IMG/VR virus record: IMGVR_UViG_3300017941_000022
Span: 1 to 37,336 of that record
Origin: a virus
DNA length: 37,336 nucleotides
Reading direction: 5' to 3' (one strand)
Part shown: in pieces, positions 1 to 37,336 of the stretch
How the letters are laid out: each line of letters begins with the position of its first letter
How positions within the stretch are numbered: the stretch's first letter is position 1
Notes under the pieces: model-generated
Told to the model about the DNA's origin: nothing
Database searches by the model: none
The model's input: only the letters and a program-made list of their open reading frames with translations
Made by a program: the position numbers and the translations under genes

Positions 1-2
1 TG

Positions 3-284
3 CTAAACTTTTCTTTGCAGGATGCTCAAGGAAACGCTTTTGATTTGACGGGCAATTCCGGCTTGTTATTCAGGGCTCAGAGAAATGGGATTACTCAATT
101 AAAGTTCTCTAATGCAATGGCTGTCACGGGTTTGCCGACAGCTGGTACTTGTTCGTACACGGTAGGTCAGACCGACTTTGATACAGCGGGAATTTACAAC
201 GCAGAAATACAGGTTAGCTTTGGTTCTGAAGTTATTACGTTTTCAAATATTCAGGTCAATGTTTCACCAAAAGTGCCATATTAA
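3..284 (+). CDS. Baseplate/receptor-binding-type protein, 3' end only
   Basis: This is the C-terminal 93 residues of a gene that enters from the left edge; the frame is open from base 3 with no stop upstream, so the TTG at 15 is not needed as a start. The visible part reads as one small beta-sandwich: an L-N-F-S-L-Q-D strand, a G-N-A-F-D-L-T-G motif, a G-T-C-S-Y-T strand, a D-F-D-T-A-G-I-Y-N-A-E pattern and a final V-I-T-F-S strand. That order (dG.afdLtg ... D...G.Y.a) is typical of the N-terminal domain of phage baseplate upper proteins (BppU/DUF2479-like), which attach receptor-binding proteins to the tail tip. The family assignment is inference from this pattern; the full length is unknown. 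Confidence 0.55.
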   Translation, partial: LNFSLQDAQGNAFDLTGNSGLLFRAQRNGITQLKFSNAMAVTGLPTAGTCSYTVGQTDFDTAGIYNAEIQVSFGSEVITFSNIQVNVSPKVPY

Positions 285-309
285 AAAATATAGAAATATC
301 ACGTATAAT
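283..309 (+). promoter_or_regulatory. Promoter, AAAATATA/TATAAT type
   Basis: TATAAT lies at 304-309 and AAAATATA at 285-292, 11 nt apart. The same pair with spacings of 12 and 13 nt precedes the genes at 3757 and 8164. The ATG at 319 is 10 nt past the -10 box, so the transcript would have almost no leader. Confidence 0.5.
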
Positions 310-318
310 TAATCACGC

Positions 319-834
319 ATGGCAAAGAAACACGATATTTTCCCACTTATCTGGAAGTCACAATTTTCGATAACGAAAGAGACTATCGGAGCTCTTATTA
401 AAGAGTTGAACGACGAACTGCGTTATCAATCTACAGTTGTCTTACCAAGAACAGTTGGAATCAATCAACGACAAACTTTAAAGAGTATTCAACAACTTCG
501 CGAACGACGCGATGAGTTAGTAAAGATGTACATAAAGTCGTATGACGACCACCGTCATCCACGTTCTGGCACAGAAATAGATATGCCTTCTGAAGCTGCA
601 GAAGTAACTCCTGACGCAGACAAACACTGGGGCGTTCAAACTGAAGAATCGGTAAGAGCTTCTGTCGGGAAGTCGTTTAGAAAGACTGTGACGACAAAAA
701 TGGATGAATTGAAATCTCTTTATCAGAGAGCTTGGGGTTCAACGATGGGACTGCAGGATTTAGAAAAAATGTCAGAGACAGAAGTGGATGAAAACATCGG
801 CGCGCTAAAGGCAATTTTTGACGATTTACGATAA
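319..834 (+). CDS. Hypothetical virion-module protein, 171 aa
   Basis: I do not recognise this family. The protein is mixed-charge and mostly helical, with a basic stretch Q-L-R-E-R-R-D-E-L near residues 60-68 and an acidic C-terminus ending A-I-F-D-D-L-R. No membrane segment, signal peptide or Cys motif is visible. The start ATG sits 10 nt past a TATAAT box, so the mRNA is nearly leaderless, and there is no Shine-Dalgarno sequence. The stop is 3 nt before the next gene, so the two are likely co-transcribed. The position two to three genes upstream of the prohead protease suggests a virion or head-assembly role, but that is only context. Confidence 0.7.
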   Translation: MAKKHDIFPLIWKSQFSITKETIGALIKELNDELRYQSTVVLPRTVGINQRQTLKSIQQLRERRDELVKMYIKSYDDHRHPRSGTEIDMPSEAAEVTPDADKHWGVQTEESVRASVGKSFRKTVTTKMDELKSLYQRAWGSTMGLQDLEKMSETEVDENIGALKAIFDDLR

Positions 835-836
835 TT

Positions 837-1715
837 ATGGATTTTAAAACTTTTAAAAAAGCTAGTGAATTAAGAAAGGGAGATGTTATTGTAGCCGGTA
901 AGATTAACGATTCTATTCAGTCAATAAACTACTTGAAATCTAAGACAAATACTGTTATAAAAATAACAGGGAGAACTTTTAATTATAATCTAAGTCCAAA
1001 TGATAAAGTAGAAATCTATGACGTTGAGAAAGAACTTTCTGTTTTAACCCCGTCGGATTTAGCAAAAATTGATAGAGAACTCATGAAATCTGCTTTGAGA
1101 AAGCAGGACAACCCGTTTGCTATTTGCACTGATTCTGTGGGAAACCAGGATTCTGCAAAGTATGAAAGATGTGTTCAACACGTGAAAGCTAAATATGGAA
1201 AAGACTGGAACGCAGAACACGAGAACATGAATACTGATTTGATGTCGACGTCTGACCAGAGGATGGATACAGTAAGGCCAGATTTGACAGATGACACGAC
1301 CTCTGCTGACATGATGGATACGAGAAGGGTAGTAGGCAAAGTTATCGGTTCTAATGCAAAAGACAGAATGGTAAACGAAGCAATAATACTTTTGATGAGA
1401 GGCAAATCGTTTGGTCTTTCCGGAAAATCAAAATCGAATGCTTTGCAAGCTTTAAAGACAGTGGACGAAGAAGGGAAATATAAATCTGAATATCCTCAGA
1501 TGGTTGAATTTATTGTCAACCAATTTAAGGAAGCTAATAAATCTCAACTTCAAAAAGAAGTAATCCAAAAAATTTCTGATGCTCAAATAGAAGCTGACCC
1601 AGTTGACGCATATATTAGTGAAGGCGTTGGTTGGGGGCATATACGAGAAGTATTAGAAGACGCGGGATGGTCTGAAAGTGAAATAAAAAGTGTTGAACGA
1701 GCAATATACGATTAA
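837..1715 (+). CDS. Hypothetical head-associated protein with N-P-F-A-I-C motif, 292 aa
   Basis: Residues 1-70 are a small beta-rich domain (A-S-E-L-R-K-G-D-V-I-V-A-G). Residues 91-115 carry N-P-F-A-I-C-T-D-S-V-G followed by K-Y-E-R-C-V-Q-H-V-K, a Cys-containing motif that recurs as short linear segments in phage proteins encoded near portal and protease genes. The C-terminal third is helical and ends in a helix-turn-helix-like stretch (G-W-G-H-I-R-E-V-L-E-D-A-G-W). Function is unknown; a minor capsid or portal-associated role is an inference from gene order. It starts 3 nt after the previous stop and has no Shine-Dalgarno sequence. Confidence 0.65.
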   Translation: MDFKTFKKASELRKGDVIVAGKINDSIQSINYLKSKTNTVIKITGRTFNYNLSPNDKVEIYDVEKELSVLTPSDLAKIDRELMKSALRKQDNPFAICTDSVGNQDSAKYERCVQHVKAKYGKDWNAEHENMNTDLMSTSDQRMDTVRPDLTDDTTSADMMDTRRVVGKVIGSNAKDRMVNEAIILLMRGKSFGLSGKSKSNALQALKTVDEEGKYKSEYPQMVEFIVNQFKEANKSQLQKEVIQKISDAQIEADPVDAYISEGVGWGHIREVLEDAGWSESEIKSVERAIYD

Positions 1716-1720
1716 GGTCG
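1714..1720 (+). promoter_or_regulatory. AAGGTCG initiation motif
   Basis: AAGGTCG, 22 nt upstream of the ATG at 1743, followed by an A/T-rich unstructured stretch. It is one of seven occurrences placed 17-26 nt before a start codon in this window. Confidence 0.4.
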
Positions 1721-1742
1721 AAAAAACTAATTTATAAATATT

Positions 1743-1958
1743 ATGGCAAAACTACAACCACACGCAAACCCAAGAGTTCTTCCAATCCTTACAACTAATG
1801 TGCATTTATATTCAGTCAAACTTATCAATGACTACGATTATTCGTCTGTACTAATTAGTGCTGACACTGCAGCAGATGCACAGACGAGTGCAGTTGATGA
1901 ATACCAGAGGCAGACAGGATTGCTTCCGAATAGTGCAATCGTTACTCTGATAAAATAA
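1743..1958 (+). CDS. Small hypothetical protein, 71 aa
   Basis: This short protein has two predicted beta strands (V-L-P-I-L-T-T-N-V-H-L-Y-S-V-K-L-I and S-S-V-L-I-S-A-D) and an alanine-rich helix (A-D-T-A-A-D-A-Q-T-S-A-V-D-E-Y). I do not recognise it. Its stop TAA abuts the next ATG directly (TAAATG), which indicates translational coupling with the 583-residue protein. The start has AAGGTCG upstream instead of a Shine-Dalgarno sequence. Confidence 0.65.
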   Translation: MAKLQPHANPRVLPILTTNVHLYSVKLINDYDYSSVLISADTAADAQTSAVDEYQRQTGLLPNSAIVTLIK

Positions 1959-3710
1959 ATGAAGTTCAAAGACGTTTGGAATAGTCTTAAAAAAGAAGAC
2001 ACAAACGATTCCTACGTTATCTCTAGATTCAAAGAGTTAAAAAGCGAAGGACTCGATGGTCTTGAATTAGAAAATATGCTCATCGCTGAGACGGGCCTTT
2101 CGAGAGAAAAGATAAGAACAATACTGGCCGTTTCAAAAGACGTAGGAGTAGATTATGCTGGACCGATACCTAAATCAGGGTTGGCTGCACAAGATTTAGA
2201 AGGAGATTCTTCATCGACAAAATCTCAAAAACACCCGGTAGCTATCGGTTTCAATGGAGACAAAGTGACAATTTTTTATAAAGATTCTAAAGAACTGATT
2301 GACAAAATGAGTGATAACCAATATGACAGTATCGCGGAAGCAATGTATCACAGAGAATATGACAATTTAAATACTCAAGAACAGGAAGAAGTTAGTGAAG
2401 CAGTTGAAGCTTTAGGGAAGCAAGCAGAAAAGACTAGCATTCAAAAACACCATTTTGAGAATGAGATTGGAAGTGAAGAAAAGGCTCATGCTCATTATCA
2501 TGAGTTAGCTGACGAGAATCCCGAACACGGCTCAACATTAGATTCTATGGCTGAGGATGAAGCCGGCCACTCAAGAAAACTGAATGAAATGGAGTTGGAA
2601 GAGGAAGGTATAAAAATTGATAGCGAATCAAAAGAAAAATCTCAAGTTCAGAAAGAAGGATGGGATTTTGAACACGGTTCATTTCCGTCAGCGACAGAAG
2701 TTTCAAGAGTACTAAGAGAAGCTGGGATTAGAGTTCGAGTTTATCCTAGTTCTTATAAACATCATACTTCAATTGAAATTGACGATAAAGATGCTGGGCG
2801 TGCGAAAAAGATTTTAAGAGAGAAGGGTTTGTTAGAGAGTTGGATGAAATCTCAATCTCAAATAGAAAAGGTTCCTATAAGAGGTCCTTCTGTAAAATGC
2901 AAGTATTGCGATACAGAAGTTAAAGACGACAAAAAATCTAAAGAAGACCATTTCAAGATTTACCATCCAAGAATGGCAGTGAGTGACATCGATTCTTTGT
3001 TTGAAAAAGACATAAGAAATTATGGACAAAAAGTCAGTGCGGGAAATATCGTAGGAGCCAAAAAAGATACTAGTTCTTCTGAATACGATTTAGATGCAGA
3101 CATGAATAATGTCAATACGATAGGAAATGAAACTCCAGTAGAAGAAACTTCAAATGATTCTAGCAGTCCATATGATATCGATGAGAAATACACGATGACT
3201 GGCCCAACTGGTGACACGAAGAAACACGCACAAGCGATAAAATTCGACGGGGAAAAAATTACAATATACTACACTGGTGGGGAAATTAAGAAATGCAGAC
3301 CTTCTAAAGACATACAAGCAGACATCAGCAAGATTCAAGGTGTGTTGTATTCGGAATACGACCCATTTGAAAAGAAAGTACTATATACAAAGTTAAATCT
3401 ATTAAGAGAAGAACTTTACGATGCACAAATAGAAGAGAAAAAGTTAGTTGATACGCAAACAAGGAAAGCTATGACATTTATGAAATCTCAAAAAACGCCG
3501 TCGTTTAAAGATGTTTGGATGCAGAAAGACTTATCAAATTCAGAAATGGAGAAATTGGTTGATGAGGTTACTGACAGGTTGCAAGACGGGGATTACAACT
3601 GGAAGGTAAAAGCAGTCAACTTTTTGAGGAGCAGGAGAAAAGGAATTTCTGAGGCAGAGATAGCCGAAATCTTAGATGCGGTTCAAGAGTCACCGGCTTT
3701 TAACGAGTAG
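1959..3710 (+). CDS. Multidomain virion-associated protein with ferritin-like segment and C2H2 zinc finger, 583 aa
   Basis: Several segments are visible. Residues 1-13 (F-K-D-V-W) recur near residue 512. Residues about 66-84 (Y-A-G-P-I-P-K-S-G-L-A-A-Q-D-L-E) resemble the N-terminus of the major capsid protein. K-H-P-V-A-I-G-F-N-G-D-K-V-T-I-F-Y (about 91) is repeated as K-H-A-Q-A-I-K-F-D-G-E-K-I-T-I-Y-Y (about 425). Residues about 165-210 hold an E-E-K-A-H-A-H-Y-H-E-L ... E-D-E-A-G-H motif like a rubrerythrin/ferritin mini-domain. Near residue 315 is C-x2-C-x12-H-x4-H. The protein looks like a mosaic of short domains joined by acidic linkers. It lies just upstream of the protease, so a scaffold-like, portal-adjacent or internal virion role is plausible but unproven. 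It ends with TAG, which shows that amber is a stop in this genome. Confidence 0.7.
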   Translation: MKFKDVWNSLKKEDTNDSYVISRFKELKSEGLDGLELENMLIAETGLSREKIRTILAVSKDVGVDYAGPIPKSGLAAQDLEGDSSSTKSQKHPVAIGFNGDKVTIFYKDSKELIDKMSDNQYDSIAEAMYHREYDNLNTQEQEEVSEAVEALGKQAEKTSIQKHHFENEIGSEEKAHAHYHELADENPEHGSTLDSMAEDEAGHSRKLNEMELEEEGIKIDSESKEKSQVQKEGWDFEHGSFPSATEVSRVLREAGIRVRVYPSSYKHHTSIEIDDKDAGRAKKILREKGLLESWMKSQSQIEKVPIRGPSVKCKYCDTEVKDDKKSKEDHFKIYHPRMAVSDIDSLFEKDIRNYGQKVSAGNIVGAKKDTSSSEYDLDADMNNVNTIGNETPVEETSNDSSSPYDIDEKYTMTGPTGDTKKHAQAIKFDGEKITIYYTGGEIKKCRPSKDIQADISKIQGVLYSEYDPFEKKVLYTKLNLLREELYDAQIEEKKLVDTQTRKAMTFMKSQKTPSFKDVWMQKDLSNSEMEKLVDEVTDRLQDGDYNWKVKAVNFLRSRRKGISEAEIAEILDAVQESPAFNE

Positions 3711-3738
3711 AAAAAATATAAATAAACGCTAGTATAAT
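3711..3738 (+). promoter_or_regulatory. Promoter of the protease/capsid unit
   Basis: AAAATATA at 3713-3720 and TATAAT at 3733-3738, 12 nt apart, begin directly after the TAG of the previous gene. The -10 box is followed by TAATC, as at 304-314. Expected transcription starts about 12 nt before the ATG at 3757. Confidence 0.55.
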
Positions 3739-3756
3739 TAATCTTCAAGGCAATAA

Positions 3757-5553
3757 ATGAATACTACTTTTGTAGCAGAAAACGAACCGGGATTTCACTT
3801 TGACTTCCTTATTGAAAAAGCATTCGCTCCCGATGTTGAAGATTTAGTAGTCATTGGAGTGGCATCTACTCCAAACATAGACCACGACAAAGAGCGGATG
3901 GCTGAGCCCGCTTTGAAAAGGATGGCGAGGATAATCAATGAGAAATCTGTACCGTTGAGAGTAGAACACCAGAAAGGAAACGGTGCAATTGTCGGAGACG
4001 TTGATAAAGCTTGGATTGATGACAGAAATAAACTTTGGGTTCAAGCAACATTAGATAAGAACAATCCAGCTGCAATGATGCTACATAGTGCGTTGAAAGC
4101 TGGTGCGAAATTAGGATTGTCAGTTGGGGGTCGTGTTAAGAGAGCTGTTCAAGAGTTAAATGAAGGACAGGGTCAATTTATAAGAGCATTCCATGATGTA
4201 ACTCTTGAAGAGGTTTCGGTTACACCCAGGCCATCGAATTATGACGCTTGGTTGTTAAACAAGAATTACATTGAAAAAGGTCAATCAGTTGACCATTTAT
4301 ATAATTCGCCTCTCTATGATGTTTTCTTATTTGAAAATCCAAAATTTGATTACTTGGCATCGATTGAAAAGTCGATACCAAAAGATGCTTGGAAAAAGGT
4401 CGAACCAGAAACTAATAACAATATAGTTATGGACATAAAAAACATAAAAAAGACAGAAACAACTGTAGAAGAGTCAACTAAACCGAAAGAGGAAAAAGCT
4501 GGTACGTCTGAGTCTCCTGTAGAACTTTATGAAGGAAAAGACGGACCAACGGCTGGTTTAGCTTCTAAAGCATATGTCGACCAGAAATTCGCAGATTTTT
4601 CAAAGACTGTTGCAGACGTTTTCAGAACTGAATTGAAGAAATTCACTGAGGAAGACGCAACTGGAACAACGAGAATGGCGGATGCTCCTCCAGCAGAAGA
4701 GCAGCCAGCCGATGACCAGCATCTTCCTGATGACAAAAAGGAAGAGAATCCTGCACAGGAAAGAGCCGTGAAGACTGGTGCTAATGGTTCTGATGAATTG
4801 GGTCAGAGAGAAAAGACCCCTGGCGCATCCATAAAGCAGCCAGCACATGACCAAGACAATCCTGACGGTGAGAAAAAAGAGAATCCTGCTCAGGTTAGAA
4901 CAGTAAAGACAGCTAGAGAATATTTGCGTGACTTGGCTCTTCGAATGAGAAAGGACACTGTAGAAAGTTCAACTTCTCCTACGGCGGAGAATGAAACGAA
5001 AGAAAAGGCTGATACTTCTGAGAAGACTCCAGAATGGAATACTGCAGAAGGCAAGAAAGAAGAAAAGGCGGCGACAGAGACTTCTGCTGCAGCGACTTCT
5101 GAGGATTTACCTACTGCGCATAAAGCAGAGGACGACTCAGAAGATGATTCGTCTATGGGTCACAAAGAAGCAGATTATAAGCTACCCGAAATAAATCGCA
5201 ATACTAAGAAACACGCAGATATCGATATGTTAGCTTTTTCGGTAGCAAAGTCAATTGACGATGCAGAAGCGAAATTTGCAAAATCAGGAAAAAGAGTTCC
5301 TGGCTTCAGACAGGTTATCGTTGATTTCATTCGTCAAGACTCTGAAATTCAGAAGTCAATCCGCGAGATGATGAGACAGCCGGGCGAAAAGAAATCAGTT
5401 ATCGTGGGAACGCCTTACGCATTCTTGAAAGATGGAACACGTTTGAGATTAATTCCAGATGACGCTTTCGTTCAGAAGTCATTTGACCCGAAAGCAAACT
5501 TCAAAGAAACATATAAGACTTATTTCTCTTCTCAGCAAGACGGGAAAAGATAA
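3757..5553 (+). CDS. Prohead protease with C-terminal scaffold-like extension, 598 aa
   Basis: Residues 1-170 match the HK97-type prohead maturation protease fold (clan SH): an early V-V-I-G-V-A-S-T-P strand, the candidate catalytic His71 in L-R-V-E-H-Q, the candidate catalytic Ser122 in L-G-L-S-V-G-G, and the closing T-L-E-E-V-S-V-T-P-R-P-S motif. In that family His, Ser and Glu cut the scaffold and capsid delta domain after assembly. Residues 225-598 are long, charged and low-complexity, with a repeated K-K-E-N-P-A-Q segment (about 328-334 and 373-379) and a compact C-terminal domain (485-598), typical of a scaffold that binds capsid protein. Fusion of protease and scaffold, with an internal start at Met225, is like the lambda C/Nu3 arrangement. 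The catalytic residues are assigned by motif only. Confidence 0.85.
   Translation: MNTTFVAENEPGFHFDFLIEKAFAPDVEDLVVIGVASTPNIDHDKERMAEPALKRMARIINEKSVPLRVEHQKGNGAIVGDVDKAWIDDRNKLWVQATLDKNNPAAMMLHSALKAGAKLGLSVGGRVKRAVQELNEGQGQFIRAFHDVTLEEVSVTPRPSNYDAWLLNKNYIEKGQSVDHLYNSPLYDVFLFENPKFDYLASIEKSIPKDAWKKVEPETNNNIVMDIKNIKKTETTVEESTKPKEEKAGTSESPVELYEGKDGPTAGLASKAYVDQKFADFSKTVADVFRTELKKFTEEDATGTTRMADAPPAEEQPADDQHLPDDKKEENPAQERAVKTGANGSDELGQREKTPGASIKQPAHDQDNPDGEKKENPAQVRTVKTAREYLRDLALRMRKDTVESSTSPTAENETKEKADTSEKTPEWNTAEGKKEEKAATETSAAATSEDLPTAHKAEDDSEDDSSMGHKEADYKLPEINRNTKKHADIDMLAFSVAKSIDDAEAKFAKSGKRVPGFRQVIVDFIRQDSEIQKSIREMMRQPGEKKSVIVGTPYAFLKDGTRLRLIPDDAFVQKSFDPKANFKETYKTYFSSQQDGKR
4396..4402 (+). promoter_or_regulatory. 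AAGGTCG motif inside the protease gene
   Basis: AAGGTCG lies 26 nt before the in-frame ATG at 4429. The same heptamer at a similar distance precedes six other start codons, so it supports an internal initiation site for the scaffold. Confidence 0.4.
4429..5553 (+). CDS. Nested scaffold protein, internal start in the protease gene
   Basis: An in-frame ATG (Met225 of the long product) begins a 374-residue segment that contains none of the protease domain. It opens M-D-I-K-N-I-K-K and is rich in Glu, Lys, Ala, Thr and Pro up to about residue 260 of the nested product, as expected of a scaffold: a predicted coiled coil around K-A-Y-V-D-Q-K-F-A-D-F, two copies of E/K-N-P-A-Q-x-R-x-V-K-T, and a folded C-terminus that would contact the capsid shell. 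The AAGGTCG motif 26 nt upstream and an A/T-rich leader match other starts in this genome. Separate expression is inferred; only the fusion is certain as an open frame. Confidence 0.5.
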   Translation: MDIKNIKKTETTVEESTKPKEEKAGTSESPVELYEGKDGPTAGLASKAYVDQKFADFSKTVADVFRTELKKFTEEDATGTTRMADAPPAEEQPADDQHLPDDKKEENPAQERAVKTGANGSDELGQREKTPGASIKQPAHDQDNPDGEKKENPAQVRTVKTAREYLRDLALRMRKDTVESSTSPTAENETKEKADTSEKTPEWNTAEGKKEEKAATETSAAATSEDLPTAHKAEDDSEDDSSMGHKEADYKLPEINRNTKKHADIDMLAFSVAKSIDDAEAKFAKSGKRVPGFRQVIVDFIRQDSEIQKSIREMMRQPGEKKSVIVGTPYAFLKDGTRLRLIPDDAFVQKSFDPKANFKETYKTYFSSQQDGKR

Positions 5554-5706
5554 TTAATTGGTCAAAGATAAAGACCATATAAAACTCAGCTAAAAGAGCT
5601 TTGGCCTAAGTCGTGGTCGGTCGACAATCGCCCGTATTGTTAGATTATTCATCAAAACGATACAGGGATAACGAACATATTAGGCGAGTACTTTAACAAA
5701 AAACAA
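5554..5706 (+). promoter_or_regulatory. Structured leader of the major capsid gene
   Basis: This 153-nt gap folds into two elements. TGGTC (5559-5563) pairs with GACCA (5573-5577). TCGCC (5628-5632) pairs with GGCGA (5683-5687) around an 8-bp helix, GTATTGTT (5634-5641) with AACGATAC (5656-5663). The last 20 nt before the ATG are unpaired and A-rich. It could raise capsid mRNA stability or translation. No reading frame of use is visible. Confidence 0.5.
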
Positions 5707-6747
5707 ATGGATTTTTCTAGAATAGAAAAAGCATTGGATTTGTACGAGAAGAACGTTGACACAACCTTTGCGGGACCTGTTCCTACTTCTCTATTGGCTC
5801 GTCAAGAGTTGGAGCAAGCGATTGTTGTCCTATCGGACCGTTTGACTCCATTCCGCGACAGAGTAACGAGAATAAAGGGAGAAGGTTTGGCTCACTTGTG
5901 GAACCAGAGAACGCGTTTGGATACTACAGCTCAGGGACCTGCTGGTCTTACTCAGTTGTTTTATGCAGACGGCCAGTTGCCTCCACAGCTGGACCCAGCG
6001 TACGTGCAGAAGACTGCAGCTTACAAATACCTCGGCGTGACAGCAGTTATTACGGGCCCGATGATAGCATCAGGTCGTTCATACGCTGACATCGAGGCAG
6101 AAATTGCAGAATCTTCTCTTCGCGCTGTCATTCAGAATGAAGAATGGGCTATCTTCAAAGGTTCGAATGCAACTAACTCATTGTCGTTTGACGGCTTTGA
6201 CGTTCAGTTGGTGACGAACGTTTCGGATTATGCAGCTGCAACTTTAGCGGCGACGGGTGTAACAATCCCGGCGTTTGATAAGTTGATTAAGCTAACAAGA
6301 AATCAAGGTGCTAATAGACTTGATGGAATCTATCTTTCATACGGACTACAAAACGTTGTGAATCAGATTGTTTCGTCAGCTGCTAGATACTACATTAACT
6401 TGGACGCTGGCGCGAATAACATCGTCGCTGGTGACAATGTGACTTCATACGCTTCGGCGCTTGGTCCTATCCCAGTTATTGGAGATTTCTTCTGCAACGC
6501 TGCGCTTCCTTATCCAATTGACCCGACAGGTTCATCTGGTACGCAGGGTAATGCAGTTTCAACTGTTTACTTCTTGCGCCACGATGAGCAGGGTGTTCAG
6601 ATGGTAGACTTAATGCCTATCGGACGAACAGAATTGGCTAAGATTGCAGACACGATTCGATTCTACATCAATGAGTATACTGTCTTGGCAGTCAAGGCAG
6701 AACCTTGGTGCGGAATGCTTATCCATGTGAGTGACCCAGTCGTATAA
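5707..6747 (+). CDS. Major capsid protein, HK97 fold, 346 aa
   Basis: Length, position after the protease/scaffold and composition all fit the HK97-fold shell protein. Residues 1-60 hold a helical N-arm (L-D-L-Y-E-K-N-V-D-T-T-F-A-G-P) and an E-loop region (about 50-85: R-I-K-G-E-G-L-A-H-L-W-N-Q-R-T). The A-domain spine helix is near I-E-A-E-I-A-E-S-S-L-R-A-V-I-Q-N-E-E-W-A-I-F-K (the family's E-x-x-x-x-x-G/F-x-G/N pattern before a beta strand). The C-terminal part has Y-F-L-R-H-D-E-Q-G-V-Q-M-V-D-L-M-P-I-G-R-T and E-P-W-C-G-M-L-I-H-V. No long delta domain precedes the arm, which fits a separate scaffold. The start is ATG with no Shine-Dalgarno sequence, behind a structured leader. Confidence 0.85.
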   Translation: MDFSRIEKALDLYEKNVDTTFAGPVPTSLLARQELEQAIVVLSDRLTPFRDRVTRIKGEGLAHLWNQRTRLDTTAQGPAGLTQLFYADGQLPPQLDPAYVQKTAAYKYLGVTAVITGPMIASGRSYADIEAEIAESSLRAVIQNEEWAIFKGSNATNSLSFDGFDVQLVTNVSDYAAATLAATGVTIPAFDKLIKLTRNQGANRLDGIYLSYGLQNVVNQIVSSAARYYINLDAGANNIVAGDNVTSYASALGPIPVIGDFFCNAALPYPIDPTGSSGTQGNAVSTVYFLRHDEQGVQMVDLMPIGRTELAKIADTIRFYINEYTVLAVKAEPWCGMLIHVSDPVV

Positions 6748-6913
6748 AGACAATTTAACTTGTGACAGTTGGGTTCGTGCTTTCTTTCCGAGCAAGCAAG
6801 AACCCGCTGGAAAAGCTGTCACTGCATCGGAATATAGAAACCATTGGTTGAGAGGGCATAAAGCGCTCTCAAGTCATTCTAGAGGTTTCTAGAAGGTATT
6901 AGAAAGAGGTCTA
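6748..6913 (+). other. Three hairpins downstream of the capsid gene
   Basis: GTGACAG (6762-6768) pairs with CTGTCAC (6816-6822) around GGGTTC/GAACCC (6771-6776, 6800-6805). TTGAGAG (6848-6854) pairs with CTCTCAA (6866-6872). TTCTAGA (6877-6883) pairs with TCTAGAA (6888-6894). None is followed by a T tract, so they look like mRNA-stabilising or processing hairpins that uncouple capsid from glycosyltransferase expression. Confidence 0.5.
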
Positions 6914-8125
6914 ATGACAGACAATGTTATAGTAGTCATCCACCACAATATAGCTAAAAGGATATATTGGCAAGACAAAGATTTGCCAACAAACACTGAA
7001 GTTGTGCTATCGTGGTCTGACTATGTTAAGCTTTCAAGATTATTTCTGGTGGATATAAAGAATCCGACAAGAGATTCTTATAACCCCCAACTTTGGAAAA
7101 ACAAAATATACGGCTTCATCGGAGACGCTGATGCAAGTTCAGGATTTGGAAACTGTTCAGTCAATTTGCTGAGACAGTCTGTTTTGAATGGATATGACGT
7201 AAAGTGGATTGGGAGAGGATATGAAGTTCCAGAATTGGCTGCAGTTGCTCAGCAAAAGATTCCTCCCGACATGGGGGTTGTCTGGCATGAACAGCCCGGG
7301 CACAAGTGGAGGCAGTCACCTTTTGAAAGAAACATAGGGATTGTTCCATTTGAAACGACTCGAATACCTCCTAGTTGGGTTGACATTATAAATCAATTCA
7401 GTGCTCTTTTTGTTCCAAGCAAGCAAAACGTTCAGATGATGTTAGACAGCGGAATAAAAATACCGATTGAATTGATACATTGGGGAGTTAACGAGAAGCA
7501 GTTTAAAAAGGTCTCACGCATCTCTGATGATTTCTTTACTTTTGGCACGATGGGTTCTCTTTCAACGAGGAAGGGGACGGATTTATTAGTGAAAGCGTTT
7601 AGTTTAGCTTTCCCCATGAGAGACTTTAAAGATGTCAGACTAATCTGTAAAACTTCTTCTAATAGATACGATTTTTCTAGTCGTGACCCAAGAATATTTG
7701 TTCAAATGGGAGCAACTGATTTTCAAGACTTGATGAATACTTTTATAAAAAAGATTGATTGTTTTGTGTTTCCGACGAGAGGAGAAGGTTTTGGATTGCC
7801 ACCTTTAGAAATGGCAGCATGCGGAATTCCCTCTATCGTTACCGGATGGAGCGGACCGTTGGAATATTTCAAACCCGAGATGGGCTGGTTATTAAATTAC
7901 AAAATGGTAGAAGCTACAAGCTTCAGGGAAAAGATTTACCACGAACCATGCGGGGAATGGGCAGAACCAGACTTTGTTCAATTGATAGACACGATGAGAT
8001 ATGCGTATCATCATAAAGATGAAATAAAACAAAAAGGAGAATTTGCTGCTCAATATGTAGCAGATAATTGGACTTGGGACAAACAAATTCATCTTTACTT
8101 TGAGGCGCTCAGCAAACATCTTTGA
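6914..8125 (+). CDS. Glycosyltransferase, GT-B fold, family 4-like, 403 aa
   Basis: The C-terminal half has the hallmarks of retaining GT-B enzymes of the group 1/GT4 type: G-T-M-G-S-L-S-T-R-K-G-T-D-L-L-V-K-A-F (about 211-229), then F-P-T-R-G-E-G-F-G-L-P-P-L-E with the E-x7-E pair Glu291/Glu299, followed by A-A-C-G-I-P-S-I-V-T. The N-terminal acceptor domain has G-D-A-D-A-S-S-G-F-G-N (70-80) and W-H-E-Q-P-G-H-K-W (124-132). It would transfer a nucleotide-sugar residue to an unknown acceptor. Its place between capsid and connector genes suggests modification of capsid or tail protein, or of the host surface. GAGG 5 nt before the ATG is a weak Shine-Dalgarno. It ends with TGA, so TGA is a stop. 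Confidence 0.85.
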   Translation: MTDNVIVVIHHNIAKRIYWQDKDLPTNTEVVLSWSDYVKLSRLFLVDIKNPTRDSYNPQLWKNKIYGFIGDADASSGFGNCSVNLLRQSVLNGYDVKWIGRGYEVPELAAVAQQKIPPDMGVVWHEQPGHKWRQSPFERNIGIVPFETTRIPPSWVDIINQFSALFVPSKQNVQMMLDSGIKIPIELIHWGVNEKQFKKVSRISDDFFTFGTMGSLSTRKGTDLLVKAFSLAFPMRDFKDVRLICKTSSNRYDFSSRDPRIFVQMGATDFQDLMNTFIKKIDCFVFPTRGEGFGLPPLEMAACGIPSIVTGWSGPLEYFKPEMGWLLNYKMVEATSFREKIYHEPCGEWAEPDFVQLIDTMRYAYHHKDEIKQKGEFAAQYVADNWTWDKQIHLYFEALSKHL

Positions 8126-8127
8126 GG

Positions 8128-8154
8128 AAAATATAGCTATTTTTCAAGTATAAT
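8128..8154 (+). promoter_or_regulatory. Promoter of the connector unit
   Basis: AAAATATA at 8128-8135 and TATAAT at 8149-8154, 13 nt apart. ATG follows 10 nt after the -10 box, so the mRNA is close to leaderless. Confidence 0.55.
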
Positions 8155-8163
8155 TTATTTGAT

Positions 8164-9165
8164 ATGTCTCAACCTCAAATTCAGTCAGGATGGTGGCAAT
8201 CTCCAGCTGGTTCTCCGTTAACTCCGACAGGAGCTGCTAAAGTTTCTGAAATTGATAATCCGTATATAACAAAAGACGAGTATATAGAATCTCCAGAAGC
8301 TTTTGGCGCGGGAATTACTGCAACGTCACCCGATGGTTTATATCAGAGCGGAATGCTCGATAAGATAATTTTAAGAGCTAGTTCTTTTGTAAACAGGTTT
8401 TGCAGAAGATGGTTTGATACTCAGACAATAGATGAGATTCATACTGGATTTACTGTGAAGCCTTTCAACCCAAGGCTTGTTACTGTTGTTTGCAGAAACG
8501 CGCCATTGCAAGCAATTAATAGTATTTATATCCAGGTTCTTCAGTGGTTCATTCAGGTTCAGACAACTCCATTACAGGGTAGTTATCTACAAATACAGCC
8601 AGATTGGGGAACATATAAAATTGTTCCTCTTTTGAGCACAGCTGGTTCGGGAACTGGTTCTCCAATTCCAGCTGAAATTCTTGATAAAGTGCCTCTTGGT
8701 GTTTTATGGACGAATTACACCTTTGGGTTTGGACAGGTAGTAACTGGTTATACGCTATCAAATATAGCTAATCAGCCAGGACAGTACACTACCTACCAAG
8801 CAAAAGATTATAACTATAGATTATGGGCGCCAAGTCAACCAGTGAATGTTTATGTTGGTCCCACTTTGGCTCTTCCTTCGGCATACTCTATAGATTATCC
8901 GAATGGCATTGTTACTTTTTCGAGTGACTTAGGTTCACCTGCTGTAGTGACTACAGACTTTACGACCAATAACACATTGCCGTATGACATCAAGTATGCA
9001 GTTATCAAAATCGTAACGAAACAGATTCTTCAGGGAATGCAAAACCCAATGGGGTTTACTAGTATGAATATAGCTGGCTACAGTGTCAGTTATGGAGATG
9101 AATATATGAAAGAGATAAAAGAAATATTGGCTCCGTATAAGAGAAACGCGATAACGATAATTTAA
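8164..9165 (+). CDS. Head-tail connector/adaptor protein, 333 aa
   Basis: The ends resemble the gp6/gp15-type adaptor that sits under the portal. The N-terminal part has a helix I-L-R-A-S-S-F-V-N-R-F-C-R-R-W-F (about 75-92). The C-terminus is the typical helical block P-Y-D-I-K-Y-A-V-I-K-I-V-T-K-Q-I-L-Q-G-M, then G-Y-S-V-S-Y-G-D-E-Y-M-K-E-I-K-E-I-L-A-P-Y-K-R. The family is usually 100-200 residues; here a beta-rich insertion of about 130 residues (100-270) makes it longer. Its stop overlaps the next ATG (TAATG), so the downstream Lys-Gly-Ser protein is translationally coupled. The mRNA is almost leaderless. Confidence 0.65.
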   Translation: MSQPQIQSGWWQSPAGSPLTPTGAAKVSEIDNPYITKDEYIESPEAFGAGITATSPDGLYQSGMLDKIILRASSFVNRFCRRWFDTQTIDEIHTGFTVKPFNPRLVTVVCRNAPLQAINSIYIQVLQWFIQVQTTPLQGSYLQIQPDWGTYKIVPLLSTAGSGTGSPIPAEILDKVPLGVLWTNYTFGFGQVVTGYTLSNIANQPGQYTTYQAKDYNYRLWAPSQPVNVYVGPTLALPSAYSIDYPNGIVTFSSDLGSPAVVTTDFTTNNTLPYDIKYAVIKIVTKQILQGMQNPMGFTSMNIAGYSVSYGDEYMKEIKEILAPYKRNAITII

Positions 9166-9284
9166 TGAGAAAGGGACAAGGCAGCAGTGCAAGTAAAGGG
9201 TCACGTGGAAGCAAGGGCTCAAGTAGTAAAGGCTCTAAAGGAAGTAAAGGGAGTCAAGGTAGTTCTGCAAGACGAAGAAAATGA
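9165..9284 (+). CDS. Lys-Gly-Ser repeat microprotein, 39 aa
   Basis: A 39-residue open frame starts on the last A of the previous stop and ends in ATGA with the next gene, so it is locked into the operon at both ends. It is built from S-K-G-S and similar units (about seven Lys-Gly-Ser repeats) and ends A-R-R-R-K, giving a strongly basic, disordered chain with no hydrophobic residues apart from Met and Ala. The coupling at both ends supports real translation. It could bind DNA or an acidic capsid surface; I know no family for it. Confidence 0.6.
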   Translation: MRKGQGSSASKGSRGSKGSSSKGSKGSKGSQGSSARRRK

Positions 9285-9649
9285 ACAAGAACCAAGACTG
9301 GATTGAGATGATGAGAAATCTAGAAGACTTATTGGGTACTGTCAAAATGACAGACAGAGAAAGAGAAAAGATTCTTGATTTGTTTATTAACTATGAAAGG
9401 AACCACCCAGGGTCAATTGACATAGAATCTTTTAAGTCTTTTGGAGAAAAATTATACAAGTATATTGGTAATCTGTCGGGACCAAAAAGAAAAACTAGAA
9501 AGGAAGCTGAAGACGACTTAGAGGATTTAAAAAAACAGGTGTACAGAGACGAGGGAAAAAAAGGAGTTTATTTTAGAGAAGAAAAAGTTGAAGAAAACGA
9601 AGATGGTACTTTTCAAGCATATCTTGAAAGTGCTTATTCGGGAAGATAA
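9281..9649 (+). CDS. Hypothetical protein, 122 aa
   Basis: I do not recognise this protein. It is charged and helical with no Cys and no membrane segment. A basic patch P-K-R-K-T-R-K-E-A-E-D-D-L lies in the middle and G-V-Y-F-R-E-E-K-V-E-E-N-E-D-G-T-F near the end. It overlaps the upstream microprotein by 4 nt (ATGA) and is followed after 2 nt by the head-closure gene, so it belongs to the connector operon. A head-completion or chaperone role is possible from position alone. Confidence 0.65.
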   Translation: MNKNQDWIEMMRNLEDLLGTVKMTDREREKILDLFINYERNHPGSIDIESFKSFGEKLYKYIGNLSGPKRKTRKEAEDDLEDLKKQVYRDEGKKGVYFREEKVEENEDGTFQAYLESAYSGR

Positions 9650-9651
9650 AA

Positions 9652-10020
9652 ATGATAGCAGCAATTCTTACAGATACAGTAAATGTGACAAGACGTACGA
9701 CAAATCCGTCGTATGACGCTTTGAATAACCCAGTCTACGGTTCTCCTGATACATGGCCGTTGGCTTATCAAAACGTAAGGGTTAGATTGGCATGGACGGG
9801 GAAAGCAATGGAGATTAAAAATACAGGAGAACTTATCTATCCGACAGCTACAATTTACTTACCCAAGAACATATCTGTTTTAGCAGAAGACAGAATCATA
9901 ACGATTAGTTGTCCAGGGGTAGCAAAGGGAATAGAATACGTGGTAGAAGCAGTATGGCCTGCATACATAATGCATGGAGTTGTGGACCATTTTGAGGGGT
10001 CAATACACCTCCCGCTATAA
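9652..10020 (+). CDS. Head-tail joining (stopper) protein, 122 aa
   Basis: Size, order and the pattern T-D-T-V-N-V-T-R-R-T-T-N-P-S-Y-D-A-L-N-N-P-V-Y-G, central V-R-V-R-L-A-W strand, T-A-T-I-Y-L-P and A-E-D-R-I-I-T-I-S, then Y-V-V-E-A-V-W-P, match the small beta-barrel head-closure or stopper proteins (SPP1 gp16-like). These seal the connector after DNA packaging. It sits after the adaptor and before the homing endonuclease that separates it from the minor head gene. No Shine-Dalgarno sequence is seen. Confidence 0.65.
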   Translation: MIAAILTDTVNVTRRTTNPSYDALNNPVYGSPDTWPLAYQNVRVRLAWTGKAMEIKNTGELIYPTATIYLPKNISVLAEDRIITISCPGVAKGIEYVVEAVWPAYIMHGVVDHFEGSIHLPL

Positions 10021-10022
10021 GA

Positions 10023-10688
10023 ATGAAAGAAGAATTTAAACAAAAGAGAAGAGAAAGATTTATCTTAATGAATGAATCTAAAGAATTTCAAGAAAGGAAT
10101 TCTAAGATAAAGAGGTCTAGATGGAAGAAGATAGAATGTTTAAATTGTCGCAATATATTTGAAGTTAGACCGGGTTGGTTGTGGAGAAAATACTGCTCTC
10201 AGAAATGCGCACATTCTGATTTCAAATTGTCTGAAGAAGGAAAGAGACGAATGGTGATTGTTGGTCATAAGTCTGGTGTAACAAGAAAGGAAAGAGGCTC
10301 ACAAAAAGGTGTCAATCATCCGATGTTCGGCAAGAAAAATCCAGTTGCTGCTTTAAAGATTATAGAAACAATGCAATCTGGGAAAATGAAACGTGTTTTC
10401 AATACAAAACCAGAGATAGAAATGAAGAAGATTCTCGATGAATTGAACGAATACAATAAACCTCAGAAGAGAATTCATTCTTTTATGTTTGATTTCTTCA
10501 TACCTAGAACTCACATGTTGATAGAAATAGACGGCGGATATTGGCATAATCTTCCCAAGACAATAGAAAGAGACAAGCAAAAACAAGAATACTGCGAGGC
10601 AAACGGGTATTCTCTATTTAGATTTTCTGACAAGAATTTAATGGAACAGAGAGAAAAAGTCAAATCTATAATGGTTTCTGCTTTATAA
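10023..10688 (+). CDS. Homing endonuclease, Vsr/DUF559-like with NUMOD3 motif, 221 aa
   Basis: Residues 35-60 carry a zinc-ribbon-like C-L-N-C ... C-S-Q-K-C. Near residue 100 is G-V-N-H-P-M-F-G-K-K-N-P, the NUMOD3 DNA-binding motif found in intron-encoded and free-standing homing nucleases. The C-terminal catalytic part has N-T-K-P-E-I-E-M-K, then F-D-F-F-I-P, M-L-I-E-I-D-G-G-Y-W-H and Y-S-L-F-R-F, the E/D-x-E core of the Vsr/DUF559 (EDxHD) nuclease group. It fits between head genes with 2 nt and 1 nt gaps, so it travels as a clean insertion within the operon and cuts allelic DNA lacking it. Confidence 0.8.
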   Translation: MKEEFKQKRRERFILMNESKEFQERNSKIKRSRWKKIECLNCRNIFEVRPGWLWRKYCSQKCAHSDFKLSEEGKRRMVIVGHKSGVTRKERGSQKGVNHPMFGKKNPVAALKIIETMQSGKMKRVFNTKPEIEMKKILDELNEYNKPQKRIHSFMFDFFIPRTHMLIEIDGGYWHNLPKTIERDKQKQEYCEANGYSLFRFSDKNLMEQREKVKSIMVSAL

Positions 10689-10689
10689 T

Positions 10690-11112
10690 ATGATTTCTAT
10701 CTTTAAGACGTTCTGGAAGAACGAAGTCAGGTTTGAAAAGAAACTGACTACTGATGAGTTGGAAACAGTTAGGAGAGACATTCTAAGATTAACGGATATG
10801 AATAAGATTTCTAGTCAAATCATAGAATATCTTCAAAACAAATATCCAAAGCTGAAAGAGAAATGGCAAGCTGAAAGAGTGTATTGGACAGAATCAAAGA
10901 GGATGGATTCGTCTGATGTCAAAACTGATGCTCAAGAGATTGGATTGGAAAAGTTCATTGTCATGCCGAACACGAATGCTTGTGAATTGTGTATGAAAAT
11001 AAGCGGTGGCGGAAAGAAAGTTTTTAAACGTGCAGATATGGTCTATAAAGGAAGAGCGTTCCCTCCTTGCCACCCCAACTGTCTATGTATTGTACTACCT
11101 TACGTAGAGTGA
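10690..11112 (+). CDS. Minor head protein, Mu F-like C-terminal domain, 140 aa
   Basis: The C-terminus has the diagnostic motif of phage Mu gpF/SPP1 gp7 minor head proteins: N-A-C-E-L-C-M-K-I-S-G-G-G (about 95-107), then K-G-R-A-F-P-P-C-H-P-N-C-L-C-I-V-L-P (about 119-136), whose four Cys and His probably bind zinc. The usual family length is 250-500 residues; here only about 90 helical residues precede the motif, so it is a short version. The protein normally sits inside the head near the portal and may aid DNA ejection. It is flanked on both sides by homing endonuclease genes. Confidence 0.75.
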   Translation: MISIFKTFWKNEVRFEKKLTTDELETVRRDILRLTDMNKISSQIIEYLQNKYPKLKEKWQAERVYWTESKRMDSSDVKTDAQEIGLEKFIVMPNTNACELCMKISGGGKKVFKRADMVYKGRAFPPCHPNCLCIVLPYVE

Positions 11113-11124
11113 TATGCTTAGACA

Positions 11125-11712
11125 ATGAAAGAAGTCAATTGCAAGAATTGTAGTAAGAAGATATTAAGAACAAATTCTAGAGCTAAGGGGAATTGTTTTT
11201 GCGGACATTCTTGTCATTTGTTATACTATTATGACAAATTTCCTAAATGTAAAAAAGTTTTGACTAGAAATTGCAAAGAAGGGATGAGAAAGAAAATAGA
11301 AAGAGTAGGCTATTTAGTACCTATAGAAAATAGAAAGTTTGGCGATGATAACTATTCAAGAAATCCAGAATTCCGTAAATGGTTAAGTGAAACTAGGAGA
11401 GGCAAGAACAATCCTAATTGGGATAAGCATACTAATTTCTTAGGAGGAAAAACAGAATACAGAGGTTTCGACTGGCGGACTGCAAAGAAAGCATCTAAGC
11501 AAAGAGATGATTACAGATGTGTTTCTTGCGGCATGACAGAAGAAGAACATATCGCTAAGTGTGGTCAGGGCTTACAAATAGACCACATAATTCCTTATAA
11601 AGTATCAAAAGATAATTCTTTAAATAACCTTCAAACTCTATGTTCTCTCTGTCATGGAAAGAAATGGAAGCATGATTATTATGTCATAAAGGAGGCAGTT
11701 TCTCTGGTATAA
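11125..11712 (+). CDS. HNH homing endonuclease, 195 aa
   Basis: The N-terminus has a zinc-binding stretch (V-N-C-K-N-C-S ... F-C-G-H-S-C-H). R-G-K-N-N-P-N-W-D-K-H is a NUMOD-like motif. The C-terminal HNH core is Y-R-C-V-S-C-G-M-T, then L-Q-I-D-H-I-I-P-Y-K, N-N-L-Q-T-L-C-S-L-C-H-G-K-K, with His-Asn-His and two CxxC pairs. TATGCT at 11113-11118 is a plausible -10 with the ATG 7 nt later, so the gene can be expressed from its own leaderless promoter, as for other HNH genes here. Confidence 0.85.
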   Translation: MKEVNCKNCSKKILRTNSRAKGNCFCGHSCHLLYYYDKFPKCKKVLTRNCKEGMRKKIERVGYLVPIENRKFGDDNYSRNPEFRKWLSETRRGKNNPNWDKHTNFLGGKTEYRGFDWRTAKKASKQRDDYRCVSCGMTEEEHIAKCGQGLQIDHIIPYKVSKDNSLNNLQTLCSLCHGKKWKHDYYVIKEAVSLV

Positions 11713-11713
11713 T
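11704..11713 (+). promoter_or_regulatory. Extended -10 promoter
   Basis: CTGGTATAAT (TATAAT at 11708-11713) overlaps the stop of the HNH gene. The ATG at 11722 is 9 nt past the box, so this promoter restarts the head-tail operon after the insertion. Confidence 0.45.
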
Positions 11714-11721
11714 AGTTATGA

Positions 11722-12132
11722 ATGAACAAGTTGCATAAAACAGTCGATTTATCGCATGCTCTAATTTCTTTTCGTGAAGAATTGGGTCAATTGGACGTAC
11801 CTCAAAGTGAAAGGGTAAAATATCTGAATCAATTCAAACGATACTTTGAAAATTCATGGGATTACGATTTGACTGTAGCTAGAGTATTCGATGAGATTAT
11901 GAATAGAACCAGTAGAAGAAAGAAAAGCGCTTTTAAAAACTATTGGAAAAATAACATTTCGAAAGACAATCTTGAAGCTCAAGAAGTAGCTCAACAGATT
12001 TATGAAGAAGAGAAAGCAAAGGGAACTGATTGGAAAAGAATATTTTCAAAAATAGTTAAGGCTTTGGTTGTGGGATTGGGGATTTTATTCGTAGAAGCAA
12101 TAGTTATAGCAAATAGAATAGGAAAAAAATGA
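11722..12132 (+). CDS. Hypothetical protein with C-terminal membrane segment, 136 aa
   Basis: Residues 1-105 are charged and helical. Residues about 108-130 (I-V-K-A-L-V-V-G-L-G-I-L-F-V-E-A-I-V-I-A) form one hydrophobic segment followed by a basic tail, as in a tail-anchored membrane protein. I do not recognise the family. It overlaps the gp10-like gene by 4 nt (ATGA). Membrane anchoring is odd in a head-tail gene block and could mean an early or moron-type function, or a virion protein that contacts the membrane at entry. Confidence 0.65.
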   Translation: MNKLHKTVDLSHALISFREELGQLDVPQSERVKYLNQFKRYFENSWDYDLTVARVFDEIMNRTSRRKKSAFKNYWKNNISKDNLEAQEVAQQIYEEEKAKGTDWKRIFSKIVKALVVGLGILFVEAIVIANRIGKK

Positions 12133-12638
12133 AAGGTTCATATAATTTTATAAAAGTCAAAGGTTTAGATAACGCGAAGAAACAAATCGTTCAAGCTCTT
12201 TTTGAATCAAGAAAAGAAGTAAAAGACGGAGTAGACCAAGTTATCGACATTGTTTACAGAACAGCAAGAGCAAAGAGACCAATGATACACTTGGTTCGCA
12301 TAGGAGGAAGAGACGAGAAATACATTGGAAAAAAAATACCTAAAGATTTAAGAGAGGGTTTTAGAACAAGAAGTGTATCTGACCCTGATGCAAAATTCGG
12401 TGTACCTGTCAGAACAGGAAGATTAAGAGATAGCATTGAGAAAGAATCTCACTATATTGGGCCAATGTCAGTGAAAGGAAGGGTTTGGTCAGATGAAAAA
12501 TATGCTAGTTACGTAGAAAGAGGAACTTCAAAAATGTCTCCTAGACCATATATGCGACCGGCATTTGATTTAAACAGGGAAGTCATAAGAAAGATTCTAG
12601 GGAATGAAAAGGAATTGGGAGAAACTCAAACAAGATAA
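12129..12638 (+). CDS. Neck/tail-connector protein, HK97 gp10-like, 169 aa
   Basis: The C-terminal half is the classical HK97 gp10 pattern: V-P-V-R-T-G-R-L-R-D-S-I (about 96-107), V-K-G-R-V-W-S-D-E-K-Y-A-S-Y-V-E-R-G-T-S-K-M-S-P-R-P-Y-M-R-P-A-F (about 121-149). The N-terminal helix (N-A-K-K-Q-I-V-Q-A-L-F-E-S-R-K-E-V) also fits. Members of this family form the neck ring between head and tail. A basic insertion (residues 55-85) is longer than usual. It is translationally coupled to the gene before it and 2 nt from the next. Confidence 0.85.
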   Translation: MKGSYNFIKVKGLDNAKKQIVQALFESRKEVKDGVDQVIDIVYRTARAKRPMIHLVRIGGRDEKYIGKKIPKDLREGFRTRSVSDPDAKFGVPVRTGRLRDSIEKESHYIGPMSVKGRVWSDEKYASYVERGTSKMSPRPYMRPAFDLNREVIRKILGNEKELGETQTR

Positions 12639-12640
12639 AA

Positions 12641-13057
12641 ATGCTTGATGTATTAGAAAAAGAAATAGCATTGATAACGTCAGATTCTACTTTGGCTACT
12701 TTCATGAACACGTCTACTCCAAATAGAAAAATCTTTACTGGCCCAGTTGACATAGTAAAAGAAATGCAGGGTACTTTGGGTTTTCCGTTAATGAATCTAA
12801 TAGCGATATCAGAATCATTCAGAACAATACCTCAGGGAGCAAGAGATTCTAGGATTCAGATAGATATATGGTCAAGAAATTCAGAATTAGAAGTTCAAAA
12901 CATTTATGAAAGGATACAGACTCTTCTCAATTTTCAAAGTGGTGACATTAACACGTCTCATGTTTTCTGGCAACGTTCGTCGGGAATGTCGTCAGATTAT
13001 GAAACAGATGTTCGATTATGGCATTGGTCATGTGATTTTGTCGTATGGTCAATATAA
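12641..13057 (+). CDS. Tail terminator (tail completion) protein, 138 aa
   Basis: Size and order fit the small tail terminator that caps the tail tube and joins it to the neck (gpU/gp17/DUF3168-like). The pattern is an N-terminal helix (V-L-E-K-E-I-A-L-I-T-S-D), a F-P-L-M-N-L-I-A-I-S-E strand, R-I-Q-I-D-I-W-S-R-N-S-E-L-E-V-Q-N-I-Y-E-R-I-Q-T-L-L, and a final W-H-W-S-C-D-F-V-V-W strand. R-I-Q-I-D-I-W ... helix is the most typical signature of this fold. The assignment is good by synteny, moderate by sequence. Confidence 0.7.
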   Translation: MLDVLEKEIALITSDSTLATFMNTSTPNRKIFTGPVDIVKEMQGTLGFPLMNLIAISESFRTIPQGARDSRIQIDIWSRNSELEVQNIYERIQTLLNFQSGDINTSHVFWQRSSGMSSDYETDVRLWHWSCDFVVWSI

Positions 13058-13060
13058 CTA

Positions 13061-13067
13061 AAGGTCG
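13061..13067 (+). promoter_or_regulatory. AAGGTCG motif, tail tube gene
   Basis: AAGGTCG, 24 nt before the ATG at 13092. The 15-mer TATAACTAAAGGTCG that contains it also occurs on the minus strand before the gene ending at 22776, so TATAAC may act as a -10 box with the motif at the 5' end of the RNA. Confidence 0.45.
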
Positions 13068-13091
13068 TTAAAATCAAAAATAAAACATTAA

Positions 13092-13562
13092 ATGGGAGCA
13101 TTTACAACAGGAGGAACGCCAGTCAAACAAAGATACGTATTCAATTACGGATACATTGATTTTGGTTCTAACAGACTAAACGCGATTGAAAACGTAACTC
13201 TTACATATGAATTCAGTGTTGCAGACATTTACGTTCTTGGTTCAATTATAAGACAAGACATAGCGCGACATACTGCTAAAGTTTCTTTGGAAGGGACAAT
13301 GAAATCATATTCACCAGAATTGGAAGAACTTGCATTGGGCTCTTCAACCATTTCTACTCCTCAAGAAATAGACCTTCTTGACGGACAGCCAACATTGTTA
13401 AATCCAGTCGTAACATTGTTTGACAGGAATGGAAATGAAATTCAATACCAATTCCAGAACGCGATGTTTATCAGCAACAAGTTGACAGCAAAGGCAGAAG
13501 ATTACGGAATGTGGGACTTTAAGTTAGAAGCAATAACGGTGAAGGAGATTTACACTCCTTAG
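13092..13562 (+). CDS. Major tail (tube) protein, 156 aa
   Basis: It is the gene between tail terminator and tail chaperones, the fixed place of the tube protein in siphoviruses. It is beta-rich: V-K-Q-R-Y-V-F-N-Y-G-Y-I-D-F, A-I-E-N-V-T-L-T-Y-E-F-S-V-A-D-I-Y-V-L, R-H-T-A-K-V-S-L-E-G-T-M and I-Q-Y-Q-F-Q-N-A-M-F-I-S-N-K-L-T-A. The length is near that of the simplest tube proteins without an outer Ig domain. It has the AAGGTCG leader, as expected of a highly expressed gene with special initiation. It ends in TAG. Confidence 0.7.
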   Translation: MGAFTTGGTPVKQRYVFNYGYIDFGSNRLNAIENVTLTYEFSVADIYVLGSIIRQDIARHTAKVSLEGTMKSYSPELEELALGSSTISTPQEIDLLDGQPTLLNPVVTLFDRNGNEIQYQFQNAMFISNKLTAKAEDYGMWDFKLEAITVKEIYTP

Positions 13563-13598
13563 TTTTGAAACATCGGAATAAAATTGAAAAACAAATGT

Positions 13599-13934
13599 AT
13601 GGACGAAAAAGAATTGTTCGAACTTGTCAACCCGCCTTTTCCGATTAAATTCGGAGGGAAGGAATATATGGTAAGAAAAGCTAATTTAGAAAAAGCTGTT
13701 CTTTACCAGATAAGAATAAAAGACCTTGTGAAAAACGATGACCCTGCAGTCGATTTAAAGATTGCGGCTTATTGTTTGTACCTTGTTCTAAAAGACGTAG
13801 ACTCTTCAATAACAGAAGAATATGTCTTGCAAAACGCACCCGGCGATATCGACACAATAAAGTGTATAGAGACGCTGGGTTTTATGAGCCCGCAGAGAAA
13901 ACTGAGGACGCAAATGGAGAGCAAGAATCTGTAA
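13599..13934 (+). CDS. Tail assembly chaperone, short form (gpG-like), 111 aa
   Basis: The ATG at 13599 is preferred over the TTG at 13584. The protein (M-D-E-K-E-L-F-E-L-V-N-P-P-F-P-I-K-F-G-G-K-E-Y) is helical and acidic and holds the first part of the gpG/gpGT-type chaperone that binds the tape measure. Near its end the heptamer G-GGT-TTT (13877-13883) is in the correct phase for -1 slippage, leading into the extension frame that ends at 14146. Reading without slippage ends at TAA 13932-13934. Confidence 0.8.
   Translation: MDEKELFELVNPPFPIKFGGKEYMVRKANLEKAVLYQIRIKDLVKNDDPAVDLKIAAYCLYLVLKDVDSSITEEYVLQNAPGDIDTIKCIETLGFMSPQRKLRTQMESKNL
13877..13883 (+). promoter_or_regulatory. Slippery heptamer for -1 programmed frameshift
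   Basis: GGGTTTT reads CTG-GGT-TTT in the zero frame, the X-XXY-YYZ format. After a -1 slip the next codon is TAT at 13883 and reading continues to 14146. This is the canonical site type between gpG and gpGT in siphoviruses. Confidence 0.75.
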
Positions 13935-14146
13935 GTTTTTCTTACAAAAGATTATTTTCTCTAATCTCTGAAAAAACGGGTTGGACTCCTCAGCAAATTT
14001 CTAATTTGACTCTGAAACAAATCAGATTATATATTGAAGGATGGGCTTCTGTAACAGAAGAAACAAAGAACTTTGTACCTTCTAAAGAAGACATTCGATT
14101 CTTCAATGAAACAGCTGGAATCGAGAGAATATTAAAGAAAGAATAA
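13883..14146 (+). CDS. Tail assembly chaperone, frameshift extension (gpT-like part)
   Basis: This frame has no good start of its own and continues the short chaperone after slippage, giving a fused product of about 181 residues. It begins Y-E-P-A-E-K-T-E-D-A-N-G-E-Q-E-S-V and contains R-L-F-S-L-I-S-E-K-T-G-W-T-P-Q-Q-I-S-N-L-T-L-K-Q-I, a W-T-P-Q-x-I-x-x-L-T segment typical of the T part in tail chaperones, then a charged helix ending I-E-R-I-L-K-K-E. It ends 7 nt before the tape measure gene, as expected. Confidence 0.8.
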   Translation, partial: YEPAEKTEDANGEQESVSFSYKRLFSLISEKTGWTPQQISNLTLKQIRLYIEGWASVTEETKNFVPSKEDIRFFNETAGIERILKKE

Positions 14147-14153
14147 TTAATTT

Positions 14154-15692
14154 ATGGCAGGAGTATCATTTGAAGTTGTGGCATCAATGGACCGTGCAAT
14201 GGCCACTATTAAAAGTGGCACCCAAAAAATCTCTGGTTGGGTAACGGGTCTAGGAAAAAATAAAGTACCATGGGATGAGATTCTAACGGGCGCTCTTGAC
14301 CCTGCAGCGGTCATAGGCGAAATAATGACTTTATTCGGTACTGCAGTATTATCAGTTGGTTCTTTTCAAGCTAGTTTACAAAGCGCAAGTACCGAAGGTT
14401 CTAATGCATTTAGTTCTAATATGGGACAAATGGGGCAGGCTGCCATTGATATGTCTTCAGCGACTGGCGCTTCATTAAGTAATTCTGCAGACGCTATGGC
14501 TAATGCTTCAGCTATGTGGTCAGACCCTTCTATGGCAAATGCTGTAGCAACTTTTTCAGATACTCTTTCGACGATGGGAGGGCAATTCGGAAATGCAGGA
14601 GATGACGCAAGATTGATGTCTCGAGTCTTAAAAACTTTTGGGATAACTGATGTTCCTACCGCTAATCAGGCAATGTATGATTTGTATACTGCTGCTAAGA
14701 ATAGCGGAATGAGTTTTTCTGACTTTGCAAATACAATTGTAAGTACAGGGCCAAGTCTTAAAGCAAACAATATTGATTTACAAGGTGCAGTTGACACTCT
14801 GTCTTCTCTAGCGACGCAATCAGGAATGACTGCAGAAACCGCTAAAGCAGCTTTTTCTTCTTTTGCTGCAGATATAGAACCAGGCAATGTTGCGGGAAAA
14901 GCTTTACTAAAAACATTAAGTCCTGGAATTGCCAATGCTCTTAAAGATGGAAATATTACTACAGCGATGGCTGATTTGGAAAGAGGCTTTGTGAATGGCG
15001 GGCAAAAAGCAGCGATTATTGCACAACAAGCTGGATGGAATGGAGAAGCGATTGCTGCTATGACGGTTGCCGGAAAATCTCATTTAGAAGATTTAGGAAG
15101 GGGAGTATCAACACTTACCGATTTACAAGGCAAATTTAGCGGAAAATTTGAGGCGTCTTTAGATGATGTAGGAAAATTAGAAGTTGCTTGGAATAAGTTT
15201 CAAGCTCAATTTCTTACTACAATAGGTCCTTTAGGTGACGCAACGATAAAGTTCTTTACAACTATGTTAGATAACGGAACGTCAGTAATGAATGAGATGA
15301 CGACTGATTGGAAAGGAGCTATTATGGATGTTACTGGGTCGATAATACCCGCTCTTCAACCAATATTTGATAATATAAAAAGTCAATCTCAATCTGCTCT
15401 TGCTGAAGCGCAAAATGAAACTACACTAACAACAATATTAAGCAATAAAGCGCTTCAAGGGAGTTTGGGTGGTATTGGAAATATTGGTGGATTAATGGGA
15501 GCCGTTGGAAGTAGTTCAGATAAGAATTTAGTGACAGAATTAATAAATGCTTTAAAAACAGGAAGCACGACTAACATGTCCAATATAAGTAATCAGTTAA
15601 ATATTGGGACAATTAATACACAGAATCAATCTCCGCAACAAATAGAATCTGCTCTTTATGCAGCATTGTATAAAAAATTTCAAAATGGATAA
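14154..15692 (+). CDS. Tape measure protein, 512 aa
   Basis: The position after the frameshifted chaperones and the sequence fit a TP901-type tail tape measure. Residues 1-60 hold a helix and the hydrophobic stretch A-A-V-I-G-E-I-M-T-L-F-G-T-A-V-L-S-V-G. Residues 90-320 are a helical repeat domain with S-A-D-A-M-A-N-A-S-A-M-W, M-S-R-V-L-K-T-F-G, Y-D-L-Y-T-A-A-K-N-S-G-M-S-F and S-L-A-T-Q-S-G-M-T-A-E-T-A-K-A-A-F, as in minor-tail domains of that family. At about 1.5 angstrom per residue the tail would be short, about 75 nm (inference). The stop TAA abuts the next ATG. Confidence 0.85.
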   Translation: MAGVSFEVVASMDRAMATIKSGTQKISGWVTGLGKNKVPWDEILTGALDPAAVIGEIMTLFGTAVLSVGSFQASLQSASTEGSNAFSSNMGQMGQAAIDMSSATGASLSNSADAMANASAMWSDPSMANAVATFSDTLSTMGGQFGNAGDDARLMSRVLKTFGITDVPTANQAMYDLYTAAKNSGMSFSDFANTIVSTGPSLKANNIDLQGAVDTLSSLATQSGMTAETAKAAFSSFAADIEPGNVAGKALLKTLSPGIANALKDGNITTAMADLERGFVNGGQKAAIIAQQAGWNGEAIAAMTVAGKSHLEDLGRGVSTLTDLQGKFSGKFEASLDDVGKLEVAWNKFQAQFLTTIGPLGDATIKFFTTMLDNGTSVMNEMTTDWKGAIMDVTGSIIPALQPIFDNIKSQSQSALAEAQNETTLTTILSNKALQGSLGGIGNIGGLMGAVGSSSDKNLVTELINALKTGSTTNMSNISNQLNIGTINTQNQSPQQIESALYAALYKKFQNG

Positions 15693-16148
15693 ATGGTATA
15701 CAATTTAGCTCACGTTATAACATTGGATGGTTACAAATATTCTGTAGTTCAAAATACCTACACTCGTACTTGGGTGAGACAGTTTAATACGAACGTTACA
15801 GCGGGCGTGGTTCGATTGACGTTCGTTGATAGAGGGCCGGGATTGCAGGATTATAAAATGACTCTTGAATTAAGAAGTTGGCTTTCTAACTCATTACCAT
15901 ATACAAACGGAGTAACACAGACTTGGGACGTTCAATTGGCTAATTTAGAAGCTTCATACGGAAAGATTGCTAAGTCTTTACAATTCATAGATGCTTTCGG
16001 AAACGTGCCAGTTGTCCCAGGAACTTCTACTCCCTCTGGTATTTATTTTATTGATTTTCAACAGTCAATAGCAAGTTATTCGACCCCTGATAGACCTTCT
16101 GTTATGTGCGTCATCGAATTAGAAAATGCAGCTAATGTTGTAAACTAA
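15693..16148 (+). CDS. Distal-tail-like protein, 151 aa
   Basis: The first gene after the tape measure is usually the distal tail (Dit) protein, the ring that joins tube and tip. The beta-rich start (L-A-H-V-I-T-L-D-G-Y-K-Y-S-V-V-Q-N-T-Y-T-R-T-W-V-R-Q-F) and V-V-R-L-T-F-V-D-R-G-P-G match the Dit N-terminal half-barrel loosely. The length is short, so there is no added carbohydrate-binding arm. Start follows the previous stop directly (TAAATG), implying coupled translation. Confidence 0.55.
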   Translation: MVYNLAHVITLDGYKYSVVQNTYTRTWVRQFNTNVTAGVVRLTFVDRGPGLQDYKMTLELRSWLSNSLPYTNGVTQTWDVQLANLEASYGKIAKSLQFIDAFGNVPVVPGTSTPSGIYFIDFQQSIASYSTPDRPSVMCVIELENAANVVN

Positions 16149-16149
16149 C

Positions 16150-16692
16150 GTGAACGCGCCTATTATTGAATTTCGCCAAAATGTTTACCCGTGGTCTACA
16201 GTTGCTCCGATAACTTATCAGCAAACAAAAGACTCTCTTACTGGAATTTCTTTTCCTATTTTAGCAGGAGAGAATTCTGATTTTTATAGTTTTAGAATTT
16301 ATAATAATTTCGGTTTGAATTCAAATATCTCCGATGCTTATAATCTTACCGTCACGACATTTGACAATACTGGAGGTACGGGAACAACACAGTCTGTAGT
16401 TTTTCAAGATTGGTTGGTTGTAAAAGAAACTAGAGTAGGAGAAGGCGCCTCTGCACCCGGAGCTACAATCTATGACGTCTTTGCACAAACACCGCTGGCT
16501 ATAGGAGGAGCAAATAGTGTGTATTTGATACCCGTCGGTTCTAATGCTTCATTGATACCAGAAATAAGAGCGGGAACGAATCACAATGGGTGCGGATTTG
16601 CAGAAATCCAATCTTATCTCCAGGTTCCTCCAACTGCTGGTTCTGGAACAATAAACTTTGCTATCGTCGTAAATTACGATTGGAATACCTAA
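16150..16692 (+). CDS. Tail structural protein, beta-rich, 180 aa
   Basis: The gene starts with GTG right after the preceding stop. The product is rich in Thr, Ser, Asn and Gly with alternating hydrophobic residues (F-S-F-R-I-Y-N-N-F-G, Y-N-L-T-V-T-T-F-D, S-V-V-F-Q-D-W-L-V-V), as in an immunoglobulin- or jelly-roll-type tail protein. A pair of Gly/Ala loops (G-E-G-A-S-A-P-G-A) separates the strands. I do not recognise the family. Its place between distal tail and tip genes suggests a baseplate ring or decoration subunit. Confidence 0.6.
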   Translation: MNAPIIEFRQNVYPWSTVAPITYQQTKDSLTGISFPILAGENSDFYSFRIYNNFGLNSNISDAYNLTVTTFDNTGGTGTTQSVVFQDWLVVKETRVGEGASAPGATIYDVFAQTPLAIGGANSVYLIPVGSNASLIPEIRAGTNHNGCGFAEIQSYLQVPPTAGSGTINFAIVVNYDWNT

Positions 16693-16693
16693 A

Positions 16694-17116
16694 ATGGAAA
16701 TAGGAAAGAAAATAAAAAAAGAATCAAAAACTCTTATCGAGAGAGGCATTTCTTCCGATTCTTATTTTTATGCAAAGTTTACTGACGGTTCAGAGAGAAA
16801 AGAGCATGACACGAATTGGTCAGATTTTTCTGAAAAAAAAGAAGTTGAATTCATGGGAAGAAAAAAAATAGTATATGTCTCAAAACACTCTGTTAAAGAG
16901 TTAACGATAAAACACGGAAATCTGGAAACTACTATTGAAGTAGATACTGGAGAAGAGGTTTATCAATCTATAGTGTCTTCATCATTTTTAAGAAATGATA
17001 GTATCGTGGAACATAAGATTCTGGGTAGAAAGGTAGGAAAAATAAAAGACGGAAAGGTTATTGAAGAGAGATTTATTGATGGTCGAACGGGAGAAATTAT
17101 TGGAATGAAGTTCTAA
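16694..17116 (+). CDS. Hypothetical tail-module protein, 140 aa
   Basis: A basic and acidic mixed protein (M-E-I-G-K-K-I-K-K-E-S-K-T-L-I-E-R-G) with several short beta strands (K-I-V-Y-V-S-K-H-S-V-K-E-L-T-I-K, T-T-I-E-V-D-T-G-E-E-V) and G-R-K-V-G-K-I-K-D-G-K-V-I-E-E-R-F. I see no known domain, Cys or membrane segment. It lies 1 nt after the previous gene and 9 nt before the large tip gene, so it is co-expressed with tail genes. Confidence 0.6.
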   Translation: MEIGKKIKKESKTLIERGISSDSYFYAKFTDGSERKEHDTNWSDFSEKKEVEFMGRKKIVYVSKHSVKELTIKHGNLETTIEVDTGEEVYQSIVSSSFLRNDSIVEHKILGRKVGKIKDGKVIEERFIDGRTGEIIGMKF

Positions 17117-17125
17117 AAACTGTCA

Positions 17126-20100
17126 ATGCCTTCTACTTTATATTTAACAGATACAGCTAATACTAATACTGAGAACTTTACCACAACGGGTTCAGTTACG
17201 TCTTGGACTGTCCCTGCTAATGTATTCAATATTACACTAACGATGACTGGGGGTGCCGGTCATGGAGGTGCACAAGGAGGGCAAGTGATTGGAACAGTCG
17301 AAGTAGTCCCGGGCACGACCTATTACTGGTATCTAGGAGCAAAAGGTGCAAGTAGTCATGCTGGCGGAATCCTATCTTGGTTCTCTACGCAAAATACTTT
17401 TGATACTGCGCACGTCTTGTTTGTTGCGGGTGCTGGTGGTGGTAGCGGTACTGTAGGAGGCGGTGGCGCCGGTGGAGGAACAACAGCTGATGGAGGCAGT
17501 AATGGAAGTTATGACGGCGGGACTCAAGCATATGGTGGTGGTGGCGGTACTCCGACAACAGGAGGGGCAGCAGGGCAAGGTCAGGGCCAGTACTTTGTCG
17601 GTGGTGCCGGTTCTGCTGGTGCTGGCGGCGGTGGTGGTGGCGGTACTGAGCCTGGAGGTAGTGGTGGAGGCGGATACTACGGTGGCGGTGGTGGTGCTGG
17701 AGTCAATGATTGCTATGCTGGTGGTGCCGGTGGTGGTGGAGGTTCTTCGTTTATAACCGCAAACGCATGGAATACTACTAATACTAAAGGTTACAATGCT
17801 GGTGCTGGTACTTTATCTATTCAGTATTATTACAGCGGCATTCATGACACACAATCGGAATCAGAAAGCACAAACGCATCAATGTCTTTAAGTACTGGTG
17901 TTATTTTTGATTTCGATTCGATTTCAGAAGTTATTTCAGTTTTCGAAGAGAATTTTGCAGAGGGAGGAGTTAACGCAACGGCTAATATCAGCAATTATGC
18001 ATGGCTATCTTCATCTTTATTATCTGCACAACAATCTAACGCAATTAGGCCGATGGTAAAAGCTTTTATTATAGATGATAATATCTTACCTCAGACGACA
18101 ATTACAGCGAATTCCATCGGCAATCCGTCTCAAGCAGTTTCTGCTCCAGACGGTTCTATTATAGCGATAGGGAAAGATTCTTCTAATAATCTTTCTTTGT
18201 GGAAAATAACTGATGGGACACAGGCTTCGCAATGGAATGCAGCATCTCCGACAAAAGTTTTGGTCGCTAGTGGAGCTTGGAACAGCAATCTAAACTGTTC
18301 AGTAGCAGTATCTGGATACATCAACGGAACTTATACTATAGATTTTTCTTTCTTTAAAAATGCAAGTACTCCATACGATTTATATTGGTCACGTTCAATA
18401 GACGGCGGAAGTACTTTTAGTGCGCCTGTAACAATATCTCCAACAATATCTTCTTCTTCAAATTATTGTTCTGTCGGCCAACCTTTATATGTCGATTCAT
18501 CACATACAACGGGAATTGTTTTCTTTTTAAACTCACAGGGCGGCAGGCCAGGGATATCCTACTCTTATTATGACGGTTCTTCTTGGACACAGAACATATT
18601 CTTTAGCAATCAGTATTTTAATACTAGTACGACTACTGGAGAGTGGAACATAAATTCGTTAAGCAATGCTTACAATACCATTGACGGAATATATAGAATT
18701 GTTTTTAGCGGTTACCACTATATCTTTGAGAACACAACAATGAATTCTTTGTTTTTAGTTGAATTTCAAAAGATAACTTTATCTACAGCGACAGACATAC
18801 AATCAGTTGCTTATCCAATATTGACTTCATTGGCTCCAGCAACTTCACAAATGGGAGGAACGAATATAACGACATGGGATATACCTCAATTAAACGTCGA
18901 TTTGAACGGCACTCTATGGGTTACTTTTAGAGGGACAACTGCTTCTGGTATTGAAGAAGATGGGTCTTTTATAAGTAGTTATAATTTTTACTCATCATAT
19001 TCAACTGATTGGAAACGGTTTACTTATCCAACTCCTTTTGTTTTTTCTGACGGAACTGTTTTTCCGACTTCTGCAACTTCTTTACAAACGTCTTATGTCA
19101 ATCAAGGATTGAATTATTATTTGGCCGGAAATGCAAACGTTTGGCAGTGGAACCAACATCAAGTAGTAGCTGATGTTTCAGATGACGTATTGTCTTATCA
19201 GATTCAAGAACAAGCAAGTGGGCCATCGTCTGTGTCTCTAGATATAGGAAATTCTCCACCCAATGGAAAGTGGTATGGCTCTTCTCCCACTCAAACGGGT
19301 TATTCTGCGATTGCGCAAAATAATAAAATCATAATTTATCAGGGATTGTATACGGGAGTTTCAACGAACAATGGCTTTGAATACGTGCCAAGAGATACTT
19401 ATTATGTCGATTCTATTGTTCAGAATATAAAAAGCAACACGAATGATTTGACCGTGTCGGGCAGAGATTTTTATAAACTTTTAAAAACCACAGTATCAAG
19501 ATGGCAATATTCATGGAGCGCGTTGGATTACGTTGTTGATACTTTTAATACGGGACTAAACAGTTGGAATCAAGTTTCTGGCTTTTGGTCGACGACGACA
19601 TTAAACAATAACAATGTGTCTACTTCTTCTCCATATGGTTGGTTCGCACAAGCAGCTCATCCAACAGCGAATGATTCAGTATTAAGCTTAGCAAACGTAG
19701 ATTTGAAATCATACGGTTCTTGGATGCAAGTAGCTATGACATTACCACAACCAGGTTCTACTGGAGATTACATGGCTGTTTATCCTTTATTTGTTGATTT
19801 GAATAATTTTGTAAGGGTCAAGGTATATTCAAATGGTTCGTCGTGGGATGTCACAATAGAAAAGTACGTGCAAGGGGCTAGAATTGATAATGTATCTGTT
19901 CTTAGCGGATACAATTTTGGAGCAGCTAGATATATATATGTCGGTTGGAGAATGTATAGTTACAGTCTCTTTGACTTATATTTGACAGAGAACCAATTGA
20001 CAGATGCTCAATTAGGAGCGATAAACTTAGGAGGATTGGCTTCTTGGAACATTGTTAAAGTTGGATATAATATAAGCGGTTTAACGTCTTACCTCAATAG

Positions 20101-21418
20101 CGTGTCTACTGTTGCACTGGGAGCTTATGTCGCGGCTCAAAATGTTACTATTCCTCAATTTGCAAATTTTAAATTCATGCAATTAAAGCCTAACAATTCC
20201 ATAAAGGACGTTGTTAAAAACGTGGGAACTTTAACAGGAATAACTAATTATAAAGTTCAAGATTTATTTGATGAATATATGTTTAATACTTCTTCAACTT
20301 GGACGGGAAGTTTTACCAATCAAAATAGAATATTAAATGTCCCAGCTAATAGTTTAGCATTATATAATCAAACGACTCTTCAAAATGGGTCAATAGAATT
20401 TGATGCAAAGTTTACGAAAGTGGGTTCACCAACTTCTTCTGGATTTAATTTGATTTTCAGAAGCCAGAGTTCATCATCTGATACAACCAGCTATTATGCG
20501 ACTATAAGAGACACAGTGATAAGCGGAAATAATTTTTTGAATGCAGAATTTAATTTCAATAATGCTTTCTTTTCTACTTATAACGTTTTACCGATGGCAA
20601 CAACTGGGACGAATACAGCGAATAATTCAAATCCTCTAAATATAGACGTGACTAAGTGGCATCATTACAAGTTAACATTAAATGGTTCACAGTGGATGTT
20701 TTTAGAAATAGACGGAAACATGGTACTTGCTTGGTACGATAATAATAACGACTCAACGTACCCTACTTCTCCGATAACTACAGGAGGATATGTCGGGTTT
20801 AGAACTTTTGCAAATACGACGCTGCAAGTGAAAAACTTGACTAGCAATCTTTTCTATCAACAAGTTCAATCATTTTCTATCAATCCCGGAGATGACCCAG
20901 AAGACAATATTGACAACGCTAGAATAATACACGGGTACTATTTTTCTGATTTGTTTGGAAGATTTGTTCTAAAACTGTTGTCTCCAAGCGACCCTTCAAC
21001 ATATACGTATAATAATTTGATAACTAAATGGGGCACTCAGAATTCAGATATTGAGTGGGTAAATACTGTCGTCGTCGTTGGTGCAAATGGGATAACAGCT
21101 ACTGCTACAGACAATGTTTCTTTAGGTTCTACTTTTGCTACTAGAAATTCAGTAGTTGTTGACTATACAATTACTACGTATGTACAAGCTCAACAGAGAG
21201 CTTCACAAGTTTTAATACAAGCAAAACAGCAGAGAATACAAAGTAATCCAATACAGACTAATAACTTAGGAGCTCAGCTACTTGATGTATCTACTTTCAT
21301 AAATACAGATGCCAATCAAAATGGAGCGCTTAGAGTATATAGTCAAACAATAAGTTATGGTGCTAATGGAAATACAGATGAAATCAGTTTAGGTTTAGGT
21401 CAGGTGTTATCAAGTTAA
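17126..21418 (+). CDS. Tail tip/adhesin protein with glycine-rich domain, 1430 aa
   Basis: Residues about 15-235 are a glycine-rich domain: it opens with W-T-V-P-A-N-V-F-N-I-T-L-T-M-T-G-G-A-G, then runs of GGAGGG with A-G-G-G-G-G-S-S-F near the end, typical of poly-Gly tip domains that bind receptors. Residues 300-680 are long beta repeats with sialidase-like S-x-D-G-G-x-T-F-S (about 427-435). Residues about 690-800 (V-V-A-D-V-S-D-D-V-L-S-Y-Q, then L-T-V-S-G-R-D-F-Y-K-L-L) look like a tail hub domain, and about 1090-1230 resembles a laminin-G-like jelly roll (D-E-Y-M-F-N-T-S-S-T-W-T-G). The C-terminus (A-Q-Q-R-A-S-Q-V-L-I-Q-A-K) again fits a hub. So hub and adhesin seem fused in one chain. 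Confidence 0.75.
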   Translation: MPSTLYLTDTANTNTENFTTTGSVTSWTVPANVFNITLTMTGGAGHGGAQGGQVIGTVEVVPGTTYYWYLGAKGASSHAGGILSWFSTQNTFDTAHVLFVAGAGGGSGTVGGGGAGGGTTADGGSNGSYDGGTQAYGGGGGTPTTGGAAGQGQGQYFVGGAGSAGAGGGGGGGTEPGGSGGGGYYGGGGGAGVNDCYAGGAGGGGGSSFITANAWNTTNTKGYNAGAGTLSIQYYYSGIHDTQSESESTNASMSLSTGVIFDFDSISEVISVFEENFAEGGVNATANISNYAWLSSSLLSAQQSNAIRPMVKAFIIDDNILPQTTITANSIGNPSQAVSAPDGSIIAIGKDSSNNLSLWKITDGTQASQWNAASPTKVLVASGAWNSNLNCSVAVSGYINGTYTIDFSFFKNASTPYDLYWSRSIDGGSTFSAPVTISPTISSSSNYCSVGQPLYVDSSHTTGIVFFLNSQGGRPGISYSYYDGSSWTQNIFFSNQYFNTSTTTGEWNINSLSNAYNTIDGIYRIVFSGYHYIFENTTMNSLFLVEFQKITLSTATDIQSVAYPILTSLAPATSQMGGTNITTWDIPQLNVDLNGTLWVTFRGTTASGIEEDGSFISSYNFYSSYSTDWKRFTYPTPFVFSDGTVFPTSATSLQTSYVNQGLNYYLAGNANVWQWNQHQVVADVSDDVLSYQIQEQASGPSSVSLDIGNSPPNGKWYGSSPTQTGYSAIAQNNKIIIYQGLYTGVSTNNGFEYVPRDTYYVDSIVQNIKSNTNDLTVSGRDFYKLLKTTVSRWQYSWSALDYVVDTFNTGLNSWNQVSGFWSTTTLNNNNVSTSSPYGWFAQAAHPTANDSVLSLANVDLKSYGSWMQVAMTLPQPGSTGDYMAVYPLFVDLNNFVRVKVYSNGSSWDVTIEKYVQGARIDNVSVLSGYNFGAARYIYVGWRMYSYSLFDLYLTENQLTDAQLGAINLGGLASWNIVKVGYNISGLTSYLNSVSTVALGAYVAAQNVTIPQFANFKFMQLKPNNSIKDVVKNVGTLTGITNYKVQDLFDEYMFNTSSTWTGSFTNQNRILNVPANSLALYNQTTLQNGSIEFDAKFTKVGSPTSSGFNLIFRSQSSSSDTTSYYATIRDTVISGNNFLNAEFNFNNAFFSTYNVLPMATTGTNTANNSNPLNIDVTKWHHYKLTLNGSQWMFLEIDGNMVLAWYDNNNDSTYPTSPITTGGYVGFRTFANTTLQVKNLTSNLFYQQVQSFSINPGDDPEDNIDNARIIHGYYFSDLFGRFVLKLLSPSDPSTYTYNNLITKWGTQNSDIEWVNTVVVVGANGITATATDNVSLGSTFATRNSVVVDYTITTYVQAQQRASQVLIQAKQQRIQSNPIQTNNLGAQLLDVSTFINTDANQNGALRVYSQTISYGANGNTDEISLGLGQVLSS

Positions 21419-21419
21419 A

Positions 21420-21959
21420 ATGATAAACAAATCTTTTAAAACTTTTTATAAGGAGCAGACAGCAAAATTACAACCAGTAATTTCTAGACAGGGTGTTATA
21501 ACCAAATTGAATATTACTGCTTGGACCGCTGACGTCCAAATTGTGGGAAATAACCAATCTGTTTTGAAAAACGTACCTTTGTCTAGTGCGATACCGATAA
21601 ATATTTTGGTTGGGGACAAAGTTATATTGGACACTTTACAAGAAAACAGTCCTTCATCTAATACGGGTGGTGTAGTAGTTGCGTATATGTACGGAAGAAA
21701 AGCACAGAGTCTCAATAGGGTTAATTCTGGAGTTGCATCTGTACCTGCTAATACGAGTGCTTATCCAGTTGCTCATGGATTGGGAATAACGCCCAATCTT
21801 GTTTCAGTAAGCTCTCCAGCAGCTTTTGTTCCCGGCTCGCCGGGGTCAGTGGCAAGTGTTTATTTCAATTCTGCTGATGCTATATATATTTATGTCGACA
21901 ATTTTTCCGGTGGAGGCTCACGTCCTGCTTATTGGGCAGCAGCTTATATATCTAATTAA
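21420..21959 (+). CDS. Baseplate spike/OB-fold-like protein, 179 aa
   Basis: Residues 20-90 form a strand-rich segment (G-V-I-T-K-L-N-I-T-A-W-T-A-D-V-Q-I-V-G, L-K-N-V-P-L-S, I-L-V-G-D-K-V-I-L-D) that reads like the OB-fold of phage spike-base proteins. Residues 105-175 are a small C-terminal domain with V-A-H-G-L-G-I-T-P-N-L-V-S-V-S, a segment common in phage tail-tip proteins, then V-Y-F-N-S-A-D-A-I-Y-I-Y-V-D-N. It is the last tail gene before a strong terminator. The fold call is inference from pattern. Confidence 0.55.
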   Translation: MINKSFKTFYKEQTAKLQPVISRQGVITKLNITAWTADVQIVGNNQSVLKNVPLSSAIPINILVGDKVILDTLQENSPSSNTGGVVVAYMYGRKAQSLNRVNSGVASVPANTSAYPVAHGLGITPNLVSVSSPAAFVPGSPGSVASVYFNSADAIYIYVDNFSGGGSRPAYWAAAYISN

Positions 21960-21965
21960 GATACT

Positions 21966-21993
21966 AAAAACCACGAATTTCTCCGTGGTTTTT
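21966..21993 (+). terminator. Bidirectional Rho-independent terminator
   Basis: AAAAACCACG pairs with CGTGGTTTTT around an 8-nt loop. A and T tracts flank the stem on both sides, so it can end both the tail operon from the left and the minus-strand gene 22024-22776 from the right. Confidence 0.85.
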
Positions 21994-22023
21994 AATTTCC
22001 TCTAGCTCAATTGTTTTTAGCAA

Positions 22024-22776
22024 TTACCACCCTCCGCCAGGAGTTGGCCAAAAAGAGTAAGTTGCATAGGTTTTGTTATAATTCCCGCCATTCAGGAATA
22101 TATTAAGTCCCATCGGTGAGGGAAGATTACCAACTATTTGGTAAATATTGCTTCCGCGTGTTGAGAAGTAAGCCCATGCACAAGGGTCTATTGTTCTATT
22201 CGGCCCAGTAGGACCGCCTTGATGAACAGACGACAGAGGCAAATTGTAATCAGTGTTATACCCGTTGTTAATGGGTTGAGTGAATGATGTTGTTGCATCA
22301 GGCCCAGATACAATTGCCTCTTGGATGTCTATAGACGTTAATCCATCCATACCAGTTCCGTGAACTTCAACAGTATATCCAGTACTCAAGTTTCCCACGA
22401 TGTCTACTTGGTCAAACTGGGGGGCTTGGCCGCACGTTCCCGTTTGTACAGTTGATGCTGGAGTTGTCGTTGTTTCCGGTGTTCCTTGATTAGCGGTTGT
22501 CGTGGAAGGCTGAAGTTGGGGTAACAAACTATTCAATTGTTCTAACGTTGAACTACTAGTTGTAGTAGCTGTTTCTCCTGTCGACGTCGAAACTGTTGTC
22601 TGAGTCTGAAGAGACTGTAGTTGCTGATACAAAGAAATCACTTGTTTGATTAGAGAGATAAGCACTACTCTTATTTGGTCGTCAGTCAATACTGGACTTG
22701 TCGTTTGCGCGTGTACTATGGGAATGCTAACATTAAGCATTACGAATAGTACGAGGGAAACGATGATTTTTTTCAT
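22024..22776 (-). CDS. Secreted surface protein of Patescibacteria type, 250 aa
   Basis: This is the only minus-strand gene. It has a clear signal peptide (M-K-K-I-I-V-S-L-V-L-F-V-M-L-N-V-S-I-P-I-V-H-A). Next is a helix D-D-Q-I-R-V-V-L-I-S-L-I-K-Q-V-I-S-L-Y-Q-Q-L-Q-S-L, a pattern common in Parcubacterial secreted proteins, then a Thr/Ser/Gln linker (about 60-115). The C-terminal domain (about 118-250) has two Cys (T-C-G-Q-A-P-Q-F-D-Q-V-D and P-C-A-W-A-Y-F) and no motif I know; it ends W-P-T-P-G-G-G-W. Its own promoter faces away from the tail operon. A lysogenic-conversion, superinfection-exclusion or host-surface role is inference; signs of host origin are strong. Confidence 0.8.
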   Translation of the reverse strand: MKKIIVSLVLFVMLNVSIPIVHAQTTSPVLTDDQIRVVLISLIKQVISLYQQLQSLQTQTTVSTSTGETATTTSSSTLEQLNSLLPQLQPSTTTANQGTPETTTTPASTVQTGTCGQAPQFDQVDIVGNLSTGYTVEVHGTGMDGLTSIDIQEAIVSGPDATTSFTQPINNGYNTDYNLPLSSVHQGGPTGPNRTIDPCAWAYFSTRGSNIYQIVGNLPSPMGLNIFLNGGNYNKTYATYSFWPTPGGGW

Positions 22777-22798
22777 GTTTATTTTTTGATTTATTTCC

Positions 22799-22842
22799 CG
22801 ACCTTTAGTTATATAATATACTGTTTTATTGAAAAAGTAAAT
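22799..22842 (-). promoter_or_regulatory. Promoter and AAGGTCG leader of the minus-strand gene
   Basis: Reading the minus strand, TTTACTTTTTCA is followed by AACAGTATATTATATAACTA and then AAGGTCG (22805-22799). The ATG is 22 nt further on. The 20-mer is identical to one at 32943-32962 before the large non-coding RNA, and the -35 part matches there as well. Confidence 0.7.
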
Positions 22843-22892
22843 AGGCTAAATAATATGATGATTATTGATTAAAAAATACTAGTAAAATCTAG

Positions 22893-22898
22893 TACAAT
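22893..22898 (+). promoter_or_regulatory. -10 box, lysin gene
   Basis: TACAAT, with the ATG of the lysin gene 8 nt past its end, which makes the transcript practically leaderless. It is divergent from the promoter at 22799-22842. Confidence 0.45.
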
Positions 22899-22905
22899 TA
22901 TACAT

Positions 22906-23979
22906 ATGGATAATATACTAGACGAATCTAAGTTAGGCAAAGGTGCTGTACCTGATTATATTTTTCCATGGGATGCAAAATGGGAAGATATAGCAATCGC
23001 ACGTGGTTCAGCGCCATTCGATTGGACAGCGGGCATAGATATAGAAGCCAATCTGGCTTCTGTTTTAAATAATCCAAGTTTTAAATTACCAGTAAAAAAT
23101 CAGAATGGGTCTGGTTCTTGTGGGGGACAGGCGTGGTCTCAATATTCTGGAGTGCTTGAGGCTTTTTTTGATAAAACATTTGAAGAACGTTCAGCTAAAT
23201 ATATTTATTCTCAAACATTTGTTTCACCTGATGGCGGGTCGAATGGAAGAGACAATTCAAATATTTGTATAAATCAAGGGGTATCAGTAGAAGTTCTTTG
23301 CCCTTCGTATGATAATGGCCAGCCGCCTTCTGAATCATACATGGAAAGACCACAAGATATTACGCAGGTAGCAAGAACAGATGCGTCGACTGATAGAGAA
23401 TTGTCTGCTGCTGTAGTGAATTCAGAAAATATTGACTCCGTCGCACAAGCTATTAGAGATAACTACGGCTGTGTTCTTGGAGTAGCAGGTACTAATAATG
23501 GAACATGGCTTTCTTCTTTCCCTCAACCCCCGAATACGACAGATGTCCTTTGGGGTCATTGGCTATATGCTGGAAAAGCAAAAATGATAGATGGGAAAAA
23601 ATATATTGGCGTGATAAATTCTTGGGGTGCGGACGTGGGAGAGAATGGTTGGCAGTGGCTCGGAGAAGAATATTTTAATGCAACAGATATTTTCAATGTT
23701 TGGACGATGGTATTCAATGAGAAATCATCTATGCAATTTAAACATGACTTCTTAGTAAATCTAAAGATGGGAGATAAGAGTTCTGAAGTATCTTCTTTAC
23801 AAGAAGCTCTTAAAATAGATGGAGAATTTACTGTCAATCCCACTGGATTTTATGGAGAAATCACCAGGCAATCTGTACTGGCTTTTCAGAAAAAGTATGA
23901 GATTAACTCGCAAGGTACAAATGGGACAGTCGTTGGACCTCATACAAGACAAAAATTAAATGAAATATTCAACAAATAA
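22906..23979 (+). CDS. Papain-like cysteine peptidase with peptidoglycan-binding domain (putative endolysin), 357 aa
   Basis: Residues 58-260 form a papain-family (C1) peptidase: L-P-V-K-N-Q-N-G-S-G-S-C-G-G-Q-A-W puts the nucleophile at Cys72, His218 lies in W-G-H-W-L-Y-A-G, and Asn238 in I-N-S-W-G-A-D; G-E-N-G-W-Q-W-L-G-E-E-Y-F completes the fold. Residues 283-355 are a PG_binding_1 repeat (N-L-K-M-G-D-K-S-S-E-V-S-S-L-Q-E-A-L-K, then G-F-Y-G-E-I-T-R-Q-S-V-L-A-F-Q-K-K-Y and G-P-H-T-R-Q-K-L-N) of the kind common in Parcubacteria. There is no signal peptide, so release would depend on a holin. The substrate is probably a cell-wall peptide or surface protein. The start is nearly leaderless. Confidence 0.85.
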   Translation: MDNILDESKLGKGAVPDYIFPWDAKWEDIAIARGSAPFDWTAGIDIEANLASVLNNPSFKLPVKNQNGSGSCGGQAWSQYSGVLEAFFDKTFEERSAKYIYSQTFVSPDGGSNGRDNSNICINQGVSVEVLCPSYDNGQPPSESYMERPQDITQVARTDASTDRELSAAVVNSENIDSVAQAIRDNYGCVLGVAGTNNGTWLSSFPQPPNTTDVLWGHWLYAGKAKMIDGKKYIGVINSWGADVGENGWQWLGEEYFNATDIFNVWTMVFNEKSSMQFKHDFLVNLKMGDKSSEVSSLQEALKIDGEFTVNPTGFYGEITRQSVLAFQKKYEINSQGTNGTVVGPHTRQKLNEIFNK

Positions 23980-23980
23980 A

Positions 23981-24304
23981 ATGTCTGAAGAAACACAGAG
24001 TGACCATGACCGACTGATACGTATTGACCAGAAGGTTTCGGATTTGGTTACAAAAGTAGATGAGATTAAAAATAATAATATCGCTAGAATCAATGCTTTG
24101 GAAAAAGACAAAGCAGACCGTGCTGAAGTTCAAGAGTTACAAAAGAAAGTAAATGAAGACATAGAAAAAAGAGTTCTATTTCTAGAAAAGAAAGTGTCAA
24201 ACTATTTTATCACAATAACAATTTATTCTGCAATTGGAGCAGCGATGGTCGGTCTCATTATTTACCACATTCTGTCGACAACACCAGCATCGATAACACC
24301 GTAA
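23981..24304 (+). CDS. XhlA-like membrane protein with coiled coil, 107 aa
   Basis: The ATG at 23981 is preferred because it follows the lysin stop by 1 nt. Residues 1-70 form a heptad coiled coil (R-L-I-R-I-D-Q-K-V-S-D-L-V-T-K-V-D-E-I-K, then V-Q-E-L-Q-K-K-V-N). Residues 77-100 form one membrane helix (Y-F-I-T-I-T-I-Y-S-A-I-G-A-A-M-V-G-L-I-I-Y). This is the architecture of hemolysin XhlA and other phage holin partners. The place between lysin and holin supports a lysis role. The remaining C-terminal tail is short. Confidence 0.75.
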   Translation: MSEETQSDHDRLIRIDQKVSDLVTKVDEIKNNNIARINALEKDKADRAEVQELQKKVNEDIEKRVLFLEKKVSNYFITITIYSAIGAAMVGLIIYHILSTTPASITP

Positions 24305-24310
24305 AGGTCG
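24304..24310 (+). promoter_or_regulatory. AAGGTCG motif, holin gene
   Basis: AAGGTCG overlaps the TAA of the previous gene and lies 18 nt before the ATG at 24329. Confidence 0.4.
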
Positions 24311-24328
24311 TAATTTATTAAAAAACAA

Positions 24329-24643
24329 ATGACATTAAACGAGTTTCTTTTGGGAGGCGGTTTGGCCTTATTGGTGTCGGGATTTACTGAAGTATCTTCT
24401 TGGGTTACCAAAAAATTGACGGGTTCTCCATTGGACGGTTTTGCGGCTTTCTTCACAACGGTATTGTTTTCAGGTATAGGAGGTGCTGTATATTTCGCAT
24501 ATACTTCCTTGCCTTCAAACTATCTATTAGCGATGTCAGCTGCGGGAGGTACAATCTTTCTGGGAGCAAGTTTTGTTTTCCAAGTATTAATAAAGAACGT
24601 ACCAGCTTTGCACGTCGTGCCAGACACGACTGCTACTAAATAA
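24329..24643 (+). CDS. Holin, three membrane segments, 104 aa
   Basis: The small protein has three hydrophobic segments: residues 5-22 (E-F-L-L-G-G-G-L-A-L-L-V-S-G-F), 38-58 (D-G-F-A-A-F-F-T-T-V-L-F-S-G-I-G-G-A-V-Y) and 64-88 (Y-L-L-A-M-S-A-A-G-G-T-I-F-L-G-A-S-F-V). The size, membrane topology and place after lysin and XhlA-like genes make it the holin that opens the inner membrane at lysis. No dual-start motif is seen at the N-terminus. A terminator follows 10 nt after the stop. Confidence 0.75.
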   Translation: MTLNEFLLGGGLALLVSGFTEVSSWVTKKLTGSPLDGFAAFFTTVLFSGIGGAVYFAYTSLPSNYLLAMSAAGGTIFLGASFVFQVLIKNVPALHVVPDTTATK

Positions 24644-24652
24644 GAGATAAAC

Positions 24653-24688
24653 AATAAAAGCTGGATATATCGTGTCCAGTCTTTTATT
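24653..24688 (+). terminator. Rho-independent terminator after the holin
   Basis: AATAAAAG-CTGGA pairs with TCCAG-T-CTTTTATT around a 9-nt loop. The 3' arm itself supplies the U-rich tract. Confidence 0.8.
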
Positions 24689-24724
24689 ATAGCTTATATT
24701 GACAGCTTATTAACAGCCCGGGTA

Positions 24725-24754
24725 TTTACAAAAAGAATTTTTCAGGAGTATAAT
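24725..24754 (+). promoter_or_regulatory. Promoter TTTACA-18-TATAAT
   Basis: TTTACA at 24725-24730 and TATAAT at 24749-24754 with an 18-nt spacer, the same form as the small-RNA promoter at 31531-31560. It drives the transglycosylase-like gene. Confidence 0.7.
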
Positions 24755-24787
24755 TAATTAAAGTTAATATCGGAATTCGTCTAAAGC

Positions 24788-24805
24788 TACTAAAAGCTTT
24801 TAGTA
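24788..24805 (+). promoter_or_regulatory. 18-nt perfect palindrome in leader, operator or attenuator
   Basis: TACTAAAAGCTTTTAGTA is a perfect inverted repeat about 35 nt downstream of a strong promoter and is followed by TTTTTAG. It could be a repressor operator or a weak attenuator hairpin. The sequence fits both; there is no way to decide here. Confidence 0.45.
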
Positions 24806-24869
24806 TTTTTAGAGGGAGGACGAACAAAGGGATGATTTATGCGATAGGTAGTGAATTGTCTCCCTGTAC

Positions 24870-25493
24870 ATGGAAAACAAAATATGGAAGAGGATTCTTG
24901 CAGTTGTTGCTTCCGGGCTTGCAATACTTGCACTATCGTGGTTATTACTTCAGATATTCGGAAAACCGAAAGTTATCAGTATTGTTCCAGTAGCTGAAGC
25001 AATTGACTCCCTTGGCAAAGGAGACGTGCCCATTGCGACTTCATCAACAGTCTTCTCCGTTTCCTATTGGCTTGCTTTACAATCTTCCACTTACAATTCA
25101 TGGTCTTATCCAGATTTTCTAACAGGCGAACCACGTAAAATATTGCCTGACTTGATTCTTTGCGAATCGGGGGGGAATACTGCGGCATTAAATGAATGTG
25201 ATAAAGACAAGACGGCGAGCTATGGTTTGTTGGAATTCAAACCGCATACGTTGTGGACGGAAGCAATCCACTATGGCTTAATTCCGACAAGTACGCCAGA
25301 GTCAGCCTTTAGAGTTAAGGGCAATCCAAAGTTACAGTCGGTTGAGCAAAGAAATAAAGAATTAATTTATAACGCTCAACTTCAAGTTCTCGTAGCAAGT
25401 CACATGATAATGGATAATTGGAAAGATGAAAAATTCTGGCTTCAGCAATTCCCGGGATGCTTCAAGATATACAGGAAAAAGTGGAAACTTTAG
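24870..25493 (+). CDS. Lysozyme-like lytic transglycosylase with membrane anchor, 207 aa
   Basis: Residues 8-30 form a signal anchor (R-I-L-A-V-V-A-S-G-L-A-I-L-A-L-S-W-L-L-L). Residues 95-200 are a lysozyme-superfamily domain with I-L-C-E-S-G-G-N-T-A-A-L-N, where Glu99 is the candidate catalytic acid, then K-T-A-S-Y-G-L-L-E-F-K-P-H-T-L-W; in SLT enzymes this is S-Y-G-L-x-Q. The Cys98/Cys110 pair may form a disulphide. This variant is common in Parcubacterial genomes. It would cleave the glycan strand outside the membrane, complementing the papain-like lysin. No Shine-Dalgarno sequence precedes the ATG; the leader is about 110 nt. Confidence 0.75.
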   Translation: MENKIWKRILAVVASGLAILALSWLLLQIFGKPKVISIVPVAEAIDSLGKGDVPIATSSTVFSVSYWLALQSSTYNSWSYPDFLTGEPRKILPDLILCESGGNTAALNECDKDKTASYGLLEFKPHTLWTEAIHYGLIPTSTPESAFRVKGNPKLQSVEQRNKELIYNAQLQVLVASHMIMDNWKDEKFWLQQFPGCFKIYRKKWKL

Positions 25494-25559
25494 TAGGTAT
25501 TTACAATTAGAATCTCTTATGGTAATATCGTGTGAGGCGGTACTAACATAGGAGATTAC

Positions 25560-25632
25560 GCTTTGGCAGCTCATTGGAAATGAGCGTTCCCCTGAAGAGG
25601 GAAAGATAATGGTTCGATTCCATTCCGAAGCA
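25560..25632 (+). tRNA. tRNA-Phe(GAA)
   Basis: Acceptor GCTTTGG/CCGAAGC, D arm GCTC/GAGC with GG, anticodon loop CTGAAGA, T arm AATGG-TTCGATT-CCATT. Discriminator A, no full CCA. It lies upstream of the promoter at 25824, so it is on another transcript than the main array. Confidence 0.95.
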
Positions 25633-25634
25633 CT

Positions 25635-25805
25635 ATGGCTTTATTAATATGTGAAAAATGTAAAGCTATAATAGGCCCTCTGGGTGCTGAGATTGACACA
25701 GAGGAAATGTTATGCAGAGACTGCGCGATAAAAAAATACGGCCAAGCGTACGTCGATAATGCGGAAAATATGTCAGAAGATATAGAGGAAGAAGGCGATG
25801 ACTAG
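25635..25805 (+). CDS. Zinc-ribbon-like microprotein, 56 aa
   Basis: A small open frame begins 3 nt after the tRNA-Phe and ends TAG. It has C-E-K-C at residues 6-9 and C-R-D-C at 27-30, a two-CxxC zinc ribbon, and a very acidic tail (S-E-D-I-E-E-E-G-D-D). The clean Cys pattern and acidic end support that it is real. Such phage zinc ribbons often bind host RNA polymerase or nucleic acid; here that is only a suggestion. No Shine-Dalgarno sequence is visible. Confidence 0.65.
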   Translation: MALLICEKCKAIIGPLGAEIDTEEMLCRDCAIKKYGQAYVDNAENMSEDIEEEGDD

Positions 25806-25823
25806 TTATTAACATGGGGGGCC

Positions 25824-25857
25824 TTTACAAAAAAATAATAGCAGTTTAGTATATAAT
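25824..25857 (+). promoter_or_regulatory. Promoter of the main tRNA array
   Basis: TTTACA at 25824-25829, then 17 nt to TAGTAT (25847-25852) overlapping TATAAT (25852-25857). The first tRNA starts 14-18 nt further on. Confidence 0.6.
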
Positions 25858-25870
25858 CAGATATTCTAAT

Positions 25871-25938
25871 AGCGTGGCCTCCGGGAGGTGTCGGCACTCC
25901 AAACGCTGACTCGATGGGTTCAACTCCTATTCACGCTG
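25871..25938 (+). tRNA. tRNA-Trp(CCA), shortened D arm
   Basis: Acceptor AGCGTGG/TCACGCT, anticodon loop CTCCAAA, T arm ATGGG-TTCAACT-CCTAT, discriminator G. Only 14 nt separate acceptor and anticodon stems (CCTC-CGG-GAGG hairpin), so the D arm is reduced. The top anticodon pair is A-C. Confidence 0.75.
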
Positions 25939-25959
25939 CAAAGCAGATGGCTCCACCAG

Positions 25960-26000
25960 CCACTGCGCCATAAATGGAAAATATGGTAACTCGGTGGCGA
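25960..26000 (+). other. Inter-tRNA hairpin
   Basis: In the spacer after tRNA-Trp, GCCAC near 25960 can pair with GTGGC near 25994, enclosing GCCAT/ATGGT. The pairing is less perfect than in later spacers. Confidence 0.4.
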
Positions 26001-26188
26001 TGTATTATAGAAGAAGCAAAGAGGAGAGGAAGATGCGACGTGCTGCAAGGAAGCAAGTCATCGACCATACTCTTGACAGAAAACGCTATAATGCATTGCA
26101 TCCCCGAGGAAATAAAAAAGGCGGTCGGAGAAGAGGAAGTTCTTTTAAAGAATTGGCATATCGTTCAACGGTTAGGACACGGTTCTGA
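26000..26188 (+). CDS. Possible basic microprotein, 62 aa
   Basis: The open frame gives a very basic peptide (M-Y-Y-R-R-S-K-E-E-R-K-M-R-R-A-A-R-K-Q, later G-N-K-K-G-G-R-R-R-G-S-S-F). It fills a 200-nt gap between tRNA-Trp and tRNA-Ile, and its last 12 codons run into the tRNA-Ile gene, which speaks against the full length. A second frame (25974-26360) crosses several tRNAs and is less likely. No Shine-Dalgarno sequence and no known family. Confidence 0.3.
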   Translation: MYYRRSKEERKMRRAARKQVIDHTLDRKRYNALHPRGNKKGGRRRGSSFKELAYRSTVRTRF

Positions 26189-26225
26189 TAAGACCGGGAA
26201 AATGGTTCAATTCCATTTATGCCAA
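26154..26225 (+). tRNA. tRNA-Ile(GAT)
   Basis: Acceptor TGGCATA/TATGCCA (perfect), anticodon stem CGGTT/GACCG with loop CTGATAA, T arm ATGG-TTCAATT-CCAT. Discriminator A. One nucleotide separates it from the next tRNA. Confidence 0.92.
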
Positions 26226-26226
26226 C

Positions 26227-26297
26227 GCGTCGGTAACACAGTGGTAGTGTGTCTGCCTTCCAAGCAGATTACGTGGGTTCGATTCCCATCCGGTGCT
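26227..26297 (+). tRNA. tRNA-Gly(TCC)
   Basis: Acceptor GCGTCGG/CCGGTGC with two G-T pairs, anticodon stem TCTGC/GCAGA, loop CTTCCAA, T arm GTGGG-TTCGATT-CCCAT, discriminator T. Confidence 0.93.
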
Positions 26298-26350
26298 CCG
26301 GTATTAGAAATGTTGGAGACGACATGGAAGATACGCGACCTTTACAAAAT

Positions 26351-26422
26351 GCGCAGTTAGTTTAACGGATAGAATTCTTGGCTTCGAACCAAGAGATGAG
26401 GGTCCGATTCCTTCACAGCGCA
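26351..26422 (+). tRNA. tRNA-Arg(TCG)
   Basis: Acceptor GCGCAGT/ACAGCGC with one A-A mismatch, anticodon stem CTTGG/CCAAG, loop CTTCGAA, T arm GAGGG-TCCGATT-CCTTC (T54C55 instead of TT), discriminator A. Confidence 0.88.
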
Positions 26423-26435
26423 CATAAGTAAGTTT

Positions 26436-26556
26436 GCTGGTTTGGAAAAGACTAAACCAGCCGACAGGGGAGAATCGAAAGATGCTGTCCAATGGAAACT
26501 AGGACAGGGTACTGCCTACGGGATGTACTTTCCGGACTCCGACGATTCTTGCTCTG
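26436..26556 (+). ncRNA. Structured spacer RNA between tRNA-Arg and tRNA-Lys
   Basis: Hairpin GCTGGTTT/AAACCAGC (26436-26443, 26454-26461), then a junction closed by AGAATCG/CGATTCT (26471-26477, 26543-26549) that holds CTGTCC/GGACAG (26485-26490, 26502-26507). ACAG (26464) and CTGT (26553) may close it further. At about 120 nt this is the most elaborate spacer in the first half of the array. Confidence 0.5.
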
Positions 26557-26561
26557 TAAAT

Positions 26562-26634
26562 GCCTCGCTAACTCAATTGGCAGAGTAGCTCCCTCTTAAG
26601 GAGAAAGTTGAAGGTCCGAATCCTTCGCGTGGCA
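26562..26634 (+). tRNA. tRNA-Lys(CTT)
   Basis: Acceptor GCCTCGC/GCGTGGC with one T-T mismatch, anticodon loop CTCTTAA on CTCC/GGAG, T arm GAAGG-TCCGAAT-CCTTC, discriminator A. Confidence 0.88.
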
Positions 26635-26638
26635 CAAG

Positions 26639-26726
26639 GGTGAAGATTGAACGCGGTACAATCTCACCTGGGGGTACCCATTTTTATCGCCTGTGTGCGT
26701 CGACCGATTGGTCGATGGCAACAGGC
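26639..26726 (+). other. Inter-tRNA hairpins
   Basis: GGTG-A-AGATTG pairs with CAATCT-CACC (26639-26649, 26659-26668, one bulge). GCCTGT/ACAGGC (26689-26694, 26721-26726) encloses TCGACC/GGTCGA (26700-26705, 26710-26715). Confidence 0.6.
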
Positions 26727-26729
26727 CTT

Positions 26730-26801
26730 GTCCCTGTCGTTCAATGGACAGGACGTATCTTTCCTAAAGATATAATCGAGGTTCGATTCCTCGTGGGGAC
26801 A
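26730..26801 (+). tRNA. tRNA-Arg(CCT)
   Basis: Acceptor GTCCCTG/TGGGGAC, anticodon stem TATCT/AGATA with loop TTCCTAA, T arm CGAGG-TTCGATT-CCTCG, discriminator A. Confidence 0.92.
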
Positions 26802-26805
26802 CAAG

Positions 26806-26883
26806 GAAGTTGGGTGTGGTACACGCCAGTACGGTTGGTAGGGATTCCTACCCGTTACGTCACAATCTGGCAACACCAACTTC
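26806..26883 (+). other. Inter-tRNA extended stem
   Basis: GAAGTTGGGTGT (26806-26817) pairs with ACACCAACTTC (26873-26883) with one bulged G. Nested inside are GCCAG/CTGGC (26825-26829, 26867-26871) and GGTAGG/CCTACC (26837-26842, 26847-26852). Confidence 0.7.
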
Positions 26884-26887
26884 AATT

Positions 26888-26959
26888 GCCCTTGTCGTCC
26901 AATGGAAAGGACACAAAGCTTCTAACTTTGGAATCAGGGTTCGATTCCTTGCAGGGGTA
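26888..26959 (+). tRNA. tRNA-Arg(TCT)
   Basis: Acceptor GCCCTTG/CAGGGGT, anticodon stem CAAAG/CTTTG with loop CTTCTAA, T arm CAGGG-TTCGATT-CCTTG, discriminator A. Confidence 0.92.
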
Positions 26960-26960
26960 C

Positions 26961-27038
26961 GTGCTTCTAAAGCACTGGCGGTGTGGGGACGGGTGCAGTA
27001 ATGTTCTCGTCATTCTCTCCCGGGATAGAAATGTCCCG
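26961..27038 (+). other. Inter-tRNA hairpins
   Basis: GTGCTT/AAGCAC (26961-26966, 26970-26975, 3-nt loop) and CGGGA/TCCCG (27021-27025, 27034-27038). No outer helix is evident in this spacer. Confidence 0.5.
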
Positions 27039-27042
27039 TTAT

Positions 27043-27115
27043 TGCTCCTTAGCTCGATTGGCAGAGCAGTCGCCTTTTAAGCGAAAAGGTGCGGGTTCGA
27101 CTCCCGCAGGGGCAA
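27043..27115 (+). tRNA. tRNA-Lys(TTT)
   Basis: Acceptor TGCTCCT/AGGGGCA, D arm AGCTC/GAGC, anticodon loop CTTTTAA on TCGC/GCGA, T arm GCGGG-TTCGACT-CCCGC, discriminator A. Confidence 0.95.
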
Positions 27116-27116
27116 C

Positions 27117-27242
27117 AAAGACGGACAGTGATGAAAGGGCTACTTCGGTAAATCTAAATTGAAACCTTAGATTATTGGTTCGACTCCAATTTCCCCCACA
27201 TAACGGGGGAAATAAAACCCTTACTACTTTTCTTCCGTTTTT
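27117..27242 (+). ncRNA. Circularly permuted tRNA-like element, Phe-like anticodon arm
   Basis: An outer 9-bp helix AAAGACGGA/TCCGTTTTT (27117-27125, 27234-27242) encloses, in order, an anticodon arm CTAAA-TTGAAAC-CTTAG (27154-27170, GAA in loop, top pair A-C), a T arm ATTGG-TTCGACT-CCAAT (27174-27190), the 3' acceptor strand TTCCCCC (27191-27197), then ACATAAC, then a perfect 5' acceptor strand GGGGGAA (27205-27211). No matching 5' strand lies upstream. The order is that of a permuted tRNA gene opened in the D arm, but no normal D stem can be formed, so a tRNA-derived structural element is also possible. Confidence 0.5.
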
Positions 27243-27244
27243 AT

Positions 27245-27316
27245 ACCTCGTTAACTCATTGGCAGAGTGGCTGTTCTACACACAGTTCGCAGGGGGTTCG
27301 ATTCCTCCACGGGGTA
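27245..27316 (+). tRNA. tRNA-Val(TAC), C33
   Basis: Acceptor ACCTCGT/ACGGGGT, D arm ACTC/GAGT, anticodon stem GCTGT/ACAGT with loop TCTACAC (C at position 33), T arm GGGGG-TTCGATT-CCTCC, discriminator A. A 9-nt-loop reading would give CTA, which is less likely. Confidence 0.8.
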
Positions 27317-27318
27317 CA

Positions 27319-27480
27319 TGTTTCTTAATTGAGACATTGGTCGGGTGGTGACCTTCTGTTTAAACACAACGGGCAGTGACGTAACAGTTACTTCGTCAAA
27401 TGGTATGACAATTCCCATCCAAGGAATTATCGTAGGTTCAATTCCTACAGTAATCAATCTGTTACATATTTTCTCCCGTT
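27319..27480 (+). other. Spacer helices around the Gly-like tRNA
   Basis: TGTTTC/GAGACA near 27319-27336 and GGTC-GGGTGGT-GACC (a D-arm-like hairpin) come first. AACGGG (27368-27373) pairs with CCCGTT (27475-27480), and GTAACAG (27381-27387) with CTGTTAC (27459-27465), both enclosing the Gly-like tRNA. Confidence 0.5.
27386..27456 (+). tRNA. tRNA-Gly-like (TCC), degenerate
   Basis: Acceptor AGTTACT/AGTAATC with the first pair A-C, short D stem GTC/GAC, anticodon stem ATTCC/GGAAT with loop CATCCAA (A at position 33), T arm GTAGG-TTCAATT-CCTAC. It may be inactive or structural; it lies inside two flanking helices. Confidence 0.55.
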
Positions 27481-27482
27481 AT

Positions 27483-27554
27483 AGGCAATTCGTTCAATGG
27501 TTAGGACCGCAATCTTATAAGTTGCGTACATTGGTTCGATTCCAATATTGCCTA
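27483..27554 (+). tRNA. tRNA-Ile(TAT)
   Basis: Acceptor AGGCAAT/ATTGCCT, D arm GTTC/GGAC, anticodon stem GCAAT/GTTGC with loop CTTATAA, T arm ATTGG-TTCGATT-CCAAT, discriminator A. The UAU anticodon reads AUA without lysidine, which is uncommon in bacteria. Confidence 0.92.
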
Positions 27555-27557
27555 CAA

Positions 27558-27661
27558 GGTAATTGAGACCGAAAGGTTATGTAAAAATATCCTACCCATG
27601 TTGCAACTATTGGTGGTACGTTCTTATATAATCCACCTGAAGGGAATGGAGACCAATTACC
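27558..27661 (+). other. Inter-tRNA extended stem
   Basis: GGTAATTG (27558-27565) pairs perfectly with CAATTACC (27654-27661). Inside are GACC-GAAA-GGTT and GGTGG/CCACC (27612-27616, 27633-27637). Confidence 0.7.
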
Positions 27662-27666
27662 AAGAT

Positions 27667-27737
27667 TCTCCTGTAGGTCAATGGTAGACCGAGCGGCTGT
27701 TAACCGCTGAATGTTGGTTCGATTCCAACTGGGAGAG
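27667..27737 (+). tRNA. tRNA-Asn(GTT)
   Basis: Acceptor TCTCCTG/TGGGAGA, anticodon stem AGCGG/CCGCT with loop CTGTTAA, T arm GTTGG-TTCGATT-CCAAC, discriminator G. Confidence 0.93.
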
Positions 27738-27740
27738 CAA

Positions 27741-27826
27741 GGTTCTCTGAATCGTAAGTAAGCAGTGTAGTGGTAAGGCGACCGTGTGACGTTCACGGTG
27801 TTATGAGGTTTTTGGTTCAGAGAACC
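27741..27826 (+). other. Inter-tRNA element with 11-bp terminal repeat
   Basis: GGTTCTCTGAA (27741-27751) pairs perfectly with TTCAGAGAACC (27816-27826). The interior contains a D-loop-like AGTGGTAAGG and a stem CCGTG-TGACGTT-CACGG that resembles an anticodon arm, but no T arm. Confidence 0.7.
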
Positions 27827-27832
27827 GATAAT

Positions 27833-27904
27833 TTCGCGGTGGTGGAACAGTAACCACGTCTGTCTCATAAGCAGAAGAAGAGGGGGCAGCACCCTCCTGC
27901 GAAA
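27833..27904 (+). tRNA. tRNA-Met(CAT) with non-canonical D and T loops
   Basis: Acceptor TTCGCGG/CTGCGAA, D stem GTGG/CCAC with loop AACAGTAA (no GG), anticodon stem TCTGT/GCAGA with loop CTCATAA, T stem GAGGG/CCCTC with loop GGCAGCA instead of TTCRANT. Discriminator A. All four stems fold, yet the usual D-T loop contact cannot form. Confidence 0.8.
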
Positions 27905-27905
27905 C

Positions 27906-27976
27906 GCCCTACTAGTTTAGTGGCAGAACTACTCCCTTGTAACGAGTAGACGAAAGTTCGATTCTTTCGTAGGGCT
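27906..27976 (+). tRNA. tRNA-Thr(TGT)
   Basis: Acceptor GCCCTAC/GTAGGGC (perfect), anticodon stem ACTCC/CGAGT with C-C at the top pair, loop CTTGTAA, T arm GAAAG-TTCGATT-CTTTC, discriminator T. Confidence 0.9.
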
Positions 27977-28000
27977 CTGTCCTACCTGATTAGACGACCC

Positions 28001-28023
28001 GAGGTATGGTAAAGGCATACCTC
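28001..28023 (+). other. Inter-tRNA hairpin
   Basis: GAGGTATG pairs perfectly with CATACCTC around a 7-nt loop GTAAAGG. Confidence 0.7.
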
Positions 28024-28027
28024 AAAT

Positions 28028-28098
28028 GCCTTCCTAGTTTAGTGGAAGAACACTGCTTTCGTAAAGCAGGAGCATAGGTTCGATTCCTATGGTTGGCT
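28028..28098 (+). tRNA. tRNA-Thr(CGT)
   Basis: Acceptor GCCTTCC/GGTTGGC with two adjacent T-T mismatches, anticodon stem CTGCT/AGCAG, loop TTCGTAA, T arm ATAGG-TTCGATT-CCTAT, discriminator T. Confidence 0.85.
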
Positions 28099-28108
28099 CT
28101 TGGATTTT

Positions 28109-28155
28109 TACGGCTTTTCCTACCTCTGTACAAGGTTCGAAAGTGGAAAACCGTA
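28109..28155 (+). other. Inter-tRNA extended stem
   Basis: TACGG-c-TTTTCC (28109-28120) pairs with GGAAAACCGTA (28145-28155), 11 bp with one bulged C. The loop contains AAGGTTCGAAAG, which resembles a T loop. Confidence 0.7.
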
Positions 28156-28157
28156 TT

Positions 28158-28228
28158 GCGATAGTCGTATATTGGCAGTACGACGCCTTGCCAAGGCGTA
28201 AGAGGGAGTTCGATTCTCCTCTATTGCT
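28158..28228 (+). tRNA. tRNA-Gly(GCC)
   Basis: Acceptor GCGATAG/CTATTGC, anticodon stem ACGCC/GGCGT with loop TTGCCAA, T arm GGGAG-TTCGATT-CTCCT, discriminator T followed by an encoded CCA (28229-28231). Confidence 0.93.
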
Positions 28229-28241
28229 CCACCGTCCCGAA

Positions 28242-28314
28242 GGAGCGCAGAAATCGGGAGGGAGGTTCTAGGGTCTTGATGGACGCATTAAGAAAACCGA
28301 ACCCTATGCGCTCC
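28242..28314 (+). other. Inter-tRNA extended stem
   Basis: GGAGCGCA (28242-28249) pairs perfectly with TGCGCTCC (28307-28314), and TAGGGT (28269-28274) with the adjoining ACCCTA (28301-28306). On the 3' side the two strands are continuous. Confidence 0.7.
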
Positions 28315-28316
28315 AC

Positions 28317-28388
28317 GCCGCCATGATGCTAGTGGTAACATGCTTTCATGGTAAGAAAGATTCGCAGGTTCGATTCCTGCTGGTGGCT
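28317..28388 (+). tRNA. tRNA-Thr(GGT)
   Basis: Acceptor GCCGCCA/TGGTGGC, anticodon stem CTTTC/GAAAG with loop ATGGTAA, T arm GCAGG-TTCGATT-CCTGC, discriminator T. Confidence 0.93.
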
Positions 28389-28391
28389 CAA

Positions 28392-28452
28392 AGAAAAAGA
28401 AGAAGTGAAGAATGGTAAGAATTCTAGATAAAACTTACCGACTTCTTTTTCT
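28392..28452 (+). other. Inter-tRNA extended stem
   Basis: AGAAAAAGAAG (28392-28402) pairs with CTTCTTTTTCT (28442-28452), 11 bp, and GGTAAG/CTTACC (28414-28419, 28434-28439) lies inside. Confidence 0.7.
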
Positions 28453-28455
28453 AAT

Positions 28456-28542
28456 GCGTTGGTAGTCCGGTAGGGGGCCGGGGCTGTCTGTAAAACAGTT
28501 GGTGGCTTAGCCCTCCCGATGGTTCGACTCCATCTCAACGCA
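28456..28542 (+). tRNA. tRNA-Tyr(GTA), class II
   Basis: Acceptor GCGTTGG/TCAACGC, anticodon stem GCTGT/ACAGT with loop CTGTAAA, long variable arm, T arm GATGG-TTCGACT-CCATC, discriminator A. Confidence 0.93.
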
Positions 28543-28751
28543 CAAAGCTATTGGTAATTCGTCGAGGAAAGGTTATTCTTTTCCCCGGCGAAGTACGTGC
28601 CGGATTAGCTGTTCGACAACTCAATCAGGGAGAGACGCGTATGAAACGCAGACGGAAGATGATTCAGATGGCGCGACACGACGACCCACAGACCAGCGTC
28701 TAGTCGCGAAACCGATGGAGGGGCAGGCGAAGCTTTGCCCCTCCAGATAAT
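28543..28751 (+). other. 210-nt structured spacer between tRNA-Tyr and tRNA-His
   Basis: No tRNA is found. Hairpins: 28558-28592 (14-nt arms, GAGGAAAG/CTTTTCC core), AGACGC/GCGTCT (28633-28638, 28696-28701) and GGAGGGGCA/TGCCCCTCC (28717-28725, 28736-28744). A 20-codon basic frame M-K-R-R-R-K-M-I-Q-M at 28641-28703 has AGGGAGA 7 nt upstream, so a microprotein is possible. Confidence 0.45.
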
Positions 28752-28824
28752 GGTGTTACTAGTGTAATTGGCAGCACTCCTCTTTGTGACAGAGTCAGTA
28801 TGGGTTCGAGTCCCATGTATCACC
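28752..28824 (+). tRNA. tRNA-His(GTG)
   Basis: G at -1 (28752) faces C73 (28824), the His identity pair. Acceptor GTGTTAC/GTATCAC has one T-T mismatch. Anticodon loop TTGTGAC, T arm ATGGG-TTCGAGT-CCCAT. CCA is encoded at 28825-28827. Confidence 0.92.
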
Positions 28825-28827
28825 CCA

Positions 28828-28898
28828 CGGAAATTGGTGTATCAGCTGCACACATGTTTCGGGTACATGTTGGCTGAGTTCAACTCTCAGATTTCCGA
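28828..28898 (+). tRNA. tRNA-Pro(CGG)
   Basis: Acceptor CGGAAAT/ATTTCCG (C1-G72 as in bacterial tRNA-Pro), anticodon stem CATGT/ACATG with loop TTCGGGT, T arm CTGAG-TTCAACT-CTCAG, discriminator A. CCA (28899-28901) overlaps the next tRNA. Confidence 0.93.
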
Positions 28899-28899
28899 C

Positions 28900-28970
28900 C
28901 AGGCTATAGTGAAACGGCATCACACGTGTTTTGGGTACACGTTTTCTCGGTTCGAGTCCGAGTAGCTTGA
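28900..28970 (+). tRNA. tRNA-Pro(TGG)
   Basis: Acceptor CAGGCTA/TAGCTTG, anticodon stem CGTGT/ACACG with loop TTTGGGT, T arm CTCGG-TTCGAGT-CCGAG, discriminator A. Its first two bases are also the CA of the preceding tRNA CCA end. Confidence 0.92.
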
Positions 28971-28974
28971 CAAG

Positions 28975-29013
28975 GTTTTCATTTAGCAATGCGGATAGCT
29001 TCGAAATGAAAAC
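28975..29013 (+). other. Inter-tRNA hairpin
   Basis: GTTTTCATTT (28975-28984) pairs perfectly with AAATGAAAAC (29004-29013) around a 19-nt loop. Confidence 0.75.
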
Positions 29014-29019
29014 TGGTTT

Positions 29020-29090
29020 CCCTTCATCGTTTAACGGCAGGACGTTCCCCTGTCACGGGAAAGGAAGCGGTTCAATTCCGCTTGGAGGGG
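29020..29090 (+). tRNA. tRNA-Asp(GTC)
   Basis: Acceptor CCCTTCA/TGGAGGG, anticodon stem TTCCC/GGGAA with loop CTGTCAC, T arm AGCGG-TTCAATT-CCGCT, discriminator G as expected for Asp. C1-G72 is unusual for Asp. Confidence 0.9.
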
Positions 29091-29093
29091 CAA

Positions 29094-29137
29094 AGAGATA
29101 TCGTTGTGTCGGTTTCTTGTCGATGACGGATATCTCT
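29094..29137 (+). other. Inter-tRNA hairpin
   Basis: AGAGATATC (29094-29102) pairs perfectly with GATATCTCT (29129-29137) around a 26-nt interior. Confidence 0.75.
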
Positions 29138-29140
29138 AAT

Positions 29141-29215
29141 GGCATCATCTGCTAGTCTGGACTAGGCAACGCGGTTTTCACCCGCGGAACATCGGTTCGA
29201 ATCCGATTGGTGCTA
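29141..29215 (+). tRNA. tRNA-Glu(TTC)
   Basis: Acceptor GGCATCA/TGGTGCT, anticodon stem CGCGG/CCGCG with loop TTTTCAC, T arm ATCGG-TTCGAAT-CCGAT, discriminator A. Confidence 0.93.
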
Positions 29216-29226
29216 CTGAGACAAAT

Positions 29227-29313
29227 AGTGAGATGGGTGAGAGGATTAAACCGGTAGTCTTGAAAACTACTAGCCCTTAATTGGACTCAAGCGTTCGAAT
29301 CGCTTTCTCACTG
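29227..29313 (+). tRNA. tRNA-Ser(TGA), class II
   Basis: Acceptor AGTGAGA/TCTCACT (perfect), anticodon stem GTAGT/ACTAC with loop CTTGAAA, long variable arm, T arm AAGCG-TTCGAAT-CGCTT, discriminator G. Confidence 0.94.
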
Positions 29314-29337
29314 CACAGAAAAAATCTTGCAGGTTCT

Positions 29338-29347
29338 GTGGTATAAT
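29338..29347 (+). promoter_or_regulatory. Extended -10 promoter of the HNH gene
   Basis: TGTGGTATAAT, with TATAAT at 29342-29347 inside a short inverted repeat TCTGT/ACAGA. The ATG begins 7 nt after the box, so the mRNA should be leaderless. Confidence 0.55.
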
Positions 29348-29353
29348 ACAGAC

Positions 29354-29881
29354 ATGAAGCTTGTAGGAGCTTGTTCTGGTAAGATGCACGTAAAGTCTTG
29401 TGGCAAGAGACACGCGTATTGTCTTATATGTAAACCCAATAGAAAGAATCCCGCAAAGGGAAACAGAAATTGGGGATTTAGAAATCACGATAGATTGGTA
29501 AAGGGAGCAGAAACGAAAATAAGAAATGGTTCTGCTGCTGGAGAAAACAATCCGAATTATCGTGGCGGAAAAATCAAACATAGTTTAGTTGGTTGGAATA
29601 GAGTTAGAAGACAAGTTTGGGAAAGAGATAAGTTGTGTAGAGTTTGCAATAAACTACCTCATAAAAACAGAAGATTTGATATTCATCATAGAATACCTAG
29701 AAGAAAAGGCGGTACAGATTCTTTAGAAAATCTTCTTGGAGTTCATCATGGATGTCACATGAAATTAGAAACTGGAAAAGTGGCCGAGAGGATTAAGGCG
29801 GTCGTCCCGAAAACGACTAATCCGCAAGGATTCACAAGTTCGAATCTTGTCTTTTCCGCATGGGCTTGTAATTGGCTTTGA
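29354..29881 (+). CDS. HNH endonuclease inside the tRNA array, 175 aa
   Basis: Residues 1-30 carry a zinc-knuckle-like C-G-K-R-H-A-Y-C-L-I-C. The HNH core is clear: L-C-R-V-C-N-K (95-100), F-D-I-H-H-R-I-P-R-R-K-G-G (109-120), D-S-L-E-N-L-L-G-V-H-H-G-C-H-M (122-136). NUMOD-type G-E-N-N-P-N-Y-R-G-G lies at 63-72. It has its own leaderless promoter. The last 35 codons (from residue 141) run through a complete tRNA-Ser(CGA) and a little beyond, so the C-terminal tail is translated tRNA sequence and probably has no catalytic role. A free-standing homing nuclease that inserted next to, or was captured by, a tRNA gene would explain this. Confidence 0.85.
   Translation: MKLVGACSGKMHVKSCGKRHAYCLICKPNRKNPAKGNRNWGFRNHDRLVKGAETKIRNGSAAGENNPNYRGGKIKHSLVGWNRVRRQVWERDKLCRVCNKLPHKNRRFDIHHRIPRRKGGTDSLENLLGVHHGCHMKLETGKVAERIKAVVPKTTNPQGFTSSNLVFSAWACNWL
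29774..29858 (+). tRNA. tRNA-Ser(CGA), class II, within HNH gene
   Basis: Acceptor GGAAAAG/CTTTTCC (perfect), anticodon stem GTCGT/ACGAC with loop CCCGAAA (C33), long variable arm, T arm ACAAG-TTCGAAT-CTTGT, discriminator G. It lies entirely inside the reading frame of the HNH nuclease on the same strand. Confidence 0.92.
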
Positions 29882-30038
29882 TTACGTTCGCCCTTTGATG
29901 TTGCGTTACCGACCATGGGAGCTGAGGTCGTTAAACTCGTTCTCAAAAATAAATGCTGAAAAACGCATTACACTTGCAGATTACTTAGGTATTTCTGCGA
30001 CGCCTTTGCATTTGTCTGCTTACTCGTTTGTATAAGGT
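29882..30038 (+). other. Spacer without recognised gene
   Basis: About 157 nt with no tRNA that I can fold. A hairpin GTAAT/ATTAC lies near 29869-29886 and AATGC/GCATT near 29951-29968. TTGCAT and TATAAG near 30007-30037 could be a weak promoter. Confidence 0.3.
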
Positions 30039-30171
30039 GTTATATAAGTAAGCTGGTGGAGCGGCCCGAATCCCCTTACAAGGAAAAGTTGCCAGTTCAC
30101 AATTGGATATGTAACGTAGAAAATATTAAAGAAGCAATGTAAGACGGCGGTTCAACTCCGCCCAAGTCCAC
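30039..30171 (+). ncRNA. Composite tRNA-like element (Val-like anticodon arm, Ala-like 3' end)
   Basis: GTTATAT (30039-30045) can pair with ATGTAAC (30109-30115) around a D-arm-like GCTGGTGGAGC, a loop CTTACAA (UAC) and a T-loop-like CCAG-TTCACAA-TTGG. A second, perfect T arm GGCGG-TTCAACT-CCGCC (30146-30162) and CAAGTCCA follow, but no upstream strand complements CAAGTCC. It may be a rearranged or split tRNA or a remnant. Confidence 0.35.
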
Positions 30172-30182
30172 GGATTATTTAA

Positions 30183-30269
30183 GATGGGTTGACTGAGCGG
30201 CTTAAGGTGTCTCTTTGCTAAAGAGAAGGCCCTTCACGGGACCCAGTGGTTCGAATCCACTACCCATCG
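30183..30269 (+). tRNA. tRNA-Ser(GCT), class II
   Basis: Acceptor GATGGGT/ACCCATC (perfect), anticodon stem TCTCT/AGAGA with loop TTGCTAA, variable arm GGCCCTTCACGGGACC, T arm AGTGG-TTCGAAT-CCACT, discriminator G. Confidence 0.94.
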
Positions 30270-30293
30270 CTGAATAAATTAAAAAAATAAAAA

Positions 30294-30539
30294 ATGTCAA
30301 ACGTAACCATTTATTCAACACCAACTTGTTATTTTTGCAAAAAGGCAAAGGAATTTTTCAAGAAAAACAACATACAGTATGACGAGGTGAACGTTTCAGA
30401 ATCAGAGAAATCTTTAGATGATTTCGTCAAAATGTCTGGAAGTAGAGCTGTCCCAGTTATCGTTATCAATGGAGAACAGTTTCTTGGATATGATGAAGAA
30501 GTTTTAAAGAAGAAATTGGCGATATCGACTAAAGGTTAG
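30294..30539 (+). CDS. Glutaredoxin-like protein, 81 aa
   Basis: The protein is a minimal glutaredoxin/NrdH-type thioredoxin fold: V-T-I-Y-S-T-P-T-C-Y-F-C-K-K-A-K with the redox pair Cys12-x-x-Cys15, a cis-Pro in R-A-V-P-V-I-V-I-N-G (about 52-61), and G-Y-D-E-E near the end where the family has G-F/Y-D. It would reduce disulphides, for example in a ribonucleotide reductase, using glutathione or thioredoxin reductase. The last seven residues (L-A-I-S-T-K-G) are encoded by bases that also form the 5' end of tRNA-Glu(CTC), so the gene overlaps a tRNA by 22 nt. It sits alone among tRNAs; no Shine-Dalgarno sequence is visible. Confidence 0.88.
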   Translation: MSNVTIYSTPTCYFCKKAKEFFKKNNIQYDEVNVSESEKSLDDFVKMSGSRAVPVIVINGEQFLGYDEEVLKKKLAISTKG

Positions 30540-30589
30540 GTCGGTACCCTCTCAAGGTATAAATATGGGTTCGATTCCCATTATCGCTA
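30518..30589 (+). tRNA. tRNA-Glu(CTC)
   Basis: Acceptor GGCGATA/TATCGCT, D arm GAC/GTC with GG, anticodon stem GTACC/GGTAT with loop CTCTCAA, T arm ATGGG-TTCGATT-CCCAT, discriminator A. Its first 22 nt overlap the glutaredoxin gene. Confidence 0.9.
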
Positions 30590-30606
30590 CTGGGTCGTAA
30601 CCGCAC

Positions 30607-30680
30607 GCACCGGTGATGGAACTGGGATACATATTCGTCTTAGAAACGAAGTTTTAGGGGTTCGACTCCCCTCTGGTGCA
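30607..30680 (+). tRNA. tRNA-Leu(TAG), short variable loop
   Basis: Acceptor GCACCGG/CTGGTGC, Leu-like D region TGATGGAACTGGGATACAT, anticodon stem TTCGT/ACGAA with loop CTTAGAA, T arm AGGGG-TTCGACT-CCCCT, discriminator A, CA follows. Only 5 nt (GTTTT) form the variable loop, where bacterial Leu tRNAs have a long arm. Confidence 0.85.
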
Positions 30681-30684
30681 CAGA

Positions 30685-30768
30685 GCTCTCTTGGTGGAAT
30701 GGTAGACACAAACGCCTCAAAAGCGTTCGTCCGCAAGGGCAGTAGAGGTTCGACTCCTCTAGGGAGCA
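30685..30768 (+). tRNA. tRNA-Leu(CAA), class II
   Basis: Acceptor GCTCTCT/AGGGAGC, anticodon stem AACGC/GCGTT with loop CTCAAAA, variable arm CGTCCGCAAGGGCAGT, T arm AGAGG-TTCGACT-CCTCT, discriminator A. Confidence 0.94.
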
Positions 30769-30771
30769 CTA

Positions 30772-30885
30772 TGATACGAAGGTGAGAGGCACGAGTAAAG
30801 TTATAGTTGGAGTGCGGTCCGAGTGGAACCTTAAGGTATTTTGACTATAACGTAAGCCCTAAACTCAATATCTCAAATCGTATCA
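30772..30885 (+). ncRNA. Large inter-tRNA structured element
   Basis: TGATACGA (30772-30779) pairs with TCGTATCA (30878-30885). Inside, TGAGA/TCTCA and GAGT/ACTC continue the stem, then GTTATAGT (30800-30807) pairs perfectly with ACTATAAC (30844-30851) around GGTCC-gagt-GGAACC. This is the longest regular spacer structure, about 114 nt. Confidence 0.65.
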
Positions 30886-30889
30886 GATT

Positions 30890-30970
30890 GCCATAGTGGC
30901 GGAATGGTATACGCGGAACACTTAAAACGTTCTGGCGAAAGTCATGTGGGTTCGACTCCCACCTATGGTA
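30890..30970 (+). tRNA. tRNA-Leu(TAA), class II
   Basis: Acceptor GCCATAG/CTATGGT, anticodon stem GAACA/CGTTC with A-C at the top pair, loop CTTAAAA, short variable arm TGGCGAAAGTCAT, T arm GTGGG-TTCGACT-CCCAC, discriminator A. Confidence 0.92.
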
Positions 30971-30971
30971 C

Positions 30972-31043
30972 CGCCTTATCTTTCAATGGATAGGAAATCT
31001 CCCTGCGAAGGAGGAAATTGTGGTTCGATTCCACATGGGGCGA
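30972..31043 (+). tRNA. tRNA-Arg(GCG)
   Basis: Acceptor CGCCTTA/TGGGGCG, anticodon loop CTGCGAA on CTCC/GGAG, T arm TGTGG-TTCGATT-CCACA, discriminator A. The anticodon begins with G, where bacteria normally use ACG with inosine. Confidence 0.9.
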
Positions 31044-31044
31044 C

Positions 31045-31116
31045 GGGCTTGTAGTGATAAAAGTAGCACGGGATACTTGCAATATCTCAGAGGCGGGGCA
31101 GTACCGCCCAGGTCCA
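31045..31116 (+). tRNA. tRNA-Ala(TGC) with non-canonical D and T loops
   Basis: Acceptor GGGCTTG/CAGGTCC, D stem GTG/CAC with loop ATAAAAGTAG (no GG), anticodon stem GGATA/TATCT with loop CTTGCAA, T stem GGCGG/CCGCC with loop GGCAGTA, discriminator A. Its loops match the tRNA-Met at 27833. Confidence 0.82.
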
Positions 31117-31119
31117 CAT

Positions 31120-31254
31120 GGAATAGTTAAGTCTGGCTGGTAAAATGTACAACGACTTTTATGTCGTGCGTAAAAGGCAGAATAGGCCAGATAGATTATT
31201 CCTACTGATGAGAGAATGAAATGGTTCTCTTTCTTTAATTTCAATTCTGCCTTT
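31120..31254 (+). ncRNA. Inter-tRNA element with two alternative folds
   Basis: Fold A: GGAATA/TATTCC (31120-31125, 31197-31202), TCTGGC/GCCAGA (31132-31137, 31186-31191), ACGAC/GTCGT (31152-31156, 31163-31167). Fold B: AAAGGCAGAAT (31173-31183) with ATTCTGCCTTT (31244-31254), 11 perfect bp just before tRNA-Gln. The 5' part of fold B overlaps the interior of fold A. Confidence 0.6.
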
Positions 31255-31256
31255 AT

Positions 31257-31327
31257 TGCCGAATCCTCTAATGGTAGGAGGACAAGCTCTGAACTTGAAA
31301 ATGGAGGTTCGATTCCTTCTTCGGCAG
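31257..31327 (+). tRNA. tRNA-Gln(CTG)
   Basis: Acceptor TGCCGAA/TTCGGCA (perfect), anticodon loop CTCTGAA on CAAG/CTTG, T arm GGAGG-TTCGATT-CCTTC, discriminator G. Confidence 0.92.
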
Positions 31328-31333
31328 CTGGAA

Positions 31334-31404
31334 TGCAGGGTCGTCTAGTGGTAGGACCGGAGCCCTTGAAACTCTGTAGCTTGGTTCGAATCCAAGCCCT
31401 GCAG
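31334..31404 (+). tRNA. tRNA-Gln(TTG), C33
   Basis: Acceptor TGCAGGG/CCCTGCA (perfect), anticodon stem GGAGC/ACTCT with C-A at the top pair, loop CCTTGAA (C33), T arm CTTGG-TTCGAAT-CCAAG, discriminator G. Confidence 0.88.
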
Positions 31405-31411
31405 CCGTATT

Positions 31412-31485
31412 GACGTGGTAACCAAGTCTGGCCAGGTGGTTGCCTGCAAAGCAATCTTACGCGGGTTCAAATCCCGCCCACGTCT
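31412..31485 (+). tRNA. tRNA-Cys(GCA)
   Basis: Acceptor GACGTGG/CCACGTC (perfect), anticodon stem GTTGC/GCAAT with loop CTGCAAA, T arm GCGGG-TTCAAAT-CCCGC, discriminator T. Last tRNA of the array. Confidence 0.94.
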
Positions 31486-31505
31486 CAGTGTGATAAGCAA
31501 CTATT

Positions 31506-31530
31506 AACTCCCGTAAAAGGGAGTTTTTAG
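31506..31530 (+). terminator. Rho-independent terminator of the tRNA array
   Basis: AACTCCC pairs with GGGAGTT around GTAAAA and is followed by TTT, 20 nt after tRNA-Cys. Confidence 0.85.
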
Positions 31531-31560
31531 TTTACAAAAATAAGATTATGTTGGTATAAT
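31531..31560 (+). promoter_or_regulatory. Promoter of a small RNA, TTTACA-18-TATAAT
   Basis: TTTACA at 31531-31536, an 18-nt spacer and an extended -10 TGGTATAAT ending at 31560, starting right after the array terminator. Confidence 0.75.
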
Positions 31561-31566
31561 ATATAT

Positions 31567-31640
31567 AGCTTGCAGTAACTAACCTCCTTAGAGTAGGTAC
31601 AAGTAGTACGGGAGCTTCCACGGGGGCTCCCTCTTTTTTT
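31567..31640 (+). ncRNA. Small RNA with anti-Shine-Dalgarno loop
   Basis: A stand-alone unit of about 74 nt between a strong promoter and a terminator, with no start codon. CTAA (31579-31582) pairs with TTAG (31588-31591) and exposes CCTCC in the loop. The stretch ACCTCCTTA (31582-31590) equals the 3' end of bacterial 16S rRNA. A second hairpin GTAC-AAGTA-GTAC follows, then the terminator. Confidence 0.65.
31610..31640 (+). terminator. Terminator of the small RNA
   Basis: GGGAGC pairs with GCTCCC (31610-31615, 31626-31631), then TCTTTTTTT. Confidence 0.9.
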
Positions 31641-31641
31641 A

Positions 31642-31669
31642 TTAACAAAAAGAAAAATAGGTATATAAT
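31642..31669 (+). promoter_or_regulatory. Promoter, TTAACA-16-TATAAT
   Basis: TTAACA at 31642-31647 and TATAAT at 31664-31669. It serves the zinc-ribbon gene at 31759. Confidence 0.55.
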
Positions 31670-31758
31670 CAAAATGGCACCTTGCCAGGGAGATGATGTA
31701 TGAAAGCTTTCGCTCCTACCGAGGTGAGGTATTCACCGTTCGAAAGGAGAAACCGTCT

Positions 31759-31935
31759 ATGCCGATTAAGATTGAGTACACCTGCTGCAAGAACTGCAAC
31801 ATGTCTACTCCGAAAGACAATCCGGAATGTGTCCACTGCCACAAGCCGAAGGACTACGCTGTCCCCGTGACCATCATCGCACGCGGCGCTTCACAAGCCG
31901 CATCAGTCAGTCATCCTGCTACTCGCACCAGATAG
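31759..31935 (+). CDS. Small zinc-ribbon protein, 58 aa
   Basis: The ATG at 31759 is chosen because AAAGGAG, a full Shine-Dalgarno sequence, lies 9 nt upstream; an earlier in-frame ATG at 31693 would add 22 residues but has no properly spaced site. The protein has C-C-K-N-C (about 9-13) and C-V-H-C (about 24-27), a zinc ribbon, followed by a Ser/Ala/Thr-rich tail. It is higher in GC than the structural genes and uses a classical ribosome-binding site, so it may have a different history. Function unknown. It ends in TAG. Confidence 0.65.
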   Translation: MPIKIEYTCCKNCNMSTPKDNPECVHCHKPKDYAVPVTIIARGASQAASVSHPATRTR

Positions 31936-31947
31936 ACAGGAATCATT

Positions 31948-32002
31948 GGGGGCTCGTCTTGTAAGAGCCCCCGCAAAGTCTCTGAACCATCAGAGGCGTT
32001 TT
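31948..32002 (+). terminator. Tandem terminator hairpins
   Basis: GGGGGCTC/GAGCCCCC (31948-31955, 31965-31972) is followed by CTCTG/CAGAG (31980-31984, 31991-31995) and TTTT. Confidence 0.75.
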
Positions 32003-32075
32003 AGTTTCTAGGTATTTTACTTCTAGAAAATGAAGGTATATTTTATCATTACGAACAATTTCTAGAAATCTTAGG

Positions 32076-32081
32076 TATAAT
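32076..32081 (+). promoter_or_regulatory. -10 box of the HNH gene
   Basis: TATAAT in the context TTAGGTATAATATG. An ATG at 32088 is 7 nt past the box, at the expected transcription start. Confidence 0.5.
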
Positions 32082-32087
32082 ATGTAC

Positions 32088-32540
32088 ATGCCGATGGGTA
32101 TATACAAGAGAAAACCATTTACTAAAGAACACGTGAAAAAAATCGTGGCTTCTAAGAAGGGAATGAAATATAATATTGTCAATCCGCACGGACCTTATTC
32201 CGTAGAGGAAAAAAGAAAACTTAGCATCACTCTACATGGAGATAAATACAAGGACGACGATTTTTCTTTACCCTATCCGAAGCGTCTTAGATTAAGAGTA
32301 CTCAATCATTACAGTAATGGAACTTTACAGTGCAAATGTTGTGGAGAAAAGATATATGAGTTTCTGTGTTTGGACCACATAAAGGGAGGCGGAAATAAAG
32401 AAAGGAAGAAGACTGGTTATGGCCCAAAACTCTATTTGTGGCTCATCAAAAACGATTTTCCCATTGGTTATCAAGTTTTGTGTCATAACTGCAATCTAGC
32501 AAAAGGATTTTACGGGAAGTGCCCTCATGTGGTAATATAG
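32088..32540 (+). CDS. HNH endonuclease, 150 aa
   Basis: The ATG at 32088 is preferred (leaderless); an ATG at 32082 is possible. The N-terminus is basic with a K-R-K-P-F-T-K-E-H-V-K-K-I-V-A-S-K-K-G-M segment typical of NUMOD DNA-binding helices. The core has L-Q-C-K-C-C-G-E-K, F-L-C-L-D-H-I-K-G-G-G-N, then L-C-H-N-C-N-L-A-K-G, the zinc-stabilised HNH form frequent in phages. It is a free-standing homing nuclease candidate placed in the accessory region after the tRNA array. Confidence 0.85.
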   Translation: MPMGIYKRKPFTKEHVKKIVASKKGMKYNIVNPHGPYSVEEKRKLSITLHGDKYKDDDFSLPYPKRLRLRVLNHYSNGTLQCKCCGEKIYEFLCLDHIKGGGNKERKKTGYGPKLYLWLIKNDFPIGYQVLCHNCNLAKGFYGKCPHVVI

Positions 32541-32567
32541 ATTTAGTTCAAGACAGGGAGGCTGTCT

Positions 32568-32861
32568 ATGAAGTTTAAAGAACTGGAACGTCTCATCGTT
32601 GCTGACTACAGGAAGCGAAAGCCGAGAAGGAAAAGATTGGCTAGATTTCTGTCAGTCGTTGAAGAAGTGGGAGAAGTTGCAGCCTGCTTCATTGCCAAAC
32701 TTCAAAGAGACAACTACAAGAATTCAGATTTCGAAGAAGAAGTCGCTGACGTTTTCATGAACGTTGTCGCTCTTGCACGAGATTTGAAAGTCAATCTGGA
32801 AAAAGCTGTCATGAGAAAAATCCAGAAAGACAAGAAGAACAGGGGCGCTCCGATTTCTTAG
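32568..32861 (+). CDS. MazG-like NTP pyrophosphohydrolase, 97 aa
   Basis: The all-alpha MazG motif is clear: V-E-E-V-G-E-V-A (Glu32, Glu33, Glu36) followed after about 22 residues by E-E-V-A-D-V-F-M-N (Glu58, Asp61). These acidic residues bind the metal that hydrolyses nucleoside triphosphates to monophosphates. In phages MazG homologues are proposed to lower (p)ppGpp or clean the nucleotide pool. The ATG has a good Shine-Dalgarno sequence (AGGGAGG, 9 nt upstream), unlike the structural genes. The stop codon lies in the loop of the terminator hairpin. Confidence 0.85.
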   Translation: MKFKELERLIVADYRKRKPRRKRLARFLSVVEEVGEVAACFIAKLQRDNYKNSDFEEEVADVFMNVVALARDLKVNLEKAVMRKIQKDKKNRGAPIS

Positions 32862-32875
32862 GGGCGCCCATTTTT
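32843..32875 (+). terminator. Rho-independent terminator after mazG-like gene
   Basis: GGGCGC (32843-32848) pairs with GCGCCC (32864-32869), then ATTTTT. Confidence 0.85.
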
Positions 32876-32927
32876 ATTGATATATTCACATATATAAAGC
32901 GTGAAAAGTTAAGAACAGCCCCCGCCA

Positions 32928-32962
32928 TTTACTTTTTCAGAGAACAGTATATTATATAACTA
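32928..32962 (+). promoter_or_regulatory. Promoter of the large non-coding RNA
   Basis: TTTACT (32928-32933) and AACAGTATATTATATAACTA (32943-32962). The second block is identical on the minus strand at 22825-22806, and TTTACTTTTTCA is shared as well, so both are copies of one promoter type. Confidence 0.7.
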
Positions 32963-33515
32963 TACGGAAGGGACAGCAGATTGAAAACTTAAAAGTTAGA
33001 TTCCTAATCACTGGAGTAGCATAACAACCGGGCAGAAGTTAGAAGAACTACAACTTCCCCATGGTAATGCATTTAGCAGACAACGGGATTCGGCGGTGCA
33101 TGGCGTATCTATGCATCTTGTGTTGAACGATTAAGGAGATGCATCTCCAAACACATTGAAAAAGAATAATAAAAATCTCCACTGCTATCGTATTGGCTAA
33201 GAACCAGGGTCATAAAAAAACTGATGAGGACAATCTCTTGGCGGAAGTGATAACGCTTCCGTAAGCCATCTTGCAACTGGTCGAGGGATATCGCCTCCTC
33301 CAGTAATTAGGAATCTAATATCTTGGTATCCCGCATACGGGGTCTTACCCGCAGTCTTGTACAAGCGAAAAATAGTCGAATCGGGCGAGTAGGACTCGGT
33401 ATACGGGATATCACAATCCCGTTTCTCAGAATAGGAGAGAAATTCTCTGGAAAAAGATGATGGAGGTACACGGCCGATAAATCCCGTCGAAAATTAAGCT
33501 AGATGCTCCTAAATC
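32962..33515 (+). ncRNA. Large structured non-coding RNA, about 550 nt
   Basis: There is no credible reading frame. TAGATTCCTAATCACTGGAG (32997-33016) pairs with CTCCAGTAATTAGGAATCTA (33298-33317) in 19 of 20 positions. Inside and after it are hairpins GAAGTT/AACTTC (33035, 33052), GGTGCAT/ATGCATC (33095, 33111), GGAGATGCATCTCC (33135), CGGAAG/CTTCCG (33242, 33256), a helix GGTATCCCG/CGGGATATC (33325-33333, 33403-33411) and CGAGT-AGG-ACTCG (33385-33397). It has its own promoter. Size, multi-helix architecture and position after a phage tRNA island resemble GOLLD and ROOL RNAs; I cannot verify membership by eye. Confidence 0.75.
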
Positions 33516-33539
33516 TTGAAGTTCTGGGAAAATAAACTA

Positions 33540-33546
33540 AAGGTCG
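33540..33546 (+). promoter_or_regulatory. AAGGTCG motif, GHKL gene
   Basis: AAGGTCG in the context AAACTAAAGGTCG, 17 nt before the ATG at 33564. Confidence 0.4.
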
Positions 33547-33563
33547 AGAAAAAACTAAAAACC

Positions 33564-34964
33564 ATGCAAACCCAAAACTGGTTTGAAGTTTCTAAGCAGG
33601 GCTTGAAAGAATTACAAGCAGGTAAGCCCAAACATTATGCAGCAAGAGAGCTTGTTCAAAATGCTTGGGATGAGAACATTACCCTCTGCGACTTTAGGAC
33701 AGATTACTCTCATGGTCTTGCCAATCTATTAGTTATAGATGATAACCCTGACGGTTTTCGAAATATTGCAGATGCTTTCACGTTATTTGCTCCGACAATA
33801 AAACGTTCAGACGCTGAAAAGCGGGGAAGGTTCAATCTAGGAGAAAAGCAAGTATTGGCGATAGCAAATTCTGCAATCATCAAAACTACGAAAGGTTCTG
33901 TAATCTTTTCAGAAGAAGGCAGAAGCCAGAGTAGAGAATCAACTAAAGTTGGTAGCGAGGTCAGTGTCAACATTAGGATGACACAAGAAGAATATGAAGA
34001 ACTTCTCAAAGAAGTTAATACATATCTTCCACCAAAGGGAATTGTTTTCACTGTGAATGGTAAAAAAATCCCATTCAAAGAGCCTTACAAGGTAATTCCC
34101 GAAGTCTCGCTGTTGACAGAAATCGAATCTAATGGTGTTTTACGAAGGACAACTCGTAAGACGTCGGTTGAAGTTTACAGAACAGTTGGTCAAGCTAGAT
34201 TGTACGAAATGGGTTTACCCGTCGTAGATATAGACTGCCAATTCAACGTAAACGTCAATCAGAAGATTCCTCTTTCAATAGACAGGGATACGGTTCCCCC
34301 GTCTTATCTGAAAGCGATATTTGCAGAGGTGCTCAATGCAACTCATGAAGATATTGCAGAAGAGGGTTCTTCAGCTGTATGGATTCGTGAAGCAACTTCA
34401 GATAAGAGGATAAGTGCTGAAGCTGTGAAGAATATTGTTGAGAAAAGATTCGGCAATAAAGTCGTTGTAGCTAATCCTTTCGATTCTCAAGCTAATGATG
34501 AAGCGATATCTCATGGATATAGAGTCATTAGAGGCAGAGAATTGTCGGAGGGAGAATGGGACAATGTCAAAAAAGCCGAAGCAATAAAATCTTCATCTGC
34601 AATATTCGGTAGCAATTACACTACGTCTAAACCGTATGACCCGGATGAGAATATGGTCAGGGTTGCAGACTTAGCGAAGAAAATTGCTAAAAAGTGTCTG
34701 GGAATTAACATCACTGTTAGTTTCGCATCGTGGGATGGTTCTGTATCAGCTCAATTCGGAGAAAAACATTTGAGCTTCAACGTACAGAATCTAGGCAAGA
34801 AGTTCTTTGAGAAACCCGTCAGTGAGCAAACGATAAATCTTATCGTTCACGAAATTGCTCACACGAATGGGAGCCACACTGAACATGCTTACCATGAGAC
34901 CATCACGAAGTTAGCAGGTCAGCTAACTATGTTGGCACTTGAAGAACCCGAATTCTTCAAGTAA
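33564..34964 (+). CDS. GHKL ATPase with C-terminal HExxH motif, 466 aa
   Basis: The ATG at 33564 is preferred over the TTG at 33516. Residues 20-115 are a GHKL (Hsp90/histidine kinase/MutL) ATP-binding domain: N box A-R-E-L-V-Q-N-A-W-D-E (Glu29, Asn33), G1 box V-I-D-D-N-P-D-G-F (57-65), G2 region R-F-N-L-G-E-K-Q-V-L-A-I-A-N-S (89-103). A second beta-rich domain follows (about 120-280), as in T4 rIIA-like proteins. The C-terminus has I-V-H-E-I-A-H-T-N-G-S-H-T-E-H (His429, Glu430, His433, further His438/441/444), a zinc-metallopeptidase signature. Joining ATPase and protease motifs suggests an ATP-controlled protease or effector, a defence, anti-defence or host-takeover candidate. Role is inference. 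Confidence 0.8.
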   Translation: MQTQNWFEVSKQGLKELQAGKPKHYAARELVQNAWDENITLCDFRTDYSHGLANLLVIDDNPDGFRNIADAFTLFAPTIKRSDAEKRGRFNLGEKQVLAIANSAIIKTTKGSVIFSEEGRSQSRESTKVGSEVSVNIRMTQEEYEELLKEVNTYLPPKGIVFTVNGKKIPFKEPYKVIPEVSLLTEIESNGVLRRTTRKTSVEVYRTVGQARLYEMGLPVVDIDCQFNVNVNQKIPLSIDRDTVPPSYLKAIFAEVLNATHEDIAEEGSSAVWIREATSDKRISAEAVKNIVEKRFGNKVVVANPFDSQANDEAISHGYRVIRGRELSEGEWDNVKKAEAIKSSSAIFGSNYTTSKPYDPDENMVRVADLAKKIAKKCLGINITVSFASWDGSVSAQFGEKHLSFNVQNLGKKFFEKPVSEQTINLIVHEIAHTNGSHTEHAYHETITKLAGQLTMLALEEPEFFK

Positions 34965-35102
34965 GTAACGGTTGCAGACGAGAGGGGCTTGGGGGTCGGG
35001 ATACCGACAGTCGGCCTTCTCCCTGCAGGGAGCTTTATCGGCAACGGTTCGCTCTCACCCTCTCGTCTTATCGGGGAAATAAATTAATTCATTATAACTT
35101 AA
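34965..35102 (+). ncRNA. Structured element after the GHKL gene
   Basis: AGACGAGAGGG (34976-34986) pairs perfectly with CCCTCTCGTCT (35058-35068). Two hairpins lie inside: GTCGG-GATAC-CGAC (34995-35008) and CTCCCTGCAGGGAG (35019-35032), and GTTGC/GCAAC (34971-34975, 35041-35045). No T tract follows. It resembles the structured spacers of the tRNA array and may be an RNA element or a processing site. Confidence 0.55.
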
Positions 35103-35516
35103 ATGAAAAACGTAATAAAGATTACTCAGGAAATACCAGTTAAAATGATAGCCAATCTTTTGTGCAATGCGCTCGAAGGTGGCTCTAATTACTGGTACAT
35201 GATTGAGAAGAAAGTGGAACCTAAGAAAATAGAGTTTCACGAGAAAATAGGAGCTGACGCTACTATTCCCGCGTTGTGGATGCATGAATATCCTCTCAAC
35301 CCGGGCGGAGCTTTGGTGTTAAGCGACCCGGAAGGTAAAGACAAAAACAAGAGATACTTGCTTGATGAGAAAGCAGTTGAACGCGGTCTTCAGTTGTTTG
35401 CTAATTCAAAGGAGATGTCTCATCATTGGGGTGACGTTTTGAAAGAGAGTGACGATGCTACGACAGCCGACGTCTTTCTCCAGTTCTGTGTGTTCGGTGA
35501 AGTAATCTATGGATAA
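35103..35516 (+). CDS. Conserved phage protein of unknown function, 137 aa
   Basis: The sequence A-L-E-G-G-S-N-Y-W-Y (about 25-34), L-N-P-G-G-A-L-V-L-S-D (66-76) and D-D-A-T-T-A-D-V-F-L-Q-F-C-V-F-G-E-V-I-Y-G at the C-terminus is a pattern I recall from small proteins in many unrelated phages whose role is unknown. It is mixed alpha/beta with no membrane segment. The ATG lies after an A/T-rich stretch with no Shine-Dalgarno. The end overlaps the next gene by 8 nt. Confidence 0.7.
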   Translation: MKNVIKITQEIPVKMIANLLCNALEGGSNYWYMIEKKVEPKKIEFHEKIGADATIPALWMHEYPLNPGGALVLSDPEGKDKNKRYLLDEKAVERGLQLFANSKEMSHHWGDVLKESDDATTADVFLQFCVFGEVIYG

Positions 35517-35829
35517 CATGGAAAAAGAACTTTGTCGTTGCGGGCATAATAGAGAATGGCACATGAACGGCGCTTCTACTCCTGTAGAAACTTCTTACCG
35601 TTGTCTGAAATGTGGTTGCAAAGAGTTCGTTAAGAAATGGGTCATGCCAGAATGGATGGAAAGGTATCGGTATGAAATTGGAAATACTGGCGGCAATTCA
35701 GTTGAGGACTTGATGAATGACCACGGTTCTAATCTCTTCAACAATTCGATAAAGTGTTTGTTAATATCTTCAGTTTCATCTCAGGTCAATTTACTTGAAA
35801 GGTTGAGAGAAAAAAACATCATCGCATGA
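35509..35829 (+). CDS. Zinc-ribbon protein, 106 aa
   Basis: Residues 9-40 have C-R-C-G-H ... W-H ... C-L-K-C-G-C, enough Cys and His for one zinc site, in a form frequent in phage accessory proteins. The rest is helical (W-M-P-E-W-M-E-R-Y-R-Y, later L-L-E-R-L-R-E-K-N). It overlaps its neighbours by 8 nt and 4 nt (ATGA), so it is translated in a coupled cluster with them. Function unknown. Confidence 0.7.
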   Translation: MDNMEKELCRCGHNREWHMNGASTPVETSYRCLKCGCKEFVKKWVMPEWMERYRYEIGNTGGNSVEDLMNDHGSNLFNNSIKCLLISSVSSQVNLLERLREKNIIA

Positions 35830-36071
35830 ATATCCAAGCTACCCAGAAATTGTTGAACATGATGAAAGAGCAAGCGTCTCTCTTGAAATCTGAAATCTCT
35901 CATGAAGTAGAAGATGGCCGAATAATGATTAATGAAGATGTCTATAGAGAATTCGATGATGGGTTGACAGAGTTAGAAAAAGACGTATCTGTCTCGTTGG
36001 TAAAATTGCATGAATTCGGCCGATTGAATTTCGGTAATAAAAGATTTGGCATAAATAAAAACAATGGATAA
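35826..36071 (+). CDS. Hypothetical protein, 81 aa
   Basis: A helical, charged small protein (Q-K-L-L-N-M-M-K-E-Q-A-S-L-L-K-S-E-I-S-H-E-V, then D-D-G-L-T-E-L-E-K-D-V-S-V-S-L-V-K-L) likely to form a coiled coil. I do not recognise it. It overlaps the upstream gene by 4 nt and the downstream gene by 8 nt, which supports that the whole cluster 35103-36695 is one translation unit. Confidence 0.65.
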   Translation: MNIQATQKLLNMMKEQASLLKSEISHEVEDGRIMINEDVYREFDDGLTELEKDVSVSLVKLHEFGRLNFGNKRFGINKNNG

Positions 36072-36303
36072 TAACTTAACACTTAGAGAACTGTGTAAGA
36101 AAGCTCAAGACGTTGGCAAGATGGATAGCTTTCTGAAAGTGGGTGACATTCTTTTAGAAGAATTGAAGTTGTTAAAAAAAGAGAAAACCCTTTGTTTTTG
36201 CAAAAAACGTAAAGAAAAAGCAGAATTGATTGCGCGGATACATGATAAAATTGAAAAGCTATATGAAAATATAAAGGTCGATAAACAACAAATATCGAAA
36301 TGA
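36064..36303 (+). CDS. Hypothetical protein, 79 aa
   Basis: Charged helical protein (L-R-E-L-C-K-K-A-Q-D-V-G-K-M-D-S-F-L-K-V-G-D-I-L-L-E-E-L-K) with three Cys (C10, C44, C46) but no paired zinc motif. No family is recognised. Within its last codons lies the AAGGTCG motif used by the next gene, and the two genes overlap by 4 nt (ATGA). Confidence 0.65.
   Translation: MDNNLTLRELCKKAQDVGKMDSFLKVGDILLEELKLLKKEKTLCFCKKRKEKAELIARIHDKIEKLYENIKVDKQQISK
36274..36280 (+). promoter_or_regulatory. AAGGTCG motif, membrane-protein gene
   Basis: AAGGTCG lies inside the end of the preceding gene, 19 nt before the ATG at 36300. Confidence 0.4.
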
Positions 36304-36695
36304 ACACATCTACATTACAAAGTACAGTAAATATCGTCGGGAGCGCATTTGATGCGTTATCACAAAAACTGAAAATGCCTGCTGAACAATTATTTTCTTG
36401 GTCTATCCAGAATAACTATGCAGTAGCTATTCAAGACATTGTGATAAGTCTTCTTTGTGTCGTTGGGATTATCTATGCAGTCAAATACATTAAATGGGGA
36501 ATAAAGAAAGACGAACGGGGAGATACTAAGATAAACGCTGATGATGGAATTGGATTTATTATCCTTGCTATTATAGCTGTTGTCTCTATTGCCATCTGTG
36601 CGTTAGTCATATTCAATGACGTCTATGACGCAATTCCCAGAATCTTTGCTCCTCAATTCCACGCATTGCAAGATTTAGTCGGTATGGTGAAATAA
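36300..36695 (+). CDS. Membrane protein with two transmembrane segments, 131 aa
   Basis: Residues about 39-60 (A-V-A-I-Q-D-I-V-I-S-L-L-C-V-V-G-I-I-Y-A-V-K) and 87-107 (I-G-F-I-I-L-A-I-I-A-V-V-S-I-A-I-C-A-L-V-I-F) are hydrophobic, with a charged connecting stretch (K-K-D-E-R-G-D-T-K-I-N-A-D-D). The N-terminal 35 residues are amphipathic. It could be a superinfection-exclusion or lysis-timing protein by type, but no homology is recognised. Confidence 0.65.
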   Translation: MNTSTLQSTVNIVGSAFDALSQKLKMPAEQLFSWSIQNNYAVAIQDIVISLLCVVGIIYAVKYIKWGIKKDERGDTKINADDGIGFIILAIIAVVSIAICALVIFNDVYDAIPRIFAPQFHALQDLVGMVK

Positions 36696-36724
36696 AAAAT
36701 AGTCGAATAAAACAAAAAATAATC

Positions 36725-37336
36725 ATGATAGCAGAAATTAGAAAATGGTTGAAAGATAAGAGAAAAACAGCAAAATTCTCTTATGTGTCAGGTTGGGAAA
36801 TGGGCTTTACGAATCGCGTTGAAAGTTCTGATTTCATCCAGTCGTGGGGAGTTGAACTTATGGGTTCAACGACGAATACAACTGTTAGGTCTCCACAACA
36901 GACAGAGACGCGAATAGAAAAAAAACCGGTTGAAGTTGTACAGGAATTGTTTTCAGAAACTCCAGGTATGGACTTGAATAAACTTCCTGAGCAAATCAAG
37001 TTAGTCAAAAGGCGTCTTGATTTGTTAAAAGAAAAATTGCATTTTACCGCAGACGATGAGAAACAAGCCATCTATTTCTTAGAGGCTAGGAAGCTCTATA
37101 AGAAATATGAAGACAAATTCCATTGGGCTGTTACAACTATCTCAAAGATAGACGAATTGTGCAAGAAATACAAAGTGCAATGTGTTAGCTTCAACAGCTG
37201 GTATAAGACCTGTCCGACAGAAGCTCTTGACGCATTGGAGAAATACTCAGAAGCATATGACTTGGTTAGTCCTGAAACTACACCCGTTGTAAAACTCATT
37301 ATTGACCAGGGAGGAAGAGAAACGAGGAAAGACCCA
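36725..37336 (+). CDS. Unidentified protein, 3' end outside the window, at least 204 aa
   Basis: The frame is open from ATG 36725 to the last base with no stop. The N-terminus is basic (M-I-A-E-I-R-K-W-L-K-D-K-R-K-T-A), followed by a Gln/Thr-rich linker (about 58-75) and then a helical region D-L-N-K-L-P-E-Q-I-K-L-V-K-R-R-L-D-L-L-K-E-K-L, a W-A-V-T-T-I-S-K-I-D-E-L-C-K-K-Y segment, and V-V-K-L-I-I-D-Q-G-G-R-E-T-R-K-D-P at the edge. I do not recognise the family; the C-terminal pattern suggests a folded domain that continues past the end of the window. No Shine-Dalgarno sequence is seen. Confidence 0.7.
   Translation, partial: MIAEIRKWLKDKRKTAKFSYVSGWEMGFTNRVESSDFIQSWGVELMGSTTNTTVRSPQQTETRIEKKPVEVVQELFSETPGMDLNKLPEQIKLVKRRLDLLKEKLHFTADDEKQAIYFLEARKLYKKYEDKFHWAVTTISKIDELCKKYKVQCVSFNSWYKTCPTEALDALEKYSEAYDLVSPETTPVVKLIIDQGGRETRKDP

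Follow-up and report, generated by a model that had tools for sequence, protein, structure and literature searches.

Putative Y RNAs and other structured spacers in the tRNA array of a phage

Background

The tRNA cluster of phage T4 contains two stable RNAs that are not tRNAs, RNAs C and D (species 1 and 2), located between the tRNAs. They resemble the elements described here as stable non-tRNA RNAs lying between phage tRNAs, a likeness drawn by description only, and we know of no link between them and Ro60. GOLLD and ROOL are also structured non-coding RNAs residing within tRNA arrays (PMC12286853); both are large RNAs, and neither has an Rfam match in the array analyzed here.

Bacterial YrlA RNAs (Rfam RF02553) occur with Ro60/TROVE genes. 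Base pairing between their two ends gives a long, interrupted stem, and the RF02553 alignment features a T-arm, a closed acceptor-like hairpin and a D-arm in permuted order. YrlB-type RNAs, whose name derives from the operon name rsr-yrlBA-rtcBA (PMC7790460), and other Y RNAs lack the tRNA module. That YrlA competitively inhibits an anticodon nuclease was put forward in PMC7790460 as a suggestion, not as a result.

Folding of the array spacers

The window, i.e. the whole stretch of viral DNA analyzed (37,336 nt), contains a large tRNA array. A sequence-only reading had held that at least a dozen spacers of this array carry terminal inverted repeats, different in sequence and recurrent in structure, and had taken this as a mark of selection for folding. 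The six repeats quoted as examples are all present in the sequence. In the folding test suggested there, against dinucleotide shuffles, 15 of 20 non-coding spacers reach p<0.05 (Fisher 7e-16). In a second run the fold z is below -2 in 15/18 array spacers; their median, -3.09, lies below that of same-length pieces from the rest of the window (-0.24, n=54) and that of spacers of five other phage arrays (-1.44, n=33, Mann-Whitney p=0.002), a set which includes some G025 spacers later found to be Y RNAs.

Closing (terminal) stems, defined as Watson-Crick stems of at least 8 bp lying no more than 8 nt from both spacer ends, are formed by 7/18 window spacers. The same stems are found in 3/44 spacers of five other arrays, in 6/163 spacers of other phage arrays (among L211-L304), and in 8/3600 random window pieces. 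Selection for folding is thus supported by the shuffle tests, the z comparison and the closing-stem counts in control arrays. The supposed dozen of terminal repeats comes down to the seven strict cases listed below and to two Y RNAs, whose terminal stems are interrupted; the others have internal hairpins only.

26803..26887, + strand: Arg/Arg spacer, closing stem of 8 bp
27556..27666, + strand: Ile/Asn spacer, closing stem of 8 bp and three inner hairpins; fold z only -1.44
27739..27832, + strand: Asn/Met spacer, closing stem of 14 bp, 11 in an unbroken Watson-Crick run
28390..28455, + strand: Thr/Tyr spacer, closing stem of 11 bp
28972..29019, + strand: Pro/Asp spacer, closing stem of 10 bp
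29092..29140, + strand: Asp/Glu spacer, closing stem of 9 bp
30770..30889, + strand: Leu/Leu spacer, closing stem of 8 bp; rod-like fold, z about -4 to -5

Two more spacers are structured:

28232..28316, + strand: Gly/Thr spacer, holding the repeat GGAGCGCA/TGCGCTCC
26961..27042, + strand: Arg/Lys spacer, three hairpins

The Gly/Thr repeat is genuine, but its 5' arm begins 10 nt inside the spacer, and falls outside the strict set. Closing stems begin 2-3 nt past one tRNA and stop 3-6 nt before the next. Spacer lengths are bimodal, 13 spacers measuring at most 16 nt and 21 at least 48 nt, with none in between; 13 tRNA junctions are free of any hairpin. A hammerhead-like CTGATGA...GAAA stretch noticed by eye near 31200 found no Rfam support.

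Y RNA elements of the array

Two spacers are, as judged from stem and signature, phage Y RNAs, putative tRNA-mimicking partner RNAs of Ro60:

27120..27239, + strand: putative Y RNA 1, filling the tRNA-Lys/tRNA-Val spacer 27117-27244
27368..27480, + strand: putative Y RNA 2, Ro stem around a tRNA-like module in normal order

In both elements a long stem joins the two ends, and part of it, conserved and interrupted, is the putative Ro60-binding site. This two-part stem carries the fixed signature AGUGAY / GYUACUUC / UUUUCU, which is unlike the Rfam consensus of YrlA. The Ro stem reads GACGGA-CAGUGAU-GAAAGGG-CUACUUC ... CCCUUAC-UACUUUUCU-UCCGUU in Y RNA 1, and AACGGG-CAGUGAC-GUAACAG-UUACUUC ... 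CUGUUAC-AUAUUUUCU-CCCGUU in Y RNA 2. The covariance model R1, trained on 8 short Y RNAs from five other phage loci (L165, L169, L170, L172, L174; matches there and in duplicate loci are by construction), detects Y RNA 1 with 46.6 bits (E 2.6e-9) and Y RNA 2 with 49.0 bits (E 7e-10). Descriptor scores are 25.8 for Y RNA 1, against a shuffled maximum of 21.3, and 28.0 for Y RNA 2, with 13/13 pairs formed; fold z values are -2.95 and -3.63, respectively.

The inner module of Y RNA 1 follows the permuted YrlA order, a T-arm preceding a closed acceptor-like hairpin, and lacks a recognizable D-arm. In Y RNA 2, and in several relatives, the Ro stem encloses a tRNA module in normal order, at variance with YrlA. 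Neither window element thus has the complete T-arm, closed acceptor and D-arm series of RF02553, and neither is matched by this model at E<=1 or E<=10 (gathering threshold 69 bits); sub-threshold Rfam matches were obtained at several kin elements.

The two elements are the only Y RNAs among the 18 spacers tested, and no third was found upon rescanning the array with R2, a model whose training set includes both window elements. The Thr/Tyr spacer 28390-28455, ranked third among the Y-model matches of the array, is not significant (E 0.86 with R1, 0.37 with R2), nor is the fourth-ranked match, at 26990-27022 in the Arg/Lys spacer. When 19 spacers were compared by BLAST to 300 loci, matches below E 0.005 were limited to the two Y elements, and arose in part via their tRNA parts.

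tRNA-like genes inside the array

Above threshold, the Rfam scan of the array reports tRNA and tmRNA only. Three tRNA-like sequences deserve separate mention:

27386..27456, + strand: tRNA-Gly(tcc) according to ARAGORN, here taken to be the tRNA module inside Y RNA 2
27833..27904, + strand: tRNA-Met(CAT), T-loop GGCAGCA; missed by ARAGORN, identified by RF00005 (42.7 bits) and fold
31045..31117, + strand: tRNA-Ala(TGC)-like gene in a 'spacer', cloverleaf fold, T-loop GGCAGTA; reported by neither ARAGORN nor Rfam

As the last two indicate, some 'spacers' are not spacers. A functional tRNA-Gly has a pyrimidine, normally U, at position 33; the sequence at 27386-27456 has an A, the sole purine found there among the 33 ARAGORN tRNAs (C in three; T, for example, in the tRNAs at 27043 and 30518). 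It is recognized by RF00005 with 49.9 bits as a tRNA would be, a score that speaks for a good mimic and not for function. An HNH gene of homing type also resides within the array.

Y RNAs in other phages

A scan of IMG/VR with the sequence pattern alone retrieved 108 stretches, 11 of which are marked by R1 at E<0.01. Over 23 elements, 129 of 138 cells are paired in one stem and 153 of 161 in the other, whereas shuffling of partners gives means of 80 and 106; the comparison is partly circular, since the descriptor used to choose the elements favors pairing. At sites chosen by pattern, at least 12 of 13 pairs are formed in 20/120 (window copies L001 and L046-L050 excluded), a test less circular, but one that tries several offsets; L148 is among the well-paired sites, yet its record lacks TROVE and is unmarked by R1. 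The compensatory changes expected under selection are clear at the two Y RNA spacers, while for the other spacers no homologues were found. The surmise that small RNAs are carried between the tRNAs holds for these two spacers, members of a recurring phage family.

Ten Y RNAs occur within the tRNA array of the 236-kb phage G025, every one of them with a tRNA 1-8 nt away on one side or both. Spacers of this phage that hold Y RNAs gave fold z values of -1.15, -0.77 and 0.89; Y RNAs need not out-fold shuffles, and strong folding of the remaining window spacers is therefore no sign of Y RNA identity. Short elements of at least 59 nt, made up by Ro stem and loop only, are common in kin; they recall YrlB-type RNAs by type, not by YrlB sequence, and none was found in the window.

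A TROVE gene is present in all 11 pattern records marked by R1, and in both additional records that the models picked up (G153, G154). None was found in 23 tested pattern records unmarked by R1, nor in four other array records. TROVE thus accompanies Y RNAs in 13/13 records, and is found in 0/27 records without them (Fisher 8e-11), the 13 including three near copies and the close kin G021 and G022. Unlike YrlA, many phage copies reside inside tRNA arrays; in G021, G022 and G025 these are distant from the Ro60 gene. In G018, a distant relative whose MCP is 45% identical, TROVE is accompanied by three Y RNAs adjoining the tRNAs; no TROVE gene was found in the 17 other MCP relatives searched, nor in the 37-kb window, which is a genome fragment.

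Named phages that have Ro60 include Streptomyces phages of S. lividans. Among 93 named phage records with TROVE, loci of six were scanned with R2. Matches at E<0.01 were found in csAssE-Sib and LR745206, and in none of pv27, phiLo, Rabbitrun and BRock (best 0.014, in BRock). In 84,980 bacterial and archaeal species genomes, a scan which speaks for that exact pattern only, 36 pattern stretches were detected, none at E<0.01 with R2 (best 0.011), and TROVE is missing in the 6 of these genomes tested. No IMG/VR relatives of the two proteins next to the array were found, and a DNA search of named phages gave single tRNA-sized matches only. A Patescibacteria host, considered because one protein looked familiar, was dropped, as 0/96 genomes matched in a search run without a positive control.

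Discussion

We propose, with a probability of about 0.85, that the array is a mixed one of tRNAs and structured small RNAs, two of which are Y RNAs freed with the tRNAs for a phage Ro60. The proposal builds on the stem, its signature and covariation, the Ro60 link in kin, the position relative to tRNAs and the excess folding. tRNAs and small structured RNAs would belong to one mixed transcription unit. The paired Y RNA ends would form a two-part stem serving as the site for Ro60-type (TROVE domain) proteins, the inner part mimicking a tRNA. Since the Y RNAs lie a few nt from tRNA ends, the ordinary cuts that free tRNAs would free them too, and the freed RNAs may then load onto the phage Ro60 ring, presumably encoded in the missing part of the genome. 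The tRNA-like module might recruit or distract enzymes handling tRNAs in processing or decay, possibly also anticodon nucleases.

Chance is a negligible explanation. An array composition favoring inverted repeats would account for the moderate structure of spacers in other arrays (median z -1.44), but closing stems are far fewer in dinucleotide shuffles, in random window pieces and in 163 other spacers. A much stronger contender, somewhat short of even odds, sees the spacer hairpins as processing signals or insulators with no independent life, which prevent tRNA mispairing and steer cleavage by RNase III, by RNase P or at the 3' end. The tight placement of closing stems between tRNAs, the diversity of stem sequences with no homologues found (19 spacers, 300 loci), and the gap in spacer lengths fit such a role; the hairpin-free junctions, the identification of two spacers as Y RNAs, and the rarity of such closing stems in other phage arrays (6/163) speak against it. 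For the remaining closed-stem spacers, further small RNAs freed in the same way, or structured insulators, are the most likely identities.

Decay of tRNA genes, whose leftover arms would fold by chance, is improbable, and disfavoured for the two Y RNAs: T-arms are present in both, a D-arm/anticodon-like stretch was seen by eye in 27739-27832, and the homing-type HNH gene lies within the array, but compensatory changes keep the Ro stems paired across phages and the signature is fixed, unlike decay. Less probable still is a circularly permuted gene at 27117-27244 maturing to a working tRNA, an early idea abandoned once the Y RNA signature was found. It was prompted by the presence of GGGGGAAA no more than 7 nt past a T-arm and 3' acceptor strand TTTCCCCCA, and by a weak ARAGORN match on the doubled sequence, obtained over many wide trims and without a shuffled control. 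With trims of up to 24 nt none of 19 doubled spacers gave a match, the D-arm is missing, the outer part is the Ro stem of a Y RNA, and a closed acceptor is found in YrlA-type Y RNAs by design. The Y RNAs containing tRNA modules could also be decoys for host anticodon nucleases, acting independently of Ro60. tRNAs encoded by phages help them escape defences that target tRNAs (PMC10264068), and YrlA has been proposed to inhibit an anticodon nuclease (PMC7790460); yet Y RNAs devoid of a tRNA module are common, and the strict TROVE link (13/13) points to Ro60 as partner, which makes decoys unlikely.

More tentative is a broader extension of the Y RNA reading, according to which phage tRNA arrays also make Ro60 RNPs, the Y RNAs interleaved with tRNAs being released by tRNA maturation. 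In a second topology, leader and trailer of a normal tRNA gene would form the Ro60 site, so that real or near-real tRNAs would be tethered to Ro60; the remaining closed-stem spacers would represent further, unnamed RNA classes.

By its signature the family can be located in the tRNA arrays of phages, with as many as ten Y RNAs in a single phage. Some phage 'tRNA' annotations sit inside Ro stems, as the tRNA-Gly of the window, the tRNA-Tyr and tRNA-Lys of csAssE-Sib, and ARAGORN calls in G021, G022 and G025. To judge from the other closed-stem spacers, tRNA arrays seem to hold RNA cargo that annotation tools miss. Whether phages employ Ro60 to shield tRNAs, to help them mature or to sequester them while the translation machinery is being attacked becomes a testable question.

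Structured spacers of the tRNA array

The array lies in a 37,336-base virus record in which both tail and head genes are present.

Array features of the window
25560-31486: tRNA array, 33 tRNAs and a tmRNA (ARAGORN)
25872-25937: tRNA-Trp-like cloverleaf, anticodon loop CTCCAAA, D-arm loop of only 3 nt, fold z -1.67
27833-27904: tRNA-Met (Rfam, 42.7 bits), T-loop GGCAGNN, not TTCRANN, missed by ARAGORN
31045-31117: tRNA-Ala-like gene, cloverleaf fold with Ala anticodon, T-loop GGCAGNN, not TTCRANN, missed by ARAGORN

The Trp-like cloverleaf is reported by neither ARAGORN nor Rfam. In IMG/VR, 71 and 23 stretches fit the patterns built on the two genes with GGCAG-type T-loops (tRNA-Met and Ala-like), and T-loops of the GGCAGNN type are thus recurrent in phages. 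Counting in the Met, Ala-like and Trp-like (~25872) genes, and excluding the tRNA-Gly at 27386, 13 intergenic gaps measure at most 16 nt, 21 at least 48 nt, and none is intermediate; the extra sequence in the array is therefore unlike random filler. Genes for an HNH endonuclease (29315-29881; the open frame extends into tRNA-Ser 29774) and a glutaredoxin (30294-30539) reside within the array, and adjoin the tmRNA.

The sequence-only reading had proposed that the spacers are selected for folding. Folding beyond shuffled controls is borne out: of the 20 non-coding spacers, 15 outperform shuffled versions of themselves at p<0.05, and 15 of 18 had z < -2 in a second run (median -3.09). Median z was -0.24 for 54 same-length pieces from the remainder of the window, -1.44 for 33 spacers from five other phage arrays (p=0.002), and -1.83 for 11 window tRNAs. 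The structured spacers are real, but the strict terminal cases, whose closing stems contain 8 or more Watson-Crick pairs, are seven (7/18), not the dozen or more initially counted. Such stems are found in 3/44 spacers of the five other arrays, 6/163 spacers of other arrays in a further control, and 8/3600 random pieces. In the window, closing stems begin 2-3 nt 3' of the upstream tRNA.

Two spacers are Y RNAs

The stretches 27117-27244 and 27368-27482 are mutually similar (z 6.4), and align with the Y RNA of G018, a phage relative found via the major capsid protein. G018 features 9 tRNA matches, a hit to the YrlA Y RNA model that stays below threshold (41.8 bits), and a gene for a Ro60-type (TROVE domain) protein, which scores 63.4 bits over its whole length and 34.9 in its best part. 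In the common layout, stem 1 (6 bp), [ACT]AGUGAY, stem 2 (7 bp) and YUACUUC precede an inner part; after it come stem 2', a short run with UUUUCU at its end, and stem 1'. The signature pattern detected 108 stretches in IMG/VR; at least 12 of the 13 stem pairs form in 20 of 120 signature sites from a set of collected loci.

Descriptor scores in the window are 28.0 and 25.8, the best among 30 shuffled arrays being 21.3. R1, a covariance model whose training set was eight short elements of five other phage loci, matches 27368-27480 at E 7e-10 (49.0 bits) and 27120-27239 at E 2.6e-9 (46.6 bits), a third match in the array reaching only E 0.86. Over 23 elements, 129/138 stem 1 cells and 153/161 stem 2 cells are paired, against means of 80 (max 94) and 106 (max 121) in 500 shuffles with re-dealt partners. 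The compensatory changes that the sequence-only reading had named as a check on selection for folding are hence found for these two spacers, which are Y RNAs; their working is putatively Y RNA-like, and they fall outside the Rfam YrlA family as modelled.

Topology of the tRNA-like module

In the Rfam YrlA family the module runs in the order T-arm, closed acceptor, D-arm. When 46 elements were run singly and doubled, 18 were read as tRNA only if doubled, i.e. are permuted (a count without shuffled control), 6 as normal tRNA without doubling, and 22, mostly short, in neither form. The normal-order elements reside in loci L165 (two), L166 (two) and L167 (one), and at 27368-27480 in the window. 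One more was found in the virus record G153, as an ARAGORN call (L265:3845-3938) over a Y RNA (3827-3936). In the named gut phage csAssE-Sib (OR575929.1) the annotated tRNA-Tyr and tRNA-Lys (L308:8666-8738 and 8811-8884) lie, in normal order, inside Y RNA matches of R2, a model that also contains the window elements; a third match is immediately upstream of the pair, and a 'Ro sixty-related protein' gene follows.

In the normal-order topology the Ro stem, the two-part terminal stem and putative Ro60 site, is formed by leader and trailer of the tRNA. The window element (tRNA-Gly at 27386) carries an A at position 33, and for this reason its module is likely a mimic, its annotation as tRNA-Gly being doubtful; a second tRNA-Gly(TCC) is at 26227. 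Other modules, among them the tRNA-Asn of L074:2215-2288 and L084:751-824 (56.1 and 63.3 bits), look like sound tRNAs.

Two tRNA-like units in L265 (~510-765, minus strand), not called by ARAGORN, have a D-like stretch apparently after the anticodon arm (TATCAC...anticodon arm...AGTGTAATGGA...T-arm), and possibly represent an unusual tRNA architecture. The capsid relative G003 (L040 ~1812-2920, minus strand) has a 1.1-kb apparently non-coding stretch that lies ahead of a tRNA and tmRNA and includes both; Rfam matches nothing else in it. At G018:C1:16844-18988 the capsid gene match is broken into three pieces with gaps between them, and at least one intervening element is suggested by this.

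Association with tRNA arrays and Ro60 genes

Ten Y RNAs reside within the array of G025, a 236-kb phage with more than 20 tRNAs. All have a tRNA 1-8 nt away on at least one side, and one occupies a whole spacer. G153 carries two Y RNAs, one per topology, and closed-stem spacers resembling those of the window. The Ro60 gene lies several kilobases to more than 10 kb from the Y RNAs in G021, G022 and G025; in LR745206.1 (L309, a 634,780-base phage) the Ro60 gene, which shares 52.6% identity with its G018 counterpart, has a Y RNA match 0.4 kb upstream.

R1 marks 11 of the 108 pattern loci, and TROVE is encoded in 11/11 of their records; it is absent in 23/23 tested records among the 97 unmarked loci. 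G153 and G154, further Y RNA records found by models in other tRNA-array loci, are both TROVE-positive, and TROVE was found in 0/4 array records lacking Y RNA matches. Overall, 13/13 records with model-supported Y RNAs encode TROVE vs. 0/27 without, the independent positive cases being about ten, as the 13 include three near copies as well as the closely related pair G021 and G022. Only G018, among 11 Y phages searched, shares the window capsid protein, and the trait is therefore spread over phages not sharing this capsid. No TROVE gene was found within the window, a fragment of 37,336 bases, nor in 17 other capsid relatives from the same search. The pattern scan of 84,980 species genomes gave 36 stretches, none at E<0.01 with the model.

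Discussion

Neither R1 nor R2 detected a third Y RNA in the window array, the next-best matches (28397-28453 and 26990-27022) not being significant. For the seven closed-stem spacers and several more with internal hairpins, a sequence search of 300 loci found no homologues. Position and folding leave two sensible readings, freed small RNAs or insulators.

Widespread tRNA-mimicking Y RNAs of bacteria were described by Chen et al. in 2014 (RNA 20:1715). The species counted there, bacterial and phage together, reportedly exceed 250. Y RNAs within phage tRNA arrays, or a normal-order tRNA in the Ro stem, were found in no publication, within a partial coverage of the literature that leaves novelty unproven. 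Deinococcus Ro60 is described as tethered to PNPase by Y RNA for structured-RNA decay, and YrlA has been suggested to inhibit an anticodon nuclease (PMC7790460). TROVE proteins of a jumbo phage subset have been grouped with RNA repair functions (PMC7824862), and Vibrio phage pir03 is reported to encode a Ro60-like protein (PMC7765460).

Structure, covariation, genomic link and spacing are established for phage Y RNAs. The enzymes maturing neighbouring tRNAs may release the Y RNAs, which would be loaded onto a phage Ro60, the tRNA-like part probably engaging tRNA enzymes.

What the first reader, a model, noticed from the sequence alone, without database searches (positions are those of the whole stretch)
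32962..33515. About 550-nt ornate non-coding RNA with its own promoter between mazG-like and GHKL genes
The stretch has no credible frame, yet it carries a 20-nt helix across about 280 nt (19 of 20 paired), a 9-bp helix with 70-nt span, and at least five local hairpins. A terminator isolates it on the left and a strong promoter starts it. GOLLD and ROOL RNAs of similar size sit beside phage tRNA islands; if this is neither, it is a new class, and from a Patescibacteria-type phage it would in any case be a distant member.
Basis: partly seen in the sequence, partly recalled or inferred. Interest (0 to 1): 0.93.

Follow-up and report, generated by a model that had tools for sequence, protein, structure and literature searches.

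The report
Phage non-coding RNA clamped end-to-end
A bacterial virus carrying 33 tRNA genes very probably also makes a roughly 550-letter RNA that codes for no protein and is clamped by a 22-pair helix; related viruses carry differently spelled RNAs of the same build next to their tRNA genes, and none matches a catalogued RNA family.

Summary
Window 32862-33563 has no credible ORF. A terminator sits on its left, and a promoter at 32928-32955 has one near-identical copy elsewhere in the window. The helix 32995-33016/33298-33319 (P1, 21 of 22 paired) is the best long-range inverted repeat in the 37 kb. The excess folding stability comes from P1 and a second rod, domain B (33324-33413). The 281 nt inside P1 and the local hairpins are at chance level.

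It is not GOLLD or ROOL, and no Rfam family fits. Relatives were found through the capsid gene. Three of them (G007, G021, G025) carry an ORF-poor, P1-bounded stretch 106-227 nt upstream of a tRNA-Met; in G007 and G021 a strongly folded second domain follows P1, as here. Two sequence links exist: G031b (59 nt inside P1, two compensatory hairpin changes) and G005 (P1 arms, four compensatory pairs). Both are short.

Best reading: a real structured phage RNA of a lineage-specific, fast-evolving class. P1 probably works like the leader-trailer helix of pre-rRNA, excising or protecting the RNA. Transcription, processing and function are inferred. In some relatives similar stems bracket protein genes, so P1 may be a general processing device rather than the mark of one RNA family.

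The parts
32843..32869 (+). intrinsic terminator of the mazG-side operon (9-bp stem, 9-nt loop, tail ATTTTTATT 32870-32878)
   Evidence: -20 kcal/mol, z -3.35; sequence read directly
32928..32955 (+). promoter: -35 TTTACT, 16 nt, -10 TATTAT; inside a longer motif TTTACTTTTTCA-(4-5 nt)-ACAGTATATTATATAACTA found exactly twice in the window
32962..33530 (+). predicted non-coding RNA; start inferred from the promoter, 3' end not defined
   Evidence: no ORF; fold z -4.45
32995..33016 (+). P1, 5' arm of the long clamp helix (21 of 22 paired; one C.A)
33298..33319 (+). P1, 3' arm
33017..33297 (+). domain enclosed by P1; folding stability at chance level (z -1.2)
33228..33290 (+). stretch shared with the RNA G031b of a related phage; hairpin 33242-33248/33255-33261 with two double compensatory changes, plus invariant GCCA 33265-33268 / UGGU 33278-33281
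33324..33413 (+). domain B: 90-nt rod directly 3' of P1
   Evidence: (z -5.3)
33364..33380 (+). 17-nt loop AGCGAAAAATAGTCGAA, identical in an otherwise unrelated ~950-nt RNA beside tRNA arrays of rumen phages; probably chance
33069..33506 (+). possible alternative or pseudoknot pairing P2: 33069-33077/33498-33506 and 33083-33090/33480-33487; crosses P1
   Evidence: second best long-range duplex, -38.2; not significant alone
33537..33551 (+). CTAAAGGTCGAGAAA element of the next gene, a motif also found before other starts in this window
33564..34964 (+). GHKL-type ATPase gene downstream (true start ATG 33564)
32568..32861 (+). MazG-like gene upstream

Best explanation
The region encodes a phage structured non-coding RNA transcribed rightward from its own promoter at 32928-32955. 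Its 5' and 3' parts are joined by a 22-bp end-to-end helix (P1) enclosing about 280 nt, and a second rod (domain B) follows at once. The same build recurs in the same phage lineage, often just upstream of tRNA-Met, with nearly unrelated sequence: a fast-evolving lineage-specific RNA class. Most likely mechanism: P1 acts like the leader-trailer helix of pre-16S/pre-23S rRNA, closing the RNA on itself during transcription, giving a double-strand RNase (RNase III type) a site to cut it out of the longer phage transcript, and protecting the excised unit. The processed RNA would then accumulate as a stable RNA during infection, as ROOL does in its host. Supported by sequence: absence of ORF, P1, domain B, terminator, a repeated promoter motif, recurrence in relatives, compensatory changes. 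Inferred: transcription, processing, stability, any role.
For: P1 is the best inverted repeat of the window and domain B has z -5.3. Three relatives carry a P1-bounded stretch upstream of tRNA-Met on the same strand: G007 (24 pairs, span 341), G021 (19 pairs, span 162), G025 (score 23.3, span 276), ending 128, 106 and 227 nt before it. In G007 and G021 P1 is followed directly by a domain nearly as strongly folded as W's (z -4.1, -4.2). On the chosen strand, P1 helices of ten candidates have 31 G.U against 4 C.A pairs, as expected for RNA, not DNA, selection. W and G031b share 59 nt inside P1: z 4.8, 0 of 150 shuffles; z 3.8, 1 of 100 in a rerun, with two compensatory hairpin changes. W and G005 P1 arms: p 0.0005 before correction for 55 pairs, four double compensatory pairs. 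The pre-rRNA parallel, including a 27-bp pre-23S leader-trailer helix processed by RNase III, is from PMC10250234.
Against: No relative aligns over the whole RNA: nhmmer of W against 1.5 Mb (both strands) finds nothing and named phages give no match. P1 covariation is pairwise only; in the W/G005 count 36 of 500 shuffles reach the observed score. In W itself P1 has one G.U and one C.A, so it does not show the strand. The strand in each relative was partly chosen by the G.U count. The P1 interior folds no better than shuffles. P1-like stems also bracket protein genes in G015 and G034, so P1 alone does not define an RNA gene. G025's following domain is less distinctive (z -2.2). No terminator was found before the GHKL gene, so a long leader is possible. 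Expression and RNase III cutting are untested.
Confidence: 0.5

Rival explanations
1. A long structured 5' leader of the GHKL operon that controls GHKL expression in cis (riboswitch- or attenuator-like) rather than an independent RNA.
For: The promoter is 600 nt upstream of the GHKL start and no good terminator was found between; competing helices exist, e.g. 33083-33090 can pair with 33415-33423 or 33480-33487.
Against: In G007, G021 and G025 the same build precedes tRNA-Met, and in G031 other small genes. The one GHKL homologue found, in huge phage LR745208, has no such RNA upstream. GHKL has its own CTAAAGGTCGAGAAA element next to its start.
Confidence: 0.2
2. A third family of large tRNA-island RNAs that, like ROOL and GOLLD, assembles into RNA-only multimers; P1 and domain B are part of the fold itself, not a processing device.
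For: Size, location by a 33-tRNA array, promoter and predicted fold match the profile of ROOL/GOLLD (PMC12286853). An unrelated rumen phage carries ROOL plus another unclassified ~950-nt RNA around one tRNA array, so more such families probably exist.
Against: Length varies widely in relatives (P1 spans 162-341 nt) with almost no conserved sequence; P1 interior not unusually stable.
Confidence: 0.2
3. A mobile DNA element with terminal inverted repeats, or a recombination/replication site, rather than an RNA.
For: P1 is a near-perfect 22-bp inverted repeat at DNA level; W has equal G.U and C.A departures.
Against: No target-site duplication seen at the arms (sequence); single copy; G.U strongly exceeds C.A in relatives (31 to 4); in G031 the unit fits exactly between a stop and the next start codon.
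Confidence: 0.05
4. Decayed coding sequence that happens to fold.
For: Similar stems bracket intact genes in G015 and G034.
Against: No convincing frame under three codes; P1 and domain B intact; shared hairpin with compensatory changes.
Confidence: 0.05

Closest known systems
ROOL RNA (Rfam RF03087)
   Same: about 550-660 nt, phage-borne, near tRNA islands, non-coding, elaborate fold
   Different: No covariance-model match at E<=10. The model works: it finds a ROOL in phage G037 with E 2e-72.
GOLLD RNA (Rfam RF02032)
   Same: phage-borne, by tRNA genes; one studied GOLLD lies downstream of a Met-tRNA (PMC12286853)
   Different: No match at E<=10; shorter than the >800 nt of many GOLLD RNAs.
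Leader-trailer helices of pre-16S/pre-23S rRNA (PMC10250234)
   Same: long helix (27 bp for pre-23S) between the flanks of a structured RNA; a few relatives have boxA-like words in the 5' arm
   Different: What is enclosed is not rRNA; cleavage by RNase III untested; W has no significant boxA-like word (7/12, p 0.5).
Unclassified ~950-nt RNA of rumen phages (L158/L160/L305, found here)
   Same: 5' of a phage tRNA array, promoter-like sequence upstream, no Rfam match; shares the 17-mer AGCGAAAAATAGTCGAA in a hairpin loop
   Different: Nothing else aligns; the 17-mer occurs at chance frequency in genomes (31 hits, about 30 expected).

Membership tests
ROOL (RF03087) | covariance-model match at or above 99.1 bits | tested here: not met
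ROOL (RF03087) | location near phage tRNA island | tested here: met
   33 tRNAs + tmRNA at 25560-31486
GOLLD (RF02032) | conserved 3' domain detected by the Rfam model (150 bits) | tested here: not met
OLE, HEARO and all other Rfam 15 families | any match better than chance | tested here: not met
   best of 751 nt is E 1.2, far below gathering
P1 + domain B RNA class of this phage lineage (proposed here) | long P1 helix in an ORF-free stretch downstream of a promoter | tested here: met
P1 + domain B RNA class of this phage lineage (proposed here) | independent strongly folded domain directly 3' of P1 | tested here: met
   W -5.3, G007 -4.1, G021 -4.2; G025 weaker at -2.2
P1 + domain B RNA class of this phage lineage (proposed here) | sequence homology and covariation across members | tested here: inconclusive
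   W-G031b and W-G005 only, short stretches
RNase III-processed precursor (leader-trailer helix) | helix of more than about 17 bp joining the two flanks | tested here: met
   22 positions, 21 paired, one C.A mismatch
RNase III-processed precursor (leader-trailer helix) | cleavage by RNase III and a stable product | not testable with these tools
   needs RNA-seq or in vitro cleavage

The most novel reading that the evidence does not exclude
This phage lineage packages individual genes, both non-coding RNAs and small protein genes, as modules each bracketed by its own long G.U-tolerant leader-trailer helix (19-27 bp), in the manner of rRNA precursors and in some cases with boxA-like words in the 5' arm. 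The window RNA would be one such module: a large stable RNA of a new family made beside the phage's own tRNA supply.
Probability: 0.25. Interest if true: 0.85.

Novelty: new variant of a known kind. Interest (0 to 1): 0.6.

Why it matters
Large RNAs beside phage tRNA islands (ROOL, GOLLD) form RNA-only cages and have no known function. A further, sequence-unrelated RNA in another phage lineage with a diagnostic end-to-end clamp would show that such RNAs arose more than once, and would give a defined, testable element (P1) for asking how they are excised and kept stable. The bracketing of protein genes by the same kind of stem in relatives would add an rRNA-style processing scheme to phage operons.

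Tried and rejected
GHKL and MazG proteins as bait in IMG/VR: nothing. RNA as DNA query against named phages: nothing better than E 0.7. Three 15-16-mer scans of the RNA: two gave chance hits, mostly coding; the third gave rumen phages with a tRNA-side RNA (L158-L160). I first took that as a homologue. A 14-mer scan, a 17-mer scan of 85k genomes at chance frequency and no other shared k-mers in common order make it suggestive at best. Two different patterns hitting contig 3300048597_000624: chance context on inspection. Structured gaps of relatives compared by blastn: no substantial shared sequence between distinct lineages. GHKL homologue in huge phage LR745208: no RNA upstream. boxA in W: 7/12, p 0.5, rejected for W. 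A covariance model from W and G031b finds no third member: best other hit E 0.03 on the opposite strand in the window's tRNA array, then E 1.5. Long-range helix in G023 looks coding, rejected. P2 pseudoknot: kept only as an alternative.

Full report
The window is a linear 37.3-kb virus record with a structural module, 33 tRNAs and a tmRNA (25560-31486), an HNH gene, a MazG-like gene ending at 32861, the stretch in question, and a GHKL-type ATPase whose true start is ATG 33564.

Observation. No frame over 55 aa lies between MazG and GHKL in table 11, and two other codes do not reveal a gene. A 9-bp terminator with a T-rich tail closes the MazG side (32843-32869). The promoter at 32928-32955 is ordinary by consensus, but its two blocks, TTTACTTTTTCA and ACAGTATATTATATAACTA, occur exactly twice in the window, here and before the lone minus-strand gene at 22776. 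Folding z is -4.8 on + and -3.3 on -. Splitting the region shows where this comes from: P1 and the rod that follows it (domain B, 33324-33413, z -5.3). The 281 nt inside P1 have z -1.2, and the number of strong helices overall is that of shuffled sequence. So the two main helices are real outliers and the 'five local hairpins' are not.

Known families. Neither gathering nor relaxed cmscan gives anything. Direct searches with ROOL and GOLLD models are empty for the window; the ROOL model does find a strong ROOL in a rumen phage record searched alongside.

Relatives. The capsid protein has 35 relatives at 45-73% identity, five in records of about 61-62 kb. None has a blastn-detectable copy of the RNA, or a GHKL or MazG relative. 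A scan for long-range helices over about 0.73 Mb of relatives' DNA shows outstanding P1-like helices in intergenic slots: G007, G005, G015/G016, G019, G025, G021 and two in G031. In G007, G021 and G025 the bracketed stretch ends 128, 106 and 227 nt before a tRNA-Met on the same strand; in G007 and G021 P1 is followed directly by a second domain with z -4.1 and -4.2, as in W. Background: 1.19 Mb of unrelated phage DNA gave 11 helices of score 20 or more, several of them in GC-rich sequence. The P1 helices of ten candidates carry 31 G.U against 4 C.A pairs on the favoured strand; since the strand was partly picked by score, this is supportive, not a clean test.

Sequence links. Among pairwise comparisons of nine candidates, W against G031b stands out: 59 nt at 68% identity, z 4.8, 0 of 150 shuffles (rerun with other boundaries z 3.8, 1 of 100). 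It lies inside P1 in both, near the 3' arm in W. It holds a hairpin, CGGAAGU-GAUAAC-GCUUCCG in W and CGAUAGU-UGAAAC-GCUGUCG in G031b, with two pairs changed on both sides, and an invariant GCCA/UGGU pairing. The P1 arms of W and G005 align at 13 of 20 (p 0.0005 for this pair, 55 pairs compared), with four double compensatory pairs, three G.U exchanges and one C.A in W. These links are real-looking but short, and no third member joined a model built from W and G031b.

Caveat on P1. In G015 two consecutive small protein genes, and in G034 one, are bracketed by the same kind of stem. P1 therefore looks like a device used by this lineage for units of transcript, not the mark of one RNA family. That is why I read it as a leader-trailer helix as in pre-rRNA (PMC10250234), where such helices of 27 bp or more carry RNase III sites. 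Some 5' arms (G015b, G005, G031b) hold boxA-like words; the window's does not.

Verdict. A structured non-coding RNA, or less likely a structured leader of the GHKL gene, is well supported. That it is the window's copy of a lineage-specific RNA class beside tRNA genes is supported by position, build and two short homologies. Excision by RNase III, stability and any ROOL-like assembly are inference.

Noticed in passing
L158 6807-7756 (+), L160 2143-3080 (-), L305 6960-7920 (-): Three rumen-type phage contigs share a conserved ~950-nt non-coding RNA directly 5' of a tRNA array, with no Rfam match better than chance; the RNAalifold consensus has 234 pairs, 19 changed on both sides in one sequence. 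Looks like a further giant tRNA-island RNA family.
   Followed up: partly
L163 1501-2111 / G037:C1:12649-13259 (-): The same phage G037 also carries a clear ROOL RNA (302 bits) within the same tRNA array, so one phage holds two different large RNAs.
   Followed up: partly
L067 13271-13539 and 13553-14010; L318 6612-7060: Single small protein genes bracketed by long inverted repeats (17-27 paired bases, with G.U pairs), in G015 with boxA-like TGTTCYTTAACA at the 5' arm.
   Followed up: partly
window 1711, 13058, 22808 (-), 33537, 36271: Recurrent element CTAAAGGTCGAGAAA (0-3 mismatches) a short distance before start codons; an unusual ribosome-binding or 5'-UTR motif.
   Followed up: no
window 32928-32962 (+) and 22806-22842 (-): Two near-identical long promoters, the only copies in the window.
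   Followed up: partly
window 25560-31486: 33 tRNAs plus tmRNA; no tRNA for Met, Ala or Trp was called, and the predicted tmRNA tag ends in SAYSFV. Relatives carry mostly just a tRNA-Met.
   Followed up: no
window 33564-34964; L097 10004-11461: The GHKL-type protein has a 38%-identical homologue in a 485-kb uncultured huge phage, LR745208.1.
   Followed up: partly
L307 2333-2407: ARAGORN calls a tRNA with anticodon CTA (labelled tRNA-Pyl) in rumen phage G037, possibly a TAG suppressor.
   Followed up: no
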